DNA from: Oceaniferula marina
Lineage (GTDB): Bacteria; Verrucomicrobiota; Verrucomicrobiia; Verrucomicrobiales; Akkermansiaceae
Direction of reading: 5' to 3'
DNA length: 64,000 nucleotides
Assembly (NCBI RefSeq): GCF_013391475.1
Contig: NZ_JACBAZ010000001.1
Span: 950,377 to 1,014,376 of the forward strand
Below are positions 1 to 64,000 of this stretch, one piece after another (position 1 is the first letter of the stretch; the number at the start of each line of letters is the position of its first letter). The notes under the pieces were generated by a model. The model saw only the letters and a program-made list of their open reading frames with translations. It did no database searches and had not been told where the DNA came from. Both the position numbers and the translations under genes were made by a program.

Positions 1-2686
1 GGGGACTGGGAGTTGGTTTCATCGACTCAAAATAGCGGTCGATCGCTTCAGCATAGGACTCATCCCGATTGACAAACTGGATGTAACGCAAGCCCGCCCG
101 AATCCCCACCGCGGCATCGGCCCGAATACCTGTGACCATAGCCGGAGCGGTATTCCAGGAAGTCACATGACTTTTGCTGTTTTTAGCATTACCAAATCCG
201 TCGTTAAGCAGATCCCAATTCAGGCCGTCACTGCGCCCGTCTGGATGGCAACTCGCGCAACTCTGCCATTTTTGTAAACACAAGGTGGCATCATTGTAAT
301 ACATCTCCCCTTTTCGAATTTCATCCGCCGGCTTCTTCCAACCAATTGTGACCTCACGCCCGTGGCTTGTCGTTCCCGCCATTTCAGCCACAGCCAGCGA
401 GTCACTGAAATATTCTGCAGCAAATACCTTGCCTGACATAATCGCTATACCGCGAGGACCGTTTCCTCTGAGAGCCACACGCCGACGAATCCCCGCCATC
501 CAGGCAAGGTCCTTACTGGCATCGTCTGAACTTGCCGCCAATTTGGCCTCCATCGCCCCCCGGTCAATCACACTGAGCTCGTGTGTGCCAGCATGTGCGA
601 CACAGAGCCATGCACCATCCGGGGAACAAGCCACGCCCCATGGGTTGGCGGCGCCCTCATCCATGTCGTCCAAGAGCACGGTATTCACTCGGGCTTCACT
701 TGCAGGATCAATAACCGACAGGGCGTTCGTATTAATCCACCCCCGTGTCACTTGAGTCGTTGGAATATAGTAGCGGGACAAAACGTGTGTAACATAGAGC
801 GAGCCCCCACCCGGAGCCATTGCCAAGCCCCGCAGGGAATGAGAACCCGTGGGCAAAGCAATCGAGTTCGAAACCGATCGCGTCGAGGTATCAATCACCG
901 AAACATGCCCGGCCACCTGACTCGATGTCGCCGGCCCCACAGCTAACAAATTGGCAACAAACAATTTACCGCCATCCGGCGACAACACTGCGGCATGAGG
1001 TTCCCGTTCAACCGGGATGTTCGCCAACAGGGACCCAGCCGACGCATCCAGAACCGAGACCATGTCATTAAACCGATTACACACATACAACCGCGAGCCA
1101 TCCGGACTCAGGCAGGGAGACATCGGCGTATGCCCGACCGGCCATGAATATAAAACCTCATAACTTGCGGTATCGACCACATGAATCTTCCCTGCACTAC
1201 CACCGGCTGCCACATACAAGCGTGAACCTGAAACATTCAAACACATCCCATTCGGAGCATCCGGCAGTGCGATATTCCTCAACAAACGCTCCGTAACGGC
1301 ATCCACCACGACGACCTTCTTCGCCCCATTGGCGGCAACATAAAGTAATCCGGCCGAAGCATCGGCAAGGACATCTACGGGAGAAAGATGCTGACCATCA
1401 TCCGATAAAATCACTCCTTCAACGGGTTCGCTTGGCACCTCAACTCCGGGCACAGGAGAAAAACTCAAAGAAAAAATTTCATCAATTTCCTCATCTCCAT
1501 CACCGTTAACCCAGACTGAGATCACTGCCGTCGTCTGCCCGGCCGGGATTGTCACTTGCCCCGACACCGGAGTAAAATCCTGGGCGTCCGTTGTGATATG
1601 ACCAAGGTCATAATCCAAGGTAATATCCTCATCCAAGGCGTAAGAAAGCGTCAATAAAAATTGAATTTCAGTCAGCCCTGTCGCCCCTTCGATTTCCTGG
1701 CCACCCGAAATCGTGACTTGTGGAAGGCGGGGCGTAAATGACTGCACATCACTCCAATCGCTCCCCTTGGCATTTACGGCATGGTAACGGAAATAATAAG
1801 TGCTCCCAACCGCCAATGCGCTCACTCCCTCTTCCAGAACGGACTCACCCAGCACCCCGAGATCTCGTTGATCATCCCAATCCTGCAACGCTTCACCGGC
1901 GTCTTCATCCCCCCAACACAACCAGACCCGAGTTGAATGGCCACCATCGTAAACCAACTCACCAGGCAAATTCGCCGTTGAACTTTTTATATCCGTCGCC
2001 CCCCTACTCGTCACCACTGGGAATACAGGCTGAAGATCAAAAGCAAAACCCGTGATCGAAAAATGATTACTCGCATTCACTGCCACCCGGACCTCACCAG
2101 CAGCATCCGACACCACATCCCATACGGCATAAGCAAGCCGGGACGTCTGCGTGAATACGTAATCGGGAACCATCGACGTCTCCCCCGAAGCATCACGTAC
2201 CGACATCCCCCACGATGCCAACTTTCCGTCACCATCGGCAAACATAACCGTCAGTCGATACGCCTGATGGGCTGAGCCCTTGAGCGTGAACACTTCTCCC
2301 GAAGCCTGATTCTCAACCAATAGGGGAACGTTTTCCAATGCATTCCCATTCGCTGGATTTTCCAGCATCCCGAAATTACCATTACCCGACCACATGGCCT
2401 TGGCATTACCTGCAACATCCGAGATAAATGAAGGCAGAGCCAGCTCATGGTCGGAAGACACATCCTTGCCAAACAAGGAAGAAACATCATAGCCGGCGTC
2501 GTAGGTTCCATCCGCACGCTTCAGGCCATAGATGAGATAGCCCTCCGTTCCATACTCACCATCCAGCTCTAACTGAGCCTGCGTTCTCCACTGCGAGTTG
2601 GCAACCGAATCCACCCCGACAAAGGTGGCCGCTACCGCCTGACCTAACGACAGACATGCACACAACGCTTTCAATAACTTTTTCAT
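1..2686 (-). CDS. Secreted YVTN beta-propeller / Calx-beta protein with cytochrome c motif (3' end outside window)
   Basis: The frame is open from an ATG at 2686 to the left edge without a stop (895 codons visible), so the C-terminus is missing. It starts with a signal peptide (MKKLLKALCACLSLGQAVAA). A Verrucomicrobia-type N-terminal region of about 200 residues follows, then a fibronectin-III-like stretch (YYFRYHAVNAKGSDWS) and a Calx-beta-like segment near residues 320-415. After that come repeated beta-propeller blades of the 40-residue YVTN type (LYVAANGAKKVVVVD, SRLYVAAGG, SRLYVCNRF, GKLFVANL). A single Cys-Ala-Ser-Cys-His haem-binding motif lies at residues 810-814. In propeller/cytochrome proteins this arrangement suggests periplasmic or surface electron transfer or binding; the substrate cannot be told. 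Downstream partners lie outside the window. Confidence 0.8.
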   Translation of the reverse strand, partial: MKKLLKALCACLSLGQAVAATFVGVDSVANSQWRTQAQLELDGEYGTEGYLIYGLKRADGTYDAGYDVSSLFGKDVSSDHELALPSFISDVAGNAKAMWSGNGNFGMLENPANGNALENVPLLVENQASGEVFTLKGSAHQAYRLTVMFADGDGKLASWGMSVRDASGETSMVPDYVFTQTSRLAYAVWDVVSDAAGEVRVAVNASNHFSITGFAFDLQPVFPVVTSRGATDIKSSTANLPGELVYDGGHSTRVWLCWGDEDAGEALQDWDDQRDLGVLGESVLEEGVSALAVGSTYYFRYHAVNAKGSDWSDVQSFTPRLPQVTISGGQEIEGATGLTEIQFLLTLSYALDEDITLDYDLGHITTDAQDFTPVSGQVTIPAGQTTAVISVWVNGDGDEEIDEIFSLSFSPVPGVEVPSEPVEGVILSDDGQHLSPVDVLADASAGLLYVAANGAKKVVVVDAVTERLLRNIALPDAPNGMCLNVSGSRLYVAAGGSAGKIHVVDTASYEVLYSWPVGHTPMSPCLSPDGSRLYVCNRFNDMVSVLDASAGSLLANIPVEREPHAAVLSPDGGKLFVANLLAVGPATSSQVAGHVSVIDTSTRSVSNSIALPTGSHSLRGLAMAPGGGSLYVTHVLSRYYIPTTQVTRGWINTNALSVIDPASEARVNTVLLDDMDEGAANPWGVACSPDGAWLCVAHAGTHELSVIDRGAMEAKLAASSDDASKDLAWMAGIRRRVALRGNGPRGIAIMSGKVFAAEYFSDSLAVAEMAGTTSHGREVTIGWKKPADEIRKGEMYYNDATLCLQKWQSCASCHPDGRSDGLNWDLLNDGFGNAKNSKSHVTSWNTAPAMVTGIRADAAVGIRAGLRYIQFVNRDESYAEAIDRYFESMKPTPSP

Positions 2687-2861
2687 GGGATCTGACTTAC
2701 TTACTATTCAGGCAGTCTGGTCAACCAATACGCTCGGAAGGAAACGGATGCCGACAATTTAAACGGTTGAAACTTCTTTAACGAGGTGAAAAAAATCCAC
2801 ACCCGGCGCAAATCCGGATGCGGATAACACACACATTTGACATGAAGCTGAAATCCCCCAC

Positions 2862-3581
2862 TTATTTGCGGCGGCGGAGAATCAAAGCCAGCCCTCCAAT
2901 GCCAACAAGCGCTGAAGATGAAGGTTCGGGAACCGCGGTCAACACCAGCCCCTGGATCGTCGGATTCCCGCCGCTGAGAGTGATGACAAATTCGCCATTT
3001 TGATCAGCCGTGAAACCATCAAATGAAAGCACCGCATCATTATCCCAGCCGTCCTCTCTCCTGCGCCAACCGTCCCCATCGGTCGTTGCACTAGGTCCCA
3101 CGCTGCCATCAGCAAACAAGCCGTTAACCTGGATGTCGATCGTATTCGCTCCCGTGCCCGTTTTAAAAGAATCAATCACATCAATATCCCAAGCCGAACC
3201 TGGATCAAACCCTTTCAAAACGAAGGACATGGTTCCTACCCCATCTCTAAAATACCAAGAGTCGACCACCGTTTGCGGCACGGTGCCGCCCCAACCGGCA
3301 TTGAGTGTAGAATTTCCATCCCGGCCACTGACACCTGCAGCTCGCATCGTGATAGCAGTCTCGTTGCCATTCGTGTCCTGTACGCCGCCTAGATCCACAC
3401 CTCCGCCTACACGGCCGAAAATGTTCCACACATTGCCATCTGACAATGTGCTCTGGTCAAGCCCCCCGTCTCCGTCCAAAAGTCCTAAGGGCCCAATATC
3501 GAAAGCGATGGTTGCTGCGGTGGCGGTGCCAGCGAAACTGACAGTTATTGCGGACAACGCCGCGATCATTTGTTTGTTCAT
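2862..3581 (-). CDS. PEP-CTERM sorted secreted protein
   Basis: This 239-residue protein has a signal peptide (MNKQMIAALSAITVSFAGTATA), then a beta-rich domain with no catalytic motif that I recognise. It ends in a complete PEP-CTERM tail: VPEPSSSALVG, a Gly-rich hydrophobic stretch and RRRK. In bacteria with this tail an exosortase cleaves it and the protein is exported to the envelope or matrix; no exosortase is in the window. The gene is on its own, with more than 170 bp on each side. The function is unknown. The SNS/TxDxD-like strands and Asp/Gly content fit a carbohydrate-binding or structural role, but that is a guess. Confidence 0.85.
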   Translation of the reverse strand: MNKQMIAALSAITVSFAGTATAATIAFDIGPLGLLDGDGGLDQSTLSDGNVWNIFGRVGGGVDLGGVQDTNGNETAITMRAAGVSGRDGNSTLNAGWGGTVPQTVVDSWYFRDGVGTMSFVLKGFDPGSAWDIDVIDSFKTGTGANTIDIQVNGLFADGSVGPSATTDGDGWRRREDGWDNDAVLSFDGFTADQNGEFVITLSGGNPTIQGLVLTAVPEPSSSALVGIGGLALILRRRK

Positions 3582-3845
3582 ATTTTTATTTGTTAGATTA
3601 AGGGTGCTTTACGAACACCCGGACATACGAAGCAGTTTATTGAATACGGAACGAAATGATGCCGATCCATCAGCAAAGCATTAAACACCGAAATTCTGAA
3701 ACCGAGTTCTAATTAGCAAACCAAAAACTGGAAATCAACAAAAAACTCACTAAATTTAAAACAAAGTCACACATAACAAACTCCAGACCAAACCCAAGTA
3801 TCCGGACTTCCAAATTTATTTCTCTTTGCTGGGGAATCCTGAGAG

Positions 3846-5870
3846 CTATTTCACCCGTTTCGTTTGCACCTTGGACATGGTCAGTACTCCATGGGAGTCA
3901 GCCCCTTGATCACCGTAGGCTTTCACATGCAGGACATAACGAGCCCCTTTGCGAGGAGTAAACGCTGGGATCGTGTATCGGTTTCTCTTGTGGGTCGAAC
4001 CAGCCACCCCCTTGTGCCGATCCTCGGACAGCACGCGATCGTTCTCGAGCAGGGCCACCGACTCGATACGCAGAGCATGGGCTCCACGCTTGTATTGGAA
4101 CACGATATGGATGTCGGATGATTGCCCCGCTTCGATCAGTTTGGTCATGTCATAACTTAGCTCGCTGATCTGACTGTCAGACTTCAAGCCTTCCGGCTTC
4201 CACTCTCCAATCGGTTTCGCATTCTCCCACCAGTAGTTCACGCCGAGAGCATCAAGCCGTTTGCGATGGCTAACAGACATACGTTGATAAAAGTCATCCC
4301 ATTTCCTCAATGCCTGAGGTGTCCAGCCTACTTCAGCAAGGGCAGCGGCCCGCGGCCAGGTCTGCAAATCCAGCAACCAATTTTCGTGGATGAATACAGT
4401 CCAGACGTTTGCCTGGACTCCGATAATATGTGACGCCTCTTGGTCGTTCAAAGACTTCGGCACCGGTTGGTAGGAGTAGACGCGATCGAGCGGTTTATGA
4501 CCCGGCCAGTGAGGTGGCTCCAGCGGACTGTGTGATTGTCCGTGGTCGAGGTAAATGTATGTTTGCGGGGACATCACGACATCATGCCCCATTTTCGCGG
4601 CCTTGATTCCTCCATGCTCCCCCTGCCACGACATCACCGTGGCATTTTTTGCCAATCCTCCCTCGAGGATCTCATCCCAGCCGATCATGCGCCGGTTCTT
4701 TTGCGTAATATAATGATCAAGTTGCTGGATAAACCAACTCTGCAGCTCGTGTTCATTGGCGAGCCCATTGGTTTTCATATGCTTCTGGCATTGAGAGCAA
4801 CGCTTCCAATGAGACTTGTTCACCTCATCCCCACCAATATGAATGAACTTCGAAGGGAAGAGCTCCATCACCTCGTCGAGAATGTTCCTGCAAACCTTCA
4901 GTGTCTCATCCTTGCCTACACAGAGCACATCCGTTCCCTTGACGTTCGGAAACTTCTGAGCAACCGCGGGGTAAGTAAAAAAATGAGAAACCTCTTGGGG
5001 TTTGCCCAGACAGCCGAGCTGAGGATAAGCAGCGACCATCGCAAAACAATGCCCCGGCATATCAATCTCCGGAACAATCGTGATCATTCTCTCCTTGGCA
5101 TAGGCAATCACCTCCTTAATCTCAGCCTGAGTGTAGAAGCCTCCATATCGCCGGTTTTTTCCTTTCTCCGGATATCCTGGCTGCATCCTCCAGGCTCCCT
5201 TTTTCGTTAGTTCAGGATATTTTTTCGATTCAAACCTCCAGCCATGACTGTCGGTGAGATGCCAATGAAACACATTCAATTTATGCACGGCCATCAAATC
5301 GATGAATCGCTTCACCTCCTCCACCGTCTGAAAATGGCGGGACGAGTCCAGCATTAAACCACGCCAAGCAAAACGCGGAGTATCTTCCACCAGCATCTGG
5401 GGCACGGTGAGAGATTTCCATTCCTTACCCGGGTCATAGACATTCTGCTGAATCGCCTGCAGCAAGGTCTGGCAGGCATAAAACACACCAGCTTCACTGC
5501 GTGCTTTGACCTCAATGCCCTGAGCATTCACCTCGAGAGTGTAGGCTTCCCGCTTGGGAAGCTTGGCATCCTTACTGACTTTCACGATCGCACTGGCTCC
5601 CTTTTTTAAGTCCAAGGTCGAATGTGCAGACAATCTGGCCAGCCCCAGTTCCAGCGCAGGCACCCACTCCTCGGGACATTGGTAAATCACTTCCCCACTC
5701 AGAGAGTAGCTCCCCTGCCGGATTTCAATCGAAGCAGGGAGCGGAACAATTCCGGCCTCACCCGAGGTGCTAGTAAAAAGAACCCATGAGGCAACACAGA
5801 TCGTGATGCTGGAGAACGTGATCGGATGAAGCAGTGAGATAAACGACGAAAATAGGCGTGATGACAACAT
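3846..5870 (-). CDS. Beta-N-acetylhexosaminidase, GH20 family
   Basis: This 674-residue secreted enzyme should release terminal GlcNAc or GalNAc from glycans by substrate-assisted catalysis. An N-terminal hydrophobic export segment (about residues 10-36) precedes the GH20b alpha/beta domain (residues 40-160, ending PREAYTLEV...TLLQ). The (beta/alpha)8 domain begins at FAWRGLMLDSSRHF (about 167). HWHLTDSHGWR (about 202-212) and HIGGDEV carry substrate-contact and catalytic residues; the Asp348-Glu349 pair is the family's catalytic dyad. WP-rich (W-x-W) active-site strands follow, and a C-terminal beta domain covers about residues 560-670. The start codon lies 2 bp after the stop of the upstream 1558-residue esterase gene, so the two are almost certainly one operon. 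The product fits the sialoglycan/mucin theme of the window. Confidence 0.93.
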   Translation of the reverse strand: MLSSRLFSSFISLLHPITFSSITICVASWVLFTSTSGEAGIVPLPASIEIRQGSYSLSGEVIYQCPEEWVPALELGLARLSAHSTLDLKKGASAIVKVSKDAKLPKREAYTLEVNAQGIEVKARSEAGVFYACQTLLQAIQQNVYDPGKEWKSLTVPQMLVEDTPRFAWRGLMLDSSRHFQTVEEVKRFIDLMAVHKLNVFHWHLTDSHGWRFESKKYPELTKKGAWRMQPGYPEKGKNRRYGGFYTQAEIKEVIAYAKERMITIVPEIDMPGHCFAMVAAYPQLGCLGKPQEVSHFFTYPAVAQKFPNVKGTDVLCVGKDETLKVCRNILDEVMELFPSKFIHIGGDEVNKSHWKRCSQCQKHMKTNGLANEHELQSWFIQQLDHYITQKNRRMIGWDEILEGGLAKNATVMSWQGEHGGIKAAKMGHDVVMSPQTYIYLDHGQSHSPLEPPHWPGHKPLDRVYSYQPVPKSLNDQEASHIIGVQANVWTVFIHENWLLDLQTWPRAAALAEVGWTPQALRKWDDFYQRMSVSHRKRLDALGVNYWWENAKPIGEWKPEGLKSDSQISELSYDMTKLIEAGQSSDIHIVFQYKRGAHALRIESVALLENDRVLSEDRHKGVAGSTHKRNRYTIPAFTPRKGARYVLHVKAYGDQGADSHGVLTMSKVQTKRVK

Positions 5871-5872
5871 AA

Positions 5873-8800
5873 CTAAGGACGTTCGGAGACTAGTAATCTG
5901 AGAAACTGGCGGCTGGACAACGACGCAGAAGAATACAGCGATCGCACCGTCACTATTTCACCCACTCCGCCACGAACAATCGCTTCGGGGGCCAGATGCT
6001 CAGCGGCGGGAGACCAGTTCACCAGATCATCACTCCATTGCACAATATAGTTGAGATGAGTCATCCCGGCTGGCCGCTGGTACTGTAAGGCCGGGTAATC
6101 ACTTCCCAAATGTTCGACATAGGTTAGATGAGGCAATGCCTCCAACCCATTAGACACCTCAGCGGGATCCTGGCCTAGGGCATGCTCGAGCAATTCATCC
6201 AGCCCGTCCTTGTCACCGTCAGTGCTAGTATCCGATCCGGGAGGAACCCCCTGGACATCACGCTGCCACAGCTCTACAGGCGTCAATGACTGTGCAATAC
6301 TCTCACTGAAGGTCAACATCCCAACCCCGTTGGCATTGGTCACCCAGTGATCGCCTGAGGATTCCAGCTTATGCGATTTAAATCCAAGACGCGTAGCATT
6401 GGCAGGAGCTGGCCCGGACAGATTCAATAGCAAGGTATGCCCATCCACCGTCACGCCCGTCACTGATGGCGATGCAATGGCCGTGCCATCAGCTTGTTCC
6501 AACTGGAAATACTGAGCCACACCAGCGTCCGCCAACAAGGTGTCTCCGGTTTGCAGCATCATCACCGTGAGTTCCGACTTTGCATCATTAGAGAATGCCA
6601 CCTTGCGCGGGTTCGGAGCATCCACGTTGCTCACCCCGGTCACCCCATAAAGATCCCTGTCCATCGCCCGTGCAATCTGATCCCCCATCGTCTGATATCC
6701 ATTGAGGTAATCGTAATGACAAAAATCTCCGTCGAGCTGGCCACTGATTGCATTGTAGGAAAAAACCGAGAAACGCGCATGTTCATCCGCCCATCGGCGC
6801 TGGTAATCCCGCAAGCGGGTATCCTCGGGGACTACCCAATCATAACACTTCGGTCGGATTTGAATCGCATAGTGATGGGTGATTTGAAAATCCTGCTGCC
6901 AATCGTCATACAAAGAAGCAAAGGCTGCATTGTATCCCTCGGGTGTCTGCGATCCTCCCACCTTACCATGGATGATGCCGTCGTCGGTCTCCCCCTGGCA
7001 AAAAACCAGTCCCCGAATCGTCCCCTCCACTCCGGCCTGCCGGCACTTCCAAAGCAAGCGACCGTAGTTCGTTTTCAAATCACTCGCTTTACTGTCGTTC
7101 CGTTGAAAAAAGGAAAGCTGCTTTCCTCCGTGAGCCCCACTGATCACGGCGACGGGGACCTGGTGTTGTTCTATCAATCTGGCTCCGATCCGAGCTGCCA
7201 GTTGCCCAATATGCCCTCGGGAACGATCATCGTCCGCATTGTCCACATCCTCGTCGGCAATGGCGTAATGCCATGACGGATCGGCCACCGTATAGGCAGC
7301 TCGCAGAGCTTCTTCATTCGATGATTCGCCAAATTGAAAAATCGGATTGGTTCCATAAGAACGCAAAAAAGGCCCCAGGTTTTCGTTGGCCGATCCATTC
7401 CAGCTCCGGGCATACGCATTGCTTTGCCCCTGCAACAAATACACGTCGCCAGCAACGAGATTGTTAGCGACATGCACCAAGACCTCTTCCGTTCCCTTGC
7501 GCAGGAAAACAGCCAAACGATACTGGGCCAATTCGGGAAGAATCGTCGGGCTGAGATGAAAACTGGCGCGTCCTTCCGAGTAAGCCAAAGGAACCGATAC
7601 ATCACTGCCATCCACCACGCCATTGCGATAGCGTCGAATAAACACGGAATCATACCCGGCTTCGAGCACCTCACCCGACACCGGCACGTTCACCGGATCG
7701 AGGTTTGCAGAAGTCCTTGGATATAGCTGCAAATCCTGCGGACACACGGAGAATTCAACCTTCGGTAATTCATAACAAAAGGCAGCACGATGGTGACATT
7801 GAATTTCCGCGCGCGGGAGCAAACGATTATAAGCCGCAAAACCTAACACAACATCCGCACCGTCCTGTCCCAACGGCTCTCCCCTAACACTGGCAAGGAG
7901 AGCCGTGGAAGATGAGAACGTGTAGGCCCGGTTCAGCACACCCACCAACTCACCATTAAGAAAGAGGTGACTGAAGCTGTCATCGGCATGCACTTGCAGC
8001 ACCAAATGGTGAATTCCTCCATAAGGTGACGACACACTGGTTCCATAAAGAGGGGTGAACTGGTGATCCCCTCCCCAGGTCAGGCCCATGCGCCCCGACT
8101 GGTTCCATTGCTCAACTCGAAGACTGGCACCGGGCTCACTCAACAAAATCGCCGAGGCCTGAGAAAGGTCCTCCGCGCGAATCAAAAACTCATAACTCGC
8201 CTCCCCCGAGATCCCGGACAAGTCGACTGATTGCCCGGCATTTTGTGGGACCGCGGCAAAATGAGTCACGGCAGCCGTTGTCCCCCTTGAAACTTCTTCT
8301 TGCCACGCAGACAAATCCACATCAGGAACTCCGGCGTTGAAATGAGCTGAGTTATCTCCTTTAACATATCGATCGATGTATGGCTGCAAGGCCGCAGCCC
8401 AGGCCGTGTAGCCTGCATTGTTAGGATGAACATTATCACCCACATGCATACTGGCATCATAGGCCTCATTGGGAGACGACGGATCGATGAAAAAATCATT
8501 GGTGTCGAAGTAGTGCAAATACGGATTCGTATCACGCTCAAAGGCAGCTTGCACAATGGCATTGGCCTCAGTCACAGCGATTCGCTCAGGGTCGGCATGG
8601 TTCGCCCCTCGCAAGATCCCCTGACAAACGATGTGAGCCTGAGGGTAGAGGGCCTGCAAACGCTGCACGACCATCAACACACCATCGGCAATTTCTTGCG
8701 ACGATTGCGCTCCACCCGGATTGAAGACCAACTCCCCACCAAGCAAGATCCCTTCACGGTTGTTCGTTCCGATCATGACGACAAACATCTTGGGTTTTCC

Positions 8801-10549
8801 AATACCATCGAGCTGACCGTTCTCAATTCGCCACAGCAGGTTCTGGGTCTGGTCTCCGGACATACCGGCATTCACCGCGCTGTATTGATCATAGTTGGAT
8901 GCCGCCCAAGTGGCGCTACCGCGGCTAAACGTTTGCGTCCGCCCGCCAACACTGCCCCAGGCCATGGTAACGGAGTCACCGAGAAATACAATTTCGGCCT
9001 CTTGTGTGGGTGCCGTTCCCCGTGATCGCTCGAATGCCTCGTTCCAAGTTTCACTCGTATCCACCGTATTCCATCCGAAGGTTCCCGCCCTGCCGCTGAT
9101 ATTTTGATAGTCGGGGCGCGCAGGAATTGTCGACCGCCTGACCGGAATATTCAAATGACGGAGGTAATCCGGACCCGACGGAAGCTCGGCATCCACCAAA
9201 GGTTTCAATACGGAAAACCATTTTTCATAACCCGCCGTGCTCAGGTGCAACTGGTCGCTATCGTAGAGCTGGGTTTGGATACCCCCGCTACCATCCGAGA
9301 AGTGTGGATAGAGATCCACATACTCAACATGTTCCTGGGAGGAGGCCCAGAGTGCCACATCCGCGTTCACATTCTCCACCAAGCTGTTCGACACCGGATC
9401 CGAACCATTCAAATGACGAGGAAGCAAACTATGCAAAAGAATGCTTGTCCCCGGGCTCCATGCCTTCAGGTCATTCACCACGGCCTTGATGCCGGCCACG
9501 GTGTCGAGTTGGTTCTCAGCATCCGTCAAGGCCGTTGGAGAGGAACCACTGCCTAGGGCGTTCTGGTGCAGGTTGTTGGTTCCGATCATCAACGAAATCA
9601 CTCTTGGCTTCGATCCTGCCCCATACAAGCCATTCGCAATCTGCCAGCGCACGTTTTGAGTGACCTGCCCGGCAATACCGTAATTCGCCGGCTTGTAGCG
9701 CGAGGTCCAGACCGACTCATACGTCGGCTTGTGCGGGGAATCGATCAAGACCCTGGGGCCGGTCGCATTCGAAAGCTCAGTGCACATCAGATCCGTCAAG
9801 GAGTCACCAACAAATAAAACGCCCGACTTGGAAGCCCCACGTTCAGCAATCTGGTCATGACGATGCTGCCAGTATTTTTTCACCGTCCCACCTGGGCCAA
9901 GCTGGGTATCCACCCCCACCCAGACGACAGGTTCCACCAATTGCTCCGAATTGCTTACCGATCCAGACGCTTCGAATGTCAAACTGGCGTCATCAATAAC
10001 AAAGACACCATTCGTGTTGCCTGCCCCGGATTGCAGACGGACTTGCACGTTGCCATTTTCCGATCCGCTCGATGTGTATCCGAGCGAGAACTCCACCAGA
10101 TCATCACCCGGACTTAACGATGTTAGACTTCGGCTAGTGAGCACGGTTCCAGATCCATCCAGGATCGCCATCGTTAGTTGGTTCGTCGCGGTAAAATTGG
10201 AACTCTGACCAATCTTAACCTTGAATGTGTAATCTCCCGACCCCGAGGAAGCAAAGCTGACACCGACATCCTGCTGAATCACCCCATTCGCACTCAACCA
10301 CATACCAGCCGAGCCAAGCAAGGGGCCGGTCTGGACGGCTGCCGAATCACAATAGGCCTGGTTCACCCGCGCCACCGACCACTGAGAACTCGACCGGTCA
10401 ATCGTCCAGGGCGAGACCTCCGTTGTCCGGTTGTAGTTGTATCCATTGAAGCTGGTGTCGGCAGCCGACTCAAAACTTCCATTCGTCAAAAGATTCTGCC
10501 CCATGCCTGACGAGGCACCCAGCAGCAAAGCCAAAACGGTCAATTTCAT
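5873..10549 (-). CDS. Giant secreted esterase: CBM-like domain, two SGNH hydrolases, LamG-like domain and sialate O-acetylesterase
   Basis: A 1558-residue secreted protein with several enzyme domains. Residues 1-17 are a signal peptide. Residues 18-195 form a NGSFE-type beta domain shared with the PEP-CTERM protein at 10804-11481. A first SGNH/GDSL hydrolase has GDS at 248-250, GTNN at 323-326 and D432-x-x-H435. A second has GDS at 524-526, GTNN near 595 and D705-x-x-H708. Residues about 760-915 look like a LamG/concanavalin fold (HHLVLQVHADDSFSHLFLNGE). A SASA-type sialate O-acetylesterase starts near 1035 (GQSNA at 1041-1045, CQGETDDG near 1184). The C-terminal part has an Asp-rich TSP3-like turn and a Verrucomicrobia-type tail. 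Catalytic Ser/Asp/His residues are present in both SGNH domains. It should deacetylate O-acetylated sugars, sialic acids being the best guess for the last domain. It is co-transcribed with GH20. Confidence 0.9.
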   Translation of the reverse strand: MKLTVLALLLGASSGMGQNLLTNGSFESAADTSFNGYNYNRTTEVSPWTIDRSSSQWSVARVNQAYCDSAAVQTGPLLGSAGMWLSANGVIQQDVGVSFASSGSGDYTFKVKIGQSSNFTATNQLTMAILDGSGTVLTSRSLTSLSPGDDLVEFSLGYTSSGSENGNVQVRLQSGAGNTNGVFVIDDASLTFEASGSVSNSEQLVEPVVWVGVDTQLGPGGTVKKYWQHRHDQIAERGASKSGVLFVGDSLTDLMCTELSNATGPRVLIDSPHKPTYESVWTSRYKPANYGIAGQVTQNVRWQIANGLYGAGSKPRVISLMIGTNNLHQNALGSGSSPTALTDAENQLDTVAGIKAVVNDLKAWSPGTSILLHSLLPRHLNGSDPVSNSLVENVNADVALWASSQEHVEYVDLYPHFSDGSGGIQTQLYDSDQLHLSTAGYEKWFSVLKPLVDAELPSGPDYLRHLNIPVRRSTIPARPDYQNISGRAGTFGWNTVDTSETWNEAFERSRGTAPTQEAEIVFLGDSVTMAWGSVGGRTQTFSRGSATWAASNYDQYSAVNAGMSGDQTQNLLWRIENGQLDGIGKPKMFVVMIGTNNREGILLGGELVFNPGGAQSSQEIADGVLMVVQRLQALYPQAHIVCQGILRGANHADPERIAVTEANAIVQAAFERDTNPYLHYFDTNDFFIDPSSPNEAYDASMHVGDNVHPNNAGYTAWAAALQPYIDRYVKGDNSAHFNAGVPDVDLSAWQEEVSRGTTAAVTHFAAVPQNAGQSVDLSGISGEASYEFLIRAEDLSQASAILLSEPGASLRVEQWNQSGRMGLTWGGDHQFTPLYGTSVSSPYGGIHHLVLQVHADDSFSHLFLNGELVGVLNRAYTFSSSTALLASVRGEPLGQDGADVVLGFAAYNRLLPRAEIQCHHRAAFCYELPKVEFSVCPQDLQLYPRTSANLDPVNVPVSGEVLEAGYDSVFIRRYRNGVVDGSDVSVPLAYSEGRASFHLSPTILPELAQYRLAVFLRKGTEEVLVHVANNLVAGDVYLLQGQSNAYARSWNGSANENLGPFLRSYGTNPIFQFGESSNEEALRAAYTVADPSWHYAIADEDVDNADDDRSRGHIGQLAARIGARLIEQHQVPVAVISGAHGGKQLSFFQRNDSKASDLKTNYGRLLWKCRQAGVEGTIRGLVFCQGETDDGIIHGKVGGSQTPEGYNAAFASLYDDWQQDFQITHHYAIQIRPKCYDWVVPEDTRLRDYQRRWADEHARFSVFSYNAISGQLDGDFCHYDYLNGYQTMGDQIARAMDRDLYGVTGVSNVDAPNPRKVAFSNDAKSELTVMMLQTGDTLLADAGVAQYFQLEQADGTAIASPSVTGVTVDGHTLLLNLSGPAPANATRLGFKSHKLESSGDHWVTNANGVGMLTFSESIAQSLTPVELWQRDVQGVPPGSDTSTDGDKDGLDELLEHALGQDPAEVSNGLEALPHLTYVEHLGSDYPALQYQRPAGMTHLNYIVQWSDDLVNWSPAAEHLAPEAIVRGGVGEIVTVRSLYSSASLSSRQFLRLLVSERP

Positions 10550-10663
10550 AAGTCTCGTATATTTTTACCCTCCATCATGGAAGGTCTTACATCCACTCAC
10601 CTTCGCTCCACCACCGTGGCTATCGAAGTCTTTTTTCCTCATGGCACCCCCTCAAAATCAGTA

Positions 10664-10684
10664 GGCCGTTTGGACAAAACGACC
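10664..10684. promoter_or_regulatory. Near-perfect palindrome upstream of the giant esterase gene
   Basis: The half-sites GGCCGTTT and AAACGACC flank a 5-bp centre, with one mismatch between the arms. It lies 115 bp upstream of the ATG at 10549 and downstream of the terminator of the preceding gene, so it is in the right place to control the esterase/GH20 operon. It differs from the TGGT...ACCA palindromes elsewhere in the window. No binding protein can be assigned. Confidence 0.4.
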
Positions 10685-10700
10685 AAAAAACAGGATCAAA

Positions 10701-10733
10701 AAGCCGGATCCGTAGAAGCTCCGAATCCGGCTT
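10701..10733 (-). terminator. Rho-independent terminator of the 10804-11481 gene
   Basis: A 9-bp perfect stem (AAGCCGGAT / ATCCGGCTT) with a 15-base loop is followed on the minus strand by TTTTTGATCC. It lies about 70 bp after the stop codon of the PEP-CTERM gene and separates it from the esterase operon. Confidence 0.8.
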
Positions 10734-10803
10734 GATTGTTACAAAATCCAAGGCACCCCTCTCCATACACAAAAAGGGGAACCTTTGAATCTTTACCAAA
10801 TCC

Positions 10804-11481
10804 TTACTTACGACGACGCAGGATCAGCGCTAAACCTCCAAGTCCGAGCAAGGCCGCAGAAGCTGGTTCGGGAACGGCGGTGAAGCCAATGCGCGCATTA
10901 TCTACGACATAAACACCAGACAGATCATCTGCCCCCGAAGTAATCACAACACCAACATTTCCACTTTCGGTTCCGTCAGCTGTGTAACTTACAGAGAAAT
11001 CTGACAGATCATCTCCTGGGTTCAAGGTCGTGATCACATTCGAGTTCAAGACAGCTCCGGCGCCTCCATCAGCAACCAAGGCAATCGTAATTGAATCCAC
11101 TCCTGTAAAGTTAGAACTCTGTCCCATTGACAGAGTAAACAGATAGTCCCCAGCACCTTCGGAGGCAAAGCTAGTACCCGTGTCCTGGCTCAAAGAACCG
11201 CCAACTCCACTGATCCACATCCCGGCACCGCCGTTCAATGGTCCGGTCTGCACACTCGCATCATCACAGTATGCCTGATTGATACGGGCGACATCCCATA
11301 GCGAACCAGGGCGACCGATTGTCCAACCGTCAACGGTTGTTGTCCGGTTGTAATTGAAGCCATTATAGGTATCATCGGTAGCGGTTTCAAAACTACCATT
11401 GGTTAATGATACCGCCGCGTTCACTGACATCATGCCGGAAAGCACCATGCAGCAAGCGGTGATTGTATATTTCAGTTTCAT
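10804..11481 (-). CDS. PEP-CTERM protein with NGSFE-type (CBM-like) domain
   Basis: The chosen start at 11481 (MKLKYTITACCMVLSGMMSVNA) gives a proper signal peptide; a longer frame to 11559 adds an uncharged, unlikely leader. The 225-residue product has one NGSFE-type beta domain and a full PEP-CTERM tail (VPEPASAALLG ... LRRRK). The domain matches the N-terminus of the adjacent 1558-residue esterase along its whole length; shared runs include FNG[YF]NYNRTT, NQAYCD, VQTGPL, GQSSNFT and PGDDL. Its likely role is a secreted, surface-sorted glycan-binding or scaffold protein. The duplicated domain suggests that esterase and anchor protein target the same ligand, which is inferred from similarity only. 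Confidence 0.88.
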   Translation of the reverse strand: MKLKYTITACCMVLSGMMSVNAAVSLTNGSFETATDDTYNGFNYNRTTTVDGWTIGRPGSLWDVARINQAYCDDASVQTGPLNGGAGMWISGVGGSLSQDTGTSFASEGAGDYLFTLSMGQSSNFTGVDSITIALVADGGAGAVLNSNVITTLNPGDDLSDFSVSYTADGTESGNVGVVITSGADDLSGVYVVDNARIGFTAVPEPASAALLGLGGLALILRRRK

Positions 11482-11760
11482 CTTATTATTCGTATTGTAT
11501 TCGTGATGTTGATTTGCATCGATCCATGGATTCACCAACAGATAAAATCGACGATGCACCTGAGTATGTAGGAAAATCCAGCGGTTGAGACAAGTGGTTC
11601 GCCCCCGTAACCTCTGGGTACAAGTTATTCAACTGCACAAGCAAACCTCACCCTCTCGCCATCCGAGGGCCCCTCATTCCTCGCCACAGGCAAAAAAATC
11701 CGACATCCATGATTTTACGGCTTTTTCTTTCCCTTTACCCAGCGTAGAAATCCGCCGAAC

Positions 11761-13470
11761 ATGAGCAAGGACAGCAAGATGCCAGAAAAACTCGATTTTA
11801 TCCGCGATATCATCGCCAAGGATTTGGCCAGTGGGAAACACGAAACCGTGATCACCCGCTTCCCACCGGAGCCGAACGGCTACCTCCATATCGGCCACGC
11901 CAAATCCATCTGCTTCAATTTCGGCATCGCCCAGGAAAACCAAGGCGTCGATGCCCGCTGTCACCTGCGATTCGACGACACCAACCCGGAAAAAGAAGAA
12001 AGCGAATACGTCGAAAGCATCAAAAACGATGTGCGCTGGCTCGGATTCGATTGGGGAAGCGAAAGCGCGCCCGACGAGCACCTCTACTTTGCCAGCAACT
12101 ACTTCGATTTTTTCTACGACTACGCCGTGCACCTGATCAAGGAAGGCAAGGCCTACGTCGATGAGCAGTCACCCGAGGAAATGAAAGCCAACCGGGGCGA
12201 CGTCAACACTCCGGGAACCCCATCCCCCTTCCGTGATCGCCCGGCCGAAGAAAGCCTGGCGCAATTGGAAAAAATGAAAGCCGGCGACTACGACGACGGC
12301 TCCATGGTGCTGCGTGCAAAAATCGACCTCAGCTCGTCGAACATGAACATGCGCGATCCCGTAATCTACCGGATCATGCACGCCACTCACCACAATACCG
12401 GTGACGACTGGTGCATCTATCCGATGTACGACTTTGCGCACCCGCTCGAAGATGCGCTCGAACACATCACCCATTCGCTCTGCACCCTCGAATTTGAAAA
12501 TCATCGCCCGCTCTACGATTGGTTTATCGAGAACTGTCCGGTTCCTGCGACCCCACGCCAGATTGAGTTCTCCCGCCTGAACCTGAGCTACACCATCATG
12601 AGCAAGCGCAAGCTCCTGCAACTCGTCAACGACGGCCACGTCAGTGGCTGGGATGACCCCCGTCTGCTCACCGTTTCCGGCATGCGCCGTCGCGGCTACC
12701 AGCCAGCAGCCATCCGTAGCTTCTGCAAACGGGTCGGGATCACCAAAGTCAACAGCGTGACCGACATGTCGATTCTCGAGGACGAAATCCGCAATGAGCT
12801 CAACCAGTCGGCTGAGCGACGCATGGCCGTACTCGACCCGCTGAAAGTCACCATCACCAACTGGCCAAGCGACGAGCATGTCGAACAAGTCGAGGCCCCA
12901 AACAACCCAGCCGATGAACAGGCTGGAACCCGCCAGGTGAGCCTGGGCAAACAGCTTTGGATTGAACGAGACGACTTCATGGAAGACCCGCCGAAGAAGT
13001 TTTTCCGCCTCGGCCCTGGCCGCTCGGTCAGACTTCGTGGTGGCTATATCATCACCTGCACCGGATACGAAAAAAATGACGCCGGTGAAGTCACCGAAGT
13101 CTTGTGCGAGTTTATCCCGGGAACCATCGGCCAAAACCCACCGGAGGGCATCAAGTGCCGAGCCGCGATCCACTGGGTGGATGCAGCAACAGCCGTCGAT
13201 GCCGAGATCCGTCTCTACGACCGACTCTTCACTGCCGAGAATCCGGACGGCGAAGAAGGAGGCTTTCTCAGCTGCCTGAATCAGGACTCTCTGAACATCA
13301 TCAAACACGCCAAGCTCGAAGCTAACCTGAACGATGCCCAACCCGGCGACGTCTACCAGTTTGAGCGGGTTGGCTATTTCTGCGCCGAGCTCAAGGATCA
13401 CATCCCGGGCGAGCAAGCAGTTTTTAACCGTACCGTCGCCCTACGCGACTCCTGGGGGAAAAAGAAATAG
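11761..13470 (+). CDS. glnS: Glutaminyl-tRNA synthetase
   Basis: This 569-residue class I aminoacyl-tRNA synthetase charges tRNA-Gln with glutamine. The Rossmann-fold signature FPPEPNGYLHIGHAK is at residues 35-48 (HIGH at 43-46). The second ATP-binding signature appears as IMSKRKL near 279-285 (the family's KMSKS variant). Two C-terminal beta-barrel anticodon-binding domains follow from about residue 345. The length equals the usual bacterial GlnRS. The presence of a dedicated GlnRS means that this organism need not use only the Glu-tRNA amidotransferase route for this tRNA. The gene stands alone on the plus strand. A hairpin without a T-run follows at 13495-13517. Confidence 0.97.
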   Translation: MSKDSKMPEKLDFIRDIIAKDLASGKHETVITRFPPEPNGYLHIGHAKSICFNFGIAQENQGVDARCHLRFDDTNPEKEESEYVESIKNDVRWLGFDWGSESAPDEHLYFASNYFDFFYDYAVHLIKEGKAYVDEQSPEEMKANRGDVNTPGTPSPFRDRPAEESLAQLEKMKAGDYDDGSMVLRAKIDLSSSNMNMRDPVIYRIMHATHHNTGDDWCIYPMYDFAHPLEDALEHITHSLCTLEFENHRPLYDWFIENCPVPATPRQIEFSRLNLSYTIMSKRKLLQLVNDGHVSGWDDPRLLTVSGMRRRGYQPAAIRSFCKRVGITKVNSVTDMSILEDEIRNELNQSAERRMAVLDPLKVTITNWPSDEHVEQVEAPNNPADEQAGTRQVSLGKQLWIERDDFMEDPPKKFFRLGPGRSVRLRGGYIITCTGYEKNDAGEVTEVLCEFIPGTIGQNPPEGIKCRAAIHWVDAATAVDAEIRLYDRLFTAENPDGEEGGFLSCLNQDSLNIIKHAKLEANLNDAQPGDVYQFERVGYFCAELKDHIPGEQAVFNRTVALRDSWGKKK

Positions 13471-13494
13471 CGAGCGGCTTGAGCACGACATAGA

Positions 13495-13517
13495 GCCCAT
13501 GTGCCTGCCACATGGGC
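13495..13517. terminator. Hairpin between convergent glnS and the DUF71 gene
   Basis: A perfect 9-bp stem (GCCCATGTG / CACATGGGC) with a 5-base loop sits 25 bp after glnS and 15 bp after the end of the convergent gene. It has no T-run on either side, so it may be a bidirectional processing or termination signal of the weaker kind. Confidence 0.45.
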
Positions 13518-13531
13518 AGGCGCGAGATCGT

Positions 13532-14206
13532 TCAAGATGAGGCCCCTGGCAGCAGATCCGCGAACACAAATCCTTCTCTCTCGACCACCTCACCCAAGTG
13601 AAAGGGAACGGGCTTTTCATACATCGGCCCGTCGAAGGAGAAGCTGTGAAACTCCCCATTCTCACCACAGGGGTCCATACCATCAGGGAGTTGACTGAGA
13701 AAATCGGCATCATATTCCTTGCCTGCCAACTCCACAGGAACTTGCTTCGGATCAACACAGGTAATCATCGCCCGCAAGCCCGACGCCAGCATTTCTTGGG
13801 AAAGCTCTTTGGTATCCAGCCCCCAGATCGGAAACATCGGCTGAATGCCTGAGCCCTCGAGTTGTTTCTCGCGATATTGACGTACATCTTCCAGATAGAG
13901 GTCCCCAAAAGCCATGTATTCCACGCCACGCTCGAGACATCTGGAAACGAAGTCCCCCATCCGCTCTTCGTAGTCTTCATTCGTGCATGGGTAAGGAATC
14001 GGGATCAATTCCAGTGGCAAACCGGCACTTTGAGCCTGAGCTTGCACCAACTCATTCCGAACCGCGTGCATCGCCACCCGGTCAAAGGCTTCATTGACCG
14101 TGGTAAACAGCCCCAATAGCTCCACCTCGGGGTCCTGCTTCAAAACATGCAAGGCCCAGGCACAATCTTTGCCGCTGCTCCATGATAGTAATACACGCTT
14201 TTTCAT
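13532..14206 (-). CDS. Adenine nucleotide alpha-hydrolase-like ATP pyrophosphatase (DUF71 / diphthine-ammonia ligase family)
   Basis: A 224-residue PP-loop protein beginning MKKRVLLSWSSGKDCAWAL; SSGKD is the ATP-pyrophosphatase P-loop. The FGDLYLEDVR and GLDTKELSQEML stretches are typical of the MJ0570/DUF71 family, whose eukaryotic member Dph6 amidates diphthine. Bacteria do not make diphthamide, so the bacterial members probably adenylate and amidate something else; the substrate is unknown. The ATG at 14206 is preferred over a TTG one codon upstream. The gene follows murJ by 28 bp on the same strand in reading direction (murJ end 14235), so co-transcription is possible. Confidence 0.85.
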   Translation of the reverse strand: MKKRVLLSWSSGKDCAWALHVLKQDPEVELLGLFTTVNEAFDRVAMHAVRNELVQAQAQSAGLPLELIPIPYPCTNEDYEERMGDFVSRCLERGVEYMAFGDLYLEDVRQYREKQLEGSGIQPMFPIWGLDTKELSQEMLASGLRAMITCVDPKQVPVELAGKEYDADFLSQLPDGMDPCGENGEFHSFSFDGPMYEKPVPFHLGEVVEREGFVFADLLPGASS

Positions 14207-14234
14207 CAATCGTTCTGCTGTGTGAATGAGTTCG

Positions 14235-16214
14235 TTACCCTCGTTTAAATCCGGCTTTCAGTTCGGCCAGGCTGGTGGCCTTTAACGATAAGGCAAGAAA
14301 AGCATAGGCAATCAAGCCCAGTCCCACCAAGAGACCCAATGCCACACACTGCTGCCAAAAGGCAGCCTCCAGCCACCCACCGACCAGTTGCAAACCAAAC
14401 CAGACGATCACCCCCATAGCCATACTGGCAGCCAATATCCTCACACATCGCTGCCAAAATTCCCTCCCGGGGTGAACCAAGCCGCGCAAGCCCCTCGCTA
14501 ACAAGGCCACATTCACCCAGGCCGAAACGGAAGTCGCAATCGCTATACCAACGTGCCCAAGAGGCCCGAACAACAGCAAGCTGACCACGATATTCACAAC
14601 CACGGTCACCGCAGCCATCATCATCGGCGACTTGGTGTTTTCCCGGGCAAAATAGCCAGGCTGTAGCACCTTGATCAGCACATAGCCGGGAAGCCCGAGA
14701 GCAAACCCGCGCAATGCCAACCCGGACTGAATGGCATCATCCGGAGTAAACTCACCACGCTGAAAAAGCACCGAGATGATCGGAACCGGAATCACCAACA
14801 TCGCCACCGCAGCAGGTAAAGTAATCAAAAGCCCTAACTCCATGCCCCGCACCATACTGTCCGATGCCCCTTTCGCATCATCCCGGCGAACCAAACGCGT
14901 CACCTCAGGTAGCAACACCACCCCGAGAGCAATCCCAATCATCCCCAAGGGAAGTTGATAAACCCGGTCCGAATAATACAGCCAGGAAATCGCGCCCTGC
15001 TGGAAGGAGGCGATAATCCCTCCGACCAGTAAGTTGATCTGTTGGATGCCGGCAGCCAGAATACCCGGCCCCATCAACAGGAACAGACGCTTGATCGAGC
15101 CATCCAGAACCGGCTTGTGCACCTTGATCTGGTAACCATTGCGCCGACACGCACCGTAAAGCATGACAAATTGCAGCACCCCGGCCACCGCCACACACCA
15201 GGCACAAACGTGCGCCGGAAGTTCAGACTTCATCGCCCCGACAAAAATACCCAAGCCCGCGATAAAGACCACATTCAGTAAAATCGGAGCCGCCGCCGGC
15301 ACCCCAAAAATTCGGAAGGTATTAAGAACGCCACTCAGGTGAGCCACCAAGGCCATAAACAACAGATAACTGAAGGTGATCTGGGACAAGCGGACCGTAA
15401 GCTGAAAAGTATCCGGGTGATTGCGAAACATCCGAATCTCGCCAGCAGCGGGATCCGCGCCCGGCACGCGGACAAGCTCCCCCTCGAACCAACCAAACCC
15501 ATGGTCTGATGGCAAGCGGAGGTGCACAATACCATCGCCAGTAACCTTCCAAACACCAGCATCCGAGGCAAAGCCTTCGATCGACGGGTGAGGATCACGC
15601 TTCTGACGTTTCGCCCGTTTGGCTTCCTGCAAATCATAAGCATGCGCCACCTGCTCAATCTCCCAAGCTCCGCCGCGCTCACCCGCGCCAATAAACCGAG
15701 GCACCTTCGATGGCTTTTCTTCAATATACCTCAGGTTTTCAAAGCGAACCGCACCCTCAGATCCCTTCGGCACCTGAAAATAAACATCCCTCATGCCGTC
15801 CACCCGCAACTGGAACGACTCCCGTTCCGGAGTCTCCACCGCCGATACCGGCATCTCGACTTTCGCCTTAAATCCAGGAACCACCACTCCCATGATCTGG
15901 GACATGAAGGGGATGGCCACCACCGTGACCACCACAAGCATCACGAGCAGAGTCGAAAAGGCATTCGAAGCAAAAGCCATCGCTGGCTCCTCGCCCTCTT
16001 TTTCCAACCTCCGGCCAAACATCGGCACAAAGGCCGCATTAAAAGCACCTTCGCCAAAAATCCGCCGAAACAAGTTGGGGAAACGAAACGCCGAGAAAAA
16101 AGCATCACCAAGCAGACCCGAACCAAGATAGCGGGCAATCAGAATGTCCCGCAAAAAACCAAGCACCCGGCTAATAGCGGTAAAACCGGATACTTGCATC
16201 AAGGATTTCAACAT
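14235..16214 (-). CDS. murJ: Lipid II flippase MurJ with a large periplasmic-side insertion
   Basis: A 659-residue MATE/MVF-family membrane protein that should flip lipid II during peptidoglycan synthesis. The N-terminal family signature is intact (SRVLGFLRDILIARYLG, FRFPNLFRRIFGEGAFNAAFVP). From about residue 270 the usual sequence resumes (FQLTVRLSQITFSYLLF...LSGVLN), and the C-terminal helices are standard. Between VVVPGF (about 117) and FQLTVRL (about 272) there is an extra soluble segment of about 150 residues with beta-strand-like and basic parts (KRAKRQKRDPH). Known members have only a short loop here, so the protein is about 150 residues longer than the usual 510. Topology of the family puts this loop, after helix 3, on the periplasmic side. 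The ATG at 16214 is preferred over a GTG two codons upstream. Confidence 0.93.
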   Translation of the reverse strand: MLKSLMQVSGFTAISRVLGFLRDILIARYLGSGLLGDAFFSAFRFPNLFRRIFGEGAFNAAFVPMFGRRLEKEGEEPAMAFASNAFSTLLVMLVVVTVVAIPFMSQIMGVVVPGFKAKVEMPVSAVETPERESFQLRVDGMRDVYFQVPKGSEGAVRFENLRYIEEKPSKVPRFIGAGERGGAWEIEQVAHAYDLQEAKRAKRQKRDPHPSIEGFASDAGVWKVTGDGIVHLRLPSDHGFGWFEGELVRVPGADPAAGEIRMFRNHPDTFQLTVRLSQITFSYLLFMALVAHLSGVLNTFRIFGVPAAAPILLNVVFIAGLGIFVGAMKSELPAHVCAWCVAVAGVLQFVMLYGACRRNGYQIKVHKPVLDGSIKRLFLLMGPGILAAGIQQINLLVGGIIASFQQGAISWLYYSDRVYQLPLGMIGIALGVVLLPEVTRLVRRDDAKGASDSMVRGMELGLLITLPAAVAMLVIPVPIISVLFQRGEFTPDDAIQSGLALRGFALGLPGYVLIKVLQPGYFARENTKSPMMMAAVTVVVNIVVSLLLFGPLGHVGIAIATSVSAWVNVALLARGLRGLVHPGREFWQRCVRILAASMAMGVIVWFGLQLVGGWLEAAFWQQCVALGLLVGLGLIAYAFLALSLKATSLAELKAGFKRG

Positions 16215-16238
16215 GGGCACGCTCAGCTTAATTCACCA

Positions 16239-17342
16239 CTAGCTCCGGGTTTGGTCGCCACCCGCCCCGGACTGAGAGCCATAAGAAGCGCGGCGAAGCC
16301 GGTCCATGATCGCCACGCCCAGACCGGTTTCAGACACCGGCTCGGCAATGATTTCATCCACCCCGGATTCATCCAATTGCCTCAACACAAAGAAAAAACG
16401 CACCGCGGCCTCAGCCAGTTTGCCATTTCCTGGAGAAAGCTCCTCCACCACATCCCAGGCATGAGCCTGAATAAAACCCGCCTTCTCCGACCCACAATAA
16501 CTCAGCAAGGCGTAACGCTTGCCAGCCTCAGGTTTGAATTCCGCCGCATTTCGAAGCACCCGAAGCGGGGTCCTCGGAGCATAATGCGCTGCCAACTGCC
16601 CGGGAACCTCCGGCGCTTGCTGCGTCGCCTCTGGATTCGCCTGGGCCCGATCTTTTCTGGAGAGCCGCCGTTTGGGGCGCTCCACCTTGCCAAATCGCTG
16701 CAACATCTCCTTGGTTACAGGCCCCGCACGCAAGAGGTGCAACACCGGTCGCTTTTCACCAGCCTCAGGCCGGATAATCGTACTCTCCAAGCCCTCGCGG
16801 CACGCCCCGCCATCAACAATCGCCGGGATCCTCCCGCCAAGCTCTTTTTCCACAGCCGACGCCGAGGTCGGACTGATACGACCAAACCGGTTGGCACTCG
16901 GTGCCGCAATCGGTCTCCCCAAGCCTCTGACTACGGCCTTCATGATCGGGTGACCACTCATCCGGACCGCCACCGTGGGCAAGCCGCTGGTCACGATATC
17001 CGGCACGCAGGATTTTTTTGGTAAAACCAAGGTCAAGGGACCAGGCCAAAAAGCCTTCATCAGCTTTTGCACCACCGTCTCCAATTCTTCCGGAACATCC
17101 GCCACCTCTGCCACCTGCTCATACGAGCCGACATGCACGATCAGCGGGTCAAATTCAGGGCGTTCCTTCGCAGCAAACACCTTGGCCACGGCATCCGCAT
17201 TCAAAGCATCCGCTCCCAGCCCATAAACCGTCTCCGTAGGCAAGGCCACAACCTCTCCTGAATGCAGCAAGTCTACCACCTGCTGAACCACCTTTTTTTG
17301 CTTCGACGGATCAGAAGCATCAATCACACACGTCTCGTTCAC
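16239..17342 (-). CDS. sua5: Threonylcarbamoyl-AMP synthase, long Sua5 type
   Basis: It makes threonylcarbamoyl-AMP from threonine, bicarbonate and ATP, the first step of the universal t6A37 tRNA modification. The YrdC/TsaC domain fills about residues 20-210 (LPTETVYGLGADALNADAV, KERPEFDPLIVHV, PGPLTLVL, TVAVRMSGHP, SANRFGRISPTSA). A linker and the C-terminal Sua5 domain (PGQLAAHYAP...LRV) follow, giving 367 residues instead of the short TsaC form of about 190. No ATG is available; GTG at 17342 or TTG at 17348 must be used. The gene is 24 bp upstream of murJ on the same strand. tcdA, which cyclises t6A, lies 2.5 kb away. Confidence 0.94.
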   Translation of the reverse strand: MNETCVIDASDPSKQKKVVQQVVDLLHSGEVVALPTETVYGLGADALNADAVAKVFAAKERPEFDPLIVHVGSYEQVAEVADVPEELETVVQKLMKAFWPGPLTLVLPKKSCVPDIVTSGLPTVAVRMSGHPIMKAVVRGLGRPIAAPSANRFGRISPTSASAVEKELGGRIPAIVDGGACREGLESTIIRPEAGEKRPVLHLLRAGPVTKEMLQRFGKVERPKRRLSRKDRAQANPEATQQAPEVPGQLAAHYAPRTPLRVLRNAAEFKPEAGKRYALLSYCGSEKAGFIQAHAWDVVEELSPGNGKLAEAAVRFFFVLRQLDESGVDEIIAEPVSETGLGVAIMDRLRRASYGSQSGAGGDQTRS

Positions 17343-17510
17343 GCGCAAGCCCTAGCCTACCCAACGAAAAATGAGAAGCGAAATAGCTTCCGCCCCGGGT
17401 TTTAAGCCATTCCCTACCACTAGCTTCTCCACGCCTTCTCGAATCTCCCATTTACACATTTACGGATTGGCATTCCCCGGCACCAGCACTAGCATCCCGC
17501 CTACACCATC

Positions 17511-18206
17511 ATGACACCTCTCTGGATACCACCACTGCTTGCCTTTCTTATCGGCTCCATCCCCTTCGGGTTGATTATCGCCAAATCCAAAGGCATCAAC
17601 ATCCGCGAACACGGTTCCGGCAATATCGGCGCCACCAATGTTCTGCGCGTCGTCGGAAAAAAATACGGCATCACCTGCCTCATCCTCGATCTCCTCAAGG
17701 GCCTGATCCCCACCATGGCTGGTATCAGCCTGATTACCTATGCAGGTGCCAGCGGAGCCATGGGCCTCAGCTTCCTCAGCCCCCTCGCCCATGAAACCAC
17801 CCAGGGGCAAGCTCAAGCACTCCACATCCTGACAGCTCTCGCCACCATCCTTGGCCACAACTACTCGCCATGGATTGCCTTCAAAGGAGGAAAAGGCATC
17901 GCAACCTCGGCCGGAGCCCTGATCGCCCTGATGCCGGCTGGCGTGCTCATTCTCATCCTCGTTTGGGTCGCGCTGTTCTACGCCACCAAATACGTGTCCG
18001 TTGCCAGCATCGGAGCAGCCCTCAGCCTGCCGTTCATCACCTTGTTCGGTTCGTGGTTCCACGGTAAATTTCCTGACGGAAACTGGAACAAGCCACTCTT
18101 CATCTTCTCCATCGTGATCGCCCTGCTCGCCACCTGGCGGCACCGCTCGAACATCAAAAACCTTCTCAATGGCACCGAACACCGCTTTGAGAAAAAAAAG
18201 AAGTAA
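17511..18206 (+). CDS. plsY: Acyl-phosphate:glycerol-3-phosphate acyltransferase PlsY
   Basis: This integral membrane enzyme transfers an acyl chain from acyl-phosphate to glycerol-3-phosphate, the first step of phospholipid synthesis. The 231-residue protein carries the family motifs: IPFGLIIAK, GSGNIGATNVLR (about 39-50), LLKG near 63 and FKGGKGIATSAG near 121-132. It has several hydrophobic segments. It is somewhat longer than the common 200-residue enzymes because of an extended loop around residues 75-105. gpsA follows after 27 bp, so the enzyme that makes its substrate is in the same operon. A long open frame on the opposite strand has no matching family and is a shadow. Confidence 0.95.
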   Translation: MTPLWIPPLLAFLIGSIPFGLIIAKSKGINIREHGSGNIGATNVLRVVGKKYGITCLILDLLKGLIPTMAGISLITYAGASGAMGLSFLSPLAHETTQGQAQALHILTALATILGHNYSPWIAFKGGKGIATSAGALIALMPAGVLILILVWVALFYATKYVSVASIGAALSLPFITLFGSWFHGKFPDGNWNKPLFIFSIVIALLATWRHRSNIKNLLNGTEHRFEKKKK

Positions 18207-18233
18207 ACCAGCCCTCTCACCTCTATCTCAGCC

Positions 18234-19238
18234 ATGATATCCACTGAAAAAGTCGCCATCCTCGGTTCCGGCTCTTGGGGCACAGCCCTCGGAACCCTGC
18301 TCGCCCACACCTTCCAGCAGGTCACCATGATCGGACTCGAAACCGATGTCGCCGAAGACATCAACACCCGACACCGCAACGAGCGTTATCTGCCGGGCCT
18401 CAGCTTGCAGAACAATATTCAGGCCAGCACCGAGCTCACATCCACTCTGGATGCATCCCTCATCCTCTTTGTCATCCCCACATCGGGAATGCGCAAAGCC
18501 GTCGAAGCTCTGGCCGCTCATCCGGTCCCCCAAGACACCGTGCTCATGTCCTGCTCCAAAGGTATCGAACACGACACCGGGACGCGCATGAGCGAAATCA
18601 TCCGCGAGCATTTCCCCAACAACCCACTCGCCGTTCTCTCCGGCCCCAACCACGCAGAGGAAGTCTCCCTTGCCCTGACATCCTGCGCAGTCATTGGTTC
18701 CAAAGACGAGCAGCTATCAGCCGACCTTCAGTCCATCTTCTCCACCCCTTTCTTCCGCAGCTACACCAGCGATGACATGGCTGGCATGGAACTCGGCGGA
18801 GCTATCAAAAACGTCTTCGCTCTGGCTGCAGGCATCGCATCCGGACTTAAACTCGGTGATAACGCCATCGCAGCCCTCGTCACCCGCGGTCTGGCCGAAA
18901 TGACCCGACTCGGAACCGCCCTGGGAGGACAAGCCGAAACCTTCATGGGGCTCTCCGGCATCGGAGACCTCATGGTGACTTGCTACTCGTCCCACTCACG
19001 TAACAACCGGGTGGGCAAGGCCCTCGGCGAAGGCCAACAACTCGATGACATCATTGCCAACCTCGGCATGGTCGCCGAAGGCGTGCCCAATACCAAATCC
19101 ATCTACCGGGCCGCCCGCAATGCAGGAGTGCGCACCCCACTGATCGATGCCGTTTATTCCATCCTCTACGAAAACCGTTCGGCTAGCTCCGTCCTCAAAG
19201 AACTCCTCTCCCTGGACATGCGCAAAGAAACCGACTAA
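18234..19238 (+). CDS. gpsA: Glycerol-3-phosphate dehydrogenase [NAD(P)+]
   Basis: It reduces dihydroxyacetone phosphate to sn-glycerol-3-phosphate for phospholipid synthesis. The 334-residue length is typical. The N-terminal dinucleotide-binding loop is VAILGSGSWGTALGTLLA (residues 6-23). Further family marks are the SCSKGIEHDTG segment, SGPNHAEEVSLA, the catalytic-lysine stretch ELGGAIKNVFALAAGIASGLKLGDNA and SGIGDLMVTCYSSHSRN. It directly follows plsY on the same strand. Confidence 0.97.
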   Translation: MISTEKVAILGSGSWGTALGTLLAHTFQQVTMIGLETDVAEDINTRHRNERYLPGLSLQNNIQASTELTSTLDASLILFVIPTSGMRKAVEALAAHPVPQDTVLMSCSKGIEHDTGTRMSEIIREHFPNNPLAVLSGPNHAEEVSLALTSCAVIGSKDEQLSADLQSIFSTPFFRSYTSDDMAGMELGGAIKNVFALAAGIASGLKLGDNAIAALVTRGLAEMTRLGTALGGQAETFMGLSGIGDLMVTCYSSHSRNNRVGKALGEGQQLDDIIANLGMVAEGVPNTKSIYRAARNAGVRTPLIDAVYSILYENRSASSVLKELLSLDMRKETD

Positions 19239-19331
19239 GCGCCCACCCGTTGAAGCTGATGCGCCGGCGACTGATTGAGGCCAATCAGCCCTACCTGCAA
19301 TCCGCCACCTCACCCGATCAAGCAATCACCG

Positions 19332-19868
19332 ATGAATTCATCATCCGTCAAAACTCTCGCCGAGGGAAGCTACCTCGGACTCTACTCCCGAGACACATGG
19401 GAGTTCGCAGCACGCCCGAACTCCACCGGAGTCGTCGGCATCCTCCCCATCACCGATGACCGCCAATTGGTCCTGGTCGAACAATACCGCTTCCCCATGG
19501 ACGCAACCGTAATCGAAATCCCGGCAGGTCTCGTTGGCGATGAACCTGAATTTGTGGATGAATCCCTAGCCGAAACCGCAGGCCGTGAACTGCTTGAGGA
19601 AACCGGATACCGCGCAGGAAGCGTCACCCACCTGCTCAGTTCCCCCACCTCAGCAGGAATGACCTCGGAAACCACCCACTTCTATGCCGCCACCCAACTG
19701 GTTCGCGAACATAGCGGCGGCGGAACCGAACACGAAGACATCACGGTTCACCACGTCCCCTTTGACCAGATCAGCAACTGGTTGGCGGAACAAGAGGCCT
19801 CGGACATGCTTATCGATTTCAAAATTCACGCCTGCATCTGCCTCGCCCAACAAAAGGGAATCCTGTAA
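19332..19868 (+). CDS. Nudix hydrolase, ADP-ribose pyrophosphatase-like
   Basis: A 178-residue Nudix protein. The ATG at 19332 (MNSSSVKTLAEGSYLGLYSRDTW) is preferred; an upstream ATG at 19275 adds a proline-rich leader without homology. The Nudix box begins in IPAGLVGDEP and ends ESLAETAGRELLEETGY, with two extra residues between the first glycine and the first glutamate. The VEQYRFPMDATVIEIPAG segment is typical of ADP-sugar pyrophosphatases, which clean up ADP-ribose and related compounds. It sits between gpsA and tcdA with short gaps, so it probably belongs to the same plus-strand transcription unit. The exact substrate is not visible. Confidence 0.85.
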   Translation: MNSSSVKTLAEGSYLGLYSRDTWEFAARPNSTGVVGILPITDDRQLVLVEQYRFPMDATVIEIPAGLVGDEPEFVDESLAETAGRELLEETGYRAGSVTHLLSSPTSAGMTSETTHFYAATQLVREHSGGGTEHEDITVHHVPFDQISNWLAEQEASDMLIDFKIHACICLAQQKGIL

Positions 19869-19891
19869 GCAGTCGCTCCACCCCATCAAGC

Positions 19892-20704
19892 ATGAACTCC
19901 CAGTCATCACCCCGGTTCGGCGGTATTGCCCGACTCTACGGAGAACCCGCCCTCGAGCAATTTCAACAAGCCCGTGTCTGCGTCGTCGGCATCGGAGGAG
20001 TCGGGTCGTGGTCCGTCGAATCTCTGGCTCGCTCAGGAGTTGGCCACATCACCATGATCGATCTCGACGAGATCTGCATCACCAATATCAACCGCCAACT
20101 CCACGCCATGGATGGCGAAATCGGCCGACAAAAAACAGCCGCCATGGCCAAACGCGTCGAGGCGATCAACCCCGACTGTCAAATCCACTGTCTGGAAACT
20201 TTCTTCAGCGAACGTAATGCCGATGAAATCCTCGACAGTGGATTCGATTTCGTCATCGACGCCATCGACCACGTGCGGGCAAAATGCCTCCTGCTCGCGG
20301 GGTGCCACCAGCGCCAGATTCCAGTCGTCGCTTGCGGAGGCGCCGGAGGGCTGACCGACCCCACCCAAATCAAAATCGACGATCTCTCTCGCTCCTACAA
20401 CGACGCCCTGCTCAATCAGGTGCGCAAAAACCTGCGCAGCAATTACGGATTCCCGGCCGGTGGAGATCCCCAAAAAAAGATCAAAGCCAAAAAGTTTGGT
20501 ATCCCCTGCGTTTTTTCTCCCGAATCCCCGGTCTTTCCCCAGTGTGACGGCAGCGTGTCCATCAATCGTCCAAGCTCAGGGGAAAAACAAGGAAACCGAC
20601 TCAACTGCGCCTCCGGCTTTGGCAGCATCACCCACATGACTGCCACCGTCGGGCTGTTTGCGACCTCACAATGCCTGAAAACCCTGGCTACACCCAAGGC
20701 ATAA
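19892..20704 (+). CDS. tcdA: tRNA threonylcarbamoyladenosine dehydratase TcdA
   Basis: This E1-like enzyme uses ATP to dehydrate t6A37 in tRNA to the cyclic form ct6A. The 270-residue protein has the nucleotide loop GIGGVG (residues 33-38), DLDEICITNINRQ, the QKTAAMAKR segment and VIDAIDHVRAK; together these place it in the TcdA (CsdL/YgdL) subfamily and not among the ThiF or MoeB sulfur carriers. The conserved FSPESP segment near 210 is also present. It starts 23 bp after the Nudix gene. Together with sua5 on the other side of plsY-gpsA it covers the first and last steps of the ct6A pathway. Confidence 0.93.
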   Translation: MNSQSSPRFGGIARLYGEPALEQFQQARVCVVGIGGVGSWSVESLARSGVGHITMIDLDEICITNINRQLHAMDGEIGRQKTAAMAKRVEAINPDCQIHCLETFFSERNADEILDSGFDFVIDAIDHVRAKCLLLAGCHQRQIPVVACGGAGGLTDPTQIKIDDLSRSYNDALLNQVRKNLRSNYGFPAGGDPQKKIKAKKFGIPCVFSPESPVFPQCDGSVSINRPSSGEKQGNRLNCASGFGSITHMTATVGLFATSQCLKTLATPKA

Positions 20705-20741
20705 TCGCCAGCGGGGCAAACTCGACCTTTAAGGCGAAACA

Positions 20742-20757
20742 TGGCATAAAATCTGCT
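20742..20757 (+). promoter_or_regulatory. Candidate sigma-54 (-24/-12) promoter upstream of rpoN
   Basis: The sequence TGGCATAAAATCTGCT has GG and GC separated by exactly 10 bases, as in the consensus TGGCAY-R-N4-TTGCW, with one mismatch (C for T before TGC). A start point expected near 20768 would leave a leader of about 70 bases before the rpoN ATG at 20837. It was found by eye only. Confidence 0.4.
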
Positions 20758-20836
20758 ACATGGTGATTGCCAAGAGCTCTCGCCCTCCCTAGATTGCCTT
20801 TGTTCTCGCAGCAGCAACGAGAGCCAACCACCCGCA

Positions 20837-22249
20837 ATGGCAAGTTCAGGAATCCAGCATGGCATGCAGCAAGGCATGTCCCAACAGCAAACTTTGTCGC
20901 CCCAGATGCGGCAAAGCCTGGAGATCCTACAAGCGAATACACTGGAGCTGAGCCAACTACTGCATCAGGTTGCTGAGATGAACCCCACCCTGGAAATTCA
21001 GGAAGACTCGGAGCACCTCGAGGAAATCACTCCGCCGGATGCCGAACACGATTACGAGAACCTTTCCGAATTTGATGATACCTGGCGCGAAGAACAAATC
21101 CTCACCCACGGCACCCATCAAGCCAGCGCCGACGACGAAGAACGCCGGGAGTTTCTCTACAACTCGATTGTTGCCCCCCTGACCCTGCAACAACACCTTT
21201 TAGACCAACTCAACCGGGCTGGAGTAGGAGAAGAAAAACAGGCCGCCGCCGAATACCTGATCGGCTGCATCAACGACCGAGGGTTTCTGGATGATCCCCT
21301 CGAAACCCTGGCCCCCTTATCCACGTTCACGCTGAAAGAGCTACGCTCTGCCCAAAGCCTGCTTCAAGGCTTTGACCCTGCGGGTGTGGCTGTGGAAAAC
21401 CTGACCGAATCCCTCCTACTCCAACTGCAACTCCTCGGCCGGGGAGGCTCCTTGGAAAGCCGCATCGTCGACCAGTATCTCAACAAACTCGCGCGGCGCA
21501 AATTGGGCGACATCGCCCGGGAACTCGGGGTCTCTCAGGAAGCCGTTATCCGGGCAGCAGAACGCATCGCCTTACTCAACCCCGACCCCGGTGCCGCCTT
21601 CGATGCCACCTCCAACCCACATGTCACTCCCGACCTGGAACTCAAGCAAGACAGCGATGGCCACTTCTACGCACAACTCACCGGGGACCACTTGCCAAAA
21701 CTCAGCATCAGCAATCACTACAAAGACCTTCTCGCCAAGCTCAACAGCGACCCGAAGGCCCGCAAGTACCTCCGCGATCATATCCACGAAGGACGCCAGA
21801 TCATTAGCGCAGTTAGCCAGCGCCAGGAAACCCTACTCAAAATTGGTACGGAAATCATCAAGCGCCAAACAGACTTCCTTGCCCACGGCCGAAGTAAACT
21901 TCGCCCGATGACGATGCACGACATTGCAGAAAGCATCGGCGTGCATGCCGCTACCATCTCCCGGGCCGTCGCAGGCAAGTATATCCTTACCCCCCATGGT
22001 TTGATTGAACTGCGCTCATTTTTCACCTCCGGCTACACCACTCAGGAGGGACAGGAAATCTCCAACACCGGAGTGAGAGAAGCCATCCAACAACTCGTCA
22101 CCAACGAAGACCCAGCCAAACCGATGTCGGACACAGCGGTCGAAAAACATCTTCACAGCAAAGGCATCAAAGTCGCCCGCAGAACCATCGCCAAGTACCG
22201 CGACCAGCTGGGGATTCTACCGTCGCACCTGCGCAAACGGCATAGTTAG
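20837..22249 (+). CDS. rpoN: RNA polymerase sigma-54 factor
   Basis: A 470-residue alternative sigma factor that needs bacterial enhancer-binding proteins to start transcription. Region I is the Gln/Leu-rich N-terminus (GMQQGMSQQQTLSPQMRQSL, LLHQVAEMNPTLEI). An acidic region II spans about residues 50-90. The core-binding domain and HTH (MTMHDIAESIGVHAATISRAVAGKYI) lead to the RpoN box ARRTIAKYRDQLGI near residue 450, then a short basic tail. The gene is preceded by a candidate -24/-12 element at 20742. No enhancer-binding activator was recognised in the window, so its targets are unknown. Confidence 0.96.
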   Translation: MASSGIQHGMQQGMSQQQTLSPQMRQSLEILQANTLELSQLLHQVAEMNPTLEIQEDSEHLEEITPPDAEHDYENLSEFDDTWREEQILTHGTHQASADDEERREFLYNSIVAPLTLQQHLLDQLNRAGVGEEKQAAAEYLIGCINDRGFLDDPLETLAPLSTFTLKELRSAQSLLQGFDPAGVAVENLTESLLLQLQLLGRGGSLESRIVDQYLNKLARRKLGDIARELGVSQEAVIRAAERIALLNPDPGAAFDATSNPHVTPDLELKQDSDGHFYAQLTGDHLPKLSISNHYKDLLAKLNSDPKARKYLRDHIHEGRQIISAVSQRQETLLKIGTEIIKRQTDFLAHGRSKLRPMTMHDIAESIGVHAATISRAVAGKYILTPHGLIELRSFFTSGYTTQEGQEISNTGVREAIQQLVTNEDPAKPMSDTAVEKHLHSKGIKVARRTIAKYRDQLGILPSHLRKRHS

Positions 22250-22256
22250 ACCTACA

Positions 22257-25200
22257 TTACTCAATCACCACCCGGAAACCGACGTTGTATACTTTCTGAT
22301 AGTCTGGATAGGCCAAGCGGAAACTGGACGTTGCACGGTGTGGTCGATCCCTCCAGGAACCACCACGCACAACACGCAAGGGTCCCTTATCCGCATCGCC
22401 TCCTTTACCCGCAATCAATGGATACGGCTGGTAAACCGAACGCGTCCACTCAGCTACATTGCCATGCATATCGTAGAGTCCCCACGGGTTCGCTTGATAC
22501 TGCTTTGGCTCCCTGGCAAGAAACCCTCCGTCGTCGATTTCAGCCACATAAGGGACATGGGCTTCATAACGATTGGGATTAGGCATAATCACCGTTTCAA
22601 AATACCGGTATTTTCCTTTCGCGGTATCATCAACGTAGTCTTCAAGACTCTTGTCCGCCAAGTTCGCAAAAGTTGAAAAGTCTGCTCCGGTATCCCCATA
22701 GGAAAACGGTGTCCCCTGGCCGGCCCGGCATGCCCATTCCCACTGAACTTCGCTGGGAAGCTTGACTTGTTTTCCTGTTTTCTTCGCCAACCAATCACAG
22801 AACTCCATCGCTTGCTTCCAACTCACCCTGACGGCAGGCAAGGCATCACCATTGACATCATAACAAGGCTGACCGAACTGATATCCATGACGGTCTTCAG
22901 CCCGACTATGATGAGCGTCGTCGAACTGCCGCATCTGGGCATTAGTGATCTCAGCCTCGGCCATCCAAAACCCTCGCTTGATCTCCTGTTTATGCATGGG
23001 TAGTTCATCCATCCCACCGGCGGCCGACCCCATGGTGTAATGCCCGGCCGGAATGTAGACCAATCGAATCGACTGCCCACCTCCAAGATCCAGAGTGATC
23101 GGCTGTTTTTGTTCTTTGCCGACCTGACTCGCAAATTCGAGAGTGCCCGCCATTCGCAAATCCCTCACTTTTTTCTGGTCGGGAACCACACGCTTCGGCA
23201 CATCCTTCGGCATGGTGGGATTGGTATGACCGAAGGGTTTGCGGTACTTGGAATATTTCTCGGCCAACTCATTGGAACGCTTCATGCCGACCTCGACAGC
23301 CTTCGCTACAGGCAGCCCCTTCACAACATCCATCCGGTTGCCATGGTAGGGGGTATTGAGATCAATCCACTGATAGATTGTCCGCCACTCCTTCTCACTC
23401 AAACTCACTCCATGATGCCCCTTTTTCAACATTTGCACCAACTCCGTGCTATCCGCACTGAACTCCTTTGCCGTCAGCAGCGCCATATCACTTTCAATCC
23501 CCGGCCCCCGGGCCATCCGGAACAATTGAAAATAACCCTCGGAAAAACGTCCACCATAGCTAGGGTGAGCCGACCCGGAATAGCGAACCCGCCAATCCTT
23601 GAGTAGATCCGCTCCCAGATAAGGAATTGCCTTCTTTTGATAGTCATGACGCTGGGTCACATAACGACCATCAGCAGGTTGACCATCGTGGCACCCCATG
23701 CAGTGCCGGTCCACAATCGGCTGCACCTTGGCCGGATAACTAAAGTTTTCCACTTTTGCTAACCAGGCATCCAATGCCAGAGGATCGGACTTCGAAGCTT
23801 CCGTCATCTTAGGCAACGGACTCTCGTGAGAGCTCTCATGGCATCCGACACAGGACACCCTCTCACCCGGCTGACCGATAAACCACGAACGCATCAACTG
23901 CAACGCCTGGCCATCCTTATCCAAGGGCAAGAGAAAGATCGGCGTATTCGCGGGGATCGTAAAATGCACCGACCCGTCCGCATTCACAGGAACGGTTCCC
24001 AGAACCTTTTTGATATCCCAGGGGCCGTCCATCCCCAAGGTGCCCAACAAGCCACCGCTTCCCTTACCCGGATAAGGTGAACTCGGAGAAAACTCATAAG
24101 AACAAACCTGAAGCTCTTTAACCTCTCCACGAGGAACCCCCTTCAAACCCGGCCCGTGATAGATATCCTGAATATAAACGCTGGCGGTGTTTTTACTCTC
24201 ATTCACACGCTCAGCAAGCACCGGCGGCGTAGGTGACTTTTTCAGAGGAATCGGCTCAAAAAAACCATAGCCCTCTTGTTCCATCAGTAAGGTCCGGTTG
24301 TCAAAAATATCGACCAGGTAAATCCCCCACAAGGCCTCGGGTGAGGGCTTCATCGATACCAGAAAATACTTACCCGCACCCTTGTTACTTCCCGATTGAG
24401 CCAATGGATAGGGTTGGGTGATTTGCGGCCATATCCCGTCAGCCAGTCGATCCCGAATAATTGGTTCCACTTTTTTGCCATAGCCGGGGACCTCCTGCAC
24501 AACGCCATCCGCCTCATGCTCTCCCAAGTTCGGATCCACAATCAACATTCTACCGGTCCGGGAGTTACCATGGTGACCTGTCGCAATACCGACCACCTTG
24601 CTCGCATGCCCAGGAATCGGGCGCGCGTAAAAAAAGGATGTTGGAAAATAGGAATTGGTGAACAGATAGGACTTCTGGCTCGTTCCATCCGGGTTCATGC
24701 TCATCAAAATCCTGGAATTGGAATGCGGAAGGTCACTGTATTCCCACCGCAGATAGAGCACCCGACCATCGTTGTGAACCGTAGGGCACCATGAACTGTC
24801 CTGGTCAAAGGAAAGCTGCCGAATCTTCCCCTGCTCCGGAGACAGCCGGTAAATGCTCGACATCCTCGGTTTACCATCGATGCACGGCATCCCACAAAAC
24901 GAAGCCGTTGAAGTGAAGATGATATCCCCGTCCGGCAAGTAACAGGAATCAAAATGATCCACATCCTTGCCATCCGCATCAGGCGTCAATTGGCTCAGAC
25001 CTTTCCCATCGACCCCCACTTCATAGAGACGAAACGCACCACTGGCATTCACCGAAGAAAACATAATTTTGTCCGCATCAAAATGCAGATCCAGATCACT
25101 GATCAAGCGATTTTTGTCATGCTGATAGACCATACGGTAAGAACGATCACCATCGATTTTACGAACCCCTTCTAAGACCCCAATCTCACTAGGCAGGTTC

Positions 25201-25646
25201 TTTTTGGCATTCCACATCGAAGAGAAATTTCCTGCGGTCATGCCAATACCCGCCCCCATCGACGTCCTGTCTCGCGGAGTCGGCAGACTCCGGCGAACCA
25301 ACAACACATTCTCAAAATCAAGTGCCGGGTTACTCAACAAAGCCCTTCGTTGCAACAACGCCAGAGACTTCTTTCCCTCCTCTGTCTTCCCGATGCTTCG
25401 CACCGCACTCAACTGCGCGAGATATTTCTCACCATCATAGACGTTTCCATGCTCGGCCTCCATATCCTCAATCGCACGCTGCAGAGACAGCAACTGCTCA
25501 TCCCAAGTCTGAACCTTGATCACCTCCTTAAACGGCACCGATGTCCGGACCCGAGGCAAGGGCTTGGTTTTTTCAGACTCCGCAGCATCCAGCCCCCCCA
25601 AGCCAGGCACGCACAACACGCCACACACAAGTGTCAAAGCCTTCAT
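22257..25646 (-). CDS. Hydrazine-synthase-alpha-like propeller dihaem protein fused to a formylglycine-generating-enzyme-like domain
   Basis: The ATG at 25646 gives a signal peptide (MKALTLVCGVLCVPGLGGLDA); the frame opens further up but without a leader. The 1129-residue protein has a beta-propeller-type middle part (YLPDGDIIFTSTASFCGMPC, WCPTVHNDGRVLYLRWEYSD) of the kind annotated as hydrazine synthase alpha middle domain. It carries two haem c motifs, CVGCH at 599-603 and CMGCH at 649-653. Its last 250 residues form a SUMF1/FGE-sulfatase domain (IPAGHYTMGSA, LPSEVQWEWACRAG, GLYDMHGNVAEWTRS, RVVRGGSWRDRP). The FGE active-site cysteines normally near the RGGSW segment are absent, so true formylglycine formation is unlikely. 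Proteins of this build occur widely outside anammox bacteria and their role is not known. The gene converges on rpoN with 7 bp between the stops. Confidence 0.85.
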   Translation of the reverse strand: MKALTLVCGVLCVPGLGGLDAAESEKTKPLPRVRTSVPFKEVIKVQTWDEQLLSLQRAIEDMEAEHGNVYDGEKYLAQLSAVRSIGKTEEGKKSLALLQRRALLSNPALDFENVLLVRRSLPTPRDRTSMGAGIGMTAGNFSSMWNAKKNLPSEIGVLEGVRKIDGDRSYRMVYQHDKNRLISDLDLHFDADKIMFSSVNASGAFRLYEVGVDGKGLSQLTPDADGKDVDHFDSCYLPDGDIIFTSTASFCGMPCIDGKPRMSSIYRLSPEQGKIRQLSFDQDSSWCPTVHNDGRVLYLRWEYSDLPHSNSRILMSMNPDGTSQKSYLFTNSYFPTSFFYARPIPGHASKVVGIATGHHGNSRTGRMLIVDPNLGEHEADGVVQEVPGYGKKVEPIIRDRLADGIWPQITQPYPLAQSGSNKGAGKYFLVSMKPSPEALWGIYLVDIFDNRTLLMEQEGYGFFEPIPLKKSPTPPVLAERVNESKNTASVYIQDIYHGPGLKGVPRGEVKELQVCSYEFSPSSPYPGKGSGGLLGTLGMDGPWDIKKVLGTVPVNADGSVHFTIPANTPIFLLPLDKDGQALQLMRSWFIGQPGERVSCVGCHESSHESPLPKMTEASKSDPLALDAWLAKVENFSYPAKVQPIVDRHCMGCHDGQPADGRYVTQRHDYQKKAIPYLGADLLKDWRVRYSGSAHPSYGGRFSEGYFQLFRMARGPGIESDMALLTAKEFSADSTELVQMLKKGHHGVSLSEKEWRTIYQWIDLNTPYHGNRMDVVKGLPVAKAVEVGMKRSNELAEKYSKYRKPFGHTNPTMPKDVPKRVVPDQKKVRDLRMAGTLEFASQVGKEQKQPITLDLGGGQSIRLVYIPAGHYTMGSAAGGMDELPMHKQEIKRGFWMAEAEITNAQMRQFDDAHHSRAEDRHGYQFGQPCYDVNGDALPAVRVSWKQAMEFCDWLAKKTGKQVKLPSEVQWEWACRAGQGTPFSYGDTGADFSTFANLADKSLEDYVDDTAKGKYRYFETVIMPNPNRYEAHVPYVAEIDDGGFLAREPKQYQANPWGLYDMHGNVAEWTRSVYQPYPLIAGKGGDADKGPLRVVRGGSWRDRPHRATSSFRLAYPDYQKVYNVGFRVVIE

Positions 25647-25857
25647 GTCAAACAGACTTTCCCTAATCACAGGTAAATCAAGCATCATATTGACCTATAA
25701 TACAGGTTGAGGAGGTGAGACTTTTCATCAAAATGACGCTTTATAACATCCCGCAAACAATCTTATGACAGTCTGATTCACCATCAGCTTAAGATCCACC
25801 TTGCCTAAATATCCCAGACGTTTAGTATTCTACTCAGTCGTGTTCACTTCCCGCTCC

Positions 25858-26643
25858 ATGGTACTGCTGCTCATCATCTGCTGCAGTTTTTCTTCTTGCT
25901 CCTTCCGGCCCGCCATTGATTCCACCACGGGTGAAGTCACCTCCCGCGCAGCAAGCTCGGTGATCCGGACCCATGGTGACTGGCAATTCAACCGGATTAA
26001 GAAACGCAAAAAAATCAGCCATGACCCTCGCTACACCGAACCAGTCGAGCGTGTCGCCAAGCGTTTAAAACAAGTCATCGACATGCCTGACGCCGAATGG
26101 GAGTTTGTCATTTTCGAAGACCGCTCGGCCAACGCCTTCGCCCTGTCGGGAGGAAAAGTGGGCATCAATACGGGCCTGTTTAAAATCGTGGATAACGACG
26201 CCCTTCTGGCGGCCGTCCTCGGCCATGAGATCTCCCATGCAACGGCCAACCACTCCGAACTCAGAATGTACCGCACGCTGGGAGCCATTGCCCTCGGCGC
26301 CGCTCTCTACGCGGTGCTCGAAAACAACGACGTCGAAAACCCGGGCTACGCCGTCACGGGGTATGCCCTCGCTACCTATTTAATCGACACCCTGCCGTTC
26401 TCCAGAAAACAAGAATACGAAAGCGACAAAATCGGAGCCATCTACATGGCCAAAGCGGGTTACGACCCACGACAAGCCGTGGAACTCTGGAAAAAACTCG
26501 ACGCATACCACAGTCAGAAAAACAAGACACCTCAACCGGAATACCTCCGCACTCACCCGCTGGACCAATCCCGCATCCGGGCACTCGAGGAATTCATGCC
26601 CGTAGCCATGCAACACTACAAACGAGCCAAACCAGCACCCTGA
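25858..26643 (+). CDS. M48-family zinc metalloprotease, lipoprotein
   Basis: A 261-residue peptidase with the zinc motif HEISH at 123-127 and a third-ligand region SRKQEYESDKIGAIYMAKAGYDPR typical of the BepA/LoiP (M48B/C) branch, which acts on outer-membrane proteins in the periplasm. The start at 25858 gives a short hydrophobic leader ending in a plausible lipobox (CSFSSC), so it is probably an envelope lipoprotein; a TTG-started upstream extension lacks such features. A conserved domain of unknown inhibitor or TPR type was not found. The gene is alone. Confidence 0.88.
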   Translation: MVLLLIICCSFSSCSFRPAIDSTTGEVTSRAASSVIRTHGDWQFNRIKKRKKISHDPRYTEPVERVAKRLKQVIDMPDAEWEFVIFEDRSANAFALSGGKVGINTGLFKIVDNDALLAAVLGHEISHATANHSELRMYRTLGAIALGAALYAVLENNDVENPGYAVTGYALATYLIDTLPFSRKQEYESDKIGAIYMAKAGYDPRQAVELWKKLDAYHSQKNKTPQPEYLRTHPLDQSRIRALEEFMPVAMQHYKRAKPAP

Positions 26644-26731
26644 GCCAACGCATGAATCCGAGCCCAAGGCATAAGCCTCAGGAATAAATTCGACGCAAAA
26701 GCACTCTCACCTGAGTAATCCCCACAAAACC

Positions 26732-27394
26732 ATGCAACGATTCATCACCTTCACCTTGCCTCTCGCACTGATCGGCGGCATTCTCGTTTTCCTCGTCGGA
26801 AGCCAAGCCACCTGCTCCCAAGAATCCATGCAAGACAAACAACCCGCCACCCTACCCGCCACCCTACCCGCCGTCCCCGAAGGATACGAAACCGCCACCT
26901 TCGCCGCCGGTTGTTACTGGTGCGTAGAGGCCGTATACCAACGGCTCGACGGAGTCCACGCCGCGACCTCGGGCTTCATCGGAGGTCACGTCGAAAACCC
27001 GGGCTACGAAGCCGTCTGCAACGGTACCACCGGACACGCCGAAGCCGTGCAACTCATCTACAATCCGAAAAAAATCTCCTACGCCACCCTACTCGACTGG
27101 TTCTGGCGCTTACACGACCCCACCCAACTCAACCGCCAGGGGGCCGACGTCGGGACCCAGTACCGCTCCGCCATTTTCTACCATAACGAAAGCCAGAAAA
27201 AAGAAGCTGCCGCCTCACGCGACAAAGCCCAGGAAAGTTTCGCCAAACCCATCGTCACCGAAATCACCAAAGCGGGAACTTTCTACACGGCGAAGGTCTC
27301 CCACCAAGATTATTACAAAATCAACGGCAACAAAAACCCCTACTGCAAAGCCGTCATCGCACCCAAACTCAAAAAACTCAAATTGGACCGCTAA
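26732..27394 (+). CDS. msrA: Peptide-methionine (S)-S-oxide reductase MsrA, exported
   Basis: It repairs oxidised methionine in proteins. The catalytic motif GCYWC is at residues 60-64 (Cys61), followed by EAVYQRLDGVHAATSGFIGG. The family segments YEAVCNGTTGHAEAV, TQYRSAIFYHNESQK and the C-terminal HQDYY are present. An N-terminal hydrophobic segment (residues 5-27) and an unusual repeated linker (LPATLPA, from a duplicated 12-bp CCACCCTACCCG stretch) indicate export to the periplasm. Most MsrA are cytoplasmic, so this form probably protects envelope proteins. It needs an envelope thiol donor, which was not identified here. Confidence 0.95.
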   Translation: MQRFITFTLPLALIGGILVFLVGSQATCSQESMQDKQPATLPATLPAVPEGYETATFAAGCYWCVEAVYQRLDGVHAATSGFIGGHVENPGYEAVCNGTTGHAEAVQLIYNPKKISYATLLDWFWRLHDPTQLNRQGADVGTQYRSAIFYHNESQKKEAAASRDKAQESFAKPIVTEITKAGTFYTAKVSHQDYYKINGNKNPYCKAVIAPKLKKLKLDR

Positions 27395-27535
27395 TACCAG
27401 CTAATACCAGCGAACACCATTTGAGAGACTTGATTGTCGGAATGGCGGTGTTCATTTGACCCTGAGTTCAGGGCATGACCAGGGAATGACCAGGGAATGC
27501 TGCGAGCTACATGACTGAGGCATGCGTCCTCTCCC
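27392..27535. other. Intergenic stretch with short direct repeats
   Basis: AATACCAGC occurs twice just after the msrA stop, and GACCAGGGAAT twice near 27480. The repeats GAACACC and GGTGTTC (near 27412 and 27448) can pair over a 28-base loop containing ATT/AAT. No T-run follows, so a terminator role is only possible. Confidence 0.35.
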
Positions 27536-28033
27536 TTAATGCGCCTGCCAATCAAGCTCATGCCATAACATCGTTTCTCCTTCAAAAATGAAGCGACCAA
27601 AAAACTTCCGCCCCGCTAACATACCAGCCAGCCAGCACCGATCATCTTCCCACATTCGGTCGTAGGGAATCTGATCTAAATCCGTCCACAAAGGAATTGC
27701 CTCCTCGGTGGCCGTAGGCACCCCTTCGTATCTGGTCGCCATAAAGACATGGCAATGAATGTCCGGTATATCCGACATCGCAAAACACAACTCCCCCATC
27801 TTCACCGGATCGAGGGGCGTGATGTGCAACTCTTCCTGACACTCCCTGACAACACACTGCTCAGGCGTCTCCCCCGGGTCAATTTTACCGCCGGGACCAT
27901 TCACCTTCCCCTTACCAATCCCCCGAAGTTTTTCGATCAATAACACCTTACCTTCCTGAACCACAAACATCAGTGTGGCTGGCATTTCCCCATGCCAATG
28001 CTGCCAATCAACCTCCCTTATTGCCATGACCAT
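27536..28033 (-). CDS. MutT/MTH1-like Nudix hydrolase
   Basis: A 165-residue Nudix protein with a perfect Nudix box (GGKIDPGETPEQCVVRECQEELHI, residues about 48-71, G-x5-E-x7-REx2-EEL). The preceding KVLLIEKLRGIGKGKVNGPGGK and the C-terminal WFDPKDIPYDRMWEDDRCWLAG-like segment resemble 8-oxo-dGTP diphosphatases of the MTH1 type. It should clean oxidised nucleotides from the pool; the neighbouring msrA repairs oxidised methionine, although the two are convergent and not one operon. Start choice: two in-frame ATGs, 28033 and 28027, cannot be separated. Confidence 0.85.
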   Translation of the reverse strand: MVMAIREVDWQHWHGEMPATLMFVVQEGKVLLIEKLRGIGKGKVNGPGGKIDPGETPEQCVVRECQEELHITPLDPVKMGELCFAMSDIPDIHCHVFMATRYEGVPTATEEAIPLWTDLDQIPYDRMWEDDRCWLAGMLAGRKFFGRFIFEGETMLWHELDWQAH

Positions 28034-28466
28034 TTTCTAATCCATCCCCCGAAAATGAAAAGTAGAAAACCAAGTACTGACACGCGAAAACGCACAACAG
28101 CACAACACGCCGCAGAATAAACAAGACGATGGCTGCTGTGCTCAGGTATTCGAAATGCGTAGTTGTTGAGACCGTTACCGAGGGAGTTTCCTTGGAAGTC
28201 GGATTTTGCCCTAGTCCCAGCGCTGGAATGTATTCTTGAGGCAGACAAAGCCCCCCACGAATCAGCACAGCCCGACATTCCCGCCACTCAAATGCCATAG
28301 AATGGCCTCACTTGACATTCACGATTCACGTACAGCCTCAGGCTCTAATTTTAGGACATCCCTTAGGGCTCATGGCGAGGCCATGATACGGCTTGAGCAC
28401 TCTGGATCAGAACATCCGTATGCTCACGCCAAGATCCAAACAACTGTATTAGGAAAAACCCATTTA
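28034..28466. other. Largely unassigned intergenic stretch
   Basis: No recognisable gene was found here. A minus-strand open frame (28298-28008, 96 codons) begins MAFEWRECRAVLIRGG and has a hydrophobic C-terminal half; it overlaps the Nudix gene start and its codon use is unlike its neighbours, so I do not call it. ATGGCCTC at 28302 and GAGGCCAT at 28377 form an inverted repeat 75 bp apart whose meaning is unclear. Confidence 0.4.
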
Positions 28467-28498
28467 ATATTTGCCTATTTCGCTAAATGAACAAATAT
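28467..28498 (+). promoter_or_regulatory. ArsR operator palindrome
   Basis: Outer arms ATATTTG (28467-28473) and CAAATAT (28492-28498), plus inner arms ATTT (28477-28480) and AAAT (28485-28488), form one perfectly centred interrupted palindrome ending 5 bp before the arsR start codon. Its size and symmetry fit ArsR/SmtB family operators. It implies autorepression of the arsenic operon, released by arsenite. Confidence 0.75.
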
Positions 28499-28503
28499 CA
28501 GAT

Positions 28504-28800
28504 ATGGACGCGACGCAAGCACACCCGATCCCCTGCCGGAAAAGCATTGAGCGACAGGCTGAAACCTTGAAAGCGCTGGCCCATCCGGCAAGGCTGGCCA
28601 TTGTCCACGCGTTGGCATCCGGGCCGGTTTGCGCCTGTGATCTCGCCGAGCATGCGGAAAGCTCGCCCCCAACGACCTCGCGCCACCTGACGGTGCTTCG
28701 CCACGCTGGCATCATTTCCCAAGAGCGCCGGGGACAGCAGATTTTTTACGAGCTGAAGCGACCGTGCGTCCTGACCTTTATTGAATGCTGCAACGACTGA
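28504..28800 (+). CDS. arsR: Arsenical resistance repressor, ArsR family
   Basis: This 98-residue winged-helix repressor should leave the DNA when As(III) binds. The PVCACDL motif at residues 41-47 matches the ELCVCDL-type arsenite site of classical ArsR, with Cys43 and Cys45; additional Cys residues lie at the C-terminus (Cys-Cys near the end). The recognition helix segment is SSPPTTSRHLTVLRHAG. The ATG at 28504 is chosen because it directly follows the palindrome; a TTG 11 codons upstream would put the operator inside the gene. It is the first gene of the ars operon and the next gene follows after 30 bp. Confidence 0.93.
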   Translation: MDATQAHPIPCRKSIERQAETLKALAHPARLAIVHALASGPVCACDLAEHAESSPPTTSRHLTVLRHAGIISQERRGQQIFYELKRPCVLTFIECCND

Positions 28801-28830
28801 TCCCAAGCTTTGGCTGACCACGTAAACGAT

Positions 28831-30132
28831 ATGTCTTTTTCCGATCATCGACAGGAGTGGCGCTGGGCCACGGGTATGACTCTCATTTTCCTAGCCGCCT
28901 GGTGGCTGCCAGTGGACAGCGTCCGATTTCAGTCAGGGATCGATGAAGCCATGCAACTCACCCAGTGGTATGCTCGGGAGCATGTGGTTTACTGCCTTCT
29001 CCCCGCCTTTTTCATTGCAGGAGCTATTGCCAGCTTCATCCGTCAGGGATCCGTGATGAAGTACCTCAGTGCGGAGGCACACCGTGTCACGAGCTACCTG
29101 GTGGCCTCGGTCTCGGGCACGATCCTAGCCGTTTGTTCCTGCACCGTACTTCCACTCTTTGCCGGTATCTACCGCATGGGGTCAGGGTTGGGACCGGCAA
29201 CGAGTTTTTTGTATGCGGGTCCTGCCATCAGCGCACTGGCCATCGTGATGAGTTCCAAGGTCCTCGGCATTGAAATGGGACTGGCCAGAAGTCTGGGAGC
29301 CATCGTTTTCAGTCTGTTAATCGGACTCTGCATGGCTACCATCTTTAAAAAAGAAGAACAGGAACGGCAGCAAGCGGCAGCCATGCAATGGCCGGAAGAG
29401 GAAAATGAGCGCCCGCTTTGGCAGACACTCACCTTTCTCGGCACCCAGATCAGCATTCTCATCTTTGCCAACTGGGGGCCATCCGACCACTCCGCCTTCG
29501 CCCTCATTTACGATTGGAAATGGTGGATCGTTTCCGTCTCAGCCCTGGCGTTGGCTGTGATCCTTGGTCTTTGCTTTGATCGCTCATGGCTCAAAATAAG
29601 CACGACAGCCGTAGCGGTGGTTCTCATCTCCATTCTATCCGGCACGCTGGCAGCTTTCTCCGTGGGACTACTCGGCTTGACCTGGATCATTGCCGGAACT
29701 GATGGAGAAACCGGAGAGTGGTGGCGACAGAGCTGGAGTTTCACCAAGCTTGTCATGCCCCTGCTGCTTGCCGGTGTCTTTGTCACCGGATTGTTAGTTG
29801 GTCGCCCTGGACATGAAGCATGGATCCCGAACGACTGGATCAATCAAGCGCTGGGCGGAGACGGCTTGCTCCCGGTCTTTTACGCCTCCTTTGCCGGGTC
29901 CTTGATGTATTTTGCCACCCTAACGGAAATACCTATTGTCGAAGCACTGCAAGGAGCGGGCATGGGCAATGGGGCCGCCCTCGCTCTCCTGCTGGCCGGC
30001 CCGGCACTCAGCCTGCCCAACATGCTGGTCATCCGATCCATCCTCGGAACCCGAAAAACCCTCACCTACATCACCCTCGTTGTTATCTTCAGCACCTTCG
30101 CCGGCTGGACCATCGCCCCCCTCCTCAACTAA
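28831..30132 (+). CDS. ArsP/DUF318-type permease of the arsenic operon
   Basis: A 433-residue polytopic membrane protein with at least eight hydrophobic segments. It belongs to the UPF0718/DUF318 permease family (PF03773), which contains the trivalent organoarsenical exporter ArsP. The conserved CSCTVLPLFAGIYRMGSGLGPATSFLYAGPAI segment is present once, and the second half repeats the pattern (TEIPIVEALQGAGMGNGAALALLLAGPALSLPN). The position between arsR and the small thioredoxin is typical of these operons. The ATG at 28831 is preferred over a TTG at 28810. It probably exports a trivalent arsenical, but the exact substrate is not known. Confidence 0.88.
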   Translation: MSFSDHRQEWRWATGMTLIFLAAWWLPVDSVRFQSGIDEAMQLTQWYAREHVVYCLLPAFFIAGAIASFIRQGSVMKYLSAEAHRVTSYLVASVSGTILAVCSCTVLPLFAGIYRMGSGLGPATSFLYAGPAISALAIVMSSKVLGIEMGLARSLGAIVFSLLIGLCMATIFKKEEQERQQAAAMQWPEEENERPLWQTLTFLGTQISILIFANWGPSDHSAFALIYDWKWWIVSVSALALAVILGLCFDRSWLKISTTAVAVVLISILSGTLAAFSVGLLGLTWIIAGTDGETGEWWRQSWSFTKLVMPLLLAGVFVTGLLVGRPGHEAWIPNDWINQALGGDGLLPVFYASFAGSLMYFATLTEIPIVEALQGAGMGNGAALALLLAGPALSLPNMLVIRSILGTRKTLTYITLVVIFSTFAGWTIAPLLN

Positions 30133-30162
30133 TCAACTAATCAACTAATCAACTAATCAACT
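30125..30162 (+). repeat. 8-bp tandem repeat (AATCAACT) between ars genes
   Basis: Four exact copies of AATCAACT follow a partial copy (TCAACT) that contains the last sense codons and overlaps the permease stop codon TAA. The repeat ends 5 bp before the ATG of the next gene, so it replaces any obvious ribosome binding site there. Copy number could vary by slippage and change the spacing. Confidence 0.9.
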
Positions 30163-30167
30163 ACATC

Positions 30168-30404
30168 ATGACCAAGATCCTTATCCTCGGAAGCGGCTGC
30201 GCCAAATGCGACTCACTCTATCAACAAGCCCAACAAGCAGCCGAAGAACTCGGCATTGAATACAACATTGAAAAAATCAGCGACATGCTGAAATTCATCG
30301 ACTATGGCGTGATGATCACTCCCGCCATCGTGGTCAATGGCAAGCTGAAGCTCGCGGGCAAGCTTCCGACATCGGAGCAGCTTAAATCCTTCCTGACCCA
30401 GTAA
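30168..30404 (+). CDS. Small thioredoxin-fold protein (ArsE-like redox-active disulfide protein)
   Basis: A 78-residue mini-thioredoxin with the redox motif C-A-K-C at residues 11-14 (GSGCAKCD) and the cis-proline segment MITPAIVVNG. This is the redox-active disulfide protein 2 family that accompanies DUF318 permeases. In Shewanella a protein of this kind together with ArsF forms the reductase for nitroaromatic arsenicals. It is placed directly before arsF. The redox motif is visible; the arsenical role is inferred from the neighbours. Confidence 0.85.
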   Translation: MTKILILGSGCAKCDSLYQQAQQAAEELGIEYNIEKISDMLKFIDYGVMITPAIVVNGKLKLAGKLPTSEQLKSFLTQ

Positions 30405-30440
30405 CCAGCATTCTGATCATTTTTCCCAATCACACCTACC

Positions 30441-30980
30441 ATGAAACAAGCTAACAAGATCATCACCTTTGCCCGCATTGCCATCTACTTGATTGCCCTG
30501 GCTGGACTATCCCTCTGGGGCTGGAAACAATGGCAAATGGCACAATCAAAAAAGGAAACGGCTGAGTCATCTGCCAATGCCCAAAGCGAAGAAAATTACA
30601 TCCTGAACCAATCGGAACACATCGTCCTGGTCACCTATTTCACATCAGACCAACGATGCGCAACCTGCAAGACGATCGAACAACTCACTCAGGAGGCCGT
30701 ATCCGAAGGCTTTGCCGAGCAACTCTCGGCAAAGGAGGTCATTTTCCAAACCATCAACTTTGACCGACCGGAAAACGCACACCACATCGACCACTACCAA
30801 TTGGCATTTAAAACCGTCGTCGTCTCCGAACGCAAAAAAGGAAAAGAGGTGAAGTGGAATAAATATGACCGAGTTTGGGATCTGGTCGACCAGCCGAAAG
30901 CATTTAAATCCTACCTTCAGAGCGGCATTCGCCAGTATCTTGAAAACCCGAAACAACCAAACCCCACTCCCGATGCCTGA
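30441..30980 (+). CDS. arsF: Nitrophenyl arsenical reductase subunit ArsF-like
   Basis: A 179-residue protein with one N-terminal membrane segment (about residues 10-31) and a thioredoxin-like periplasmic domain with a C-A-T-C motif (DQRCATCK, near 71-76). NCBI families name this type the nitrophenyl compound nitroreductase subunit ArsF. It follows the mini-thioredoxin by 36 bp and overlaps the next gene by 8 bp, so translation with arsG is coupled. Its likely job is to pass electrons for reduction of aromatic arsenicals before efflux. Confidence 0.85.
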   Translation: MKQANKIITFARIAIYLIALAGLSLWGWKQWQMAQSKKETAESSANAQSEENYILNQSEHIVLVTYFTSDQRCATCKTIEQLTQEAVSEGFAEQLSAKEVIFQTINFDRPENAHHIDHYQLAFKTVVVSERKKGKEVKWNKYDRVWDLVDQPKAFKSYLQSGIRQYLENPKQPNPTPDA

Positions 30981-31656
30981 GTATTCGCTTATCGCCGGAG
31001 CCCTATGGTTAGGCATCCTGACATCCATTAGCCCCTGCCCGCTTGCGACTAACATTGCCTCGGTTGCCTTCCTCACCAGACGGAACCCGGGAGAACGAAA
31101 CATCATCGGCAGTGCCCTGGCCTACACGCTTGGCCGAATGAGCGCCTACAGCTTACTGGCCATCATCATCACCGCCGGATTGCTATCCGCACCACAGCTA
31201 TCGAGTTTTTTCCGCTCCCACCTTGAGGGCCTTATTGGCCCCGGCCTACTCATTGTCGGTATGTTCATCACCGGACTCATCCGCATCTCTCTTCCCGGGT
31301 CCGGAAAGCTCAACGCCTTGGGGACCCAACTCGCCGAGCGTGGTCATGTGGGGGAGTTTTTAATGGGAGCCGTCTTCGCCCTTGCCTTTTGCCCGGTGTC
31401 GGCTGCGCTCTTTTTCGGAGCCCTGCTGCCGGGCATCATCCGTTCAGATTCCAGCGTCCTCTTACCTGTGACTTATGGCATCGGAACCGCTGTTCCCGTC
31501 CTGATCGCCGTGGCTCTACTCAGCGGCAGCCTCGCTGCAGCACAAAAACGGATCCAAACGATGCAGAACATCGGAGCCAAACTCCAGATGGGAACCGGCG
31601 TTATTATTTTACTCGTTGGCGCCTGGATCACCCTGCGGGACATTTTCGCCGGCTGA
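30973..31656 (+). CDS. arsG: Aromatic aminobenzylarsenical efflux permease ArsG-like
   Basis: The start at 30973 (MPEYSLIAGALWLGILTSISPCPL) overlaps the arsF stop; a longer frame inside arsF exists but is not needed. The 227-residue polytopic protein is a DsbD/CcdA-like (LysE-fold) membrane protein with the Cys-containing SPCPLATN signature in the first helix and a second Cys-Pro pair in ALAFCPVSAALF. In the ArsEFG systems the homologue exports trivalent aromatic arsenicals. It is the last gene of the operon; the following 140 bp show no clear terminator. Confidence 0.87.
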   Translation: MPEYSLIAGALWLGILTSISPCPLATNIASVAFLTRRNPGERNIIGSALAYTLGRMSAYSLLAIIITAGLLSAPQLSSFFRSHLEGLIGPGLLIVGMFITGLIRISLPGSGKLNALGTQLAERGHVGEFLMGAVFALAFCPVSAALFFGALLPGIIRSDSSVLLPVTYGIGTAVPVLIAVALLSGSLAAAQKRIQTMQNIGAKLQMGTGVIILLVGAWITLRDIFAG

Positions 31657-31796
31657 CACGGTACCATCCCAGGGTTCCTACATGAGGGATATGATCTCGA
31701 TGATGCCTGCGGCTATTAATCCCTGGTGTATTCACCCTGAGTATAATCCACCGTCTTCCCCCTTGACGCGACCTCCTGCCGCGGCATGATTTCCGT

Positions 31797-32894
31797 ATGC
31801 ACGGCCAGTTACTCATGCTCGGAGTCCCCGGGACCGAACTCACCCCGGAAGACGCAACGCTCTACAAAGCCATCCAACCCGGCGGGTTTGTGCTCTTCGG
31901 GCGCAATGTCTCCAGCCCCGAACAAGTCCGCAAGCTCACCGACGACCTCCGCGAACTATGTGACATTCCTCCTATCATTTCCATCGATCAGGAAGGTGGC
32001 CGCGTCTCGCGAACCCGCGAAATTGGAACCGAACCTCCATCGGCGCAGCAGCTGCGTGATAAAAACGACCCCGGCCTGATCGCCCAACACGGCCAACTCA
32101 CCGCCCACCTGCTGCGCCTGCTGGGTTTCAATATGGATCTCTGCCCCGTACTCGACATCTCTTATGACGACGATGCCGATAACGCCATGCAAGGGCGCTG
32201 CTACGGATCCGACCCCCAGCAAGTCATCACCAACGCCGGCATCTTCAACCGCAACCTCCGCCACTGCCGAGTGCTCTCAAGCGGCAAACATTTCCCCTCG
32301 TGTGGACTCGCCGATGCCGACCCCCACCATGAACTTCCATGGATCGAAAAGTCGATGGACGACATGCTCAAATCCGACCTTTTGCCTTACACGGCTCTGA
32401 TGCCGGAACTCGATTCCATCATGAGTTGCCACGCCCACTTTACGGCCATCGACCCAGACACCCCGGGGCTCCCCGGCTCTCTCTCTCATAACCTTCTGAG
32501 CAAACGACTCCGACTGCAATTAGGCTACGATGGGGTCATCATGACCGACGACCTGGATATGGGAGCCATCGTCAATACCTATGGCCGGGGCCCCGATGTT
32601 CAAATGGCCATCGAAGCCGGCAACGACATGGCGATGATCTGCCACCAGACCGACACAGCGGACATTGCACTCCAACACCTCAAAAAACTTCCCAGCTACA
32701 AAGTGGATGACGCCCTGAAACGAATCGAAAAAATGAAAAAGCGTCTCTACTCACCACTCACGTTCAGCATGGACATGTGGGAGAAAATCGATGCCGACAT
32801 TCTGGAGCTGCGTATTCAGGTTCTCGGCCGGGAGAAAGCCATGATCACCACCGATTACTCAGGGGAAAAACGTTCACCCGTCGAAGGTTACTAA
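31797..32894 (+). CDS. GH3-family beta-N-acetylhexosaminidase (NagZ-like)
   Basis: A 365-residue single-domain glycoside hydrolase of family 3. Typical segments are PGGFVLFGRNV, ISIDQEGGRVSR, GFNMDLCPVLDI, GKHFPSCGLADADPHHELP and GVIMTDDLDMGA with the nucleophile Asp in TDD (250-252). In NagZ the mobile loop carrying the acid/base reads KHFPGHG-T-DSH; here it is GKHFPSCGLADADPHH, so the Asp-His pair is present but the loop is altered. It has no signal peptide, so it is probably cytoplasmic and recycles peptidoglycan or takes GlcNAc from imported glycans. A lipase-like gene follows after 19 bp. Confidence 0.85.
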   Translation: MHGQLLMLGVPGTELTPEDATLYKAIQPGGFVLFGRNVSSPEQVRKLTDDLRELCDIPPIISIDQEGGRVSRTREIGTEPPSAQQLRDKNDPGLIAQHGQLTAHLLRLLGFNMDLCPVLDISYDDDADNAMQGRCYGSDPQQVITNAGIFNRNLRHCRVLSSGKHFPSCGLADADPHHELPWIEKSMDDMLKSDLLPYTALMPELDSIMSCHAHFTAIDPDTPGLPGSLSHNLLSKRLRLQLGYDGVIMTDDLDMGAIVNTYGRGPDVQMAIEAGNDMAMICHQTDTADIALQHLKKLPSYKVDDALKRIEKMKKRLYSPLTFSMDMWEKIDADILELRIQVLGREKAMITTDYSGEKRSPVEGY

Positions 32895-32913
32895 GTTCGC
32901 AACATCCCAAGAG

Positions 32914-33624
32914 GTGAAACAAACCATCCAACGCATCGGCTGCTTACGCCCCCCCATGCCATGGCACAAGCCACGGGTAGCCGACTCCGCCAACGGAGAC
33001 AACGTCATCCTGCTCCACGGACTATGGCGCAGCCTCTGGGCGATGGATCCGATGGCTCGCTACCTGAACTCCGAAGGCTACCGAACCATCAACATTCCCT
33101 ATCCCTCATTCAGAAAAGACATCTCCGCACTCATGGAACAAGTGCTTCAGGAGATTGAACAACACACCGACCCAGCGCAACCGATTCATTTTGTCACCCA
33201 CTCGCTTGGAGGTATCCTCACCCGCCACCTACTCAGCAGCATACCAAACGACCGACTCGGCTGTCTGGTGATGCTGGCACCTCCTAACCGTGGCAGCGAA
33301 ATTGTCGATTGGCTCGAAAATCACCCCGCATTGTTGGCCCTACTCGGGCCAAGTGGCAAACGCCTGGCTCGCAAACAACTCAACATCCCCCCGCTAGACT
33401 CCCATCTCGCCAGCGCAGTCATCATGGGTGACCGCCACCCCATCCCCTTTTTTCAAAAACTTCTCGATGAGAAAAATGACGGCATTGTCTCCGTTCGCGA
33501 CGGTAGGCTCGACGGCCTCACCTGCTTTGAGGTAGTGCATTCCGACCACACCATGATTGCATCGGATCCCAACGTCATGCAGATGACCCTAAACTTTCTC
33601 CGATCCGGGCAGACAAGCCCCTGA
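32914..33624 (+). CDS. Alpha/beta hydrolase, lipase-like esterase
   Basis: A 236-residue alpha/beta-hydrolase with the nucleophile elbow THSLGG (Ser97), the oxyanion HG motif in VILLHGLWRS, and a late Asp/His (DGIVSVRDGRL, VVHSDHTM). It resembles the short lipases of the DUF676/PGAP1-like group. A GTG start at 32914 is used; ATG at 32956 is also possible. It follows the GH3 gene by 19 bp. No signal peptide is present, so a cytoplasmic esterase is likely. The substrate is unknown. Confidence 0.75.
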   Translation: MKQTIQRIGCLRPPMPWHKPRVADSANGDNVILLHGLWRSLWAMDPMARYLNSEGYRTINIPYPSFRKDISALMEQVLQEIEQHTDPAQPIHFVTHSLGGILTRHLLSSIPNDRLGCLVMLAPPNRGSEIVDWLENHPALLALLGPSGKRLARKQLNIPPLDSHLASAVIMGDRHPIPFFQKLLDEKNDGIVSVRDGRLDGLTCFEVVHSDHTMIASDPNVMQMTLNFLRSGQTSP

Positions 33625-33640
33625 AGCCACCATCACCGGA

Positions 33641-34200
33641 CATCGTAGGACAGCTTTTCCAAGCTGTCGGCAGGTCTGGAAAACAACACCTCACTTGGCC
33701 AACCCCCAGGATGACGGCAGGATGCAATCCTGCCCTACCTTGCACCATTCACGACCTCTTCACGAGCATCGTAGGACAGCTTTTTCAAGCTGTCGACAGG
33801 TCTGGGAAACAGCACCTCACTTGGCCAAACCCCAGGATGTCGGCAGGATAAAATCCTGCCCTACCTTGCACCATTCACGACCTCTTCACGAGCATCGTAG
33901 GACAGCTTTTTCAAGCTGTCGACAGGTCTGGGAAACAGCACCTCACTTGGCCAAACCCCAGGATGTCGGCAGGATGAAATCCTGCCCTACCCTGCACCAT
34001 TACGACCGCATCAACGGGCATCGTAGGACAGCTTTTCAAGCTGTCGACAGGCTTAGGAAACAGCACCTTACTTAGCCAACCCCCAAGCTGTCGGCAGGAT
34101 AAAATCCTGCCCTACCCTGCACCAGTCACGACCTCATCACAAGTATCGTAGGACAGCTTTTCCAAGCTGTCGACAGGCTTGGGAAACAACACCTTACTTG
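33641..34200. repeat. Tandem array of 126-bp repeats with paired hairpins
   Basis: Four full units start at 33641, 33767, 33893 and 34019 (spacing 126, 126, 126) and a partial fifth starts at 34144. Each unit carries a first hairpin (GACAGCTT / AAGCTGTC, 4-base loop) followed by GGCAGG or GACAGG, and a second hairpin (GGCAGGAT / ATCCTGCC, 3-base loop) followed by CTAC. The composition fits REP-like palindromic repeats. Because 126 is divisible by 3 a long open frame crosses the array, but it is not a gene. Confidence 0.92.
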
Positions 34201-34474
34201 CCCCCCCAGAATACAGACAAGGAACAGTTGTCTCCATTTTGATGGATCAAAGATCAAGTTGTTCACAAGTTATTTTGATGTTAATCACAAAATTTAAATG
34301 AATTAACCTATTCTTTTAGGATCTCTAGCATCAAAAATTAAAAAGTTATACCCAAACAACCAACAATTTATTCAGAAGATATAAAGATCGATTTGATGCT
34401 AAAAGTCATTTCCATCATCGCTAAAAATCCACCTCGACACAGCAACACAAAGCTCTAGGATATGAGCAGAAGTA
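34201..34474. other. AT-rich intergenic DNA upstream of the NYN gene
   Basis: This stretch is clearly richer in A and T than the surrounding genome and contains TGATGGATCAAAGATCAAG-type short repeats (GATCAA twice) and several TTAATC/AAATTT runs. No gene, terminator or operator can be supported in it. Its composition suggests promoter DNA or a recently acquired piece. Confidence 0.4.
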
Positions 34475-35230
34475 ATGCTCCTCATGCACCACCCTAACCA
34501 AAACAAAACCAATCAAAGCGTCGCCCTTTTGATCGATGCTGATAACGCTCCCGCTGCTAAAATTGAATTCATCATCGGGGAGTTGGCCACCCAAGGTGCT
34601 GTTAACATCCGGCGAGCCTACGGCAATTGGAAGAAGCGATCACTGGTCGGATGGGAAAAGGTCCTGCACGAATATGCCATTCAGCCGATCCAGCATTTTG
34701 ATCTGGTCAAAGGGAAAAACGCAACCGACATGGCTCTACTGATCGATGCCATGGATATCCTCTACACCAAAAACGTCCATACCTTCTGTTTGGTATCATC
34801 CGATTGTGACTTCACACCGCTGGTGCATCGCCTCCGAAGCGAAGGCAAGCAGGTCATAGGTTTCGGGCGCCAAAGCACACCTTCCCCCTTCGTCAACGCA
34901 TGCACGAAGTTCATATTCTTGGAAGATGAAGCGCCTCCACAAAGTGAGAAAGCCCAACAAACTATTTCGGTCAACAAACTCAAGCAGAACACCAAGCTGA
35001 TGAACACGCTGCGCAAGGCGGTAAAAGCGGCAACGGATGAAAGCGGTTGGGCATCTCTCGGACCTGTTGGCTCACATATCTCAAACCAAGGCCCTTTCGA
35101 CCACCGAACCTACGGTTTCCGCAAACTCAGTGATATGTTCGCAGCCATCGATCTGTTCGACGTCAAGACCTCGACAAGCGATGGACAACCCCGGCTTCGA
35201 GTCCGGATCAAGAAGCAAACGGAAAGCTAA
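34475..35230 (+). CDS. NYN-domain (PIN-like) ribonuclease with OST-HTH/LOTUS domain
   Basis: A 251-residue protein. The N-terminal NYN domain (residues about 15-145) has the metal-binding Asp cluster: LLIDADNAP, KGKNATDMALLIDAMDI and VSSDCDFTPLVHRLRSEGKQVIGFG. The C-terminal part (about 170-245) looks like an OST-HTH/LOTUS RNA-binding domain (LRKAVKAATDESGWASLGPVGSHI...TYGFRKLSDMF). Such proteins (MARF1/LabA-like) are thought to cleave or bind RNA. The gene stands alone after the repeat array in an AT-rich stretch. Its biological role in this bacterium is not known. Confidence 0.88.
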   Translation: MLLMHHPNQNKTNQSVALLIDADNAPAAKIEFIIGELATQGAVNIRRAYGNWKKRSLVGWEKVLHEYAIQPIQHFDLVKGKNATDMALLIDAMDILYTKNVHTFCLVSSDCDFTPLVHRLRSEGKQVIGFGRQSTPSPFVNACTKFIFLEDEAPPQSEKAQQTISVNKLKQNTKLMNTLRKAVKAATDESGWASLGPVGSHISNQGPFDHRTYGFRKLSDMFAAIDLFDVKTSTSDGQPRLRVRIKKQTES

Positions 35231-35238
35231 TGATCCGT

Positions 35239-36804
35239 TCACTCAATCCCATAGCCCAGGCGCAAGCAAATCGGCTCTAAGATGGGAAGAACTGGCTGCA
35301 ACTGTTTTTGGTAATCACGCCAACGACCGATGGCATCACGGTAAATTTCCTTACCCACATCGTGGTATGTCGGGGATGTCACCACACGCTGCAGTCCCCT
35401 TTCCGGACGGGAAAGCACCCGCCCGTCCCAAGGCAAACTCAAAAAATCGAGCACCCGGCGAGCTTCGGCATCTGGCTCGTTAACCCAATCCTCATAGCGG
35501 GTCTCCAAAAATCCTGACGCCAGCGTGTCCCGGGTCTCTAGCCAAGCCTCCATCGTTAGGATATACTTTTCAGCGGTGGTTTTCAAATCCAGATAAGGCA
35601 GGCTACCCGGGTTCATTGGAAAATCCTGGAAATAACAAGAAAGGACAACATCCCTGGGGTCCCTGAGAGCCACCACCATTTTACCGGCAGGAAACAATTC
35701 ATGATAGGTCCCAAGCGCCAAACTCATGTCCGGATATTTATCAAGAAACAGGGTCTCACCCGCAGCCTCCTGCCCCTCAGGGCCGCCGGGCAAATACCTC
35801 TGTAGCGCGGCACGATAATCCTGTTCATATCCATCTCTGGCTGTTTCCCCGAGATGCTGAATGCTCCCGGCAGCGCGTTGAGCATCCCCCCGCCCGCTAG
35901 CGGACAAGGGCGTCATCACCAAATCAAAAAACACACTCTGCTCCTCAACACTGGAAACAGCAGGATGCCGGTCCAACATTTGCTCAATCAATGTCGTCCC
36001 CGATCGTGGATGCCCACACAAAACGGCGAGCCCCTGACCGCGACCCGACATTGCTGGTGGAGCACCAACAGAGGCATTTAAAACGGCACGGTTCAACAAC
36101 TTTGCTCGCTGTGCTGCCTGAGGTGCGGTAGTTCCACTGGGAGACCGGTTGATTTGTTTCGCTTGTCGCAACCACTGAAACACCTTTTCCCTCTCGCCCA
36201 CTCGGTGACTCGCATGGGCTCTGGCGTAAAGGAGCGAAACTTGAAACTTGGGGACCAGGGTATTCATCGGCACCTTGTCTGCGGCTAACATAGCTTCGAC
36301 CGCTGAACGGTGCTGCAATAACAATTGAACCCACAGAACCTGAAGAAAAGGAGTCCTGATACGAACCTCCTCCCCCAGAGAACTCAAATAATCCATAGCT
36401 TCATCCGCCCGCTCATGACGGGCTAAACTACTGGCATAAAAATATCCGACCGAATCCGGCAATGTATCTTTCCGAGGCTCCAGAAACGACAATAGCAAGG
36501 CATGCAGGTGGAGGGCATGAATGGCGATACAAACGTCCAGCACCACCTCTGGGTCTCCCCAGGACAAGTCCAAGGATCTTCTGAACTCTCGCTTGGCCTC
36601 AGAAGGATAATGAGTATCCAACAAACACAGGGCGTGTTCCTTGGCAAATTCAGGCTGGGAGGGATTCAAACGGCACGCCTTTGCATGCAATCGCAGCGCC
36701 ATTTGGAGTTTCCCCCGTCTGGCAAAATCGAGAGCTTTACGATGCTCTGCCAAACCTCTGACCGATCCCTTTTTATTCATGTATCCATTGTCATCGGGGC
36801 TCAT
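35239..36804 (-). CDS. TPR-containing sulfotransferase
   Basis: A 521-residue protein with tetratricopeptide-like helices in about residues 10-230 (ALDFARRGKLQMALRLHAKACRLNPSQPEFAKEHALCLLD) and a C-terminal sulfotransferase domain. The PAPS 5'-phosphosulfate loop is GHPRSGTTLIEQMLDRHP (about 265-282) and the 3'-phosphate segment is VVALRDPRDVVLSC (about 385). It has no signal peptide. Related bacterial TPR-sulfotransferases transfer sulfate to small molecules, tyrosine or glycans; the acceptor is unknown. It is convergent with the NYN gene, with 8 bp between the stop codons. A sulfatase is also in the window (54416), but no link is shown. Confidence 0.86.
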   Translation of the reverse strand: MSPDDNGYMNKKGSVRGLAEHRKALDFARRGKLQMALRLHAKACRLNPSQPEFAKEHALCLLDTHYPSEAKREFRRSLDLSWGDPEVVLDVCIAIHALHLHALLLSFLEPRKDTLPDSVGYFYASSLARHERADEAMDYLSSLGEEVRIRTPFLQVLWVQLLLQHRSAVEAMLAADKVPMNTLVPKFQVSLLYARAHASHRVGEREKVFQWLRQAKQINRSPSGTTAPQAAQRAKLLNRAVLNASVGAPPAMSGRGQGLAVLCGHPRSGTTLIEQMLDRHPAVSSVEEQSVFFDLVMTPLSASGRGDAQRAAGSIQHLGETARDGYEQDYRAALQRYLPGGPEGQEAAGETLFLDKYPDMSLALGTYHELFPAGKMVVALRDPRDVVLSCYFQDFPMNPGSLPYLDLKTTAEKYILTMEAWLETRDTLASGFLETRYEDWVNEPDAEARRVLDFLSLPWDGRVLSRPERGLQRVVTSPTYHDVGKEIYRDAIGRWRDYQKQLQPVLPILEPICLRLGYGIE

Positions 36805-36858
36805 GGTTTGCCAAGCTCATATCGCCAGAAGGTTCCTCAGCTATACCGTAAAAAGCAT

Positions 36859-37581
36859 TCAAGGTGCAGACATCATCACGGTTACACCTCCGATACTGAT
36901 AACTGGAGCAAAAGGTCGCCCATGCCCTGACGTTCCTTCGGAAGCTACGAACTGTAATCGGGCATGATCCAAAACATACACCCCATTAGTCCCCTGGGTT
37001 CGACTCACCACTCTGACACCTACTCGCCCGGACTCCTTCCCGGTCGCTTGGTAACTCACGGTAAAATCCTTCAATTTTTGGCCTGGGGTCAGACCGTCTT
37101 CTATCAGTAAGGGCGTGCCCATCACGCGACCGGAACCATCAATAATCTCCAGTGCGATCCGATCAGGAATCGTAAAATTGGAACTTTGGGCCAATGCCAC
37201 GGTAAAGGTATAGGTTCCGGGGCCCATGGCCGAAAAATGCTTATCACTCAGCTGGCTAACCGCTCCACCCTTGTTACTCAACCAGCACGCTTGCTTTCCA
37301 TGCAAGGGTCCTATTTGCACTGGTTCCGTGTCGGCATACGCCTGAGTAATCAACGCCGCATCCCAATCTCCAAGTGGCCGGAAAACCGTCCAACCTTCAA
37401 TCACAGAACTTCGATTATAATGATTTTCATTAAACGGCCCCGGAGGACTCGTTGCATGATTCATCGCATGACTCGGTGTAGACTCAAAACTGGCATTGAT
37501 CAAAGGGATCGTCCCTGCCGTGAGCACCTGCCCATATAAGAGAGCAATCACAACGCCTTCGATCGGTAATGACTTTTTCAT
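36859..37581 (-). CDS. Secreted NGSFE-domain protein without PEP-CTERM tail
   Basis: A 240-residue secreted paralogue of the domain in 10804-11481 and in the esterase 5873-10549. It has a signal peptide (MKKSLPIEGVVIALLYGQVLTA), then NASFEST, NHYNRSSVIEGWTV, TQAYADTEPVQIGPLHG, LAQSSNFTIPD and LDHARLQF, matching the NGSFE-type domain end to end. Where the others have a PEP-CTERM tail this protein ends APVISIGGVTVMMSAP with no Pro-Glu-Pro and no Arg cluster, and no other frame gives a tail after the stop. It is probably soluble in the periplasm or outside. It lies between the sulfotransferase and the nan-type regulator gene. Confidence 0.8.
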   Translation of the reverse strand: MKKSLPIEGVVIALLYGQVLTAGTIPLINASFESTPSHAMNHATSPPGPFNENHYNRSSVIEGWTVFRPLGDWDAALITQAYADTEPVQIGPLHGKQACWLSNKGGAVSQLSDKHFSAMGPGTYTFTVALAQSSNFTIPDRIALEIIDGSGRVMGTPLLIEDGLTPGQKLKDFTVSYQATGKESGRVGVRVVSRTQGTNGVYVLDHARLQFVASEGTSGHGRPFAPVISIGGVTVMMSAP

Positions 37582-37870
37582 GATGATGTTCCTTCCATTC
37601 CGGAGTTCACATCATACTAGTCGCCCAGACCTAGGGAGCAAGCCAGGGCCTCCTGTCCCACAAGGGAACAGCCCTGCTGAAGCTGCTCCCGTATAAAAAA
37701 CATGCCGGGCATGGGAAACTCCTAAAAAGATCGCCCGTGCCCAGCATGAAACACACAAATGAGCTTCATCCTATAGCGCTCACAGCTCAATAACTCAAGC
37801 GAGAGAACACCGGTCTCTTTTAGTTACAGGATCACAACGCCATAAAATGATCCAAGTTGACCGTATCCGA
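37582..37870. other. Intergenic DNA after the GntR/LacI regulator gene
   Basis: Apart from the terminator at 37704-37745 it holds no recognisable gene. A stretch near 37622-37680 is Gly/Cys-codon-like and GC-rich but has no start or family match. No copy of the TGGT...ACCA palindromes was seen here. Confidence 0.4.
37704..37745 (-). terminator. Rho-independent terminator of the nan-locus regulator gene
   Basis: Arms GCCGGGCATGGG and CCCGTGCCCAGC pair over 12 positions with two wobble pairs, and on the minus strand TTTTTTATAC follows. It lies 126 bp after the stop of the regulator gene at 37871. Confidence 0.7.
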
Positions 37871-38950
37871 TCAGGCACCGTATTTTTTCACCGACCCCCC
37901 AAGGACAAAATCGGGAATCAATAATTTTTCATCCAATCCCTGCCCCTTCATCACCGACTCTAACTTACGGACGCCACCACGGGCGATGGTGGCACGATCC
38001 ATCGTGTAATGAGAAATACCTGGAACCAGCGCGTCAAACACATTGTCATAAGTCAATGAAACCAGAGACATATTCTGAGGAATCCGCAACTGATGAGAGG
38101 CCATCCAGGAAATCAAGGTCAAGACCTGGCGTGAGCGCGTCGCAATGATTGCCGTAGGTGGAATTGGTTCATGGCACATCTGATGCAAGGATGTTGCCAC
38201 AGCTTCGGCGGTTCCCTGCTCCACAATGGTGTGCAAGGTGACATCCCCTGAAGCATTCGCCACCGCATTTTCGATCCCCTTCTGGGCTGCAAACAAACCC
38301 TGAAGCTGTGTATCCGGAACCATGTAACCAATCGAGCGGTGCCCATAGCGCATCAGCAAAGAAGCCGCATGAAACCCTGTCGCCTGCCAGTCAACATCCA
38401 GACTCGGCAACTTAACTCCCGGGTAAGCCAGGCCCCGAACCATGCACGGGATCTTCTGCTTGGCAAACCACGCCTGTACATGTTCGTTGGATTGATAAAG
38501 AATCCAAGCATCATACTGCAAACTATCCACCAATTCCTTGAGCCGTGAGCCAGGCCGCTTCAAACTGAAGATCGCCGGGGTGTGAAACTCCAAGGAAAAT
38601 TCTTTGCGGGCCAACATTTCGCGCATGTGATCGATCTCCAGTAACATCGTCGGTGGTAGATCCTCCAGCCGCTTGGGCGATAAAAAGCCAACACGCCGGC
38701 TTCGATGTTCAGCTTGTTTGCTGGATGCCTTTTTGAGAATTTGCCGCCGCTTTCCATGCTCGCCCACGCTGAGCCATCCGGTTTTTTCCAATTCCGCCAA
38801 TGCAGTTCGCAAGGTATCACGACCAATTTGAAGCCTCGCGGCCAAATCACGCTCTCCGGGGAGCTTCTGCTTGATCTCTCCGCTCCGGATCATCTCACGA
38901 ATCACTTCGGCGGTTTCGGCAGTCAATGAACGGCGCTGAGGCAACTTCAT
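37871..38950 (-). CDS. GntR/LacI hybrid transcription regulator of the sialic acid locus
   Basis: A 359-residue regulator. Residues 1-75 are a GntR-type winged helix (MIRSGEIKQKLPGERDLAARLQIGRDTLRTALAELEKTGWL). Residues about 90-350 form a LacI/periplasmic-binding type ligand domain (VGFLSPKRLED, GYMVPDTQLQG, LTYDNVFDALVPGISHYTMD). It is paralogous to the regulators at 56809 and 58199. It is divergent from the kelch/symporter gene with 121 bp between them, in which a TGGT-N11-ACCA palindrome lies 21 bp upstream of its own start. Four copies of this palindrome lie around the nan genes, so it most likely represses or activates them in response to sialic acid or a derivative. The effector is inferred. 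Confidence 0.85.
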   Translation of the reverse strand: MKLPQRRSLTAETAEVIREMIRSGEIKQKLPGERDLAARLQIGRDTLRTALAELEKTGWLSVGEHGKRRQILKKASSKQAEHRSRRVGFLSPKRLEDLPPTMLLEIDHMREMLARKEFSLEFHTPAIFSLKRPGSRLKELVDSLQYDAWILYQSNEHVQAWFAKQKIPCMVRGLAYPGVKLPSLDVDWQATGFHAASLLMRYGHRSIGYMVPDTQLQGLFAAQKGIENAVANASGDVTLHTIVEQGTAEAVATSLHQMCHEPIPPTAIIATRSRQVLTLISWMASHQLRIPQNMSLVSLTYDNVFDALVPGISHYTMDRATIARGGVRKLESVMKGQGLDEKLLIPDFVLGGSVKKYGA

Positions 38951-38970
38951 GTTGGCATCCTATGTCAAAG

Positions 38971-38989
38971 TGGTAAGATAAACAAACCA
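38971..38989. promoter_or_regulatory. TGGT-N11-ACCA palindrome between the regulator and the symporter operon
   Basis: TGGTAAGATAAACAAACCA lies in the 121-bp divergent intergenic region, 21 bp from the regulator start and 83 bp from the kelch/symporter start. It is the first of four copies; the second half also overlaps a 6-bp inverted repeat AAACAA...TTGTTT. Confidence 0.6.
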
Positions 38990-39071
38990 ATTGTTTCCAT
39001 TGTTATTTTGCCTATCCCTGCTGTAGTTATAGCACGTCTCTTCAGTCCGCAATATCCTACGATTCCACATC

Positions 39072-41855
39072 ATGAAACGACTCCGATTTATCTCTCTCTT
39101 TCTTACAGCCCTCTGCAGCTGGGCGCTCACTTTTGCAGGGGAAGCCATCGAATGGAATGACGACTTCCCACGCCTTCCTGATGCACATGGCTTTGCCGGT
39201 CCCTTCGCCGGAGTGGTCGGAGAAAAAGATAATCGCTGGCTCGTTGTAGGAGGTGGAGCCAATTTTCCCGACGGGGCTCCCTGGACCGTTGATGCCGAGG
39301 GATACAAACCACCCAAGATCTGGCACGACAGCCTGTTTGCTATTCAGCTGGAGGCTGACAGCCTGAAAGCCAAAGGGGCATGGAAAAAACTCGACCTCAC
39401 ACTCCCCGAAAAGCTGGGCTACGGATCGTCGGTAACGCTGCCTGCACGTAAAACGGCCCTCTTTATTGGTGGTAATCGCTCAACCGATGCCGGGATGTAT
39501 CACTCACCCAAGGTCTTTGAAGTCAGCCAAACGAATGCCGGCATCGCCATCAACGAGGTCGCGTCACTTCCTGATGGAATTTCTGCTGCAGGCACCGCAA
39601 TCATTGGCAACACCGTGTTTGTCTTTTCCGGAGCATCCGAAAAAGGAAGCCTCGCATCGTGCTGGGCCTTGGACACATCAGCCAAGGACAACAGCACCTG
39701 GACATGGCAAGCGATGCCTTGGCCTGAATCCGCTCCTGGCATTCCAGCACGGCCTCGAGAGCACTGTATTACCGGCGTTCAGGACGGCAAATGGTATGTA
39801 TTTGCCGGCCGCACAGCCATCGATGAATCCATCGAAACGGACGCAAGTGACCGCAACCGCATGCATGGTGTGGACTTTTTGAGGGACGCGTATGTCTACT
39901 CCCCACCAGCCAAGGGCGCGATCCACACCGGCAGCTGGAAACGGGTTGCCGACCTTCCCCACGGCCTGTCAGCAGCGCCCCAGTCAGCAGTACCAGCAGG
40001 CGTTAGTCACCTCTTGGTTCTCGGAGGGGTGGACGTTCCCTTCCTCCGCCAGCAGAAAAAGGATCGCCCTGAACTGAACGGGCAAGGTGAAGCTCACCCA
40101 GGGTTCCCGTCATCGATCCTCGCCTACCACACCATCACCAACACCTGGATCCCATCCGGAAACGTCCCCCAGGGGCCGGAATCCGAACGCCGAGCAAACG
40201 ATCGGGAAGTCAGCTACGCCCCGGTTACAACCCCCGTCGTCATCGTCGGCAAGGAGTTTTTGGTTCCCACGGGTGAAATCAAACCAGGCATCCGCAGCAA
40301 CCAAGTGCTCTCCGGAATCGTCAAAGGTAAAAAACTAGGATTCGGAATCATCAATTGGATTGTCGTTGTGGTCTACCTGCTCGGTATGGTCGGTATCGGA
40401 TACTGGTTCATGAAACATGAAGCGGCATCCAGCACCGACGCCTACTTCCGAGGAGGACAGCGCATCCCGTGGTGGGTTGCCGGACTTTCCATTTTTGCCA
40501 CCATGCTCTCGGCCATCACCTTTATGGCCATCCCCGGAACAGCGTACGCCACCAACTGGAACGGCTACATCGGACAATGGCCGATTCTCGTCATCGTGCC
40601 ACTGGTGGTCTTCTGCTACCTGCCATTCTACCGCAGGCTCAACATCACGACGGCCTACGAATACCTTGAAAAACGCTTCAACGTTGCCTCCCGGGTGATC
40701 GCCAGTATCACCTTCATGCTCTTCCACGTCGGCCGGGTCGCCATTGTGCTCTACCTACCGGCTTTGGCTCTCTCCAGTGTGACCAGCATCAATATCTATG
40801 CCGCGATCTTCATTATCGGCATCCTCTGTGTGATCTACACCGTAATGGGCGGAATTGAGGCTGTGGTTTGGACCGACGCCATTCAGGCGATGGTTCTGAT
40901 TGGAGGCGCCCTTCTCTGCTTCGGACTGGTCGTCTTCCAAGTCGATGGAGGAATCGGAGCTGTTGGCGCTGCGATGACAGAACAAAGTAAGGGCATCACC
41001 AAATCCTTCGACCTGACCAACCTGTCGATATCAAAATCATCCACCTCCGGGATCATCTTTTTCCTCGCTTTCATGTTCGCCAATTTGCCGTCATACACAG
41101 CTGGTCAGGATGTGGTTCAGAGGTATGTCACCACCCCCACGGAAAAAGAGGCTGCCCGCTCACTCTGGCTGAACATTGTCATGGTCCTCTGCGGATCCGC
41201 CATCTTCTTTGCCCTCGGAACCGCCTTGTTTGTCTTCTATCAAGCACACCCGGAAAAACTCGATCCCGCCATGCCCGCCAAAGACGGCATCCTGCCATTC
41301 TTTATCATGCAGAATCTGCCCGTTGGTGTCGCAGGCATCATCATTGCCGGCGTTTTTGCCGCCGCCCAGTCCACCATCTCGAGTTCACTCAACTCCGTTG
41401 CTACAGCCTTTGTGACCGACGTCTATGGTCGATTGATCAAACCAGAAAGCGACGACGGCCAACGCCTCAAAGTTGCGCGCAATGTCGTGATCATTCTGGG
41501 ATCGGTAGGCATTGTCGTCTCCAGCTACATCGCGTGGACCAAAATTGACTCGGCCTTCATGCTGTTCAATACCTTTATTGGCTTTGCCCTCGGGCCACTC
41601 GGAGGTCTGTTCGCCCTGGGTGTGTTCACCAAACACAGCTCAGGAAAAGCCGGCTTGATCGGCCTACTCTGCGGCGTCGTCACAGTCGTGACCGTACACA
41701 TTCTCAACGAGACCAAAATCATTGACGTCATGCCCTTACTCTACGGATTCATCGGATTCACCAGCACCTTTATTGCCGGAGCTCTTTTAGGCTGCTTCAT
41801 GCCGGCCAAAGCCGAGGAAGTGAATGGCCTGACCCTCCTGACCCAGAAGAAATAA
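39072..41855 (+). CDS. Fused kelch-type N-acetylneuraminate mutarotase and SSS-family sodium symporter
   Basis: A 927-residue two-part protein. After a signal peptide (1-23) residues 25-410 form a kelch beta-propeller with the NanM-like VVGGGANFPDGAPW motif, AGRTAIDES and the LVLGGVD and NGQGEAHPGFPSS segments. From about residue 420 a sodium:solute symporter of the SSS family follows with 13 or so membrane segments (GMVGIGYWFMKHEAASSTDAYFRGGQRIPWWVAGLSIFATMLSAITFMAIPG). SSS proteins have their N-terminus outside, so the kelch domain would lie in the periplasm. This would couple anomer equilibration with uptake of sialic acid. It starts an operon with the AGE epimerase, which follows after 34 bp. 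Confidence 0.9.
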   Translation: MKRLRFISLFLTALCSWALTFAGEAIEWNDDFPRLPDAHGFAGPFAGVVGEKDNRWLVVGGGANFPDGAPWTVDAEGYKPPKIWHDSLFAIQLEADSLKAKGAWKKLDLTLPEKLGYGSSVTLPARKTALFIGGNRSTDAGMYHSPKVFEVSQTNAGIAINEVASLPDGISAAGTAIIGNTVFVFSGASEKGSLASCWALDTSAKDNSTWTWQAMPWPESAPGIPARPREHCITGVQDGKWYVFAGRTAIDESIETDASDRNRMHGVDFLRDAYVYSPPAKGAIHTGSWKRVADLPHGLSAAPQSAVPAGVSHLLVLGGVDVPFLRQQKKDRPELNGQGEAHPGFPSSILAYHTITNTWIPSGNVPQGPESERRANDREVSYAPVTTPVVIVGKEFLVPTGEIKPGIRSNQVLSGIVKGKKLGFGIINWIVVVVYLLGMVGIGYWFMKHEAASSTDAYFRGGQRIPWWVAGLSIFATMLSAITFMAIPGTAYATNWNGYIGQWPILVIVPLVVFCYLPFYRRLNITTAYEYLEKRFNVASRVIASITFMLFHVGRVAIVLYLPALALSSVTSINIYAAIFIIGILCVIYTVMGGIEAVVWTDAIQAMVLIGGALLCFGLVVFQVDGGIGAVGAAMTEQSKGITKSFDLTNLSISKSSTSGIIFFLAFMFANLPSYTAGQDVVQRYVTTPTEKEAARSLWLNIVMVLCGSAIFFALGTALFVFYQAHPEKLDPAMPAKDGILPFFIMQNLPVGVAGIIIAGVFAAAQSTISSSLNSVATAFVTDVYGRLIKPESDDGQRLKVARNVVIILGSVGIVVSSYIAWTKIDSAFMLFNTFIGFALGPLGGLFALGVFTKHSSGKAGLIGLLCGVVTVVTVHILNETKIIDVMPLLYGFIGFTSTFIAGALLGCFMPAKAEEVNGLTLLTQKK

Positions 41856-41889
41856 TCCGCACACAAACCCACACTCACCACTTCTTGTT

Positions 41890-43074
41890 ATGTCCACATA
41901 CACTCGACCAGACCTCGAACAACTTCGGGATTTCTATCGCGACAGCCTGATTGACGACACCTTAAAATTCTGGCTTCCCCGATCGATTGACACCACGCAT
42001 GGAGGCTATCTCCTCATGCGGGATCAAGACGGTTCACTGCTGGACGATGACAAGTCCGTCTGGTTTCAAGGAAGATTCAGTTCCATTCTCGGCAACCTTT
42101 ACAACCACGTCGAGCCCCGCCAGGAATGGCTCGACGGAGCCCGGGCCGGTGTCGACTTCCTGCGCGAGCACTGCATCGATGATGACGGCCAGATGTTCTT
42201 TCTCGTCACACGCGATGGAACTCCACTGCGCAAGCGTCGCTACTTTTTCTCGGAGGCCTTTGCCATCGCAGCCTACGCACACTACGCCAAAGCAACACAG
42301 GATGAATCCCTGGCCCAGGAAGCCCGCGACCTGTTCAAGCGCTGTACGGAATACGCCGACGGCTCACGACCGCTGCCACCTAAAACCACCGGAGCCCGCC
42401 CGACCCAAGGTCTGGGAGTCCCCATGATCTTCCTCAACGTAGCCCAACAACTGTGCGACACCGTTGGCTGTGACTTTGCCGCTTCACAAATCGACGACTA
42501 CATCAGCCAGATTGAATCCTGTGTCGATGACGAGCTTCGCTGTGTCTGGGAGTGCACGGACCCCGAAGGAAACATGATCGACCACCTTCAGGAGCGCACC
42601 ATTACCCCCGGACACGCCATCGAGGGCGCATGGTTCATCCTGCACGAAGCCAAACGCCGCGGTGGCGACAAACGCTTGGAAAAGCTGGGGCTAAAAATGC
42701 TCGATTATTCTTGGGAACAAGGCTGGGATCAAGAACACGGAGGAATCATCTACTTCCGTGACCCGACCGGCAAACCCGTCATGGAATACTGGCAAGACAT
42801 GAAGTTCTGGTGGCCTCAGAACGAAGCCATCATTGCCACTCTGCTGGCCTATACCATGACCGGAGATGACAAATACGCTCGCTGGCACAAGATGATCCAC
42901 GATTATGCCCACGCGCATTTTCACGACAAAGAGCACGGGGAGTGGTTTGGCTACCTTCACCGTGACGGCAGGGTCTCCACTGCCATGAAAGGCAACCACT
43001 ACAAGGGCCCCTTCCATCTGCCACGAATGCAAACGTATTGCTGGCAATTGCTCGAAGAGCACCTGGCCAAGTAA
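41890..43074 (+). CDS. N-acylglucosamine 2-epimerase (AGE family), probable ManNAc epimerase
   Basis: A 394-residue (alpha/alpha)6-barrel protein of the AGE/RenBP family. Segments such as WFQGRFSSILGNLYN, RKRRYFFSEAFAIAAYAHYAKAT, HLQERTITPGHAIEGAWFILHEAKRRG and WWPQNEAIIATLLAYTMTGD are family hallmarks, with the catalytic His residues in ITPGHAIEG and after it. Within a sialic acid operon such enzymes convert ManNAc, the NanA product, to GlcNAc, as in the nanLET locus of Bacteroides. A cellobiose epimerase of the same fold is a possible alternative, but the context argues for ManNAc. It lies 34 bp after the symporter fusion. Confidence 0.9.
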   Translation: MSTYTRPDLEQLRDFYRDSLIDDTLKFWLPRSIDTTHGGYLLMRDQDGSLLDDDKSVWFQGRFSSILGNLYNHVEPRQEWLDGARAGVDFLREHCIDDDGQMFFLVTRDGTPLRKRRYFFSEAFAIAAYAHYAKATQDESLAQEARDLFKRCTEYADGSRPLPPKTTGARPTQGLGVPMIFLNVAQQLCDTVGCDFAASQIDDYISQIESCVDDELRCVWECTDPEGNMIDHLQERTITPGHAIEGAWFILHEAKRRGGDKRLEKLGLKMLDYSWEQGWDQEHGGIIYFRDPTGKPVMEYWQDMKFWWPQNEAIIATLLAYTMTGDDKYARWHKMIHDYAHAHFHDKEHGEWFGYLHRDGRVSTAMKGNHYKGPFHLPRMQTYCWQLLEEHLAK

Positions 43075-43141
43075 TCAAGCCAGCCCCTCAGCCCGGTCAG
43101 CCAGATCAGCCAGATCAACCCGAGGGGCAATGAACCAAGTC

Positions 43142-43163
43142 GGTGTGCCCTGACGGGCACACC
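43142..43163. terminator. Hairpin in the convergent epimerase/nanA spacer
   Basis: Arms GGTGTGCCC / GGGCACACC (9 bp, perfect) flank a 4-base loop. It lies 67 bp after the epimerase stop. A T-run does not follow on the plus strand, so termination would depend on the hairpin alone. Confidence 0.5.
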
Positions 43164-43172
43164 CACAAAAAA

Positions 43173-43200
43173 ACGAGCCCTGCAAAACAACAGGGCTCGT
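43173..43200 (-). terminator. Rho-independent terminator of nanA
   Basis: A perfect 10-bp stem (ACGAGCCCTG / CAGGGCTCGT) with an 8-base loop is followed on the minus strand by a T-run (TTTTTTT) just past the stem. It lies 44 bp after the nanA stop. Confidence 0.85.
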
Positions 43201-43243
43201 CACACAAAACAAAAAAACAAAAAGTCCTCAAAGGTCCTTCGAC

Positions 43244-44161
43244 TTACACCGCTGGGTTCAGGTAAGGAGCCAAGCCCAAGTCCTGGAACTTCTCCCACAA
43301 TTCGTCAGCCTGCGCTTGAGTCACTGGGCCCATAGGCAAACGAGCCGGGCCACATGGCACACCAAGGCGGCTAATCACCGTCTTCACCAAGGGGTGAAAC
43401 GCCCCCACCTGGTTCAATACCCTGATCGCCTCCTCAGATAAATGCTGCAAGCGACGAGCCTCGTCCATATCACCAGCTTTGGCGGCTTCAACCAGCTTGG
43501 CATACAAGGGAGTCATGAAATTAAAGGTGCTACCCACATAGGCATCCGCCCCGGCAGACCATCCGGCGATCATCATTTCATCATAACCAAAGGCAATATC
43601 ATACTTTCCACCCACGGCCTTTCGGCAGGCAAGGAAAACGTGGATTTGCTCATTGGTGAACTTCACACCTCGCAGGTTCGGAATCGCGGTGTCAGCCATC
43701 TCAAGGAAATCAAGCAAGTTCGCTCCGGCCGATGTCAGCGCCGGAATATGGTAATAGTAGAATGGAAGCTCTGGACAGGCAGCCGCAATCTGCTGCATCG
43801 ACTGACACAAAATCTCGGTGCTGTTCATCGGGAAATAGGTCGGGCAAATCGCGGATACAGCAGCTGCTCCAATAGCCTGCGCGTGCGCAGCCAAGTCGGC
43901 TGAGTCCGCCAAACTATTGTGGCCAACATGCACAATCACATCACCGTCGTAATGTTTGACATAGGCTTCAGCAACCCGCTTGCGCTCGTCCGTCGTCAGG
44001 TTGCAACCTTCTCCCGTCGACCCGCAAATGAAAATCTGGGACGTTCCGGCCCCTTTCAAATAAGCCGCCATGGATTCAATGGCATCATAATTCACAGAGT
44101 AATCTGCGTTCATCGGAGTGTAGGCAGCGGGAACGATGCCTTTCATGGTAAATGACTTCAT
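43244..44161 (-). CDS. nanA: N-acetylneuraminate lyase NanA
   Basis: It cleaves N-acetylneuraminate to ManNAc and pyruvate. The 305-residue DapA-superfamily TIM barrel has GSTGEG at 47-52, the catalytic Tyr in FYYYHIPA (Tyr137) and the Schiff-base lysine in RGVKFTNE (Lys167); spacing agrees with the E. coli enzyme (Tyr137, Lys165). It is convergent with the transporter/epimerase operon and divergent from the secreted esterase gene at 44585. A candidate TGGT-N11-ACCA site lies in the region upstream of its start. Its terminator is at 43173. Confidence 0.96.
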   Translation of the reverse strand: MKSFTMKGIVPAAYTPMNADYSVNYDAIESMAAYLKGAGTSQIFICGSTGEGCNLTTDERKRVAEAYVKHYDGDVIVHVGHNSLADSADLAAHAQAIGAAAVSAICPTYFPMNSTEILCQSMQQIAAACPELPFYYYHIPALTSAGANLLDFLEMADTAIPNLRGVKFTNEQIHVFLACRKAVGGKYDIAFGYDEMMIAGWSAGADAYVGSTFNFMTPLYAKLVEAAKAGDMDEARRLQHLSEEAIRVLNQVGAFHPLVKTVISRLGVPCGPARLPMGPVTQAQADELWEKFQDLGLAPYLNPAV

Positions 44162-44344
44162 CAGTAAAAAAGTAGAGGTAAAAATTGGAAATACGGAAAT
44201 GAGCGATTGTCTGAGACAATCAACATCGGCGGCTCATGCCCCTCCCGTTTCATACATCACCATCGATATAGGAACAGAGAGAAATTTTCAGCCGCTTGAT
44301 GGAATGTATAGCAGCGAAAACAGCCTATTGCCAATATTACCATG

Positions 44345-44363
44345 TGGTATGGAATCTAAACCA
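44345..44363. promoter_or_regulatory. TGGT-N11-ACCA palindrome, nanA side
   Basis: TGGTATGGAATCTAAACCA lies 184 bp upstream of nanA and 222 bp upstream of the esterase start. It overlaps the TACCA-TG-TGGTA inverted repeat. Second of the four copies. Confidence 0.55.
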
Positions 44364-44517
44364 GAATGTGGGTCGTTCGAACCACAGACTAGCATCCGGA
44401 AGTAAGACTAGGTAAGCCATTTGCCAGTATACTCAAGCAAGAATATTCATCAGGCGCGCAACACAGCCTGAATCAAGCAAACGATAAGCCACAAGACTTC
44501 CGTGCCCCCCGGAGGAT

Positions 44518-44536
44518 TGGTTTGATAATGACACCA
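44518..44536. promoter_or_regulatory. TGGT-N11-ACCA palindrome upstream of the esterase gene
   Basis: TGGTTTGATAATGACACCA, extended by one more pair on each side (ATTGGT...ACCAAT), lies 49 bp upstream of the ATG at 44585, in a position typical for overlap with a promoter. Third copy. Confidence 0.6.
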
Positions 44537-44584
44537 ATGCAATCCTATTGAAACAGCCGCATGGGCACTCCAAAGTAATTCTCA

Positions 44585-47500
44585 ATGAAGACCTTGACCG
44601 CCCTTACCGCTGGATTCGGCCTGTTGCTGATCACTCTCAGCCCCTGCGCACTCGCGGAACACCATCAACTCTTTATTCTCACCGGACAATCGAACTCTCT
44701 AGGCACGACCAACGGTGGAGAAAACGATCCAACATCCGGGTCAGACCCAGCGGATCAACACATCCTTTTCTCTTGGCATAATGTTGTTAACTCAAGCACC
44801 AGCATCGGCCATTCAGGCCAGACCTTGACTCCGGCTTCAGGCAGTGCCGATTTCACCACCCTACAGGATCAACAAGGTGGCCACTATGCCGGCAGCGCCA
44901 CCCATTGGGGGCCGGAAATGGAATTTGCCCGCGGACTCTATCGTGCAGGTGTAAGAAACTTCGGCGTCATCAAAGCCAGTCGTGGCGGCGGGGGCAACAC
45001 CAACTGGCACAAAGACTCTGGCGGACACATGTATCAACACATCCTCGACACGGTCAGCGAGGCTGTCGCCAGCCTCCCCCCCACTGACAGCTATGAGATT
45101 GCCGGCCTTCTCTACCTGCAAGGAGAAAGTGACAATGCCTCAGAAGCAGCTGCCGCCGGAACCCGACTGAAAGAACTCACCGACAACCTGCGGGCCGATC
45201 TGGCCCATGCCGCCAACCTGTACACTGTCGCCGCAGGAACCACCGCTGCGGGCGGAACCTCCGCCACCAACCAGGCCGCGATCGCAGCCAGCACCTCCTA
45301 CATCGATTTTTTTGCCAATACCGACCTGAGTAACCAACTCGCTCCCGACGGACTCCACCTCAACAAAGAGGGAAAAACCATTGTCGGGCGCCGATTCACC
45401 CAGGCATTTCTCAACGCTGGAATCTCCGGCATCTCCCGACACTATGGCAAGTTAGTGTTTATCGGGGATTCCATCACCCAAGGAGGCAACGGCAATCCAA
45501 GCTACCGGTACCAGGTATTTAAAAATCTGGCCAATGCTTCGGTCGCAAAAAATGCCACCCCCGGCTATCTCTTCACCGGTAGTGTCTCAGGAGCCTACAA
45601 GTCCAACCCGGGGTCAACGCCCGATGTCAATGGGCAGTCCTTCGACAACCAGCATGACGGCCATTGGGGCTGGCGCGCATTCTGGGAAAACGGTCGTATC
45701 CCCTTACCCGCTGGCCGCTACAACGTCAACAACCTAGGCCAGGGAACCCTCGCCAACTGGACGGGCCAATCCACCACGTTCAACACTGCCGATCAAGGAG
45801 TCATCAGCTACACGGCCAGCAGCTACATCCCCGACACTGCGGTCATTAAAATCGGCATTAACGACCTCTCCGGAGGAGCCTCGGCCAGCCAAGTGCGTGA
45901 TGACATCGCGCTCATCATCGATCAATTACGCGCGGCCAATACCAATATCCGGATCCACCTATGCCAGGTCCTCTATTCCAACAACGTCGCCTATTCTTAT
46001 GTAGACGCCCTGAATGCCCTGCTACCTGATTTGGCCGCAACGAAAAACACCGCGTCCGCTACATCTCCTGTTTGGATCATCGATGCAAACAACGGCTTCG
46101 ACCCAACCAGTATGACCTACGACAACACCCACCCGAACACGATCGGCGAAACCTATGTTGGGGACCGTATTTCTGGTGGGCTCGGAGTGATCGAGCTCCC
46201 CTTGATCCTTTCCACGCCAGCGGCCATTGCCGAAAAAGCAGGTGAAAGACTTGGCTGCAGTCGATTCGAAGGAAGCGACATCTACAATAGTGGTAGCTTT
46301 GCCAGCAACTGGGTAGGGACCGGCTTGACCCCCACACCGGTCGCTCCGAACAACCTGCAACTTCAACACCCGGGAAACCAAGGCTACGTGCTGGATGGAA
46401 CCAACACCGGCTGGTCAGAAATCAACCACCAGCCATGGACTTTCGAAGCTAAGATCAAATTCAACAAGATTGATAATGGCTTCATCTTTTGGCTGGGAAC
46501 CGGAACCCACAGAATTTTGATCGAAGCCCATCCCGACCGAACCCAGGACTTCGGGGCAAACAGCTTCAATGTCAGCCATAACAACCACGACGGCCAATAT
46601 CATACGTTTAAGATCACCCATGACCCAGCCAACAACGTCTATCACCTGTGGCGCGACGGTGTCCTCCTCACCCCCGTGGCTGGAGCCGCCTATGATGCAA
46701 CCGCCAGTGACAACAGACTACTCATGGGTGACTATACCAGTGGAAGTTTCGGTAATCACTTCGACGTAACCTTTGACTACGTCGAATTCTGCACGGGGTT
46801 CAAAGGCAACCAAATCTACAACGGAACCAGCTACATCAACGATTGGAGCTCCGTGGGATCTCTCACCTCCAACCTCGTCAACACCGATGATTTACAAATC
46901 GTCAACACCAGCTCAGGTGGCACTTGGCTTGAAGGAACCAACACCGGTTGGTCCGACCAGAACGATGCCGCCTGGACCTTTGAAATGCGTGCCAAATTCA
47001 ACGCTATCGCCAATGGCTTTGCCTTCTGGCTTGGGACCGGCAGTAACCTGATACGAGTTGAGGTCTATGCCGACCGGACCCAAGACTACAACAACAATAC
47101 CTTCAACGTCAGCCACAACAATCAGGACGGAGAATTCCACACCTTCCGTATTACCCATGACCCCGCAGCCGGAGTATACCATGTCTTCCGCGATGGCGAG
47201 CGGCTGACTCAGATCGAAGGGGTGCCCTATGACCAGTCATCTTCGGAACAACGCCTTATTCTGGGTGACACCACCGGTGGCAGCTTCGGCAACGCCTTCG
47301 ATGTCACGATTGATTATATCAACATCGACTACAATGGAGTCTGGATCCCTGTCGGCACGGATACCGATGGAGATGGAATGTCCGACCTCTGGGAAGACAC
47401 CCATTTTGGAAACCCTACCATTGCAGCCCCCGACAAGGATGAAGACAACGATGGCAAAAGCAACCTGGAAGAATATCAGGCAGATACCGACCCCTTCGAC

Positions 47501-47740
47501 CCAGATTCTGTGATGAAAATCAGCGCCATCGAGGAAACGGATACCGAAAACGAATTCGATATCACCGTGGTCAATACCTCTTCGCGCAGAAACTACACCC
47601 TGTATGCGTCATCGGACCTTGGTATCACAGATCCATGGTCGCCGATTGTGGGCCCCACGGCGGGAGCCGACGGCAGCCTCGTATTCACCGACAGTCCAAC
47701 ATCTTCCCGCTTTTACCGGGTCCTTGTCAATACGCCGTAG
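44585..47740 (+). CDS. Secreted sialate O-acetylesterase / SGNH hydrolase with two LamG-like repeats and a TSP3 stalk
   Basis: A 1051-residue secreted protein. Residues 1-24 are a signal peptide. A SASA-type sialate O-acetylesterase covers about 26-280 (LTGQSNSLG with Ser36, LLYLQGESDN, PDGLHLNKEGK). An SGNH/GDSL hydrolase follows (LVFIGDSITQGG near 291, IKIGINDLSGG, YDNTHPNTIG). Two homologous blocks of about 150 residues, each with F-x-G-[SN]-[DQ]-IYN, EGTNTGWS, WTFE, GFxFWLGTG, DRTQD and NVSHNN, look like a repeated LamG-type beta sandwich. Then come Asp-rich calcium-binding TSP3 motifs (DTDGDGMSDLWED, DEDNDGKSNLEE) and a C-terminal tail without PEP-CTERM. It should remove O-acetyl groups from sialic acids before cleavage and uptake. 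It lies under a TGGT-N11-ACCA site. Confidence 0.92.
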   Translation: MKTLTALTAGFGLLLITLSPCALAEHHQLFILTGQSNSLGTTNGGENDPTSGSDPADQHILFSWHNVVNSSTSIGHSGQTLTPASGSADFTTLQDQQGGHYAGSATHWGPEMEFARGLYRAGVRNFGVIKASRGGGGNTNWHKDSGGHMYQHILDTVSEAVASLPPTDSYEIAGLLYLQGESDNASEAAAAGTRLKELTDNLRADLAHAANLYTVAAGTTAAGGTSATNQAAIAASTSYIDFFANTDLSNQLAPDGLHLNKEGKTIVGRRFTQAFLNAGISGISRHYGKLVFIGDSITQGGNGNPSYRYQVFKNLANASVAKNATPGYLFTGSVSGAYKSNPGSTPDVNGQSFDNQHDGHWGWRAFWENGRIPLPAGRYNVNNLGQGTLANWTGQSTTFNTADQGVISYTASSYIPDTAVIKIGINDLSGGASASQVRDDIALIIDQLRAANTNIRIHLCQVLYSNNVAYSYVDALNALLPDLAATKNTASATSPVWIIDANNGFDPTSMTYDNTHPNTIGETYVGDRISGGLGVIELPLILSTPAAIAEKAGERLGCSRFEGSDIYNSGSFASNWVGTGLTPTPVAPNNLQLQHPGNQGYVLDGTNTGWSEINHQPWTFEAKIKFNKIDNGFIFWLGTGTHRILIEAHPDRTQDFGANSFNVSHNNHDGQYHTFKITHDPANNVYHLWRDGVLLTPVAGAAYDATASDNRLLMGDYTSGSFGNHFDVTFDYVEFCTGFKGNQIYNGTSYINDWSSVGSLTSNLVNTDDLQIVNTSSGGTWLEGTNTGWSDQNDAAWTFEMRAKFNAIANGFAFWLGTGSNLIRVEVYADRTQDYNNNTFNVSHNNQDGEFHTFRITHDPAAGVYHVFRDGERLTQIEGVPYDQSSSEQRLILGDTTGGSFGNAFDVTIDYINIDYNGVWIPVGTDTDGDGMSDLWEDTHFGNPTIAAPDKDEDNDGKSNLEEYQADTDPFDPDSVMKISAIEETDTENEFDITVVNTSSRRNYTLYASSDLGITDPWSPIVGPTAGADGSLVFTDSPTSSRFYRVLVNTP

Positions 47741-47817
47741 AAGCGCCCGACCCGAGGCAGCTCCTCCCACGACGTCACCATCATAGGTAACACGCAAAGG
47801 TCACACCCGTTACCCCC

Positions 47818-48507
47818 TTAATCCAATACCAAGGTCATTCCACCCAGTCCTAGTATAGCGGACGGAACTTGAATCACAGGTGCGCTTCGCTCAAACGTTG
47901 CCTTGAACTCCAGATCCCACCCCCGACGCTTGCCTCTGGCGGTATAGCCATCCCCACCCGCGTAACTGTCCTGGGAGCGAAGCTCAAAAGCCCCGGGCAC
48001 CAAGTGTTCATGATCATTGACCGTTGCCTCTTTCTCCCGATCCGAGGCCATGACAAAAGCGTATTGCTTCTCAGGATCCAAGGCTGCCTGACCGTCAAAA
48101 GACCATGAAAGGGTCTGATTTTTGCCAAACTGAGCTGAGTCAAGGCTATGACTTGAAGCTGTCACCAGCTTTCCAATTTGAATAATCTCGCCCTGCTGAT
48201 TGATCTCAAAACCATCATACACCTGGAGAAACAAGTCCCCTTGGACCGTCTCAGTCCCGGTTCCCGAGCTTGATGACTGAAACTCCATTCGGGTAAGAAA
48301 CAACGGCCCTTCGGCCTGCCCTGAGACGACCCCTATCGAAGGAGTCACACCCATTCCCCAGATAGGGCCAGCTTGGTCTGCATCATCCGAACCGGAAACG
48401 GTGCCATGTGACACCGTAACCGTCCCCGCCTGAAGAGTAGCTCCACAAAAGAGAAACGTCATCAGCATCTGCTCCTTTCGAAAAAATAGAGATTCAAGTC
48501 GGCTCAT
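47818..48507 (-). CDS. Secreted protein with degenerate PEP-CTERM tail
   Basis: The ATG at 48507 (MSRLESLFFRKEQMLMTFLFCGATLQA) gives a signal-like leader; a further upstream TTG is possible. The 229-residue beta-rich protein has no catalytic motif that I recognise; it has the same size class as the PEP-CTERM protein at 60377. It ends VPSAILGLGGMTLVLD, which keeps the Gly-rich hydrophobic core of a PEP-CTERM tail but has lost the PEP and the terminal Arg-Lys cluster; no frame restores it. A TGGT-N11-ACCA palindrome lies 47 bp upstream of the start, so it belongs to the putative sialic acid regulon. Confidence 0.65.
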   Translation of the reverse strand: MSRLESLFFRKEQMLMTFLFCGATLQAGTVTVSHGTVSGSDDADQAGPIWGMGVTPSIGVVSGQAEGPLFLTRMEFQSSSSGTGTETVQGDLFLQVYDGFEINQQGEIIQIGKLVTASSHSLDSAQFGKNQTLSWSFDGQAALDPEKQYAFVMASDREKEATVNDHEHLVPGAFELRSQDSYAGGDGYTARGKRRGWDLEFKATFERSAPVIQVPSAILGLGGMTLVLD

Positions 48508-48553
48508 CAGCAGCACCCTACACCACTTCAGGAAAAATCCCAACGAAGCTCAA

Positions 48554-48572
48554 TGGTCTTATATGCCTACCA
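48554..48572. promoter_or_regulatory. TGGT-N11-ACCA palindrome upstream of the secreted protein gene
   Basis: TGGTCTTATATGCCTACCA, preceded by CAA and followed by ATTG, is placed 47 bp upstream of the ATG at 48507. Its centre differs most from the other three copies. Confidence 0.5.
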
Positions 48573-48593
48573 ATTGAACCACAAAATAAAAAA

Positions 48594-48617
48594 CCCGGTG
48601 CGCTTTCACGCACCGGG
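48594..48617 (-). terminator. Rho-independent terminator of the beta-barrel gene 48647-49492
   Basis: A perfect 9-bp stem (CCCGGTGCG / CGCACCGGG) with a 6-base loop. On the minus strand TTTTTTATTTTG follows directly. It lies 30 bp after the stop codon. Confidence 0.9.
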
Positions 48618-48646
48618 CTATAAATTCAGAGTTGTTTAACTCAAAC

Positions 48647-49492
48647 TTAGAAATTCACGGAAGCTTTCACACCCCAGAGGAACTCGTCGCCCTCGTCGAT
48701 GCCGGATCCGAATACGTCTTCAGTGCCGCTCAATCCGTCGGTGTAAGTCACGTAAGGAGTCACGGTGAGGTATTCAGTGGCTTTGAGTGGAAGGTCAAGA
48801 CCGATGAACCAGTGAGTGAAGTCGTCGTTGTTGGACCAGTAGTCGAATCCATAAGCGATTCCGCCGTAGATACCGAGGGAAGCCCACTCGTTGAGTTCGA
48901 AGGTCTTCTTACCGTTGAGCTCAAGGTAGTCGCCGTCAAGCACGTCGGAGTCACCAACAAGGTCACCAGCGTCAAGTCCGTCGAGGCTGTGTGCCCAGAA
49001 GAGGTTGAGGTTCGTGCCAGTCCATGGGCAAACGAAACCGAAGTTAGCATAGAGCTCATCGAGGTTGCCGGTGTCGACGATCGTGCGAAGGTCGTGATAC
49101 TGGTAACCCACTTCGATGGAGAAGCAGTCTTCCTGCTGCCAAAGAGCACCGAAACGGTAGGTGTTGTGGTCGATGCTGGTGTCACCGAGGCTGCGCACGG
49201 TAGCTCCACCAACAAGGCTGAAGTTTTCAGTGAAGGCATAACCTGCGTTAAGCTCAGCAATCACGATGTTGTCGGTGTCGGAATTACCGTCAGTGAGGTA
49301 ATCAACAGCGTCAGCAGCAGTGGTGGAAATTCCGCGGAAATCCCACTGGCTCTGGTAAGCGAGGCTCAAGTCTCCGGACAGACCCAGGTTGGATGGGGCT
49401 GGCTCAGGAGCAGTATAAGTAACAGGTGTACCTGCGATCGAAGGAGCAGCAAGCGCGATAGCGGCGGCTCCGGTGATGATGGTGTTTTTCAT
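48647..49492 (-). CDS. Outer-membrane beta-barrel protein
   Basis: A 281-residue protein with a signal peptide (MKNTIITGAAAIALAAPSIA) and a pattern of alternating strands ending in a C-terminal aromatic (WGVKASVNF), as in outer-membrane proteins. Strands such as GLSGDLSLAYQSQWDFRGI, ELNAGYAFTENFSLVGGATVRSLG and FSIEVGYQYHDLRTI are typical. The codon use is strongly biased, which suggests a highly expressed gene. The function is not recognisable. The leader carries a terminator-like hairpin at 49547-49578. Confidence 0.88.
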   Translation of the reverse strand: MKNTIITGAAAIALAAPSIAGTPVTYTAPEPAPSNLGLSGDLSLAYQSQWDFRGISTTAADAVDYLTDGNSDTDNIVIAELNAGYAFTENFSLVGGATVRSLGDTSIDHNTYRFGALWQQEDCFSIEVGYQYHDLRTIVDTGNLDELYANFGFVCPWTGTNLNLFWAHSLDGLDAGDLVGDSDVLDGDYLELNGKKTFELNEWASLGIYGGIAYGFDYWSNNDDFTHWFIGLDLPLKATEYLTVTPYVTYTDGLSGTEDVFGSGIDEGDEFLWGVKASVNF

Positions 49493-49803
49493 AGTTCTGT
49501 CTGGTTGTTGTTATGGTTGTAGGGGGTAAGACTTCGCCAAAATAAAATCGGAAAACTATCAACGGATAGCTTCCCGATCGGCTTCGGCGCCGAATGCACT
49601 AACAGCAGAATGTGCCGCAGGCAAGGCCTATATTGCGTTTTTTTATAGCTGAGACAAGTAAATTTTTAATAAATCTTAATATTATACAGCTGCTACATAT
49701 AGCACTCAGGCTCTGTCTCTCCCCTTAGATTAAGGGATTCCACACCATTCAGCCCCCGCATTCGCCACTGCAGGTCTGGGCTTTTTTTGAGTAAAAAACT
49801 AAA
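49493..49803. other. Leader and upstream region of the beta-barrel gene
   Basis: Besides the leader hairpin, the 12-bp perfect palindrome TTCGGCGCCGAA lies at 49583-49594, and TTGTCT...CAATAT (minus strand, spacing 16) near 49630-49660 is a possible promoter. On the plus strand an AGCCC...GGGCT pair with a T-run sits near 49752-49788 without a gene before it. Confidence 0.4.
49547..49578 (-). terminator. Terminator-like hairpin in the leader of the beta-barrel gene
   Basis: On the minus strand ATCGGGAAGCTATC and GATAGTTTTCCGAT pair over all 14 positions (two GU pairs) around the loop CGTT, followed by TTTATTTTGG. It stands about 55 nt upstream of the ATG at 49492 inside the presumed leader. 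It may act as an attenuator or as the 3' end of a leader RNA. Confidence 0.6.
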
Positions 49804-49836
49804 AAGCCTCCCCGTCGAAGACCAACGAGAAGGCTT
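49804..49836 (-). terminator. Rho-independent terminator of the gene 49857-50549
   Basis: Twelve pairs between AAGCCTTCTCGT and ACGGGGAGGCTT (minus strand, three GU pairs) enclose a 9-base loop, followed by TTTTTAGTTTTTT. It lies 20 bp after the stop codon. Confidence 0.85.
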
Positions 49837-49856
49837 GAAAATGAACAAGTTAGCTA

Positions 49857-50549
49857 TCAAAAATGAAACCGACCGCCAAGTTCCAACAAGACATCACCAT
49901 CAATTCCGAAAGTATGTGTTGTCGGCTGGTTTGGCACATCCATCAGAGCGTCCCAATCATCCATAAAGATGTAGCGGACGCCTCCGAAGAGCTCAAAAGA
50001 TTCGCTGATGTCATAGCTCAAACCGGCAAAAACCTGGCCATAAAACCGAACCTTTGTCTCATCTTCGCTGCCCCCACCCTGATTGAAAGGAGGAGCCACA
50101 GCCTGTGTCCATTGCCATTCGGCAGATGTATCGAGAATCACAATACCCAGACCGAGTCCTACATAGTAGTTCAGGCATTCCGTTATCGGAGCCTGATACT
50201 GATAGTTCAGCGTAATCGGAATGATGTCGGCATCCATATCAACCGTTTCGGTCCGGCCTCCGGTCATTCCCGGTGGTGGGCTGAACAAATAACCCTCGTC
50301 ATCCTGGGTTAAGCCCACTTCCAAGTAGACCAAATGCGTTCCCCTCTGTGCAGGATGAGTGTATTCCACACCCGCATGCAAGGTGTACATCGGTTCTTCG
50401 ATATCCGTCAAATAACCGATGCTACCACCGGCAAACCATTCCCAGAGCCCTTGGCTGGGCGCTGGTGTTGTTGTATATGTCTCAGTTCCTGCCTGAGTGG
50501 CAGAGGTCAGGAAGATTCCTGCCAGTATGGTGAACGCTGAATGTTTCAT
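49857..50549 (-). CDS. Outer-membrane beta-barrel (OmpA/porin-like) protein
   Basis: A 230-residue protein with a signal peptide (MKHSAFTILAGIFLTSATQA) and alternating beta strands (LHAGVEYTHPAQRGTHLVYLEVGLTQD, IPITLNYQYQAPITECLNYYVGLGLGIVIL, RFYGQVFAGLSYDISESFELFGGVRYIF). It ends in a C-terminal aromatic strand (GGRFHF), as outer-membrane barrels do. The T-T-P-A-P leader after the signal is like the one in the neighbouring 281-residue barrel, so they are possibly distant paralogues. The function is not known. Confidence 0.85.
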   Translation of the reverse strand: MKHSAFTILAGIFLTSATQAGTETYTTTPAPSQGLWEWFAGGSIGYLTDIEEPMYTLHAGVEYTHPAQRGTHLVYLEVGLTQDDEGYLFSPPPGMTGGRTETVDMDADIIPITLNYQYQAPITECLNYYVGLGLGIVILDTSAEWQWTQAVAPPFNQGGGSEDETKVRFYGQVFAGLSYDISESFELFGGVRYIFMDDWDALMDVPNQPTTHTFGIDGDVLLELGGRFHF

Positions 50550-50723
50550 GGTTCTGGGTTCTGGGTTCTATCTGTTAACTTGTCAGAGAGAACACAGATA
50601 GGCAAATCAGAGGTGGCTCAGCACGAACCCCCCCCAATAAAGAGTCAAACCGTGGATTCTATCTGATCAAGCAATCCGAACCTAAGGTAAGGCCTACCAG
50701 ATCACAAGAAGAATCGAAACCGT
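50550..50723. other. Intergenic DNA between putA and the beta-barrel gene
   Basis: A hairpin CTATCTGT / ACAGATAG (50568-50601, 8 bp, 18-base loop) lies in the leader of the minus-strand gene, and the triplet-like repeat of GGTTCTG follows the start. No gene is visible. Confidence 0.4.
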
Positions 50724-53700
50724 CTAGCCGTTTGCGTTTTCCAGCAATACATCCTTGGCCTTCGGAATCACATTGCCATATCGATGTGTGGTTTCTGATA
50801 CAGCCTGCTCACGAAGATAATGCAATACCTCGAGACGGCCATTTGCTAGTGGTGGCGCGGTAATGGTCTGCAAGGCGGCGTCATTGGCTGCACGCTGCAG
50901 GTTCATGCTGGGATTGAGCACCCTGAGAATACCATATTGTTTGGCATCTTCGCCAAGACGGCCAATCAACTCAGATTCGCTTTCCACAACCACCGGCACA
51001 CCCAGATCGACAAGGAAGGCTGAGGACTTTGCCACACTCACATCCACCCGCACACCCGCTGTGACACAAGCGATAAGGACTTTGGCCAATTGCACATCCT
51101 CCATTCCTTCAGATCGAAGCAGGATACGTGGGAATGGACGATAGCGGAAATGGTTGCTTTCTCCGTGCAGATGGCTCGGATCATGCTCAACAGAGAACTC
51201 CTCTTGCCACCATCGGGCACAACTTGATGCGGCAGCTTTCAATTGGTCTTTGGCGTCAGGAAGTTTGGCCACGATCTGATCCAAGACGGCCTTGACCTGA
51301 CTGGCGGGCTCGGCAAGTGACTGCGGCAATGCATCCTGAGTCCAATCCGCCAACAAAGAAACATAGTTGGGACCTCCGGCTTTGGCTCCCGGACCGAACA
51401 CCGACTGCTTCCATCCACCAAACGGCTGACGCTGAACAATCGCACCGGTAATACTCCGGTTGATGTAGGCATTACCGACTTCGACCCGATCACGCCAAAT
51501 CTCAATCTCACGTGCATCCAGAGTGTGAATCCCTCCGGTCAAACCGAAGTCTGAATCATTTTGGATTCGAATGGCATGCTCCAGGTTCGCGGCCCGAACC
51601 AGACCTAACACAGGACCAAAACATTCGGTGCGACGGTACCAACTGTCGGGAGCCACATCCTTTTTAATCCCCGGCGACCACAAACACGGGTTGCCGTCGA
51701 CCATCTTCGGCTCCAACAACCAGTTTTCCTTATCGTCAAGGGTCGTTTGAGCCCGGGACAAGTCCTCGTCCGGTTCATGAATCACGGGCGTCACAATCGA
51801 TGCCGGATCGGATGACGGGCCGACTTTCAAGCTGGCAGCAGCATCGCGCAGCTGACGCATGAAGCCTGGGCTGTCATAAAGATCCGCTTCGATGATGGCC
51901 AGAGAAGCCGCTGAACATTTCTGTCCCGCGTGACCAAAGGCGCTCTTGACAAGGTCCTTGACCGCTTGATCCGGATCGGCGGCGGAGGTGATGATCAATG
52001 CATTTTTACCACTGGTTTCAGCGAAGAGTTTCATCTCGGGCTTCCACCCTTGGAACATACGGGCCGTCGGGTAACCTCCGGTTAGAATCACTCCGGAACA
52101 ACGTTCATCCGTAAGCAACTTCTGGCCGGAACTGCGGTCGGCACACATCACAAACTGAAGCACTTTTTTCGGGATGCCGGCTTTCCAAAGCAACTGCACC
52201 ATCTGCCAGGATGATAGCACCGCTTCGGATGCCGGTTTTAAAATCACGGAGTTACCGGCCATCAAGGCGGCTAACACGCCACCACAAGGAATGGCGAAGG
52301 GAAAGTTCCACGGAGGAGTCACCACAATCGTTCCCAACGCCTTGCAGGATGTTCCATCAAAGAAGGCTTCATCACTCAAGCTGTCAGCATAATAATCGGC
52401 AAAATCAATCGCTTCGCTCACTTCGGCATCGGCTTCGGGAGCTGCCTTGCCGCCATCGAGCATGGTGGCGGTAATGCAATCAGCACGCGCATTGGCTATT
52501 TCGACAGCTACCTGCTTGAGAATGCGTCGGCGCTCTTCCACCCCGAGATCTTCCCAGGCAGGTTGGGCGTCGGCAGCACATTGCAGGGCACGCTCAATGC
52601 CATCGGCATCGGTGCCGCTGAAACGATAGGCCTCCTTCTCAGGACATGAGGGGTCGCGTCCGACCTTGGTTTCCTCTGAGTGTTCGAATTCGCCACCAAT
52701 TTGAACCGGGATGGGCTCGATCGGGGTGGCACGGTATTGCTCCACCGCCTTCAAAATCCAGCGCATGTTGTGACGCAAAGACCAATCGGTGTCTGCAGCA
52801 TTTTTGAAAGGAGCATTCAAATCGAGTTCGTTTACTTCCGTTGCCCGATTCTGGGTTCTTGCCGGCAGGGTGCTCACTTCATCCCGGCGCTTACATGCCG
52901 TTAGGAACATCTTCCGTTGTTTTTCCCAACTGGCGTCCCCTTTTTTCATTCCAAAAATATCGTGCAGGAAATTCTCCTCGGCTGTATTTTCATCCAGTCG
53001 GCGCACCAGATAGGCAATCGCCGAATGGAAGTCCTCTTTTTTGACCACTGGAGCGTAAAGCAACAACCCATCAACCGCATCCCGCACGGCGCGAGCCTGA
53101 TGGTTGGCCATCCCCTCCAACATTTCAAATTCCACGTGCTCTTCCACACCATTGCCGGCACGAAGAATCATGGCGTAGGTGATTTCAAACAAGTTATGAC
53201 TTGCGATACCTAACTGCACAACCTTGGCATTGTCAGGATGACAGCCGTAATGCACCATCCGCTTGTAGTTGGCATCCACATCCGCCTTGTTGCTATATGG
53301 AGCGAGCTCCCAATCGTGAACGCTGGCTTCCACCTCTTCCATGGCAAGGTTGGCACCTTTAACAATGCGCACCTTGATCGTTCCCCCGCCCTGGGCAACC
53401 CGCTCCCGGGCCCAGGCCGTCAGATCTTTTTGCACTTCAAAGGAATCCGGCAAATATGCCTGCAGCACGATTCCGGCACGCAGTTTAAGAAACTCGTCCT
53501 CCATCAGAACCTGTTTGAAGGCATCACAGGTCAGATGCAGATCACGGTATTCCTCCATATCAAGGTTAACGAACTTCGGTGACGGAAGTCCATCTTCCGT
53601 GGTGAAGGTGTTCGCCAGAGCCGTGCGATACAAACGGCGGAGGCGTTCCTTGATTTGATCTAACGTATCATCATAAGCCACCAGGTTGATCTGGCTGAAA

Positions 53701-54299
53701 ATCGCTGAGATTTTTACCGAGATATACTCGCAATCGGGACTCTCAAGACGAGCCACCACCTGGTCGAGCCGCTTTCCTGCTTCTTCTTCACCGAGAATAG
53801 CTTCACCCAATTGGTTGATATTCATGCGAATCCCCTGCGCCTTACGTTTTTTCAGGTGGGGGATCAGTTTTTCATCCTCACTCGGTAAAATCACCTCGCT
53901 ACTCTCTCCCCGCATCTTCCACGTGATCGCGGGCATGACCAAATCGGGAGCAAGCGCCGAGGAAATGGCTCCCATTTTCATCGCCACCTGCTCATGCAGA
54001 GGCAAATAGGTGGGAACCCCATATTCATCGAGTAAGTAGCGGAACTGGGATGCCGAACGGGAGTCGCTGGGAGAACGGAACACCTGATCAGCCATCGCCA
54101 GGGTCAAGGTCTTACCCATCGGGTCATCCATCATTCTGGCCATCTTCCATCCCTGGTAACGCTCCGAGGCTTTCTGGCTTTTATTGGCCACTTCGAGAAT
54201 CTTGCCAGCAAGCTCAACGGCAAGGTCCGCAGCCTGTTCGTCCGTCATCGGCTTGGCCTTCACATCGTTCAATAAGGTAGGTATGCTAGTTGCACTCAT
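50724..54299 (-). CDS. putA: Bifunctional proline dehydrogenase / L-glutamate gamma-semialdehyde dehydrogenase
   Basis: It oxidises proline to glutamate in two steps. The ATG at 54299 (MSATSIPTLLNDV) is preferred; the frame opens 37 codons earlier without homology and would overlap the divergent sulfatase region. Residues about 90-430 form the FAD-dependent proline dehydrogenase barrel (MNINQLGEAILGEEEAGKRLD, KISAIFSQ, FVNLDMEEYRD, IVKGANLAMEEVEAS). Residues about 540-980 form the aldehyde dehydrogenase (PPWNFPFAIPCGG, LFAETSGKNALII, GHAGQKCSAAS with the catalytic Cys near 795, PFGGWKQSVFGPGAKAGG). A C-terminal domain of about 180 residues follows. The RHH DNA-binding domain of trifunctional PutA is absent. 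It is divergent from the sulfatase gene. Confidence 0.95.
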   Translation of the reverse strand: MSATSIPTLLNDVKAKPMTDEQAADLAVELAGKILEVANKSQKASERYQGWKMARMMDDPMGKTLTLAMADQVFRSPSDSRSASQFRYLLDEYGVPTYLPLHEQVAMKMGAISSALAPDLVMPAITWKMRGESSEVILPSEDEKLIPHLKKRKAQGIRMNINQLGEAILGEEEAGKRLDQVVARLESPDCEYISVKISAIFSQINLVAYDDTLDQIKERLRRLYRTALANTFTTEDGLPSPKFVNLDMEEYRDLHLTCDAFKQVLMEDEFLKLRAGIVLQAYLPDSFEVQKDLTAWARERVAQGGGTIKVRIVKGANLAMEEVEASVHDWELAPYSNKADVDANYKRMVHYGCHPDNAKVVQLGIASHNLFEITYAMILRAGNGVEEHVEFEMLEGMANHQARAVRDAVDGLLLYAPVVKKEDFHSAIAYLVRRLDENTAEENFLHDIFGMKKGDASWEKQRKMFLTACKRRDEVSTLPARTQNRATEVNELDLNAPFKNAADTDWSLRHNMRWILKAVEQYRATPIEPIPVQIGGEFEHSEETKVGRDPSCPEKEAYRFSGTDADGIERALQCAADAQPAWEDLGVEERRRILKQVAVEIANARADCITATMLDGGKAAPEADAEVSEAIDFADYYADSLSDEAFFDGTSCKALGTIVVTPPWNFPFAIPCGGVLAALMAGNSVILKPASEAVLSSWQMVQLLWKAGIPKKVLQFVMCADRSSGQKLLTDERCSGVILTGGYPTARMFQGWKPEMKLFAETSGKNALIITSAADPDQAVKDLVKSAFGHAGQKCSAASLAIIEADLYDSPGFMRQLRDAAASLKVGPSSDPASIVTPVIHEPDEDLSRAQTTLDDKENWLLEPKMVDGNPCLWSPGIKKDVAPDSWYRRTECFGPVLGLVRAANLEHAIRIQNDSDFGLTGGIHTLDAREIEIWRDRVEVGNAYINRSITGAIVQRQPFGGWKQSVFGPGAKAGGPNYVSLLADWTQDALPQSLAEPASQVKAVLDQIVAKLPDAKDQLKAAASSCARWWQEEFSVEHDPSHLHGESNHFRYRPFPRILLRSEGMEDVQLAKVLIACVTAGVRVDVSVAKSSAFLVDLGVPVVVESESELIGRLGEDAKQYGILRVLNPSMNLQRAANDAALQTITAPPLANGRLEVLHYLREQAVSETTHRYGNVIPKAKDVLLENANG

Positions 54300-54415
54300 A
54301 TTTCCAAGAGTAACACCCCAGTCTTGACCGAACCAGACATGCCCCCTGTCAATTTCTGCATAAAATACCGAATTCCATGCGTATGAGGGAGGAACAAGGA
54401 TTCCAACCACTCACC

Positions 54416-55984
54416 ATGCGTAGCTACATTCACCCCTCCTCCATCCTGCCTCTTGCCCTGCTCACCTGTCTGGGAGCTTCCACCATGGCTAAAGCTGACA
54501 CCTCATCGGCATCGCCAAAACCCAACATCCTCTGGATCTTTTCAGACGACCACTCGTATCAAACCATCGGAGCCTACGGCAAACGCTTCAAATCGCTCAA
54601 CCCCTCCCCCAATATCGACAGGATCGCCAACGAAGGCATCCGCTTCGACCGGGCCTATGTCGCCAACTCCATCTGCGCACCCAGCAGGGCCACCCTGCTG
54701 ACAGGCAAACACAGCCACCTCAACGGCAAAATTGACAACCGGGGGCCATTCAACCACGACCAACAACAATTCCAGAAGATTTTACAACAACATGGCTATC
54801 AGACGGCAATGATCGGTAAAATCCATCTGAGTGGAAAAATGCAAGGATTTGACTATTGGGACGTGCTCCCAGGTCAAGGACGCTATAATAATCCGACCTT
54901 TGTCAGCGAAAAAGGCAACAGCCAGAGTGAAGGACACTCCTCTGATGTCATCACCGATAAAGCGCTCGCTTGGCTTAAAGGCCAACGCCAGAAAAACAAA
55001 CCATTCATGTTAATGGTGCACTTCAAAGCGCCGCACCGCAACTGGACCCCGGCCAAACGCTTCATGGAAAAATACCAGGATGTCACCATTCCTGAACCCG
55101 AAAACCTCTTTGATGACTACGCCACTCGTGGCACGGCGGCCCACGAACAAACACTCAACATCGAACGTTCGATGCGCCTCGCCGGAGACCTCAAGATTGG
55201 AGGCCGCCACAGCAAACCCAACAGCCAGTTTTACTCCCGCAATCAATGGTTCGAAAAAAACAGGCCCAAGGGAAAGGAACTGGTTCGATGGAAATATCAA
55301 ACCTACCTCAAGGATTACCTCCGCTGCACCTGGGGCGTGGATGAAAACATCGGCCGACTCCTGGACGCCTTGAAATCTCAGAATCTGGACGACAACACCA
55401 TTGTGATGTATTCATCCGACCAAGGGTTCTACATGGGAGAACACGGGTGGTTCGACAAACGTTTTATGTATGAAGAATCCTTCCGCACACCTCTGGTCGC
55501 CCGCTGGCCCGGAAAGATCAAGCCGGGCAGCGTCAATACCGACCTGGTTCAGAACATCGATTTTGCCGAAACCTTCCTCGATCTGGCCGGAGCTCCTGTC
55601 CCGGAGGACATGCAAGGAAAAAGCCTCGTCCCCCTGCTCAAAGGAAAAACTCCGGACAAGTGGCGAAAAAACCTCTATTACCATTACTATGAGTTTCCGG
55701 GTGCCCACAGCGTGCGCCGCCACGAAGGGGTCTTCGACGGACGCTGGAAACTCATTCGATTCTACGGCCCGAAAGTGCCCAACGGTGAAGAGTGGGAACT
55801 CTACAACCTCGACAACGACCCCTCGGAAATGAACAACCTCGCCTCCAACCCGGAGTATGCCCAAACCATCAAAACGATGAAACAAAAGCTCTCCAGTTTG
55901 AGAAAACAATACAAGGTCCCCAAAGAATCCAAGGAAGATTGGGAAAAGAAACCCCAAAAGAAAAAAGCCAAGGCCTCCCAATAG
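54416..55984 (+). CDS. Exported sulfatase (arylsulfatase family S1)
   Basis: A 522-residue secreted enzyme. The signal peptide is MRSYIHPSSILPLALLTCLGASTMAKA; the upstream extension to 54377 is not needed. The metal-binding start NILWIFSDDHSYQTIGAYG and the signature C-x-P-x-R (CAPSRATLLTGKHSH; Cys87 to be converted to formylglycine) are intact, followed by IGKIHLSG and SDQGFYMGEHGWFDKRFMYEES. A C-terminal Lys-rich tail (KKPQKKKAKAS) ends it. It should remove sulfate esters from glycans. Its maturation needs an FGE or anSME elsewhere, because the FGE-like domain at 22257 lacks the active cysteines. The AraC-type gene follows after 49 bp. Confidence 0.94.
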   Translation: MRSYIHPSSILPLALLTCLGASTMAKADTSSASPKPNILWIFSDDHSYQTIGAYGKRFKSLNPSPNIDRIANEGIRFDRAYVANSICAPSRATLLTGKHSHLNGKIDNRGPFNHDQQQFQKILQQHGYQTAMIGKIHLSGKMQGFDYWDVLPGQGRYNNPTFVSEKGNSQSEGHSSDVITDKALAWLKGQRQKNKPFMLMVHFKAPHRNWTPAKRFMEKYQDVTIPEPENLFDDYATRGTAAHEQTLNIERSMRLAGDLKIGGRHSKPNSQFYSRNQWFEKNRPKGKELVRWKYQTYLKDYLRCTWGVDENIGRLLDALKSQNLDDNTIVMYSSDQGFYMGEHGWFDKRFMYEESFRTPLVARWPGKIKPGSVNTDLVQNIDFAETFLDLAGAPVPEDMQGKSLVPLLKGKTPDKWRKNLYYHYYEFPGAHSVRRHEGVFDGRWKLIRFYGPKVPNGEEWELYNLDNDPSEMNNLASNPEYAQTIKTMKQKLSSLRKQYKVPKESKEDWEKKPQKKKAKASQ

Positions 55985-56033
55985 GACAAAAAACAGTCTG
56001 TTTTCATCCCCCGATCTATGATTGGCTCTGCCT

Positions 56034-56786
56034 ATGCCGCTCGCCGCTAAAGCCTTACGTGAACAATTCATCGCAGACCTCGACACCCCGATGGTGGCCG
56101 AGCGCTTGTTTGCAGAGGTTCCAGATATTGTCTTTTGCATCAAAAATCGGGACGGCCTGTATATCTCTGCCAACGCCGCGTTTGCAGAACGACTTGGGCT
56201 GAAATCCATCAACAGTATCCTTGGAAAAAGCGTTTCCGACATCTTCCCTCCTCCTCTGGCAAAAACCTACCTGGCTCAGGATCACTACGTTTTTAAAAAA
56301 GGCAAAGAGATCAACGACCGACTCGAACTGGTCTACAACCGGGACGGCACACTCGGTTGGTACCTTGCCCGAAAAGTTCCCCTGCATGGAAAATCCGGAG
56401 ACATCATCGGACTCGCCTCCATTTCGCGTGATCTACTCACCCCGGGTGATGCGGATCTCCGATTTACCGGCCTTGCCAAGGTGATTGAAACCATCCACCG
56501 CAACTACTCCGAAGACCTCAAACCCGCGGAGCTCGCCAAGCTAGCGAAGCTCTCACAAACCCAGCTCGAACGAAGGATGCGCAAAGTCTTCAAGCTGACC
56601 ACATCCCAATTCATTCGCAAAACCCGGATTGAGGCTGCAGCCCGTATGCTCGTCAATACCGATAAAGCCATCATCGACATCGCACTGGATTGTGGATACG
56701 GCGACCAATCGGCATTCACCCGCCAATACAAAGCCACAGTGGGTATGGCTCCCGGCGTCTACCGCTCGGTTTATAAAAACTCATAA
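56034..56786 (+). CDS. AraC-family transcription regulator with PAS domain
   Basis: A 250-residue regulator. The N-terminal two-thirds is a PAS domain (FAEVPDIVFCIKNRDGLYISANAAFAERLGL...LGWYLARKVPL), and the C-terminal 100 residues hold the two helix-turn-helix motifs of AraC proteins (LKPAELAKLAKLSQTQLERRMRKVFKLTTSQFI, KAIIDIALDCGYGDQSAFTRQYKATVGMAPGVYR). The start at 56034 is preferred over a TTG four codons upstream. It follows the sulfatase by 49 bp on the same strand and may be co-transcribed with it, as often seen for sulfatase operons in Verrucomicrobia. The signal sensed by PAS is unknown. Confidence 0.87.
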   Translation: MPLAAKALREQFIADLDTPMVAERLFAEVPDIVFCIKNRDGLYISANAAFAERLGLKSINSILGKSVSDIFPPPLAKTYLAQDHYVFKKGKEINDRLELVYNRDGTLGWYLARKVPLHGKSGDIIGLASISRDLLTPGDADLRFTGLAKVIETIHRNYSEDLKPAELAKLAKLSQTQLERRMRKVFKLTTSQFIRKTRIEAAARMLVNTDKAIIDIALDCGYGDQSAFTRQYKATVGMAPGVYRSVYKNS

Positions 56787-56808
56787 GGAAGCTCGTCCGG
56801 CCCATCGC

Positions 56809-57888
56809 TTAGCTCAGTTTGGCCACAGTCCCACCTGGGATTTGTTCCGAAATCAAGAGAACCTGCCGGTGATCAGTCACCCCTGACACAGAGTCAATCA
56901 CCTGGCGGACAAGCTTTTTTACCAACACATCGCCCAAACGATAACTCACCGGCCGAGGGCTGAAGCTCTCAAATACCACATCATCAGAGAGCGATATGAT
57001 CGATACATCTCCCGGGACAGATAACCCGATCGAGGATAAATGGCTGATCATGGTCAACACATGATGAAAATTGACAACCACCAACCCGGTCGGCGGATCT
57101 GGCAGGGAAAACAAGCGGTCAAGCTCTCGCGTCAGTCTGGCCACATCATAGTTATGACTCATGACAACCGGAGAAGGCCTGGGCAAGATAGAACTTGGTG
57201 ACATCAGGGCGTCGACCATACCTTGGTATGCCAAATCATCTCCAGCCAAGGTGGAACGAAACCTGACCATGGCCAATCGACGATGACCACGCGCTAACAG
57301 ATACCCTGTTGCATGACGCCCAGCGCTTCTAAAATCCACATCCACACTCGGCAGATTGATCCCCGGAAAAGCCGACCCAAAAACCGTGGCACTGATCCCT
57401 TGCTCGAAAAACCAGAGCTGAACGAACTCAGGACATTGGTGCAGCACCCAATGCGCTCGATCATGGGACTCGACAAGTCGGGTCAGAACATCCTGCGAAA
57501 CCTGGTTGTATTGAAAGATATCCGAACTTTCCAATTGGACCTCCAAGCCTACTTTCGATAAATAGTGGCACAATTGGGCATACTGTGACAGCACTTGAGC
57601 TGGTGATTCATGCGCAGGTTTCTGGGTCAAAAAAACAACCCGACTCACCGATTCAGCACCTGATTTTTTGGCAAGGATCGCCCTCCGCTTCGATCGTTCT
57701 GCAGCGGCAATCAAACCTTCATGCGTAAGTGAATCCAGCGCCTTGCGCAGAGTCACCCGGCTAATCTGCAGCTGCGACGACAGAACTCTCTCGCTCGGTA
57801 AAAACTCTTCCCATTCACCCTTGGCGATGGCAGAACGAAGAATCTCCGTTGCCTGGGCAATTTTGCTACTTGGAATTTGACGAGTCAT
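56809..57888 (-). CDS. GntR/LacI hybrid transcription regulator
   Basis: A 359-residue regulator with a GntR-type winged helix (GEWEEFLPSERVLSSQLQISRVTLRKALDSLTHEG, about 27-60) and a LacI-type ligand domain (VVFLTQKPAHESPAQVLSQ, VFGSAFPGINLPSVDVDF, RHATGYLLARGHRRLAMVRFRS). It is a close paralogue of the next gene: shared runs include AHW[VI]LHQ, F[GS]S[AL]FP, VDxDFxSAxRHATGxLLA[RK]GHxR and FRSxLAGD[DN]LA. It is divergent from that gene. The ATG at 57888 (MTRQIPSSK) is preferred over a GTG seven codons upstream. The ligand is unknown. Confidence 0.85.
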   Translation of the reverse strand: MTRQIPSSKIAQATEILRSAIAKGEWEEFLPSERVLSSQLQISRVTLRKALDSLTHEGLIAAAERSKRRAILAKKSGAESVSRVVFLTQKPAHESPAQVLSQYAQLCHYLSKVGLEVQLESSDIFQYNQVSQDVLTRLVESHDRAHWVLHQCPEFVQLWFFEQGISATVFGSAFPGINLPSVDVDFRSAGRHATGYLLARGHRRLAMVRFRSTLAGDDLAYQGMVDALMSPSSILPRPSPVVMSHNYDVARLTRELDRLFSLPDPPTGLVVVNFHHVLTMISHLSSIGLSVPGDVSIISLSDDVVFESFSPRPVSYRLGDVLVKKLVRQVIDSVSGVTDHRQVLLISEQIPGGTVAKLS

Positions 57889-58198
57889 CGATTCAAAACA
57901 CAATTTCACCTACCTGCTAATCATTTGGCTTGCACATGCTTTCTCTGGTTCTCTGGAAGGCTCGTTTCATCATATCATCTGCCATCATGATTCTATCAGC
58001 CGTGAGTTCTCATCCTCCAGAGAAGATCCTGACTCCTTGACTTCAGGCTATCCGCTATCCGATCACTCACCTTTCTTGGACTTATTCTCTCTCCCACACC
58101 CCCGCGGATCTCAAGATCCTTGACTTGGTTTAAATTTGGACCACTTTGGTTCTGAACACGTATTGAACGACTGATCCAACCATCGGCAGCATTCTCCC
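57889..58198. other. Divergent promoter region between two paralogous regulators
   Basis: 310 bp without genes. It holds the first TGGT-N10-ACCA palindrome (58126) 55 bp upstream of the plus-strand regulator. No similar site was seen near the minus-strand regulator, only CTGGTTCTCTGG at 57950, which does not fit. Confidence 0.45.
58126..58143. promoter_or_regulatory. TGGT-N10-ACCA palindrome upstream of the plus-strand GntR/LacI regulator
   Basis: TGGTTTAAATTTGGACCA ends 55 bp before the ATG at 58199. With the three other copies it gives TGGT-Y-TAAA-W-N-Y-K-R-ACCA. It may mediate autoregulation. Confidence 0.7.
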
Positions 58199-59266
58199 AT
58201 GCAAGGAATTCCAACCAGCAAGGCAACCCAGACCGCCCAGATCATCCGCGAATCCATTCAACGCGGGGAGTGGGTCGAATTCCTACCTGGGGAGCGAACC
58301 TTGGCTAAAGAACTGATGATCAGCAGAGCCTGCCTGCGACAGGCACTCGCCATCCTCACCCAGGAAAAAGTGCTCGCCCCGGTCGAAAAATCAAAACGCC
58401 GAAGCATTCGACAACAGTCCGACGTTCCGAAACAAAGCGACAAGGTGGTTTTTTTCACCCCCGAACCCGCACACCGGGCCGCCCCGATCGTTCTGGAGCA
58501 AGTCGCACAACTCCGCCACTACCTCAGCAAGGAAAACAAAACCGTCGAGTGGCTTTCCTCCCCGGTCTTCCGCAACCCGCAAACCACGGATTTAACCATC
58601 CAGCAAATCACCAGCTCCCACCCGCACGCACACTGGATTTTGCACCAAAGCCCCCAACACATCCAACAGTGGTTTGCTCAATCAGACATTCGCTGTTCGG
58701 TCTTTGGTTCTCTTTTCCCCGCAGTCTCGCTTCCCTGCATCGATATCGACTTCTACAGCGCCAGCCGCCACGCCACCGGACATCTGCTGGCAAAAGGCCA
58801 CCAACGTATCGGACTGATCCGATTCCGATCCCAACTGGCCGGAGACAATCTCGCCATGCAAGGTATGCTCGACGCCATACATGCCCACGGCGGCGACGCC
58901 ATCCCCCCTCCCGTGGAACTAAGCCACAATTTTCACACGGAGCGACTGACCTCGGCGCTGGACCAACTCTACGCATCATCGCGTCGCCCCAGCGCCCTGA
59001 TCATAGTCAATCACCACCACTTCATCACAAGTTTCACCCACCTTATCTCACGTGGCCTGCAGGTCCCGAAAGATGTCTCTCTGATCTCTCTCTCACACGA
59101 CTCGATCCTCGATTGTTTCAGCCCCCTGCCAACCTGTTATTCCGTCGGAAACCGCCTGATCCGCAATCTGGCACAGATGATCATCAATCCGGCAAGCCAA
59201 ACCAAACCAGCTTTACTCATCCCCGAACTGCGATCAGGAAAAACCGTGAGCCTCATAGAGGTCTAA
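58199..59266 (+). CDS. GntR/LacI hybrid transcription regulator
   Basis: A 355-residue regulator with the same build and strong similarity to the gene at 56809: GntR-type helix-turn-helix (WVEFLPGERTLAKELMISRACLRQALAILTQEKV) and a LacI-type ligand domain (VVFFTPEPAHRAAPIVLEQ, HWILHQSPQHIQQWF, ASRHATGHLLAKGHQRIGLIRFRSQLAGDNLA, FSPLPTCYSVGN). A TGGT-N10-ACCA site lies upstream of it, another after it before the PEP-CTERM gene, and two more further down. It is therefore the best candidate for the protein that reads this palindrome. The stop codon lies inside an 11-bp perfect inverted repeat. The ligand is unknown. Confidence 0.87.
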   Translation: MQGIPTSKATQTAQIIRESIQRGEWVEFLPGERTLAKELMISRACLRQALAILTQEKVLAPVEKSKRRSIRQQSDVPKQSDKVVFFTPEPAHRAAPIVLEQVAQLRHYLSKENKTVEWLSSPVFRNPQTTDLTIQQITSSHPHAHWILHQSPQHIQQWFAQSDIRCSVFGSLFPAVSLPCIDIDFYSASRHATGHLLAKGHQRIGLIRFRSQLAGDNLAMQGMLDAIHAHGGDAIPPPVELSHNFHTERLTSALDQLYASSRRPSALIIVNHHHFITSFTHLISRGLQVPKDVSLISLSHDSILDCFSPLPTCYSVGNRLIRNLAQMIINPASQTKPALLIPELRSGKTVSLIEV

Positions 59267-59287
59267 AAAGTGAACGCTTTTTAGACC
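59260..59287. promoter_or_regulatory. Perfect inverted repeat across the regulator stop codon
   Basis: GGTCTAAAAAG (59260-59270) and CTTTTTAGACC (59277-59287) form an 11-bp perfect repeat around TGAACG and contain the stop codon TAA at 59264. No T-run follows. Both arms resemble half of the TGGT-Y-TAAA operators, so it may be an additional operator pair or a weak terminator. Confidence 0.55.
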
Positions 59288-59296
59288 CCATACACA

Positions 59297-59314
59297 TGGT
59301 CTAAAAACGGACCA
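59297..59314. promoter_or_regulatory. TGGT-N10-ACCA palindrome upstream of the LamG PEP-CTERM gene
   Basis: TGGTCTAAAAACGGACCA lies 107 bp upstream of the ATG at 59422 and 10 bp after the inverted repeat at 59260-59287. A TATATAAAA element (near 59345) follows, a plausible -10 region. Confidence 0.7.
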
Positions 59315-59421
59315 CCTACTTTTAATTGTGGACAAACCACGTGGTTATATAAAAACTCGTGATAGGTGCATGCATTTTTCACCTCTCCCGAATAACAGCA
59401 CAAAGCACAAATAGAACTACT

Positions 59422-60303
59422 ATGAAACGCATAACTCACCCCGTATTAACCTTGATCACCTCAGCTGGCATCTCACAAGCAGCCTTGGTGCTCCACAGCT
59501 CAATGGACAACATTGACGTTGGTGCAGGTCTGGGAACAGATAATACAAACAGTGGTAATTTCAATGTGGGGAACGCCGTAGGAACTGACGGCACTGCAAC
59601 AGCAGTCAATACAGGAGGCTCAGTCACCTCCGGAACAACAGGACAATTTGGAGAAGCCATCACATTCAGCACCGGGACAGGAGGAGATCGCAACGTCAAC
59701 TATGGTAATAATTTCGACGTAGGCAATAGCAGCCAAACGGTTTCGCTATGGATCAATTCAAATAGCTCAGGCACTGGAGCCCGCTTTATAGCATCCAAGG
59801 GAAATGTCGGATCAGGAGACAATGGTTGGTCTATCTGGCTTGAAGGAAGCAGCCTGATCATGCGTGGCGAATATACAGGTAGCGATAACAGCACTCAGAA
59901 TCTTGCTGTTTCACATGCGTTCGACTTCGATGACAACGTCTGGCACCACGTAGCCCTCGTAATCGACAACACAAACGGTACATGGACTGGCTATCTTGAT
60001 GGTGATTCCTCAGCGGACCATGCATCCAATGGTTGGAGCATTGGTGGTGGTGGTGGTGAAAGCAATACGTTTGCGCCAGGAAGCGACTTTTCCAATACAA
60101 GTAGCTTACGACTTGGTGCATCCAACAGCTTAACAGCCGAGTGGGCCGGATCTGCCGACGACTTCGGCATCTGGAATGAGGCTCTCAGCGCTTCTCAAAT
60201 TGATGAAATCGCACTTAACGGAGTGGCTTCAGTCCCTGAACCATCCTCCGTTGCCCTTCTTGGTCTTGGTGGTCTCGCCCTGCTTCTGCGCCGCCGTAAG
60301 TAA
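59422..60303 (+). CDS. PEP-CTERM protein with LamG-type domain
   Basis: The ATG at 59422 gives the signal peptide MKRITHPVLTLITSAGISQA; the upstream frame from 59359 is not needed. The 293-residue protein has a LamG/concanavalin-like jellyroll (SSMDNIDVGAGLG, TVSLWINSNSSGTGARF, DNVWHHVALVIDNTNGTWTGYLDGDSS, DDFGIWNEALSASQIDEIAL). It ends in VPEPSSVALLG and LLLRRRK. LamG domains of this build bind carbohydrates, so it may be a surface-sorted glycan-binding protein. It is under the TGGT-N10-ACCA site at 59297. Confidence 0.9.
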   Translation: MKRITHPVLTLITSAGISQAALVLHSSMDNIDVGAGLGTDNTNSGNFNVGNAVGTDGTATAVNTGGSVTSGTTGQFGEAITFSTGTGGDRNVNYGNNFDVGNSSQTVSLWINSNSSGTGARFIASKGNVGSGDNGWSIWLEGSSLIMRGEYTGSDNSTQNLAVSHAFDFDDNVWHHVALVIDNTNGTWTGYLDGDSSADHASNGWSIGGGGGESNTFAPGSDFSNTSSLRLGASNSLTAEWAGSADDFGIWNEALSASQIDEIALNGVASVPEPSSVALLGLGGLALLLRRRK

Positions 60304-60376
60304 TCCCTTTTTGTCAAATATCAGTTAGAACCCTAACTTCGCCCCAAATACAGCATCACCCCAACCAACAGACGAC

Positions 60377-60994
60377 GTGATCAAATCCATTACTCACATC
60401 GCGCTGACTTTGTCAGCCACGGTTTACACAGCAAACGCCGCAACCACCCTGGCGACCTTGGATCCATTTATCTACGACAGTGAGATGGATCAAGGAACCT
60501 GGACTCACCAGTCACTGACTCTCAATGACGGCGGCTGGATTTCATCCGGAGCCCCCCTCAGCAATCCTACTCAAATCACTTCCTTTGAACTCTTCAGGGA
60601 TAATAGCACTAGTGTAGCAGGTCAAATCTGGATGGCAGCACTCAGCATCCAAGGTGACCTGACCAGCACCGTCGCAGTGTCCTCCCACACCCTTGATGTC
60701 AATGGAACAGCTCAAGGTGGCATCCTGGCATGGAACTTCGCAGCCAACAGCCTCGACACCGGCACTCAATACTTCTTTACGCCTATCCTCGACGACGGCG
60801 ATGGTATGTTTGAAACCGACGGCAGCGATACCGCAACAACTGTTCGCGTAGCCGTTCCGGGCGACATCATTTCCGGTGGTGCCGGTGGAGATACCAAAGA
60901 TTGGGCCATGCGGATCACCGCTGTCCCAGAGCCCTCCTCCGCGGCCCTTCTTGGCCTTGGTGGACTCGCCCTGATCTTGCGCCGCCGTAAGTAA
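60377..60994 (+). CDS. PEP-CTERM protein, unknown
   Basis: A GTG start at 60377 gives MIKSITHIALTLSATVYTANA, a good signal peptide. The 205-residue beta-rich protein has no domain that I recognise. Its middle (SGAPLSNPTQITSFELF...YFFTPILDDGDGMFE) resembles the degenerate-tail protein at 47818. It ends in VPEPSSAALLG and LILRRRK. It is followed after 31 bp by a strong terminator. It lies 73 bp after the preceding PEP-CTERM gene and may share its promoter. Confidence 0.83.
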   Translation: MIKSITHIALTLSATVYTANAATTLATLDPFIYDSEMDQGTWTHQSLTLNDGGWISSGAPLSNPTQITSFELFRDNSTSVAGQIWMAALSIQGDLTSTVAVSSHTLDVNGTAQGGILAWNFAANSLDTGTQYFFTPILDDGDGMFETDGSDTATTVRVAVPGDIISGGAGGDTKDWAMRITAVPEPSSAALLGLGGLALILRRRK

Positions 60995-61025
60995 ACAGAC
61001 AGCAACTCATTTCATTTCGTGTTTT

Positions 61026-61060
61026 CCCCCTGGCTCTCTCTGTAGAGTCAGGGGGTTTTT
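61026..61060 (+). terminator. Rho-independent terminator of the PEP-CTERM gene pair
   Basis: A 12-bp stem CCCCCTGGCTCT / AGAGTCAGGGGG with one wobble pair and a 6-base loop, followed by TTTTT. It lies 31 bp after the stop of the 60377 gene. Confidence 0.9.
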
Positions 61061-61123
61061 CTTTCCACATCACCAAGCTCATTTCCCTCTCGTTTGACAA
61101 TTTCTTTCACTTGTCACCCGCAC

Positions 61124-61141
61124 TGGTTTAAAACCGAACCA
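61124..61141. promoter_or_regulatory. TGGT-N10-ACCA palindrome upstream of the third PEP-CTERM gene
   Basis: TGGTTTAAAACCGAACCA lies 117 bp upstream of the ATG at 61259, just after the terminator of the preceding unit, so it belongs to the promoter of this gene. Confidence 0.7.
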
Positions 61142-61258
61142 CTCACTCCCTTTTGAATCGGTGAGATGAACCATGTTTATATTTTAGTTGAAAGGGCATT
61201 ATACTTTCCCTCTTAGCAGAGGAAGCCCCCCCCTGAAAAAACATCCAATATCCGTATT

Positions 61259-61933
61259 ATGAAACAAACAATCCATTCACTTCTAATCCTGACGGCCTCC
61301 GCTGGAGTATCGAGTGCCGCCTGGACGGCCAGTAACCTTAGCTGGGAAGACGACGGTGTTTCCAACACCCCTCTTACAGGTTGGGTAGAAACATCCCTCG
61401 GCTCGGATCCGCTTGACGCGGGAGACTTCCGAGTTGCGCGTGACCCTGACAATTGGTTCCCGGACAGCACAGCCGGAACACACGTCCTCCTGCTTGAGGG
61501 AGATAACGGAAACGAATTCGGCAGCCTCAGCCAACTCCTCGGAGGCTCCGCGGAAGCCGGAACTTATACATTCAGCCTGGCCGACGTTGGCGTCACCAAC
61601 TTTGCTGATAATGAGAATGCCCAGCTCTCGTTCGGATTTTCACTTGATGGCATCAACTTCATTGGAGGATCATCCCAGACACTCACCGAAGGAAGTGGTG
61701 GCTTTGGTTCTCCCGACAACGGAGCTACGGCTCTCAATCCATCCGTAAGCTATACTTCCGACGGCACAGAAGGAGCGCTCTACATTATGCTTGCGACAAC
61801 AGGAGCCCACACTGGGCGCAGTGTGCCAAGCATTGGGTCGTCCAGCCTCGATTTTACGACCGTTCCAGAACCGTCCTCCACAGCCCTTTTCGGACTTGGA
61901 GGTATGGCTCTGATCTTACGTCGCCGGAAATAG
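61259..61933 (+). CDS. PEP-CTERM protein, unknown
   Basis: A 224-residue secreted protein with a signal peptide (MKQTIHSLLILTASAGVSSA), a beta-rich domain (LSWEDDGVSNTPLTGWVE, FSLADVGVTNFADNENAQLSFGFSLDG, LYIMLATTGAHTGRSVPS), and a complete PEP-CTERM tail (VPEPSSTALFG ... LILRRRK). The domain looks related to the DUF642/NGSFE group in structure only; I see no clear homology. It lies under the TGGT-N10-ACCA site at 61124 and has its own terminator. Confidence 0.87.
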   Translation: MKQTIHSLLILTASAGVSSAAWTASNLSWEDDGVSNTPLTGWVETSLGSDPLDAGDFRVARDPDNWFPDSTAGTHVLLLEGDNGNEFGSLSQLLGGSAEAGTYTFSLADVGVTNFADNENAQLSFGFSLDGINFIGGSSQTLTEGSGGFGSPDNGATALNPSVSYTSDGTEGALYIMLATTGAHTGRSVPSIGSSSLDFTTVPEPSSTALFGLGGMALILRRRK

Positions 61934-62315
61934 GCGGCTCATTTCATCAACATACCCGATATTCCATTTGATATGATCACCCCGTATCTCCTCCCGAGAT
62001 GCGGGGTTTTACTTATCCATCGCTGACCATCAGCCAAACCCATAGAAAATGCCCCTTTCCTGAATCCAGACCGTGCGAAAGCGCAGCACAAACTAAAATA
62101 GAGGCATTTCCAAACATCCATAACCCTTGGCTTTTTTATTCTCATGGGCTGCGGCTGCATCATCCTTAGTGACACTCTACATCCGTAGCCCCGGAATACA
62201 GCATCGCCACGGTCTTTTCTTCGGGCAAAGAAGGCTATCACACCTACACGCCCCCTCCCCACACAAGAGCTTCCATCCATCTTCTCACGACACATCATCT
62301 CAAGCAGCCAATAAC
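61934..62315. other. Intergenic DNA upstream of the sialidase gene
   Basis: Apart from the terminator at 61979-62007 this 382-bp stretch contains no recognisable gene or palindrome of the two classes. A longer in-frame start for the sialidase at 62127 exists here but lacks a signal peptide. Confidence 0.45.
61979..62007 (+). terminator. Rho-independent terminator of the third PEP-CTERM gene
   Basis: ACCCCGTATCTC and GAGATGCGGGGT pair over 12 positions (one wobble) around a 5-base loop, followed by TTTTACTT. It lies 46 bp after the stop codon. Confidence 0.85.
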
Positions 62316-63854
62316 ATGAAACGCCTGGCCCTCATCATCGCTCTAACGCTGCCTCTTCAAGCGGCAAAATACGAAATCACCACCCATACGCTACCCATCC
62401 TCAATGATGGCGAGCCTGCCAGAGTTTTTGACTTTACCTTGCATACCGACAAAGCCCGAACCCTAACATCAATTCATTTCGATACATCACACACCAGTGA
62501 CATCAGCGACATTGAGGAGATATCGATCATGCATCTGCGCAAGGCGGGTGACCGCCGGTATGCAAACATCAAACCGGATCGTCAACACATGCAGCTCAAG
62601 CAGGAGATGAACTTCCCCAAAGGGGGGCATAAATGCCGGGTGTTCGTCAAAGTTAAAAAAGGGTCGAACTTATTAAACCGAATCGGGATCCAGATTTCCC
62701 GATTCGAATTTGCCAATGGAGAACACCTCAATGTGGAGTTGAACAAAAATTACAAACCATCAAGGCTAGCTCACCGCATTCATCAACGCGGGGACCACCA
62801 ATGCCACACCTTCCGTATACCCGCCATCACCAAAGCCAATGACGGAAGTCTGTTAGCCGTGTATGACATGCGCTACAACTCATCCAGGGACCTCCAGGAA
62901 CACATGGACATCGGCCTGTCCCGCTCCACGGACGGAGGACAAACATGGAGCGCCCCCACCCCCATCATGGACATGGGAACATTCGGAGGAAAACCAGAAA
63001 AGGAAAATGGATGCTCCGACCCTGGAATCTTAGTCGACCGCAAAACCGGAGAAATTTTCGTAACCGCTTGTTGGACCCACGGCAAACCCGGCACCCACCA
63101 ATGGCGGGGTAAAGGATCAGAGCCGGGACTGGATATTCTAAAATCAACCCAGTTCATGGTCGTTCGATCCAAGGACAACGGCATCACCTGGTCGAAACCA
63201 GAGAACTGGACCAAACAGCTGAAAGATCCGTCCTGGCAACTCTTCGCACCGGCTCCCGGTAACGGCATCACCCTGAAGGATGGCACTCTCGTCATGCCCA
63301 CCCAGGGTCGTGACGCCAAAGGCACTCCATTTTCTAACATCACCTGGAGCAAAGACCACGGGAAAACCTGGACCGTTTCCAACCACGCTCGCGACAACAC
63401 CACCGAATGCGCCGTGGCCGAACTGTCCGATGGTGCGCTCATGCTCTCGATGCGCGACAACCGGAACCGCAAACTCAAGGGAGACAACAACGGCCGAGCT
63501 GTAGGTCTCACCAAGAATCTGGGGAAAACATGGTCCATACACCCTGCTGACCATGGTGCTCTACCCGAGCCAGTCTGTATGGCCAGTCTAATCAGCCATA
63601 CAACGCAATCAGGCAACAATCTTCTCTTTTTCTCCAATCCACACAACCAACATCACCGCCGTGACATCACCATTCAAAGAAGTTCCGATGACGGCAAGAC
63701 CTGGCCGAAAAAACATCACATCCTGCTCGATCAAGGTGCTGGCTACGGCTACTCGTCACTTGTCATCATCGACAACAAAACGATTGGAATCCTCTACGAA
63801 TCCTCCGCCGCCGATATGACCTTCCAGAAGATTCCTCTCGACGACTTTGATTAA
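62316..63854 (+). CDS. Exported exo-alpha-sialidase (BNR/Asp-box, GH33-like)
   Basis: A 512-residue secreted enzyme that should release terminal sialic acid. The ATG at 62316 gives a signal peptide (MKRLALIIALTLPLQA); the longer frame from 62127 does not. Residues about 17-150 form an N-terminal beta domain (BNR-repeat neuraminidase N-terminal type). The catalytic propeller begins with the Arg-containing FRIP motif (FRIPAITKAND, about 166-169). Asp-box motifs are STDGGQTW, SKDNGITW, SKDHGKTW and SSDDGKTW, with a fifth weaker one (TKNLGKTW). The nucleophile region (TTECAVAELSDG) and Tyr region (GYGYSSLVII) are present. It is the upstream enzyme of the sialic acid pathway, although it lies 15 kb from nanA. 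Confidence 0.92.
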   Translation: MKRLALIIALTLPLQAAKYEITTHTLPILNDGEPARVFDFTLHTDKARTLTSIHFDTSHTSDISDIEEISIMHLRKAGDRRYANIKPDRQHMQLKQEMNFPKGGHKCRVFVKVKKGSNLLNRIGIQISRFEFANGEHLNVELNKNYKPSRLAHRIHQRGDHQCHTFRIPAITKANDGSLLAVYDMRYNSSRDLQEHMDIGLSRSTDGGQTWSAPTPIMDMGTFGGKPEKENGCSDPGILVDRKTGEIFVTACWTHGKPGTHQWRGKGSEPGLDILKSTQFMVVRSKDNGITWSKPENWTKQLKDPSWQLFAPAPGNGITLKDGTLVMPTQGRDAKGTPFSNITWSKDHGKTWTVSNHARDNTTECAVAELSDGALMLSMRDNRNRKLKGDNNGRAVGLTKNLGKTWSIHPADHGALPEPVCMASLISHTTQSGNNLLFFSNPHNQHHRRDITIQRSSDDGKTWPKKHHILLDQGAGYGYSSLVIIDNKTIGILYESSAADMTFQKIPLDDFD

Positions 63855-63886
63855 ACAATCAGGTAAAGGTAATCGCCCCTAAGATG

Positions 63887-63904
63887 TGGTCTAAAAGTTG
63901 ACCA
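63887..63904. promoter_or_regulatory. TGGT-N10-ACCA palindrome after the sialidase gene
   Basis: TGGTCTAAAAGTTGACCA lies 33 bp after the sialidase stop, close to the right edge. It probably belongs to the promoter of a further gene beyond the window. Confidence 0.65.
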
Positions 63905-64000
63905 AGCGCATCCTTTTGCCGGCGAGCACCAACTCATTGTAATTTCATCTAGCTCAGGCGGCACACACCGCCCCCTCAAGTTAAACAACAGACAAATAAA
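63905..64000. other. Right-edge intergenic DNA
   Basis: No gene starts within this end, so the element it belongs to lies outside. The sequence resembles the leader region of the PEP-CTERM genes at 59315-59421 in length and A-richness only. Confidence 0.35.

Follow-up and report, generated by a model that had tools for sequence, protein, structure and literature searches.

A conserved TGGT-N10-ACCA palindrome as predicted operator of GntR-LacI hybrid regulators at a sialoglycan degradation locus of Oceaniferula marina

The window analyzed here is a 64,000-nucleotide stretch of the Oceaniferula marina genome, near one end of which are the genes of two paralogous clade S regulators with 46% identity to each other, 58199 (58199–59266, forward strand) and 56809 (56809–57909, reverse strand). 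To the right of these, all on the forward strand, are genes encoding a PEP-CTERM protein with a Laminin_G_3 domain (59422–60303), two further PEP-CTERM proteins (60377–60994 and 61259–61933) and a sialidase with BNR_2 and BNR_assoc_N domains (62316–63854). Four copies of a TGGT-N10-ACCA palindrome are interspersed among them, all on the forward strand and all predicted to be operators. The site at 58126–58143 (TGGTTTAAATTTGGACCA) is 55 nt upstream of regulator 58199 and is presumably autoregulatory, and that at 59297–59314 (TGGTCTAAAAACGGACCA) is directly 3′ of the same gene and 107 nt upstream of the PEP-CTERM start codon (ATG) at 59422. A third (61124–61141; TGGTTTAAAACCGAACCA) is 117 nt upstream of gene 61259, which like 59422 is a predicted target, and the fourth (63887–63904; TGGTCTAAAAGTTGACCA) is about 100 nt upstream of a gene starting at approximately 64006, beyond the window (L027:4383–5129); this one too encodes a PEP-CTERM protein, making three such genes with a site. 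A further PEP-CTERM gene is preceded by a degenerate form of the palindrome (TGGTCTATAATTGAACCT; L027:5344), and sialidase gene 62316 lacks its own site. The distance from site to start codon is 55–151 nt for the Oceaniferula marina sites, and 39–151 nt when those of relatives are included.

These four are the only matches to TGGT-N10-ACCA in the window; all are intergenic and all fit TGGT-Y-TAAA-W-N-Y-K-R-ACCA, as a sequence-only reading of this DNA had reported. That reading put the chance expectation at about one match per 64 kb, and dinucleotide shuffles of the window give a mean of 0.81, with four reached in one of 100. Genome scans used IUPAC patterns. Across the genome the palindrome alone is about as frequent as expected by chance (131 matches, compared with 113 for the reversed pattern), so the signal lies in the core and the clustering. 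The pattern with the core, TGGTYTAAANNNNRACCA, has exactly six matches in the 5.07 Mb genome, five of them inside 7.8 kb; these are the four window sites and one 2 kb past the window (C1:1016278), ahead of a GH20 hexosaminidase-sialidase operon. The sixth (C4:768762), for which the next start is 459 bp away, is possibly a chance match. Within the cluster, TGGTY-N8-RACCA occurs five times where 0.07 are expected (maximum of two across 1000 shuffles), no other arms or spacings come near the TGGT-N10-ACCA count, and at most sites the core points the same way with respect to the gene. The earlier suggestion that four sites in 6 kb mark a regulon, with sites preceding 58199, two PEP-CTERM genes and one gene outside the window (the third PEP-CTERM gene), is borne out by this clustering and by the conservation ahead of orthologues described below.

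Both regulators are hybrids of a GntR wHTH and a LacI-type sensor. PF00392 scores above cutoff in each (residues 9–59 of 58199), and the C-terminal domain of ~280 residues is LacI-like, with a PF13377 match (Peripla_BP_3, residues 194–349 of 58199) and the LacI family found by Foldseek. A wHTH profile compared with the PDB has NagR/YvoA as its best match (a single-sequence wHTH search of the PDB gave no match), and the base-reading Arg38 and Arg48 of NagR align with Arg33 and Arg43, which are invariant in clade S; this equivalence fits the TGGT half-sites. Gene neighbors of these regulators include sialidases, NanM, NanA and AGE.

Hypothesis-free enumeration of palindrome classes in relatives is confounded by GC-rich arms, and the Oceaniferula marina motif was therefore taken as a fixed hypothesis. 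It is present ahead of orthologous genes in five genomes that keep the regulator (G217, G211, G143, G095 and G152). TGGTYYRRANNNNRACCA has a single match in each of the whole genomes of G095 and G152, placed immediately 3′ of the clade S regulator gene and ahead of a sialidase gene, and in G143 two of the three matches flank the regulator-sialidase pair; site 59297 is placed as in these three genomes. Their sites near the regulator overlap its last codons (TGxKKNQ), and conservation there may thus be partly at the protein level. G217 and G211 have sites at unlinked loci, ahead of orthologues of PEP-CTERM gene 61259 and homologues of the second sialidase. There are three dispersed targets in G217, each homologous to Oceaniferula marina regulon genes, and its homologue of the ~64006 PEP-CTERM gene has a TGGT-N10-ACCA site; of the three matches in G211, one precedes the sialidase gene and one the PEP-CTERM orthologue, and each of these two has the N11 spacing. 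The 61259 family is found in three of the 260 family genomes (Oceaniferula marina, G211 and G217), which are those with the closest regulators, and a contig scan returned only a Rubritalea MAG, which is G211. In G264, a clade S member from another family, a homologue of 60377 adjoins the regulator homologue and the only site is an N11 one. No convincing site is present near the regulator in the clade S members G130, G170a and G145; the candidate in G145 (L084:11513) is a longer-armed repeat element and was discarded. The site is kept at matching places in the five relatives while the flanks have diverged, and the palindrome adjoins clade S regulators in other genera. The comparison supports a real, phylogenetically conserved regulon and, as the sequence-only reading proposed, a probable reader of the 58199/56809 GntR/LacI hybrid type.

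The N10 palindrome is, by sequence comparison, a variant of a family-wide TGGT-N11-ACCA operator shared by relatives of these regulators across the Verrucomicrobiota. In the sister clades there are 37 copies of TGGT-N11-ACCA in the 250 bp ahead of regulator starts, compared with 0.24 per other spacing. The nine loci examined in genus g2, which has small genomes, have no site upstream of the regulator. In Oceaniferula marina the N11 version marks a NanM/AGE/NanA locus at 38–48.6 kb in the window. A predicted operator (TGGTAAGATAAACAAACCA, 38971–38989) is between the gene of a clade G GntR-LacI regulator (37871–38950, reverse strand), its predicted reader, and that of a NanM-like epimerase fused to a sodium/solute symporter (39072–41855, forward strand). 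Next are the only N-acylglucosamine 2-epimerase gene in the genome (41890–43074, forward), an N-acetylneuraminate lyase-like gene of the DHDPS family (43244–44161, reverse) and one encoding sialic-acid-specific acetylesterase (SASA) and GDSL domains (44585–47740, forward). Two operator-like N11 sites (TGGTATGGAATCTAAACCA, 44345–44363; TGGTTTGATAATGACACCA, 44518–44536) are between the last two, and another (TGGTCTTATATGCCTACCA, 48554–48572) is upstream of gene 47818–48543 (reverse). The predicted half-sites of clade G are 11 nt apart and those of clade S 10 nt, and the spacing probably separates two paralogous regulons.

Both spacings agree with the general GntR operator palindrome NyGTNxACNy (PMC4494728). 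NagR/YvoA and DasR, of the GntR/HutC group, read the dre site A(G/C)TGGTCTAGACCA(G/C)T (PMC4398421, PMC4333415), and there are clear parallels: the wHTH is nearest to NagR among solved structures with Arg38/Arg48 conserved, the half-site is TGGTCT, and amino-sugar and extracellular glycan hydrolysis genes are controlled. However, their half-sites are 4 nt apart rather than 10, and they have a UTRA effector domain, which has no match in 58199 or 56809, in place of the LacI/PBP domain. AraR of Bacillus subtilis (PMC4218819) has the same architecture of GntR head and LacI-like body and a glycan-use regulon, but the sequence match is weak, its effector is arabinose whereas the hybrids, whose neighbors are sialic acid genes, probably have another, and its operator ATTTGTACGTACAAAT has a TGTA-type half-site with GT and AC 4 nt apart rather than 10 or 11. 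NanR proteins also control sialidase and sialic acid genes but belong to other folds or subfamilies, GntR/FadR in E. coli and, in Bacteroides, ROK (PMC3878776), and GntR-family NanR reads TGGTATAW direct repeats (PMC4494728). The YtrA subfamily, with long-spaced GntR sites, differs in having a short two-helix C-terminal domain. The sequence-only reading knew of no regulon of exosortase-sorted proteins; that does not hold, as PEP-CTERM genes in proteobacteria are under RpoN, probably with PrsK/PrsR (PMC9850573). Exosortase-sorted proteins are co-regulated there too, but through sigma-54 and a two-component system in floc formation, and no sugar-sensing repressor is involved. The label chosen by that reading also needs revision: the regulon stands, but with two sialidases, a GH20 hexosaminidase and PEP-CTERM proteins it is better named sialoglycan degradation.

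We propose, with a probability of about 0.8, that TGGTYTAAA-N4-RACCA is the operator of 58199, 56809 or both, repressing sialoglycan and PEP-CTERM genes until sugar binds, with N11 sites serving clade G. Each wHTH of a dimer would read one TGGT half-site, the two being 10 nt apart, with Arg33 and Arg43 contacting GG in the manner of NagR Arg38 and Arg48. The operator would act ahead of the gene for the regulator itself, ahead of several PEP-CTERM genes and, outside the window, ahead of the GH20 hexosaminidase-sialidase operon; most likely repression is lifted once the LacI-like domain binds a sugar freed from sialylated glycans, such that surface glycan-degrading and exosortase-sorted proteins would be made on demand. 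The sister regulator 37871 would serve the adjoining sialic acid uptake and catabolism locus through half-sites 11 nt apart, presumably without cross-binding. We infer binding and the ligand from these comparisons, and either paralogue or both may be the reader.

Repression is favored over activation, although the latter, if less likely, is a real possibility. Ligand-bound hybrids could recruit polymerase from the same sites if these were upstream of promoters, and the 55–151 nt to the start codons and the constant core orientation at most sites are compatible with this. A promoter scan found one stretch below and another above the shuffle mean, and none of its matches could be clearly assigned to a site; the sole promoter-like match near a site (61176–61205) is downstream of site 61124, which suits an activator or an upstream-acting site. 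However, sites in relatives are 39–75 nt before the start codon, leaving little space for a downstream promoter, and the closest characterized proteins, AraR, NagR and DasR, are mainly repressors.

Other explanations of the sites are far less plausible. The PAS-AraC protein 56022 is 1.3 kb from the hybrid pair, and it or another regulator in the region could be the reader with the hybrids as bystanders, but this is very improbable: from genus to genus the palindrome goes with clade S regulators, a 9.4 kb G143 contig has the regulator, a sialidase and two sites with no AraC gene, the sister GntR-LacI clades carry these half-sites ahead of their own regulator genes, and TGGT is the GntR half-site. 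We give equally little weight to an RNA hairpin in the 5′ leader. Compared with shuffled sequences, six of the seven sites have the better fold (z ~ −2.2 to −4.7), as expected of any palindrome, but at several one inner pair is C/A or T/T, the sister-clade stem would be four pairs with a loop of constant 11 nt, sites are in divergent intergenic regions, and the spacing is constant at 10 or 11; the hairpin was rejected. Least credible of all is chance or the copying of one intergenic block with the PEP-CTERM genes; these are in tandem and have common ends, but the sequences flanking the cluster sites are unrelated with only the site itself kept, and the motif precedes orthologues at unlinked loci in other genera.

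A literature search found no described operators for the Verrucomicrobiota GntR-LacI family, and the operator proposed here provides a testable rule for this widespread family: TGGT-N10/11-ACCA just upstream of the regulator's gene. It seems somewhat probable that this large family shares one TGGT half-site and that paralogous regulons are told apart partly by the spacer, with N10 for sialidase and surface-protein genes and N11 for sialic acid uptake and catabolism under sister regulators in the same cell. The regulon would link sialoglycan breakdown to proteins sorted by exosortase, which have an obscure role, and could serve as a clean test case for how paralogous transcription factors are kept apart by spacer length alone.

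The four TGGT-N10-ACCA palindromes reported in the sequence-only reading, at 58126, 59297, 61124 and 63887, are all present and all intergenic, and the window has no others. The bare palindrome is near chance across the genome (131 matches vs 113 for the reversed control), whereas with its core (TGGTYTAAANNNNRACCA) there are just six exact matches in 5.07 Mb, five of which are clustered: the four window sites and C1:1016278, 2 kb past the window. The sixth (TGGTTTAAACTTGGACCA; G000:C4:768762, L021:1501) is intergenic near two long prepilin-like protein genes, and may be a chance match or a distant target. The cluster contains five TGGTY-N8-RACCA sites compared with 0.07 from shuffles, and there is no comparable enrichment in it for any other TGGTY spacing or other arm.

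The regulators 58199 and 56809 join a GntR winged-helix to a LacI-type sugar-sensor domain and share 46% identity. Genes for a sialidase and for PEP-CTERM proteins, one of which carries a LamG-like domain, lie 3′ of the regulator, and site 63887 precedes a PEP-CTERM gene past the window edge, where a further PEP-CTERM gene (L027:5512) has a degenerate operator upstream (TGGTCTATAATTGAACCT; L027:5344). The fifth site belongs to a GH20 hexosaminidase gene, and a second sialidase gene starts 46 bp after it, a gap short enough that the two are probably in one operon. A perfect 11-bp inverted repeat (GGTCTAAAAAG-TGAACG-CTTTTTAGACC; 59260-59288) overlaps the stop of 58199 and lies immediately before operator 59297. 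The operator half GGTCTAAAA recurs in the arms of this repeat, which may be a terminator or provide extra half-sites. Sialic acid is the common theme of the surrounding genes, and a third hybrid regulator, 37871, is located at 37.8-47.7 kb of the window with genes for a NanM-symporter fusion, a NanA-like lyase, a sialate O-acetylesterase and the only N-acylglucosamine 2-epimerase in the genome. The fusion (39072-41855; N-acetylneuraminate epimerase with a sodium/solute symporter) has similar full-length matches in G095, G106, G201 and G210.

Regulator matches (E <= 1e-40) were found in 22 of 260 family genomes, including this one, with no close homologue in the 13 other congeneric genomes. The tree separates (support 100/99) clade S, with recognition helix SRxxLRxAL (58199, 56809, G211, G217, G143, G095, G152, G130, G145 and G170a), from clade G, with a GRDT helix (37871 and others). 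Members of both clades are near each other at sialic acid loci in G143 and G095 (L079:4336-7713, L082:1876-4218), a recurrent pair. In a different family (G264), a PEP-CTERM protein homologous to 60377 and L027:5512 adjoins a regulator homologue (L123:9095-9793), and the pairing is therefore old.

The regulator gene is followed immediately by a TGGTY-N8-RACCA palindrome in G143, G095 and G152, placed upstream of a sialidase gene and within unrelated flanking sequence, and in G143 and G095 a second precedes the next gene. Whole-genome scans with the oriented consensus match only the regulator-linked sites in G095 and G152. The three G217 targets are scattered over different contigs, with sites upstream of a PEP-CTERM gene homologous to 64006, the 61259 orthologue (79% identical), and a homologue of the second sialidase (62% identical; site about 50 nt upstream). 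A second TGGT-N10-ACCA palindrome in G217 (TGGTGTACCCTGACACCA; L143:9013-9051) is 21 bp, or two helical turns, upstream of the sialidase operator, a possible tandem operator; the sialidase itself (L143:9098-11329) has a fused C-terminal GDSL esterase domain, perhaps coupling O-deacetylation to sialic acid release. In G211, of three relaxed matches, one is upstream of the sialidase gene and one upstream of the PEP-CTERM orthologue, both with one extra base in the A-tract giving N11 spacing. The proposed regulon is thus real, with the site conserved in these five relatives that have regulator and targets, and by sequence comparison what is conserved is a trans-acting regulon rather than a duplicated block.

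NagR contacts the GG of its operator through Arg38 and Arg48 (PMC4333415). Their counterparts in the alignment, Arg33 and Arg43, do not vary within clade S; TGGT half-sites are therefore predicted from the protein sequence. With the site also tracking clade S, a GntR/LacI hybrid, as had been suggested, stands as the predicted reader of what we consider a real operator. The LacI-type domain suggests a sugar ligand. The regulator most likely represses its targets, with a sialoglycan-derived sugar lifting repression, because the nearest characterised proteins are repressors and several sites in relatives are 39-75 nt before the start codon, although the hybrids may instead be activators, as a promoter-like match downstream of site 61124 would fit.

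Among known systems, the dre site of DasR is built around TGGTCTAGACCA (PMC4398421), the same half-site pair as the GH20 site TGGTCT-AAAATG-AGACCA, which has six more bases between. AraR has the hybrids' architecture, but its half-sites are 4 nt apart (PMC4218819), unlike N10 or N11 sites, which rules out an AraR operator. In HutC proteins the half-site and the base-reading residues are the same, but the effector domain is different and the spacing is 4 nt; YtrA-type GntR proteins provide precedent for long spacing (PMC4494728). Other sialic acid regulators are either GntR-type proteins that use direct repeats or, in Bacteroides, ROK proteins. RpoN control of PEP-CTERM genes, probably with PrsK/PrsR, is already known, so the earlier remark that a regulon of exosortase-sorted surface proteins had not been described should be toned down; we found no paper on the GntR-LacI hybrid family in Verrucomicrobiota or Akkermansia in the open-licence PMC literature.

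When TGGT-Nk-ACCA matches near regulators of other clades were counted by spacing, a sharp peak appeared at k=11, and it recurred in a new phylum-wide sample. The 250 bp preceding regulator starts contain 37 sites at k=11, compared with 0.24 on average for each other spacing (the nominal probability of 1e-66 overstates independence, as the loci are related, but the contrast between spacings is unaffected); genus g2 has such sites at none of its nine loci, the remaining loci at 36 of 56. Of five N11 sites in the window, four (38971, 44345, 44518 and 48554) lie between genes, within the sialic acid catabolism locus or next to it, and 41426 is inside the symporter gene, whereas the N10 sites are in the sialidase/PEP-CTERM cluster. 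In G143 and G095, likewise, the clade G regulator has N11 palindromes next to it and the sialidases have N10 ones, so that spacing tracks regulator clade within single genomes. The rule is not absolute, G211 being a clade S genome with N11. This family-wide operator rule, based on TGGT-Nk-ACCA spacing, is the wider useful result.
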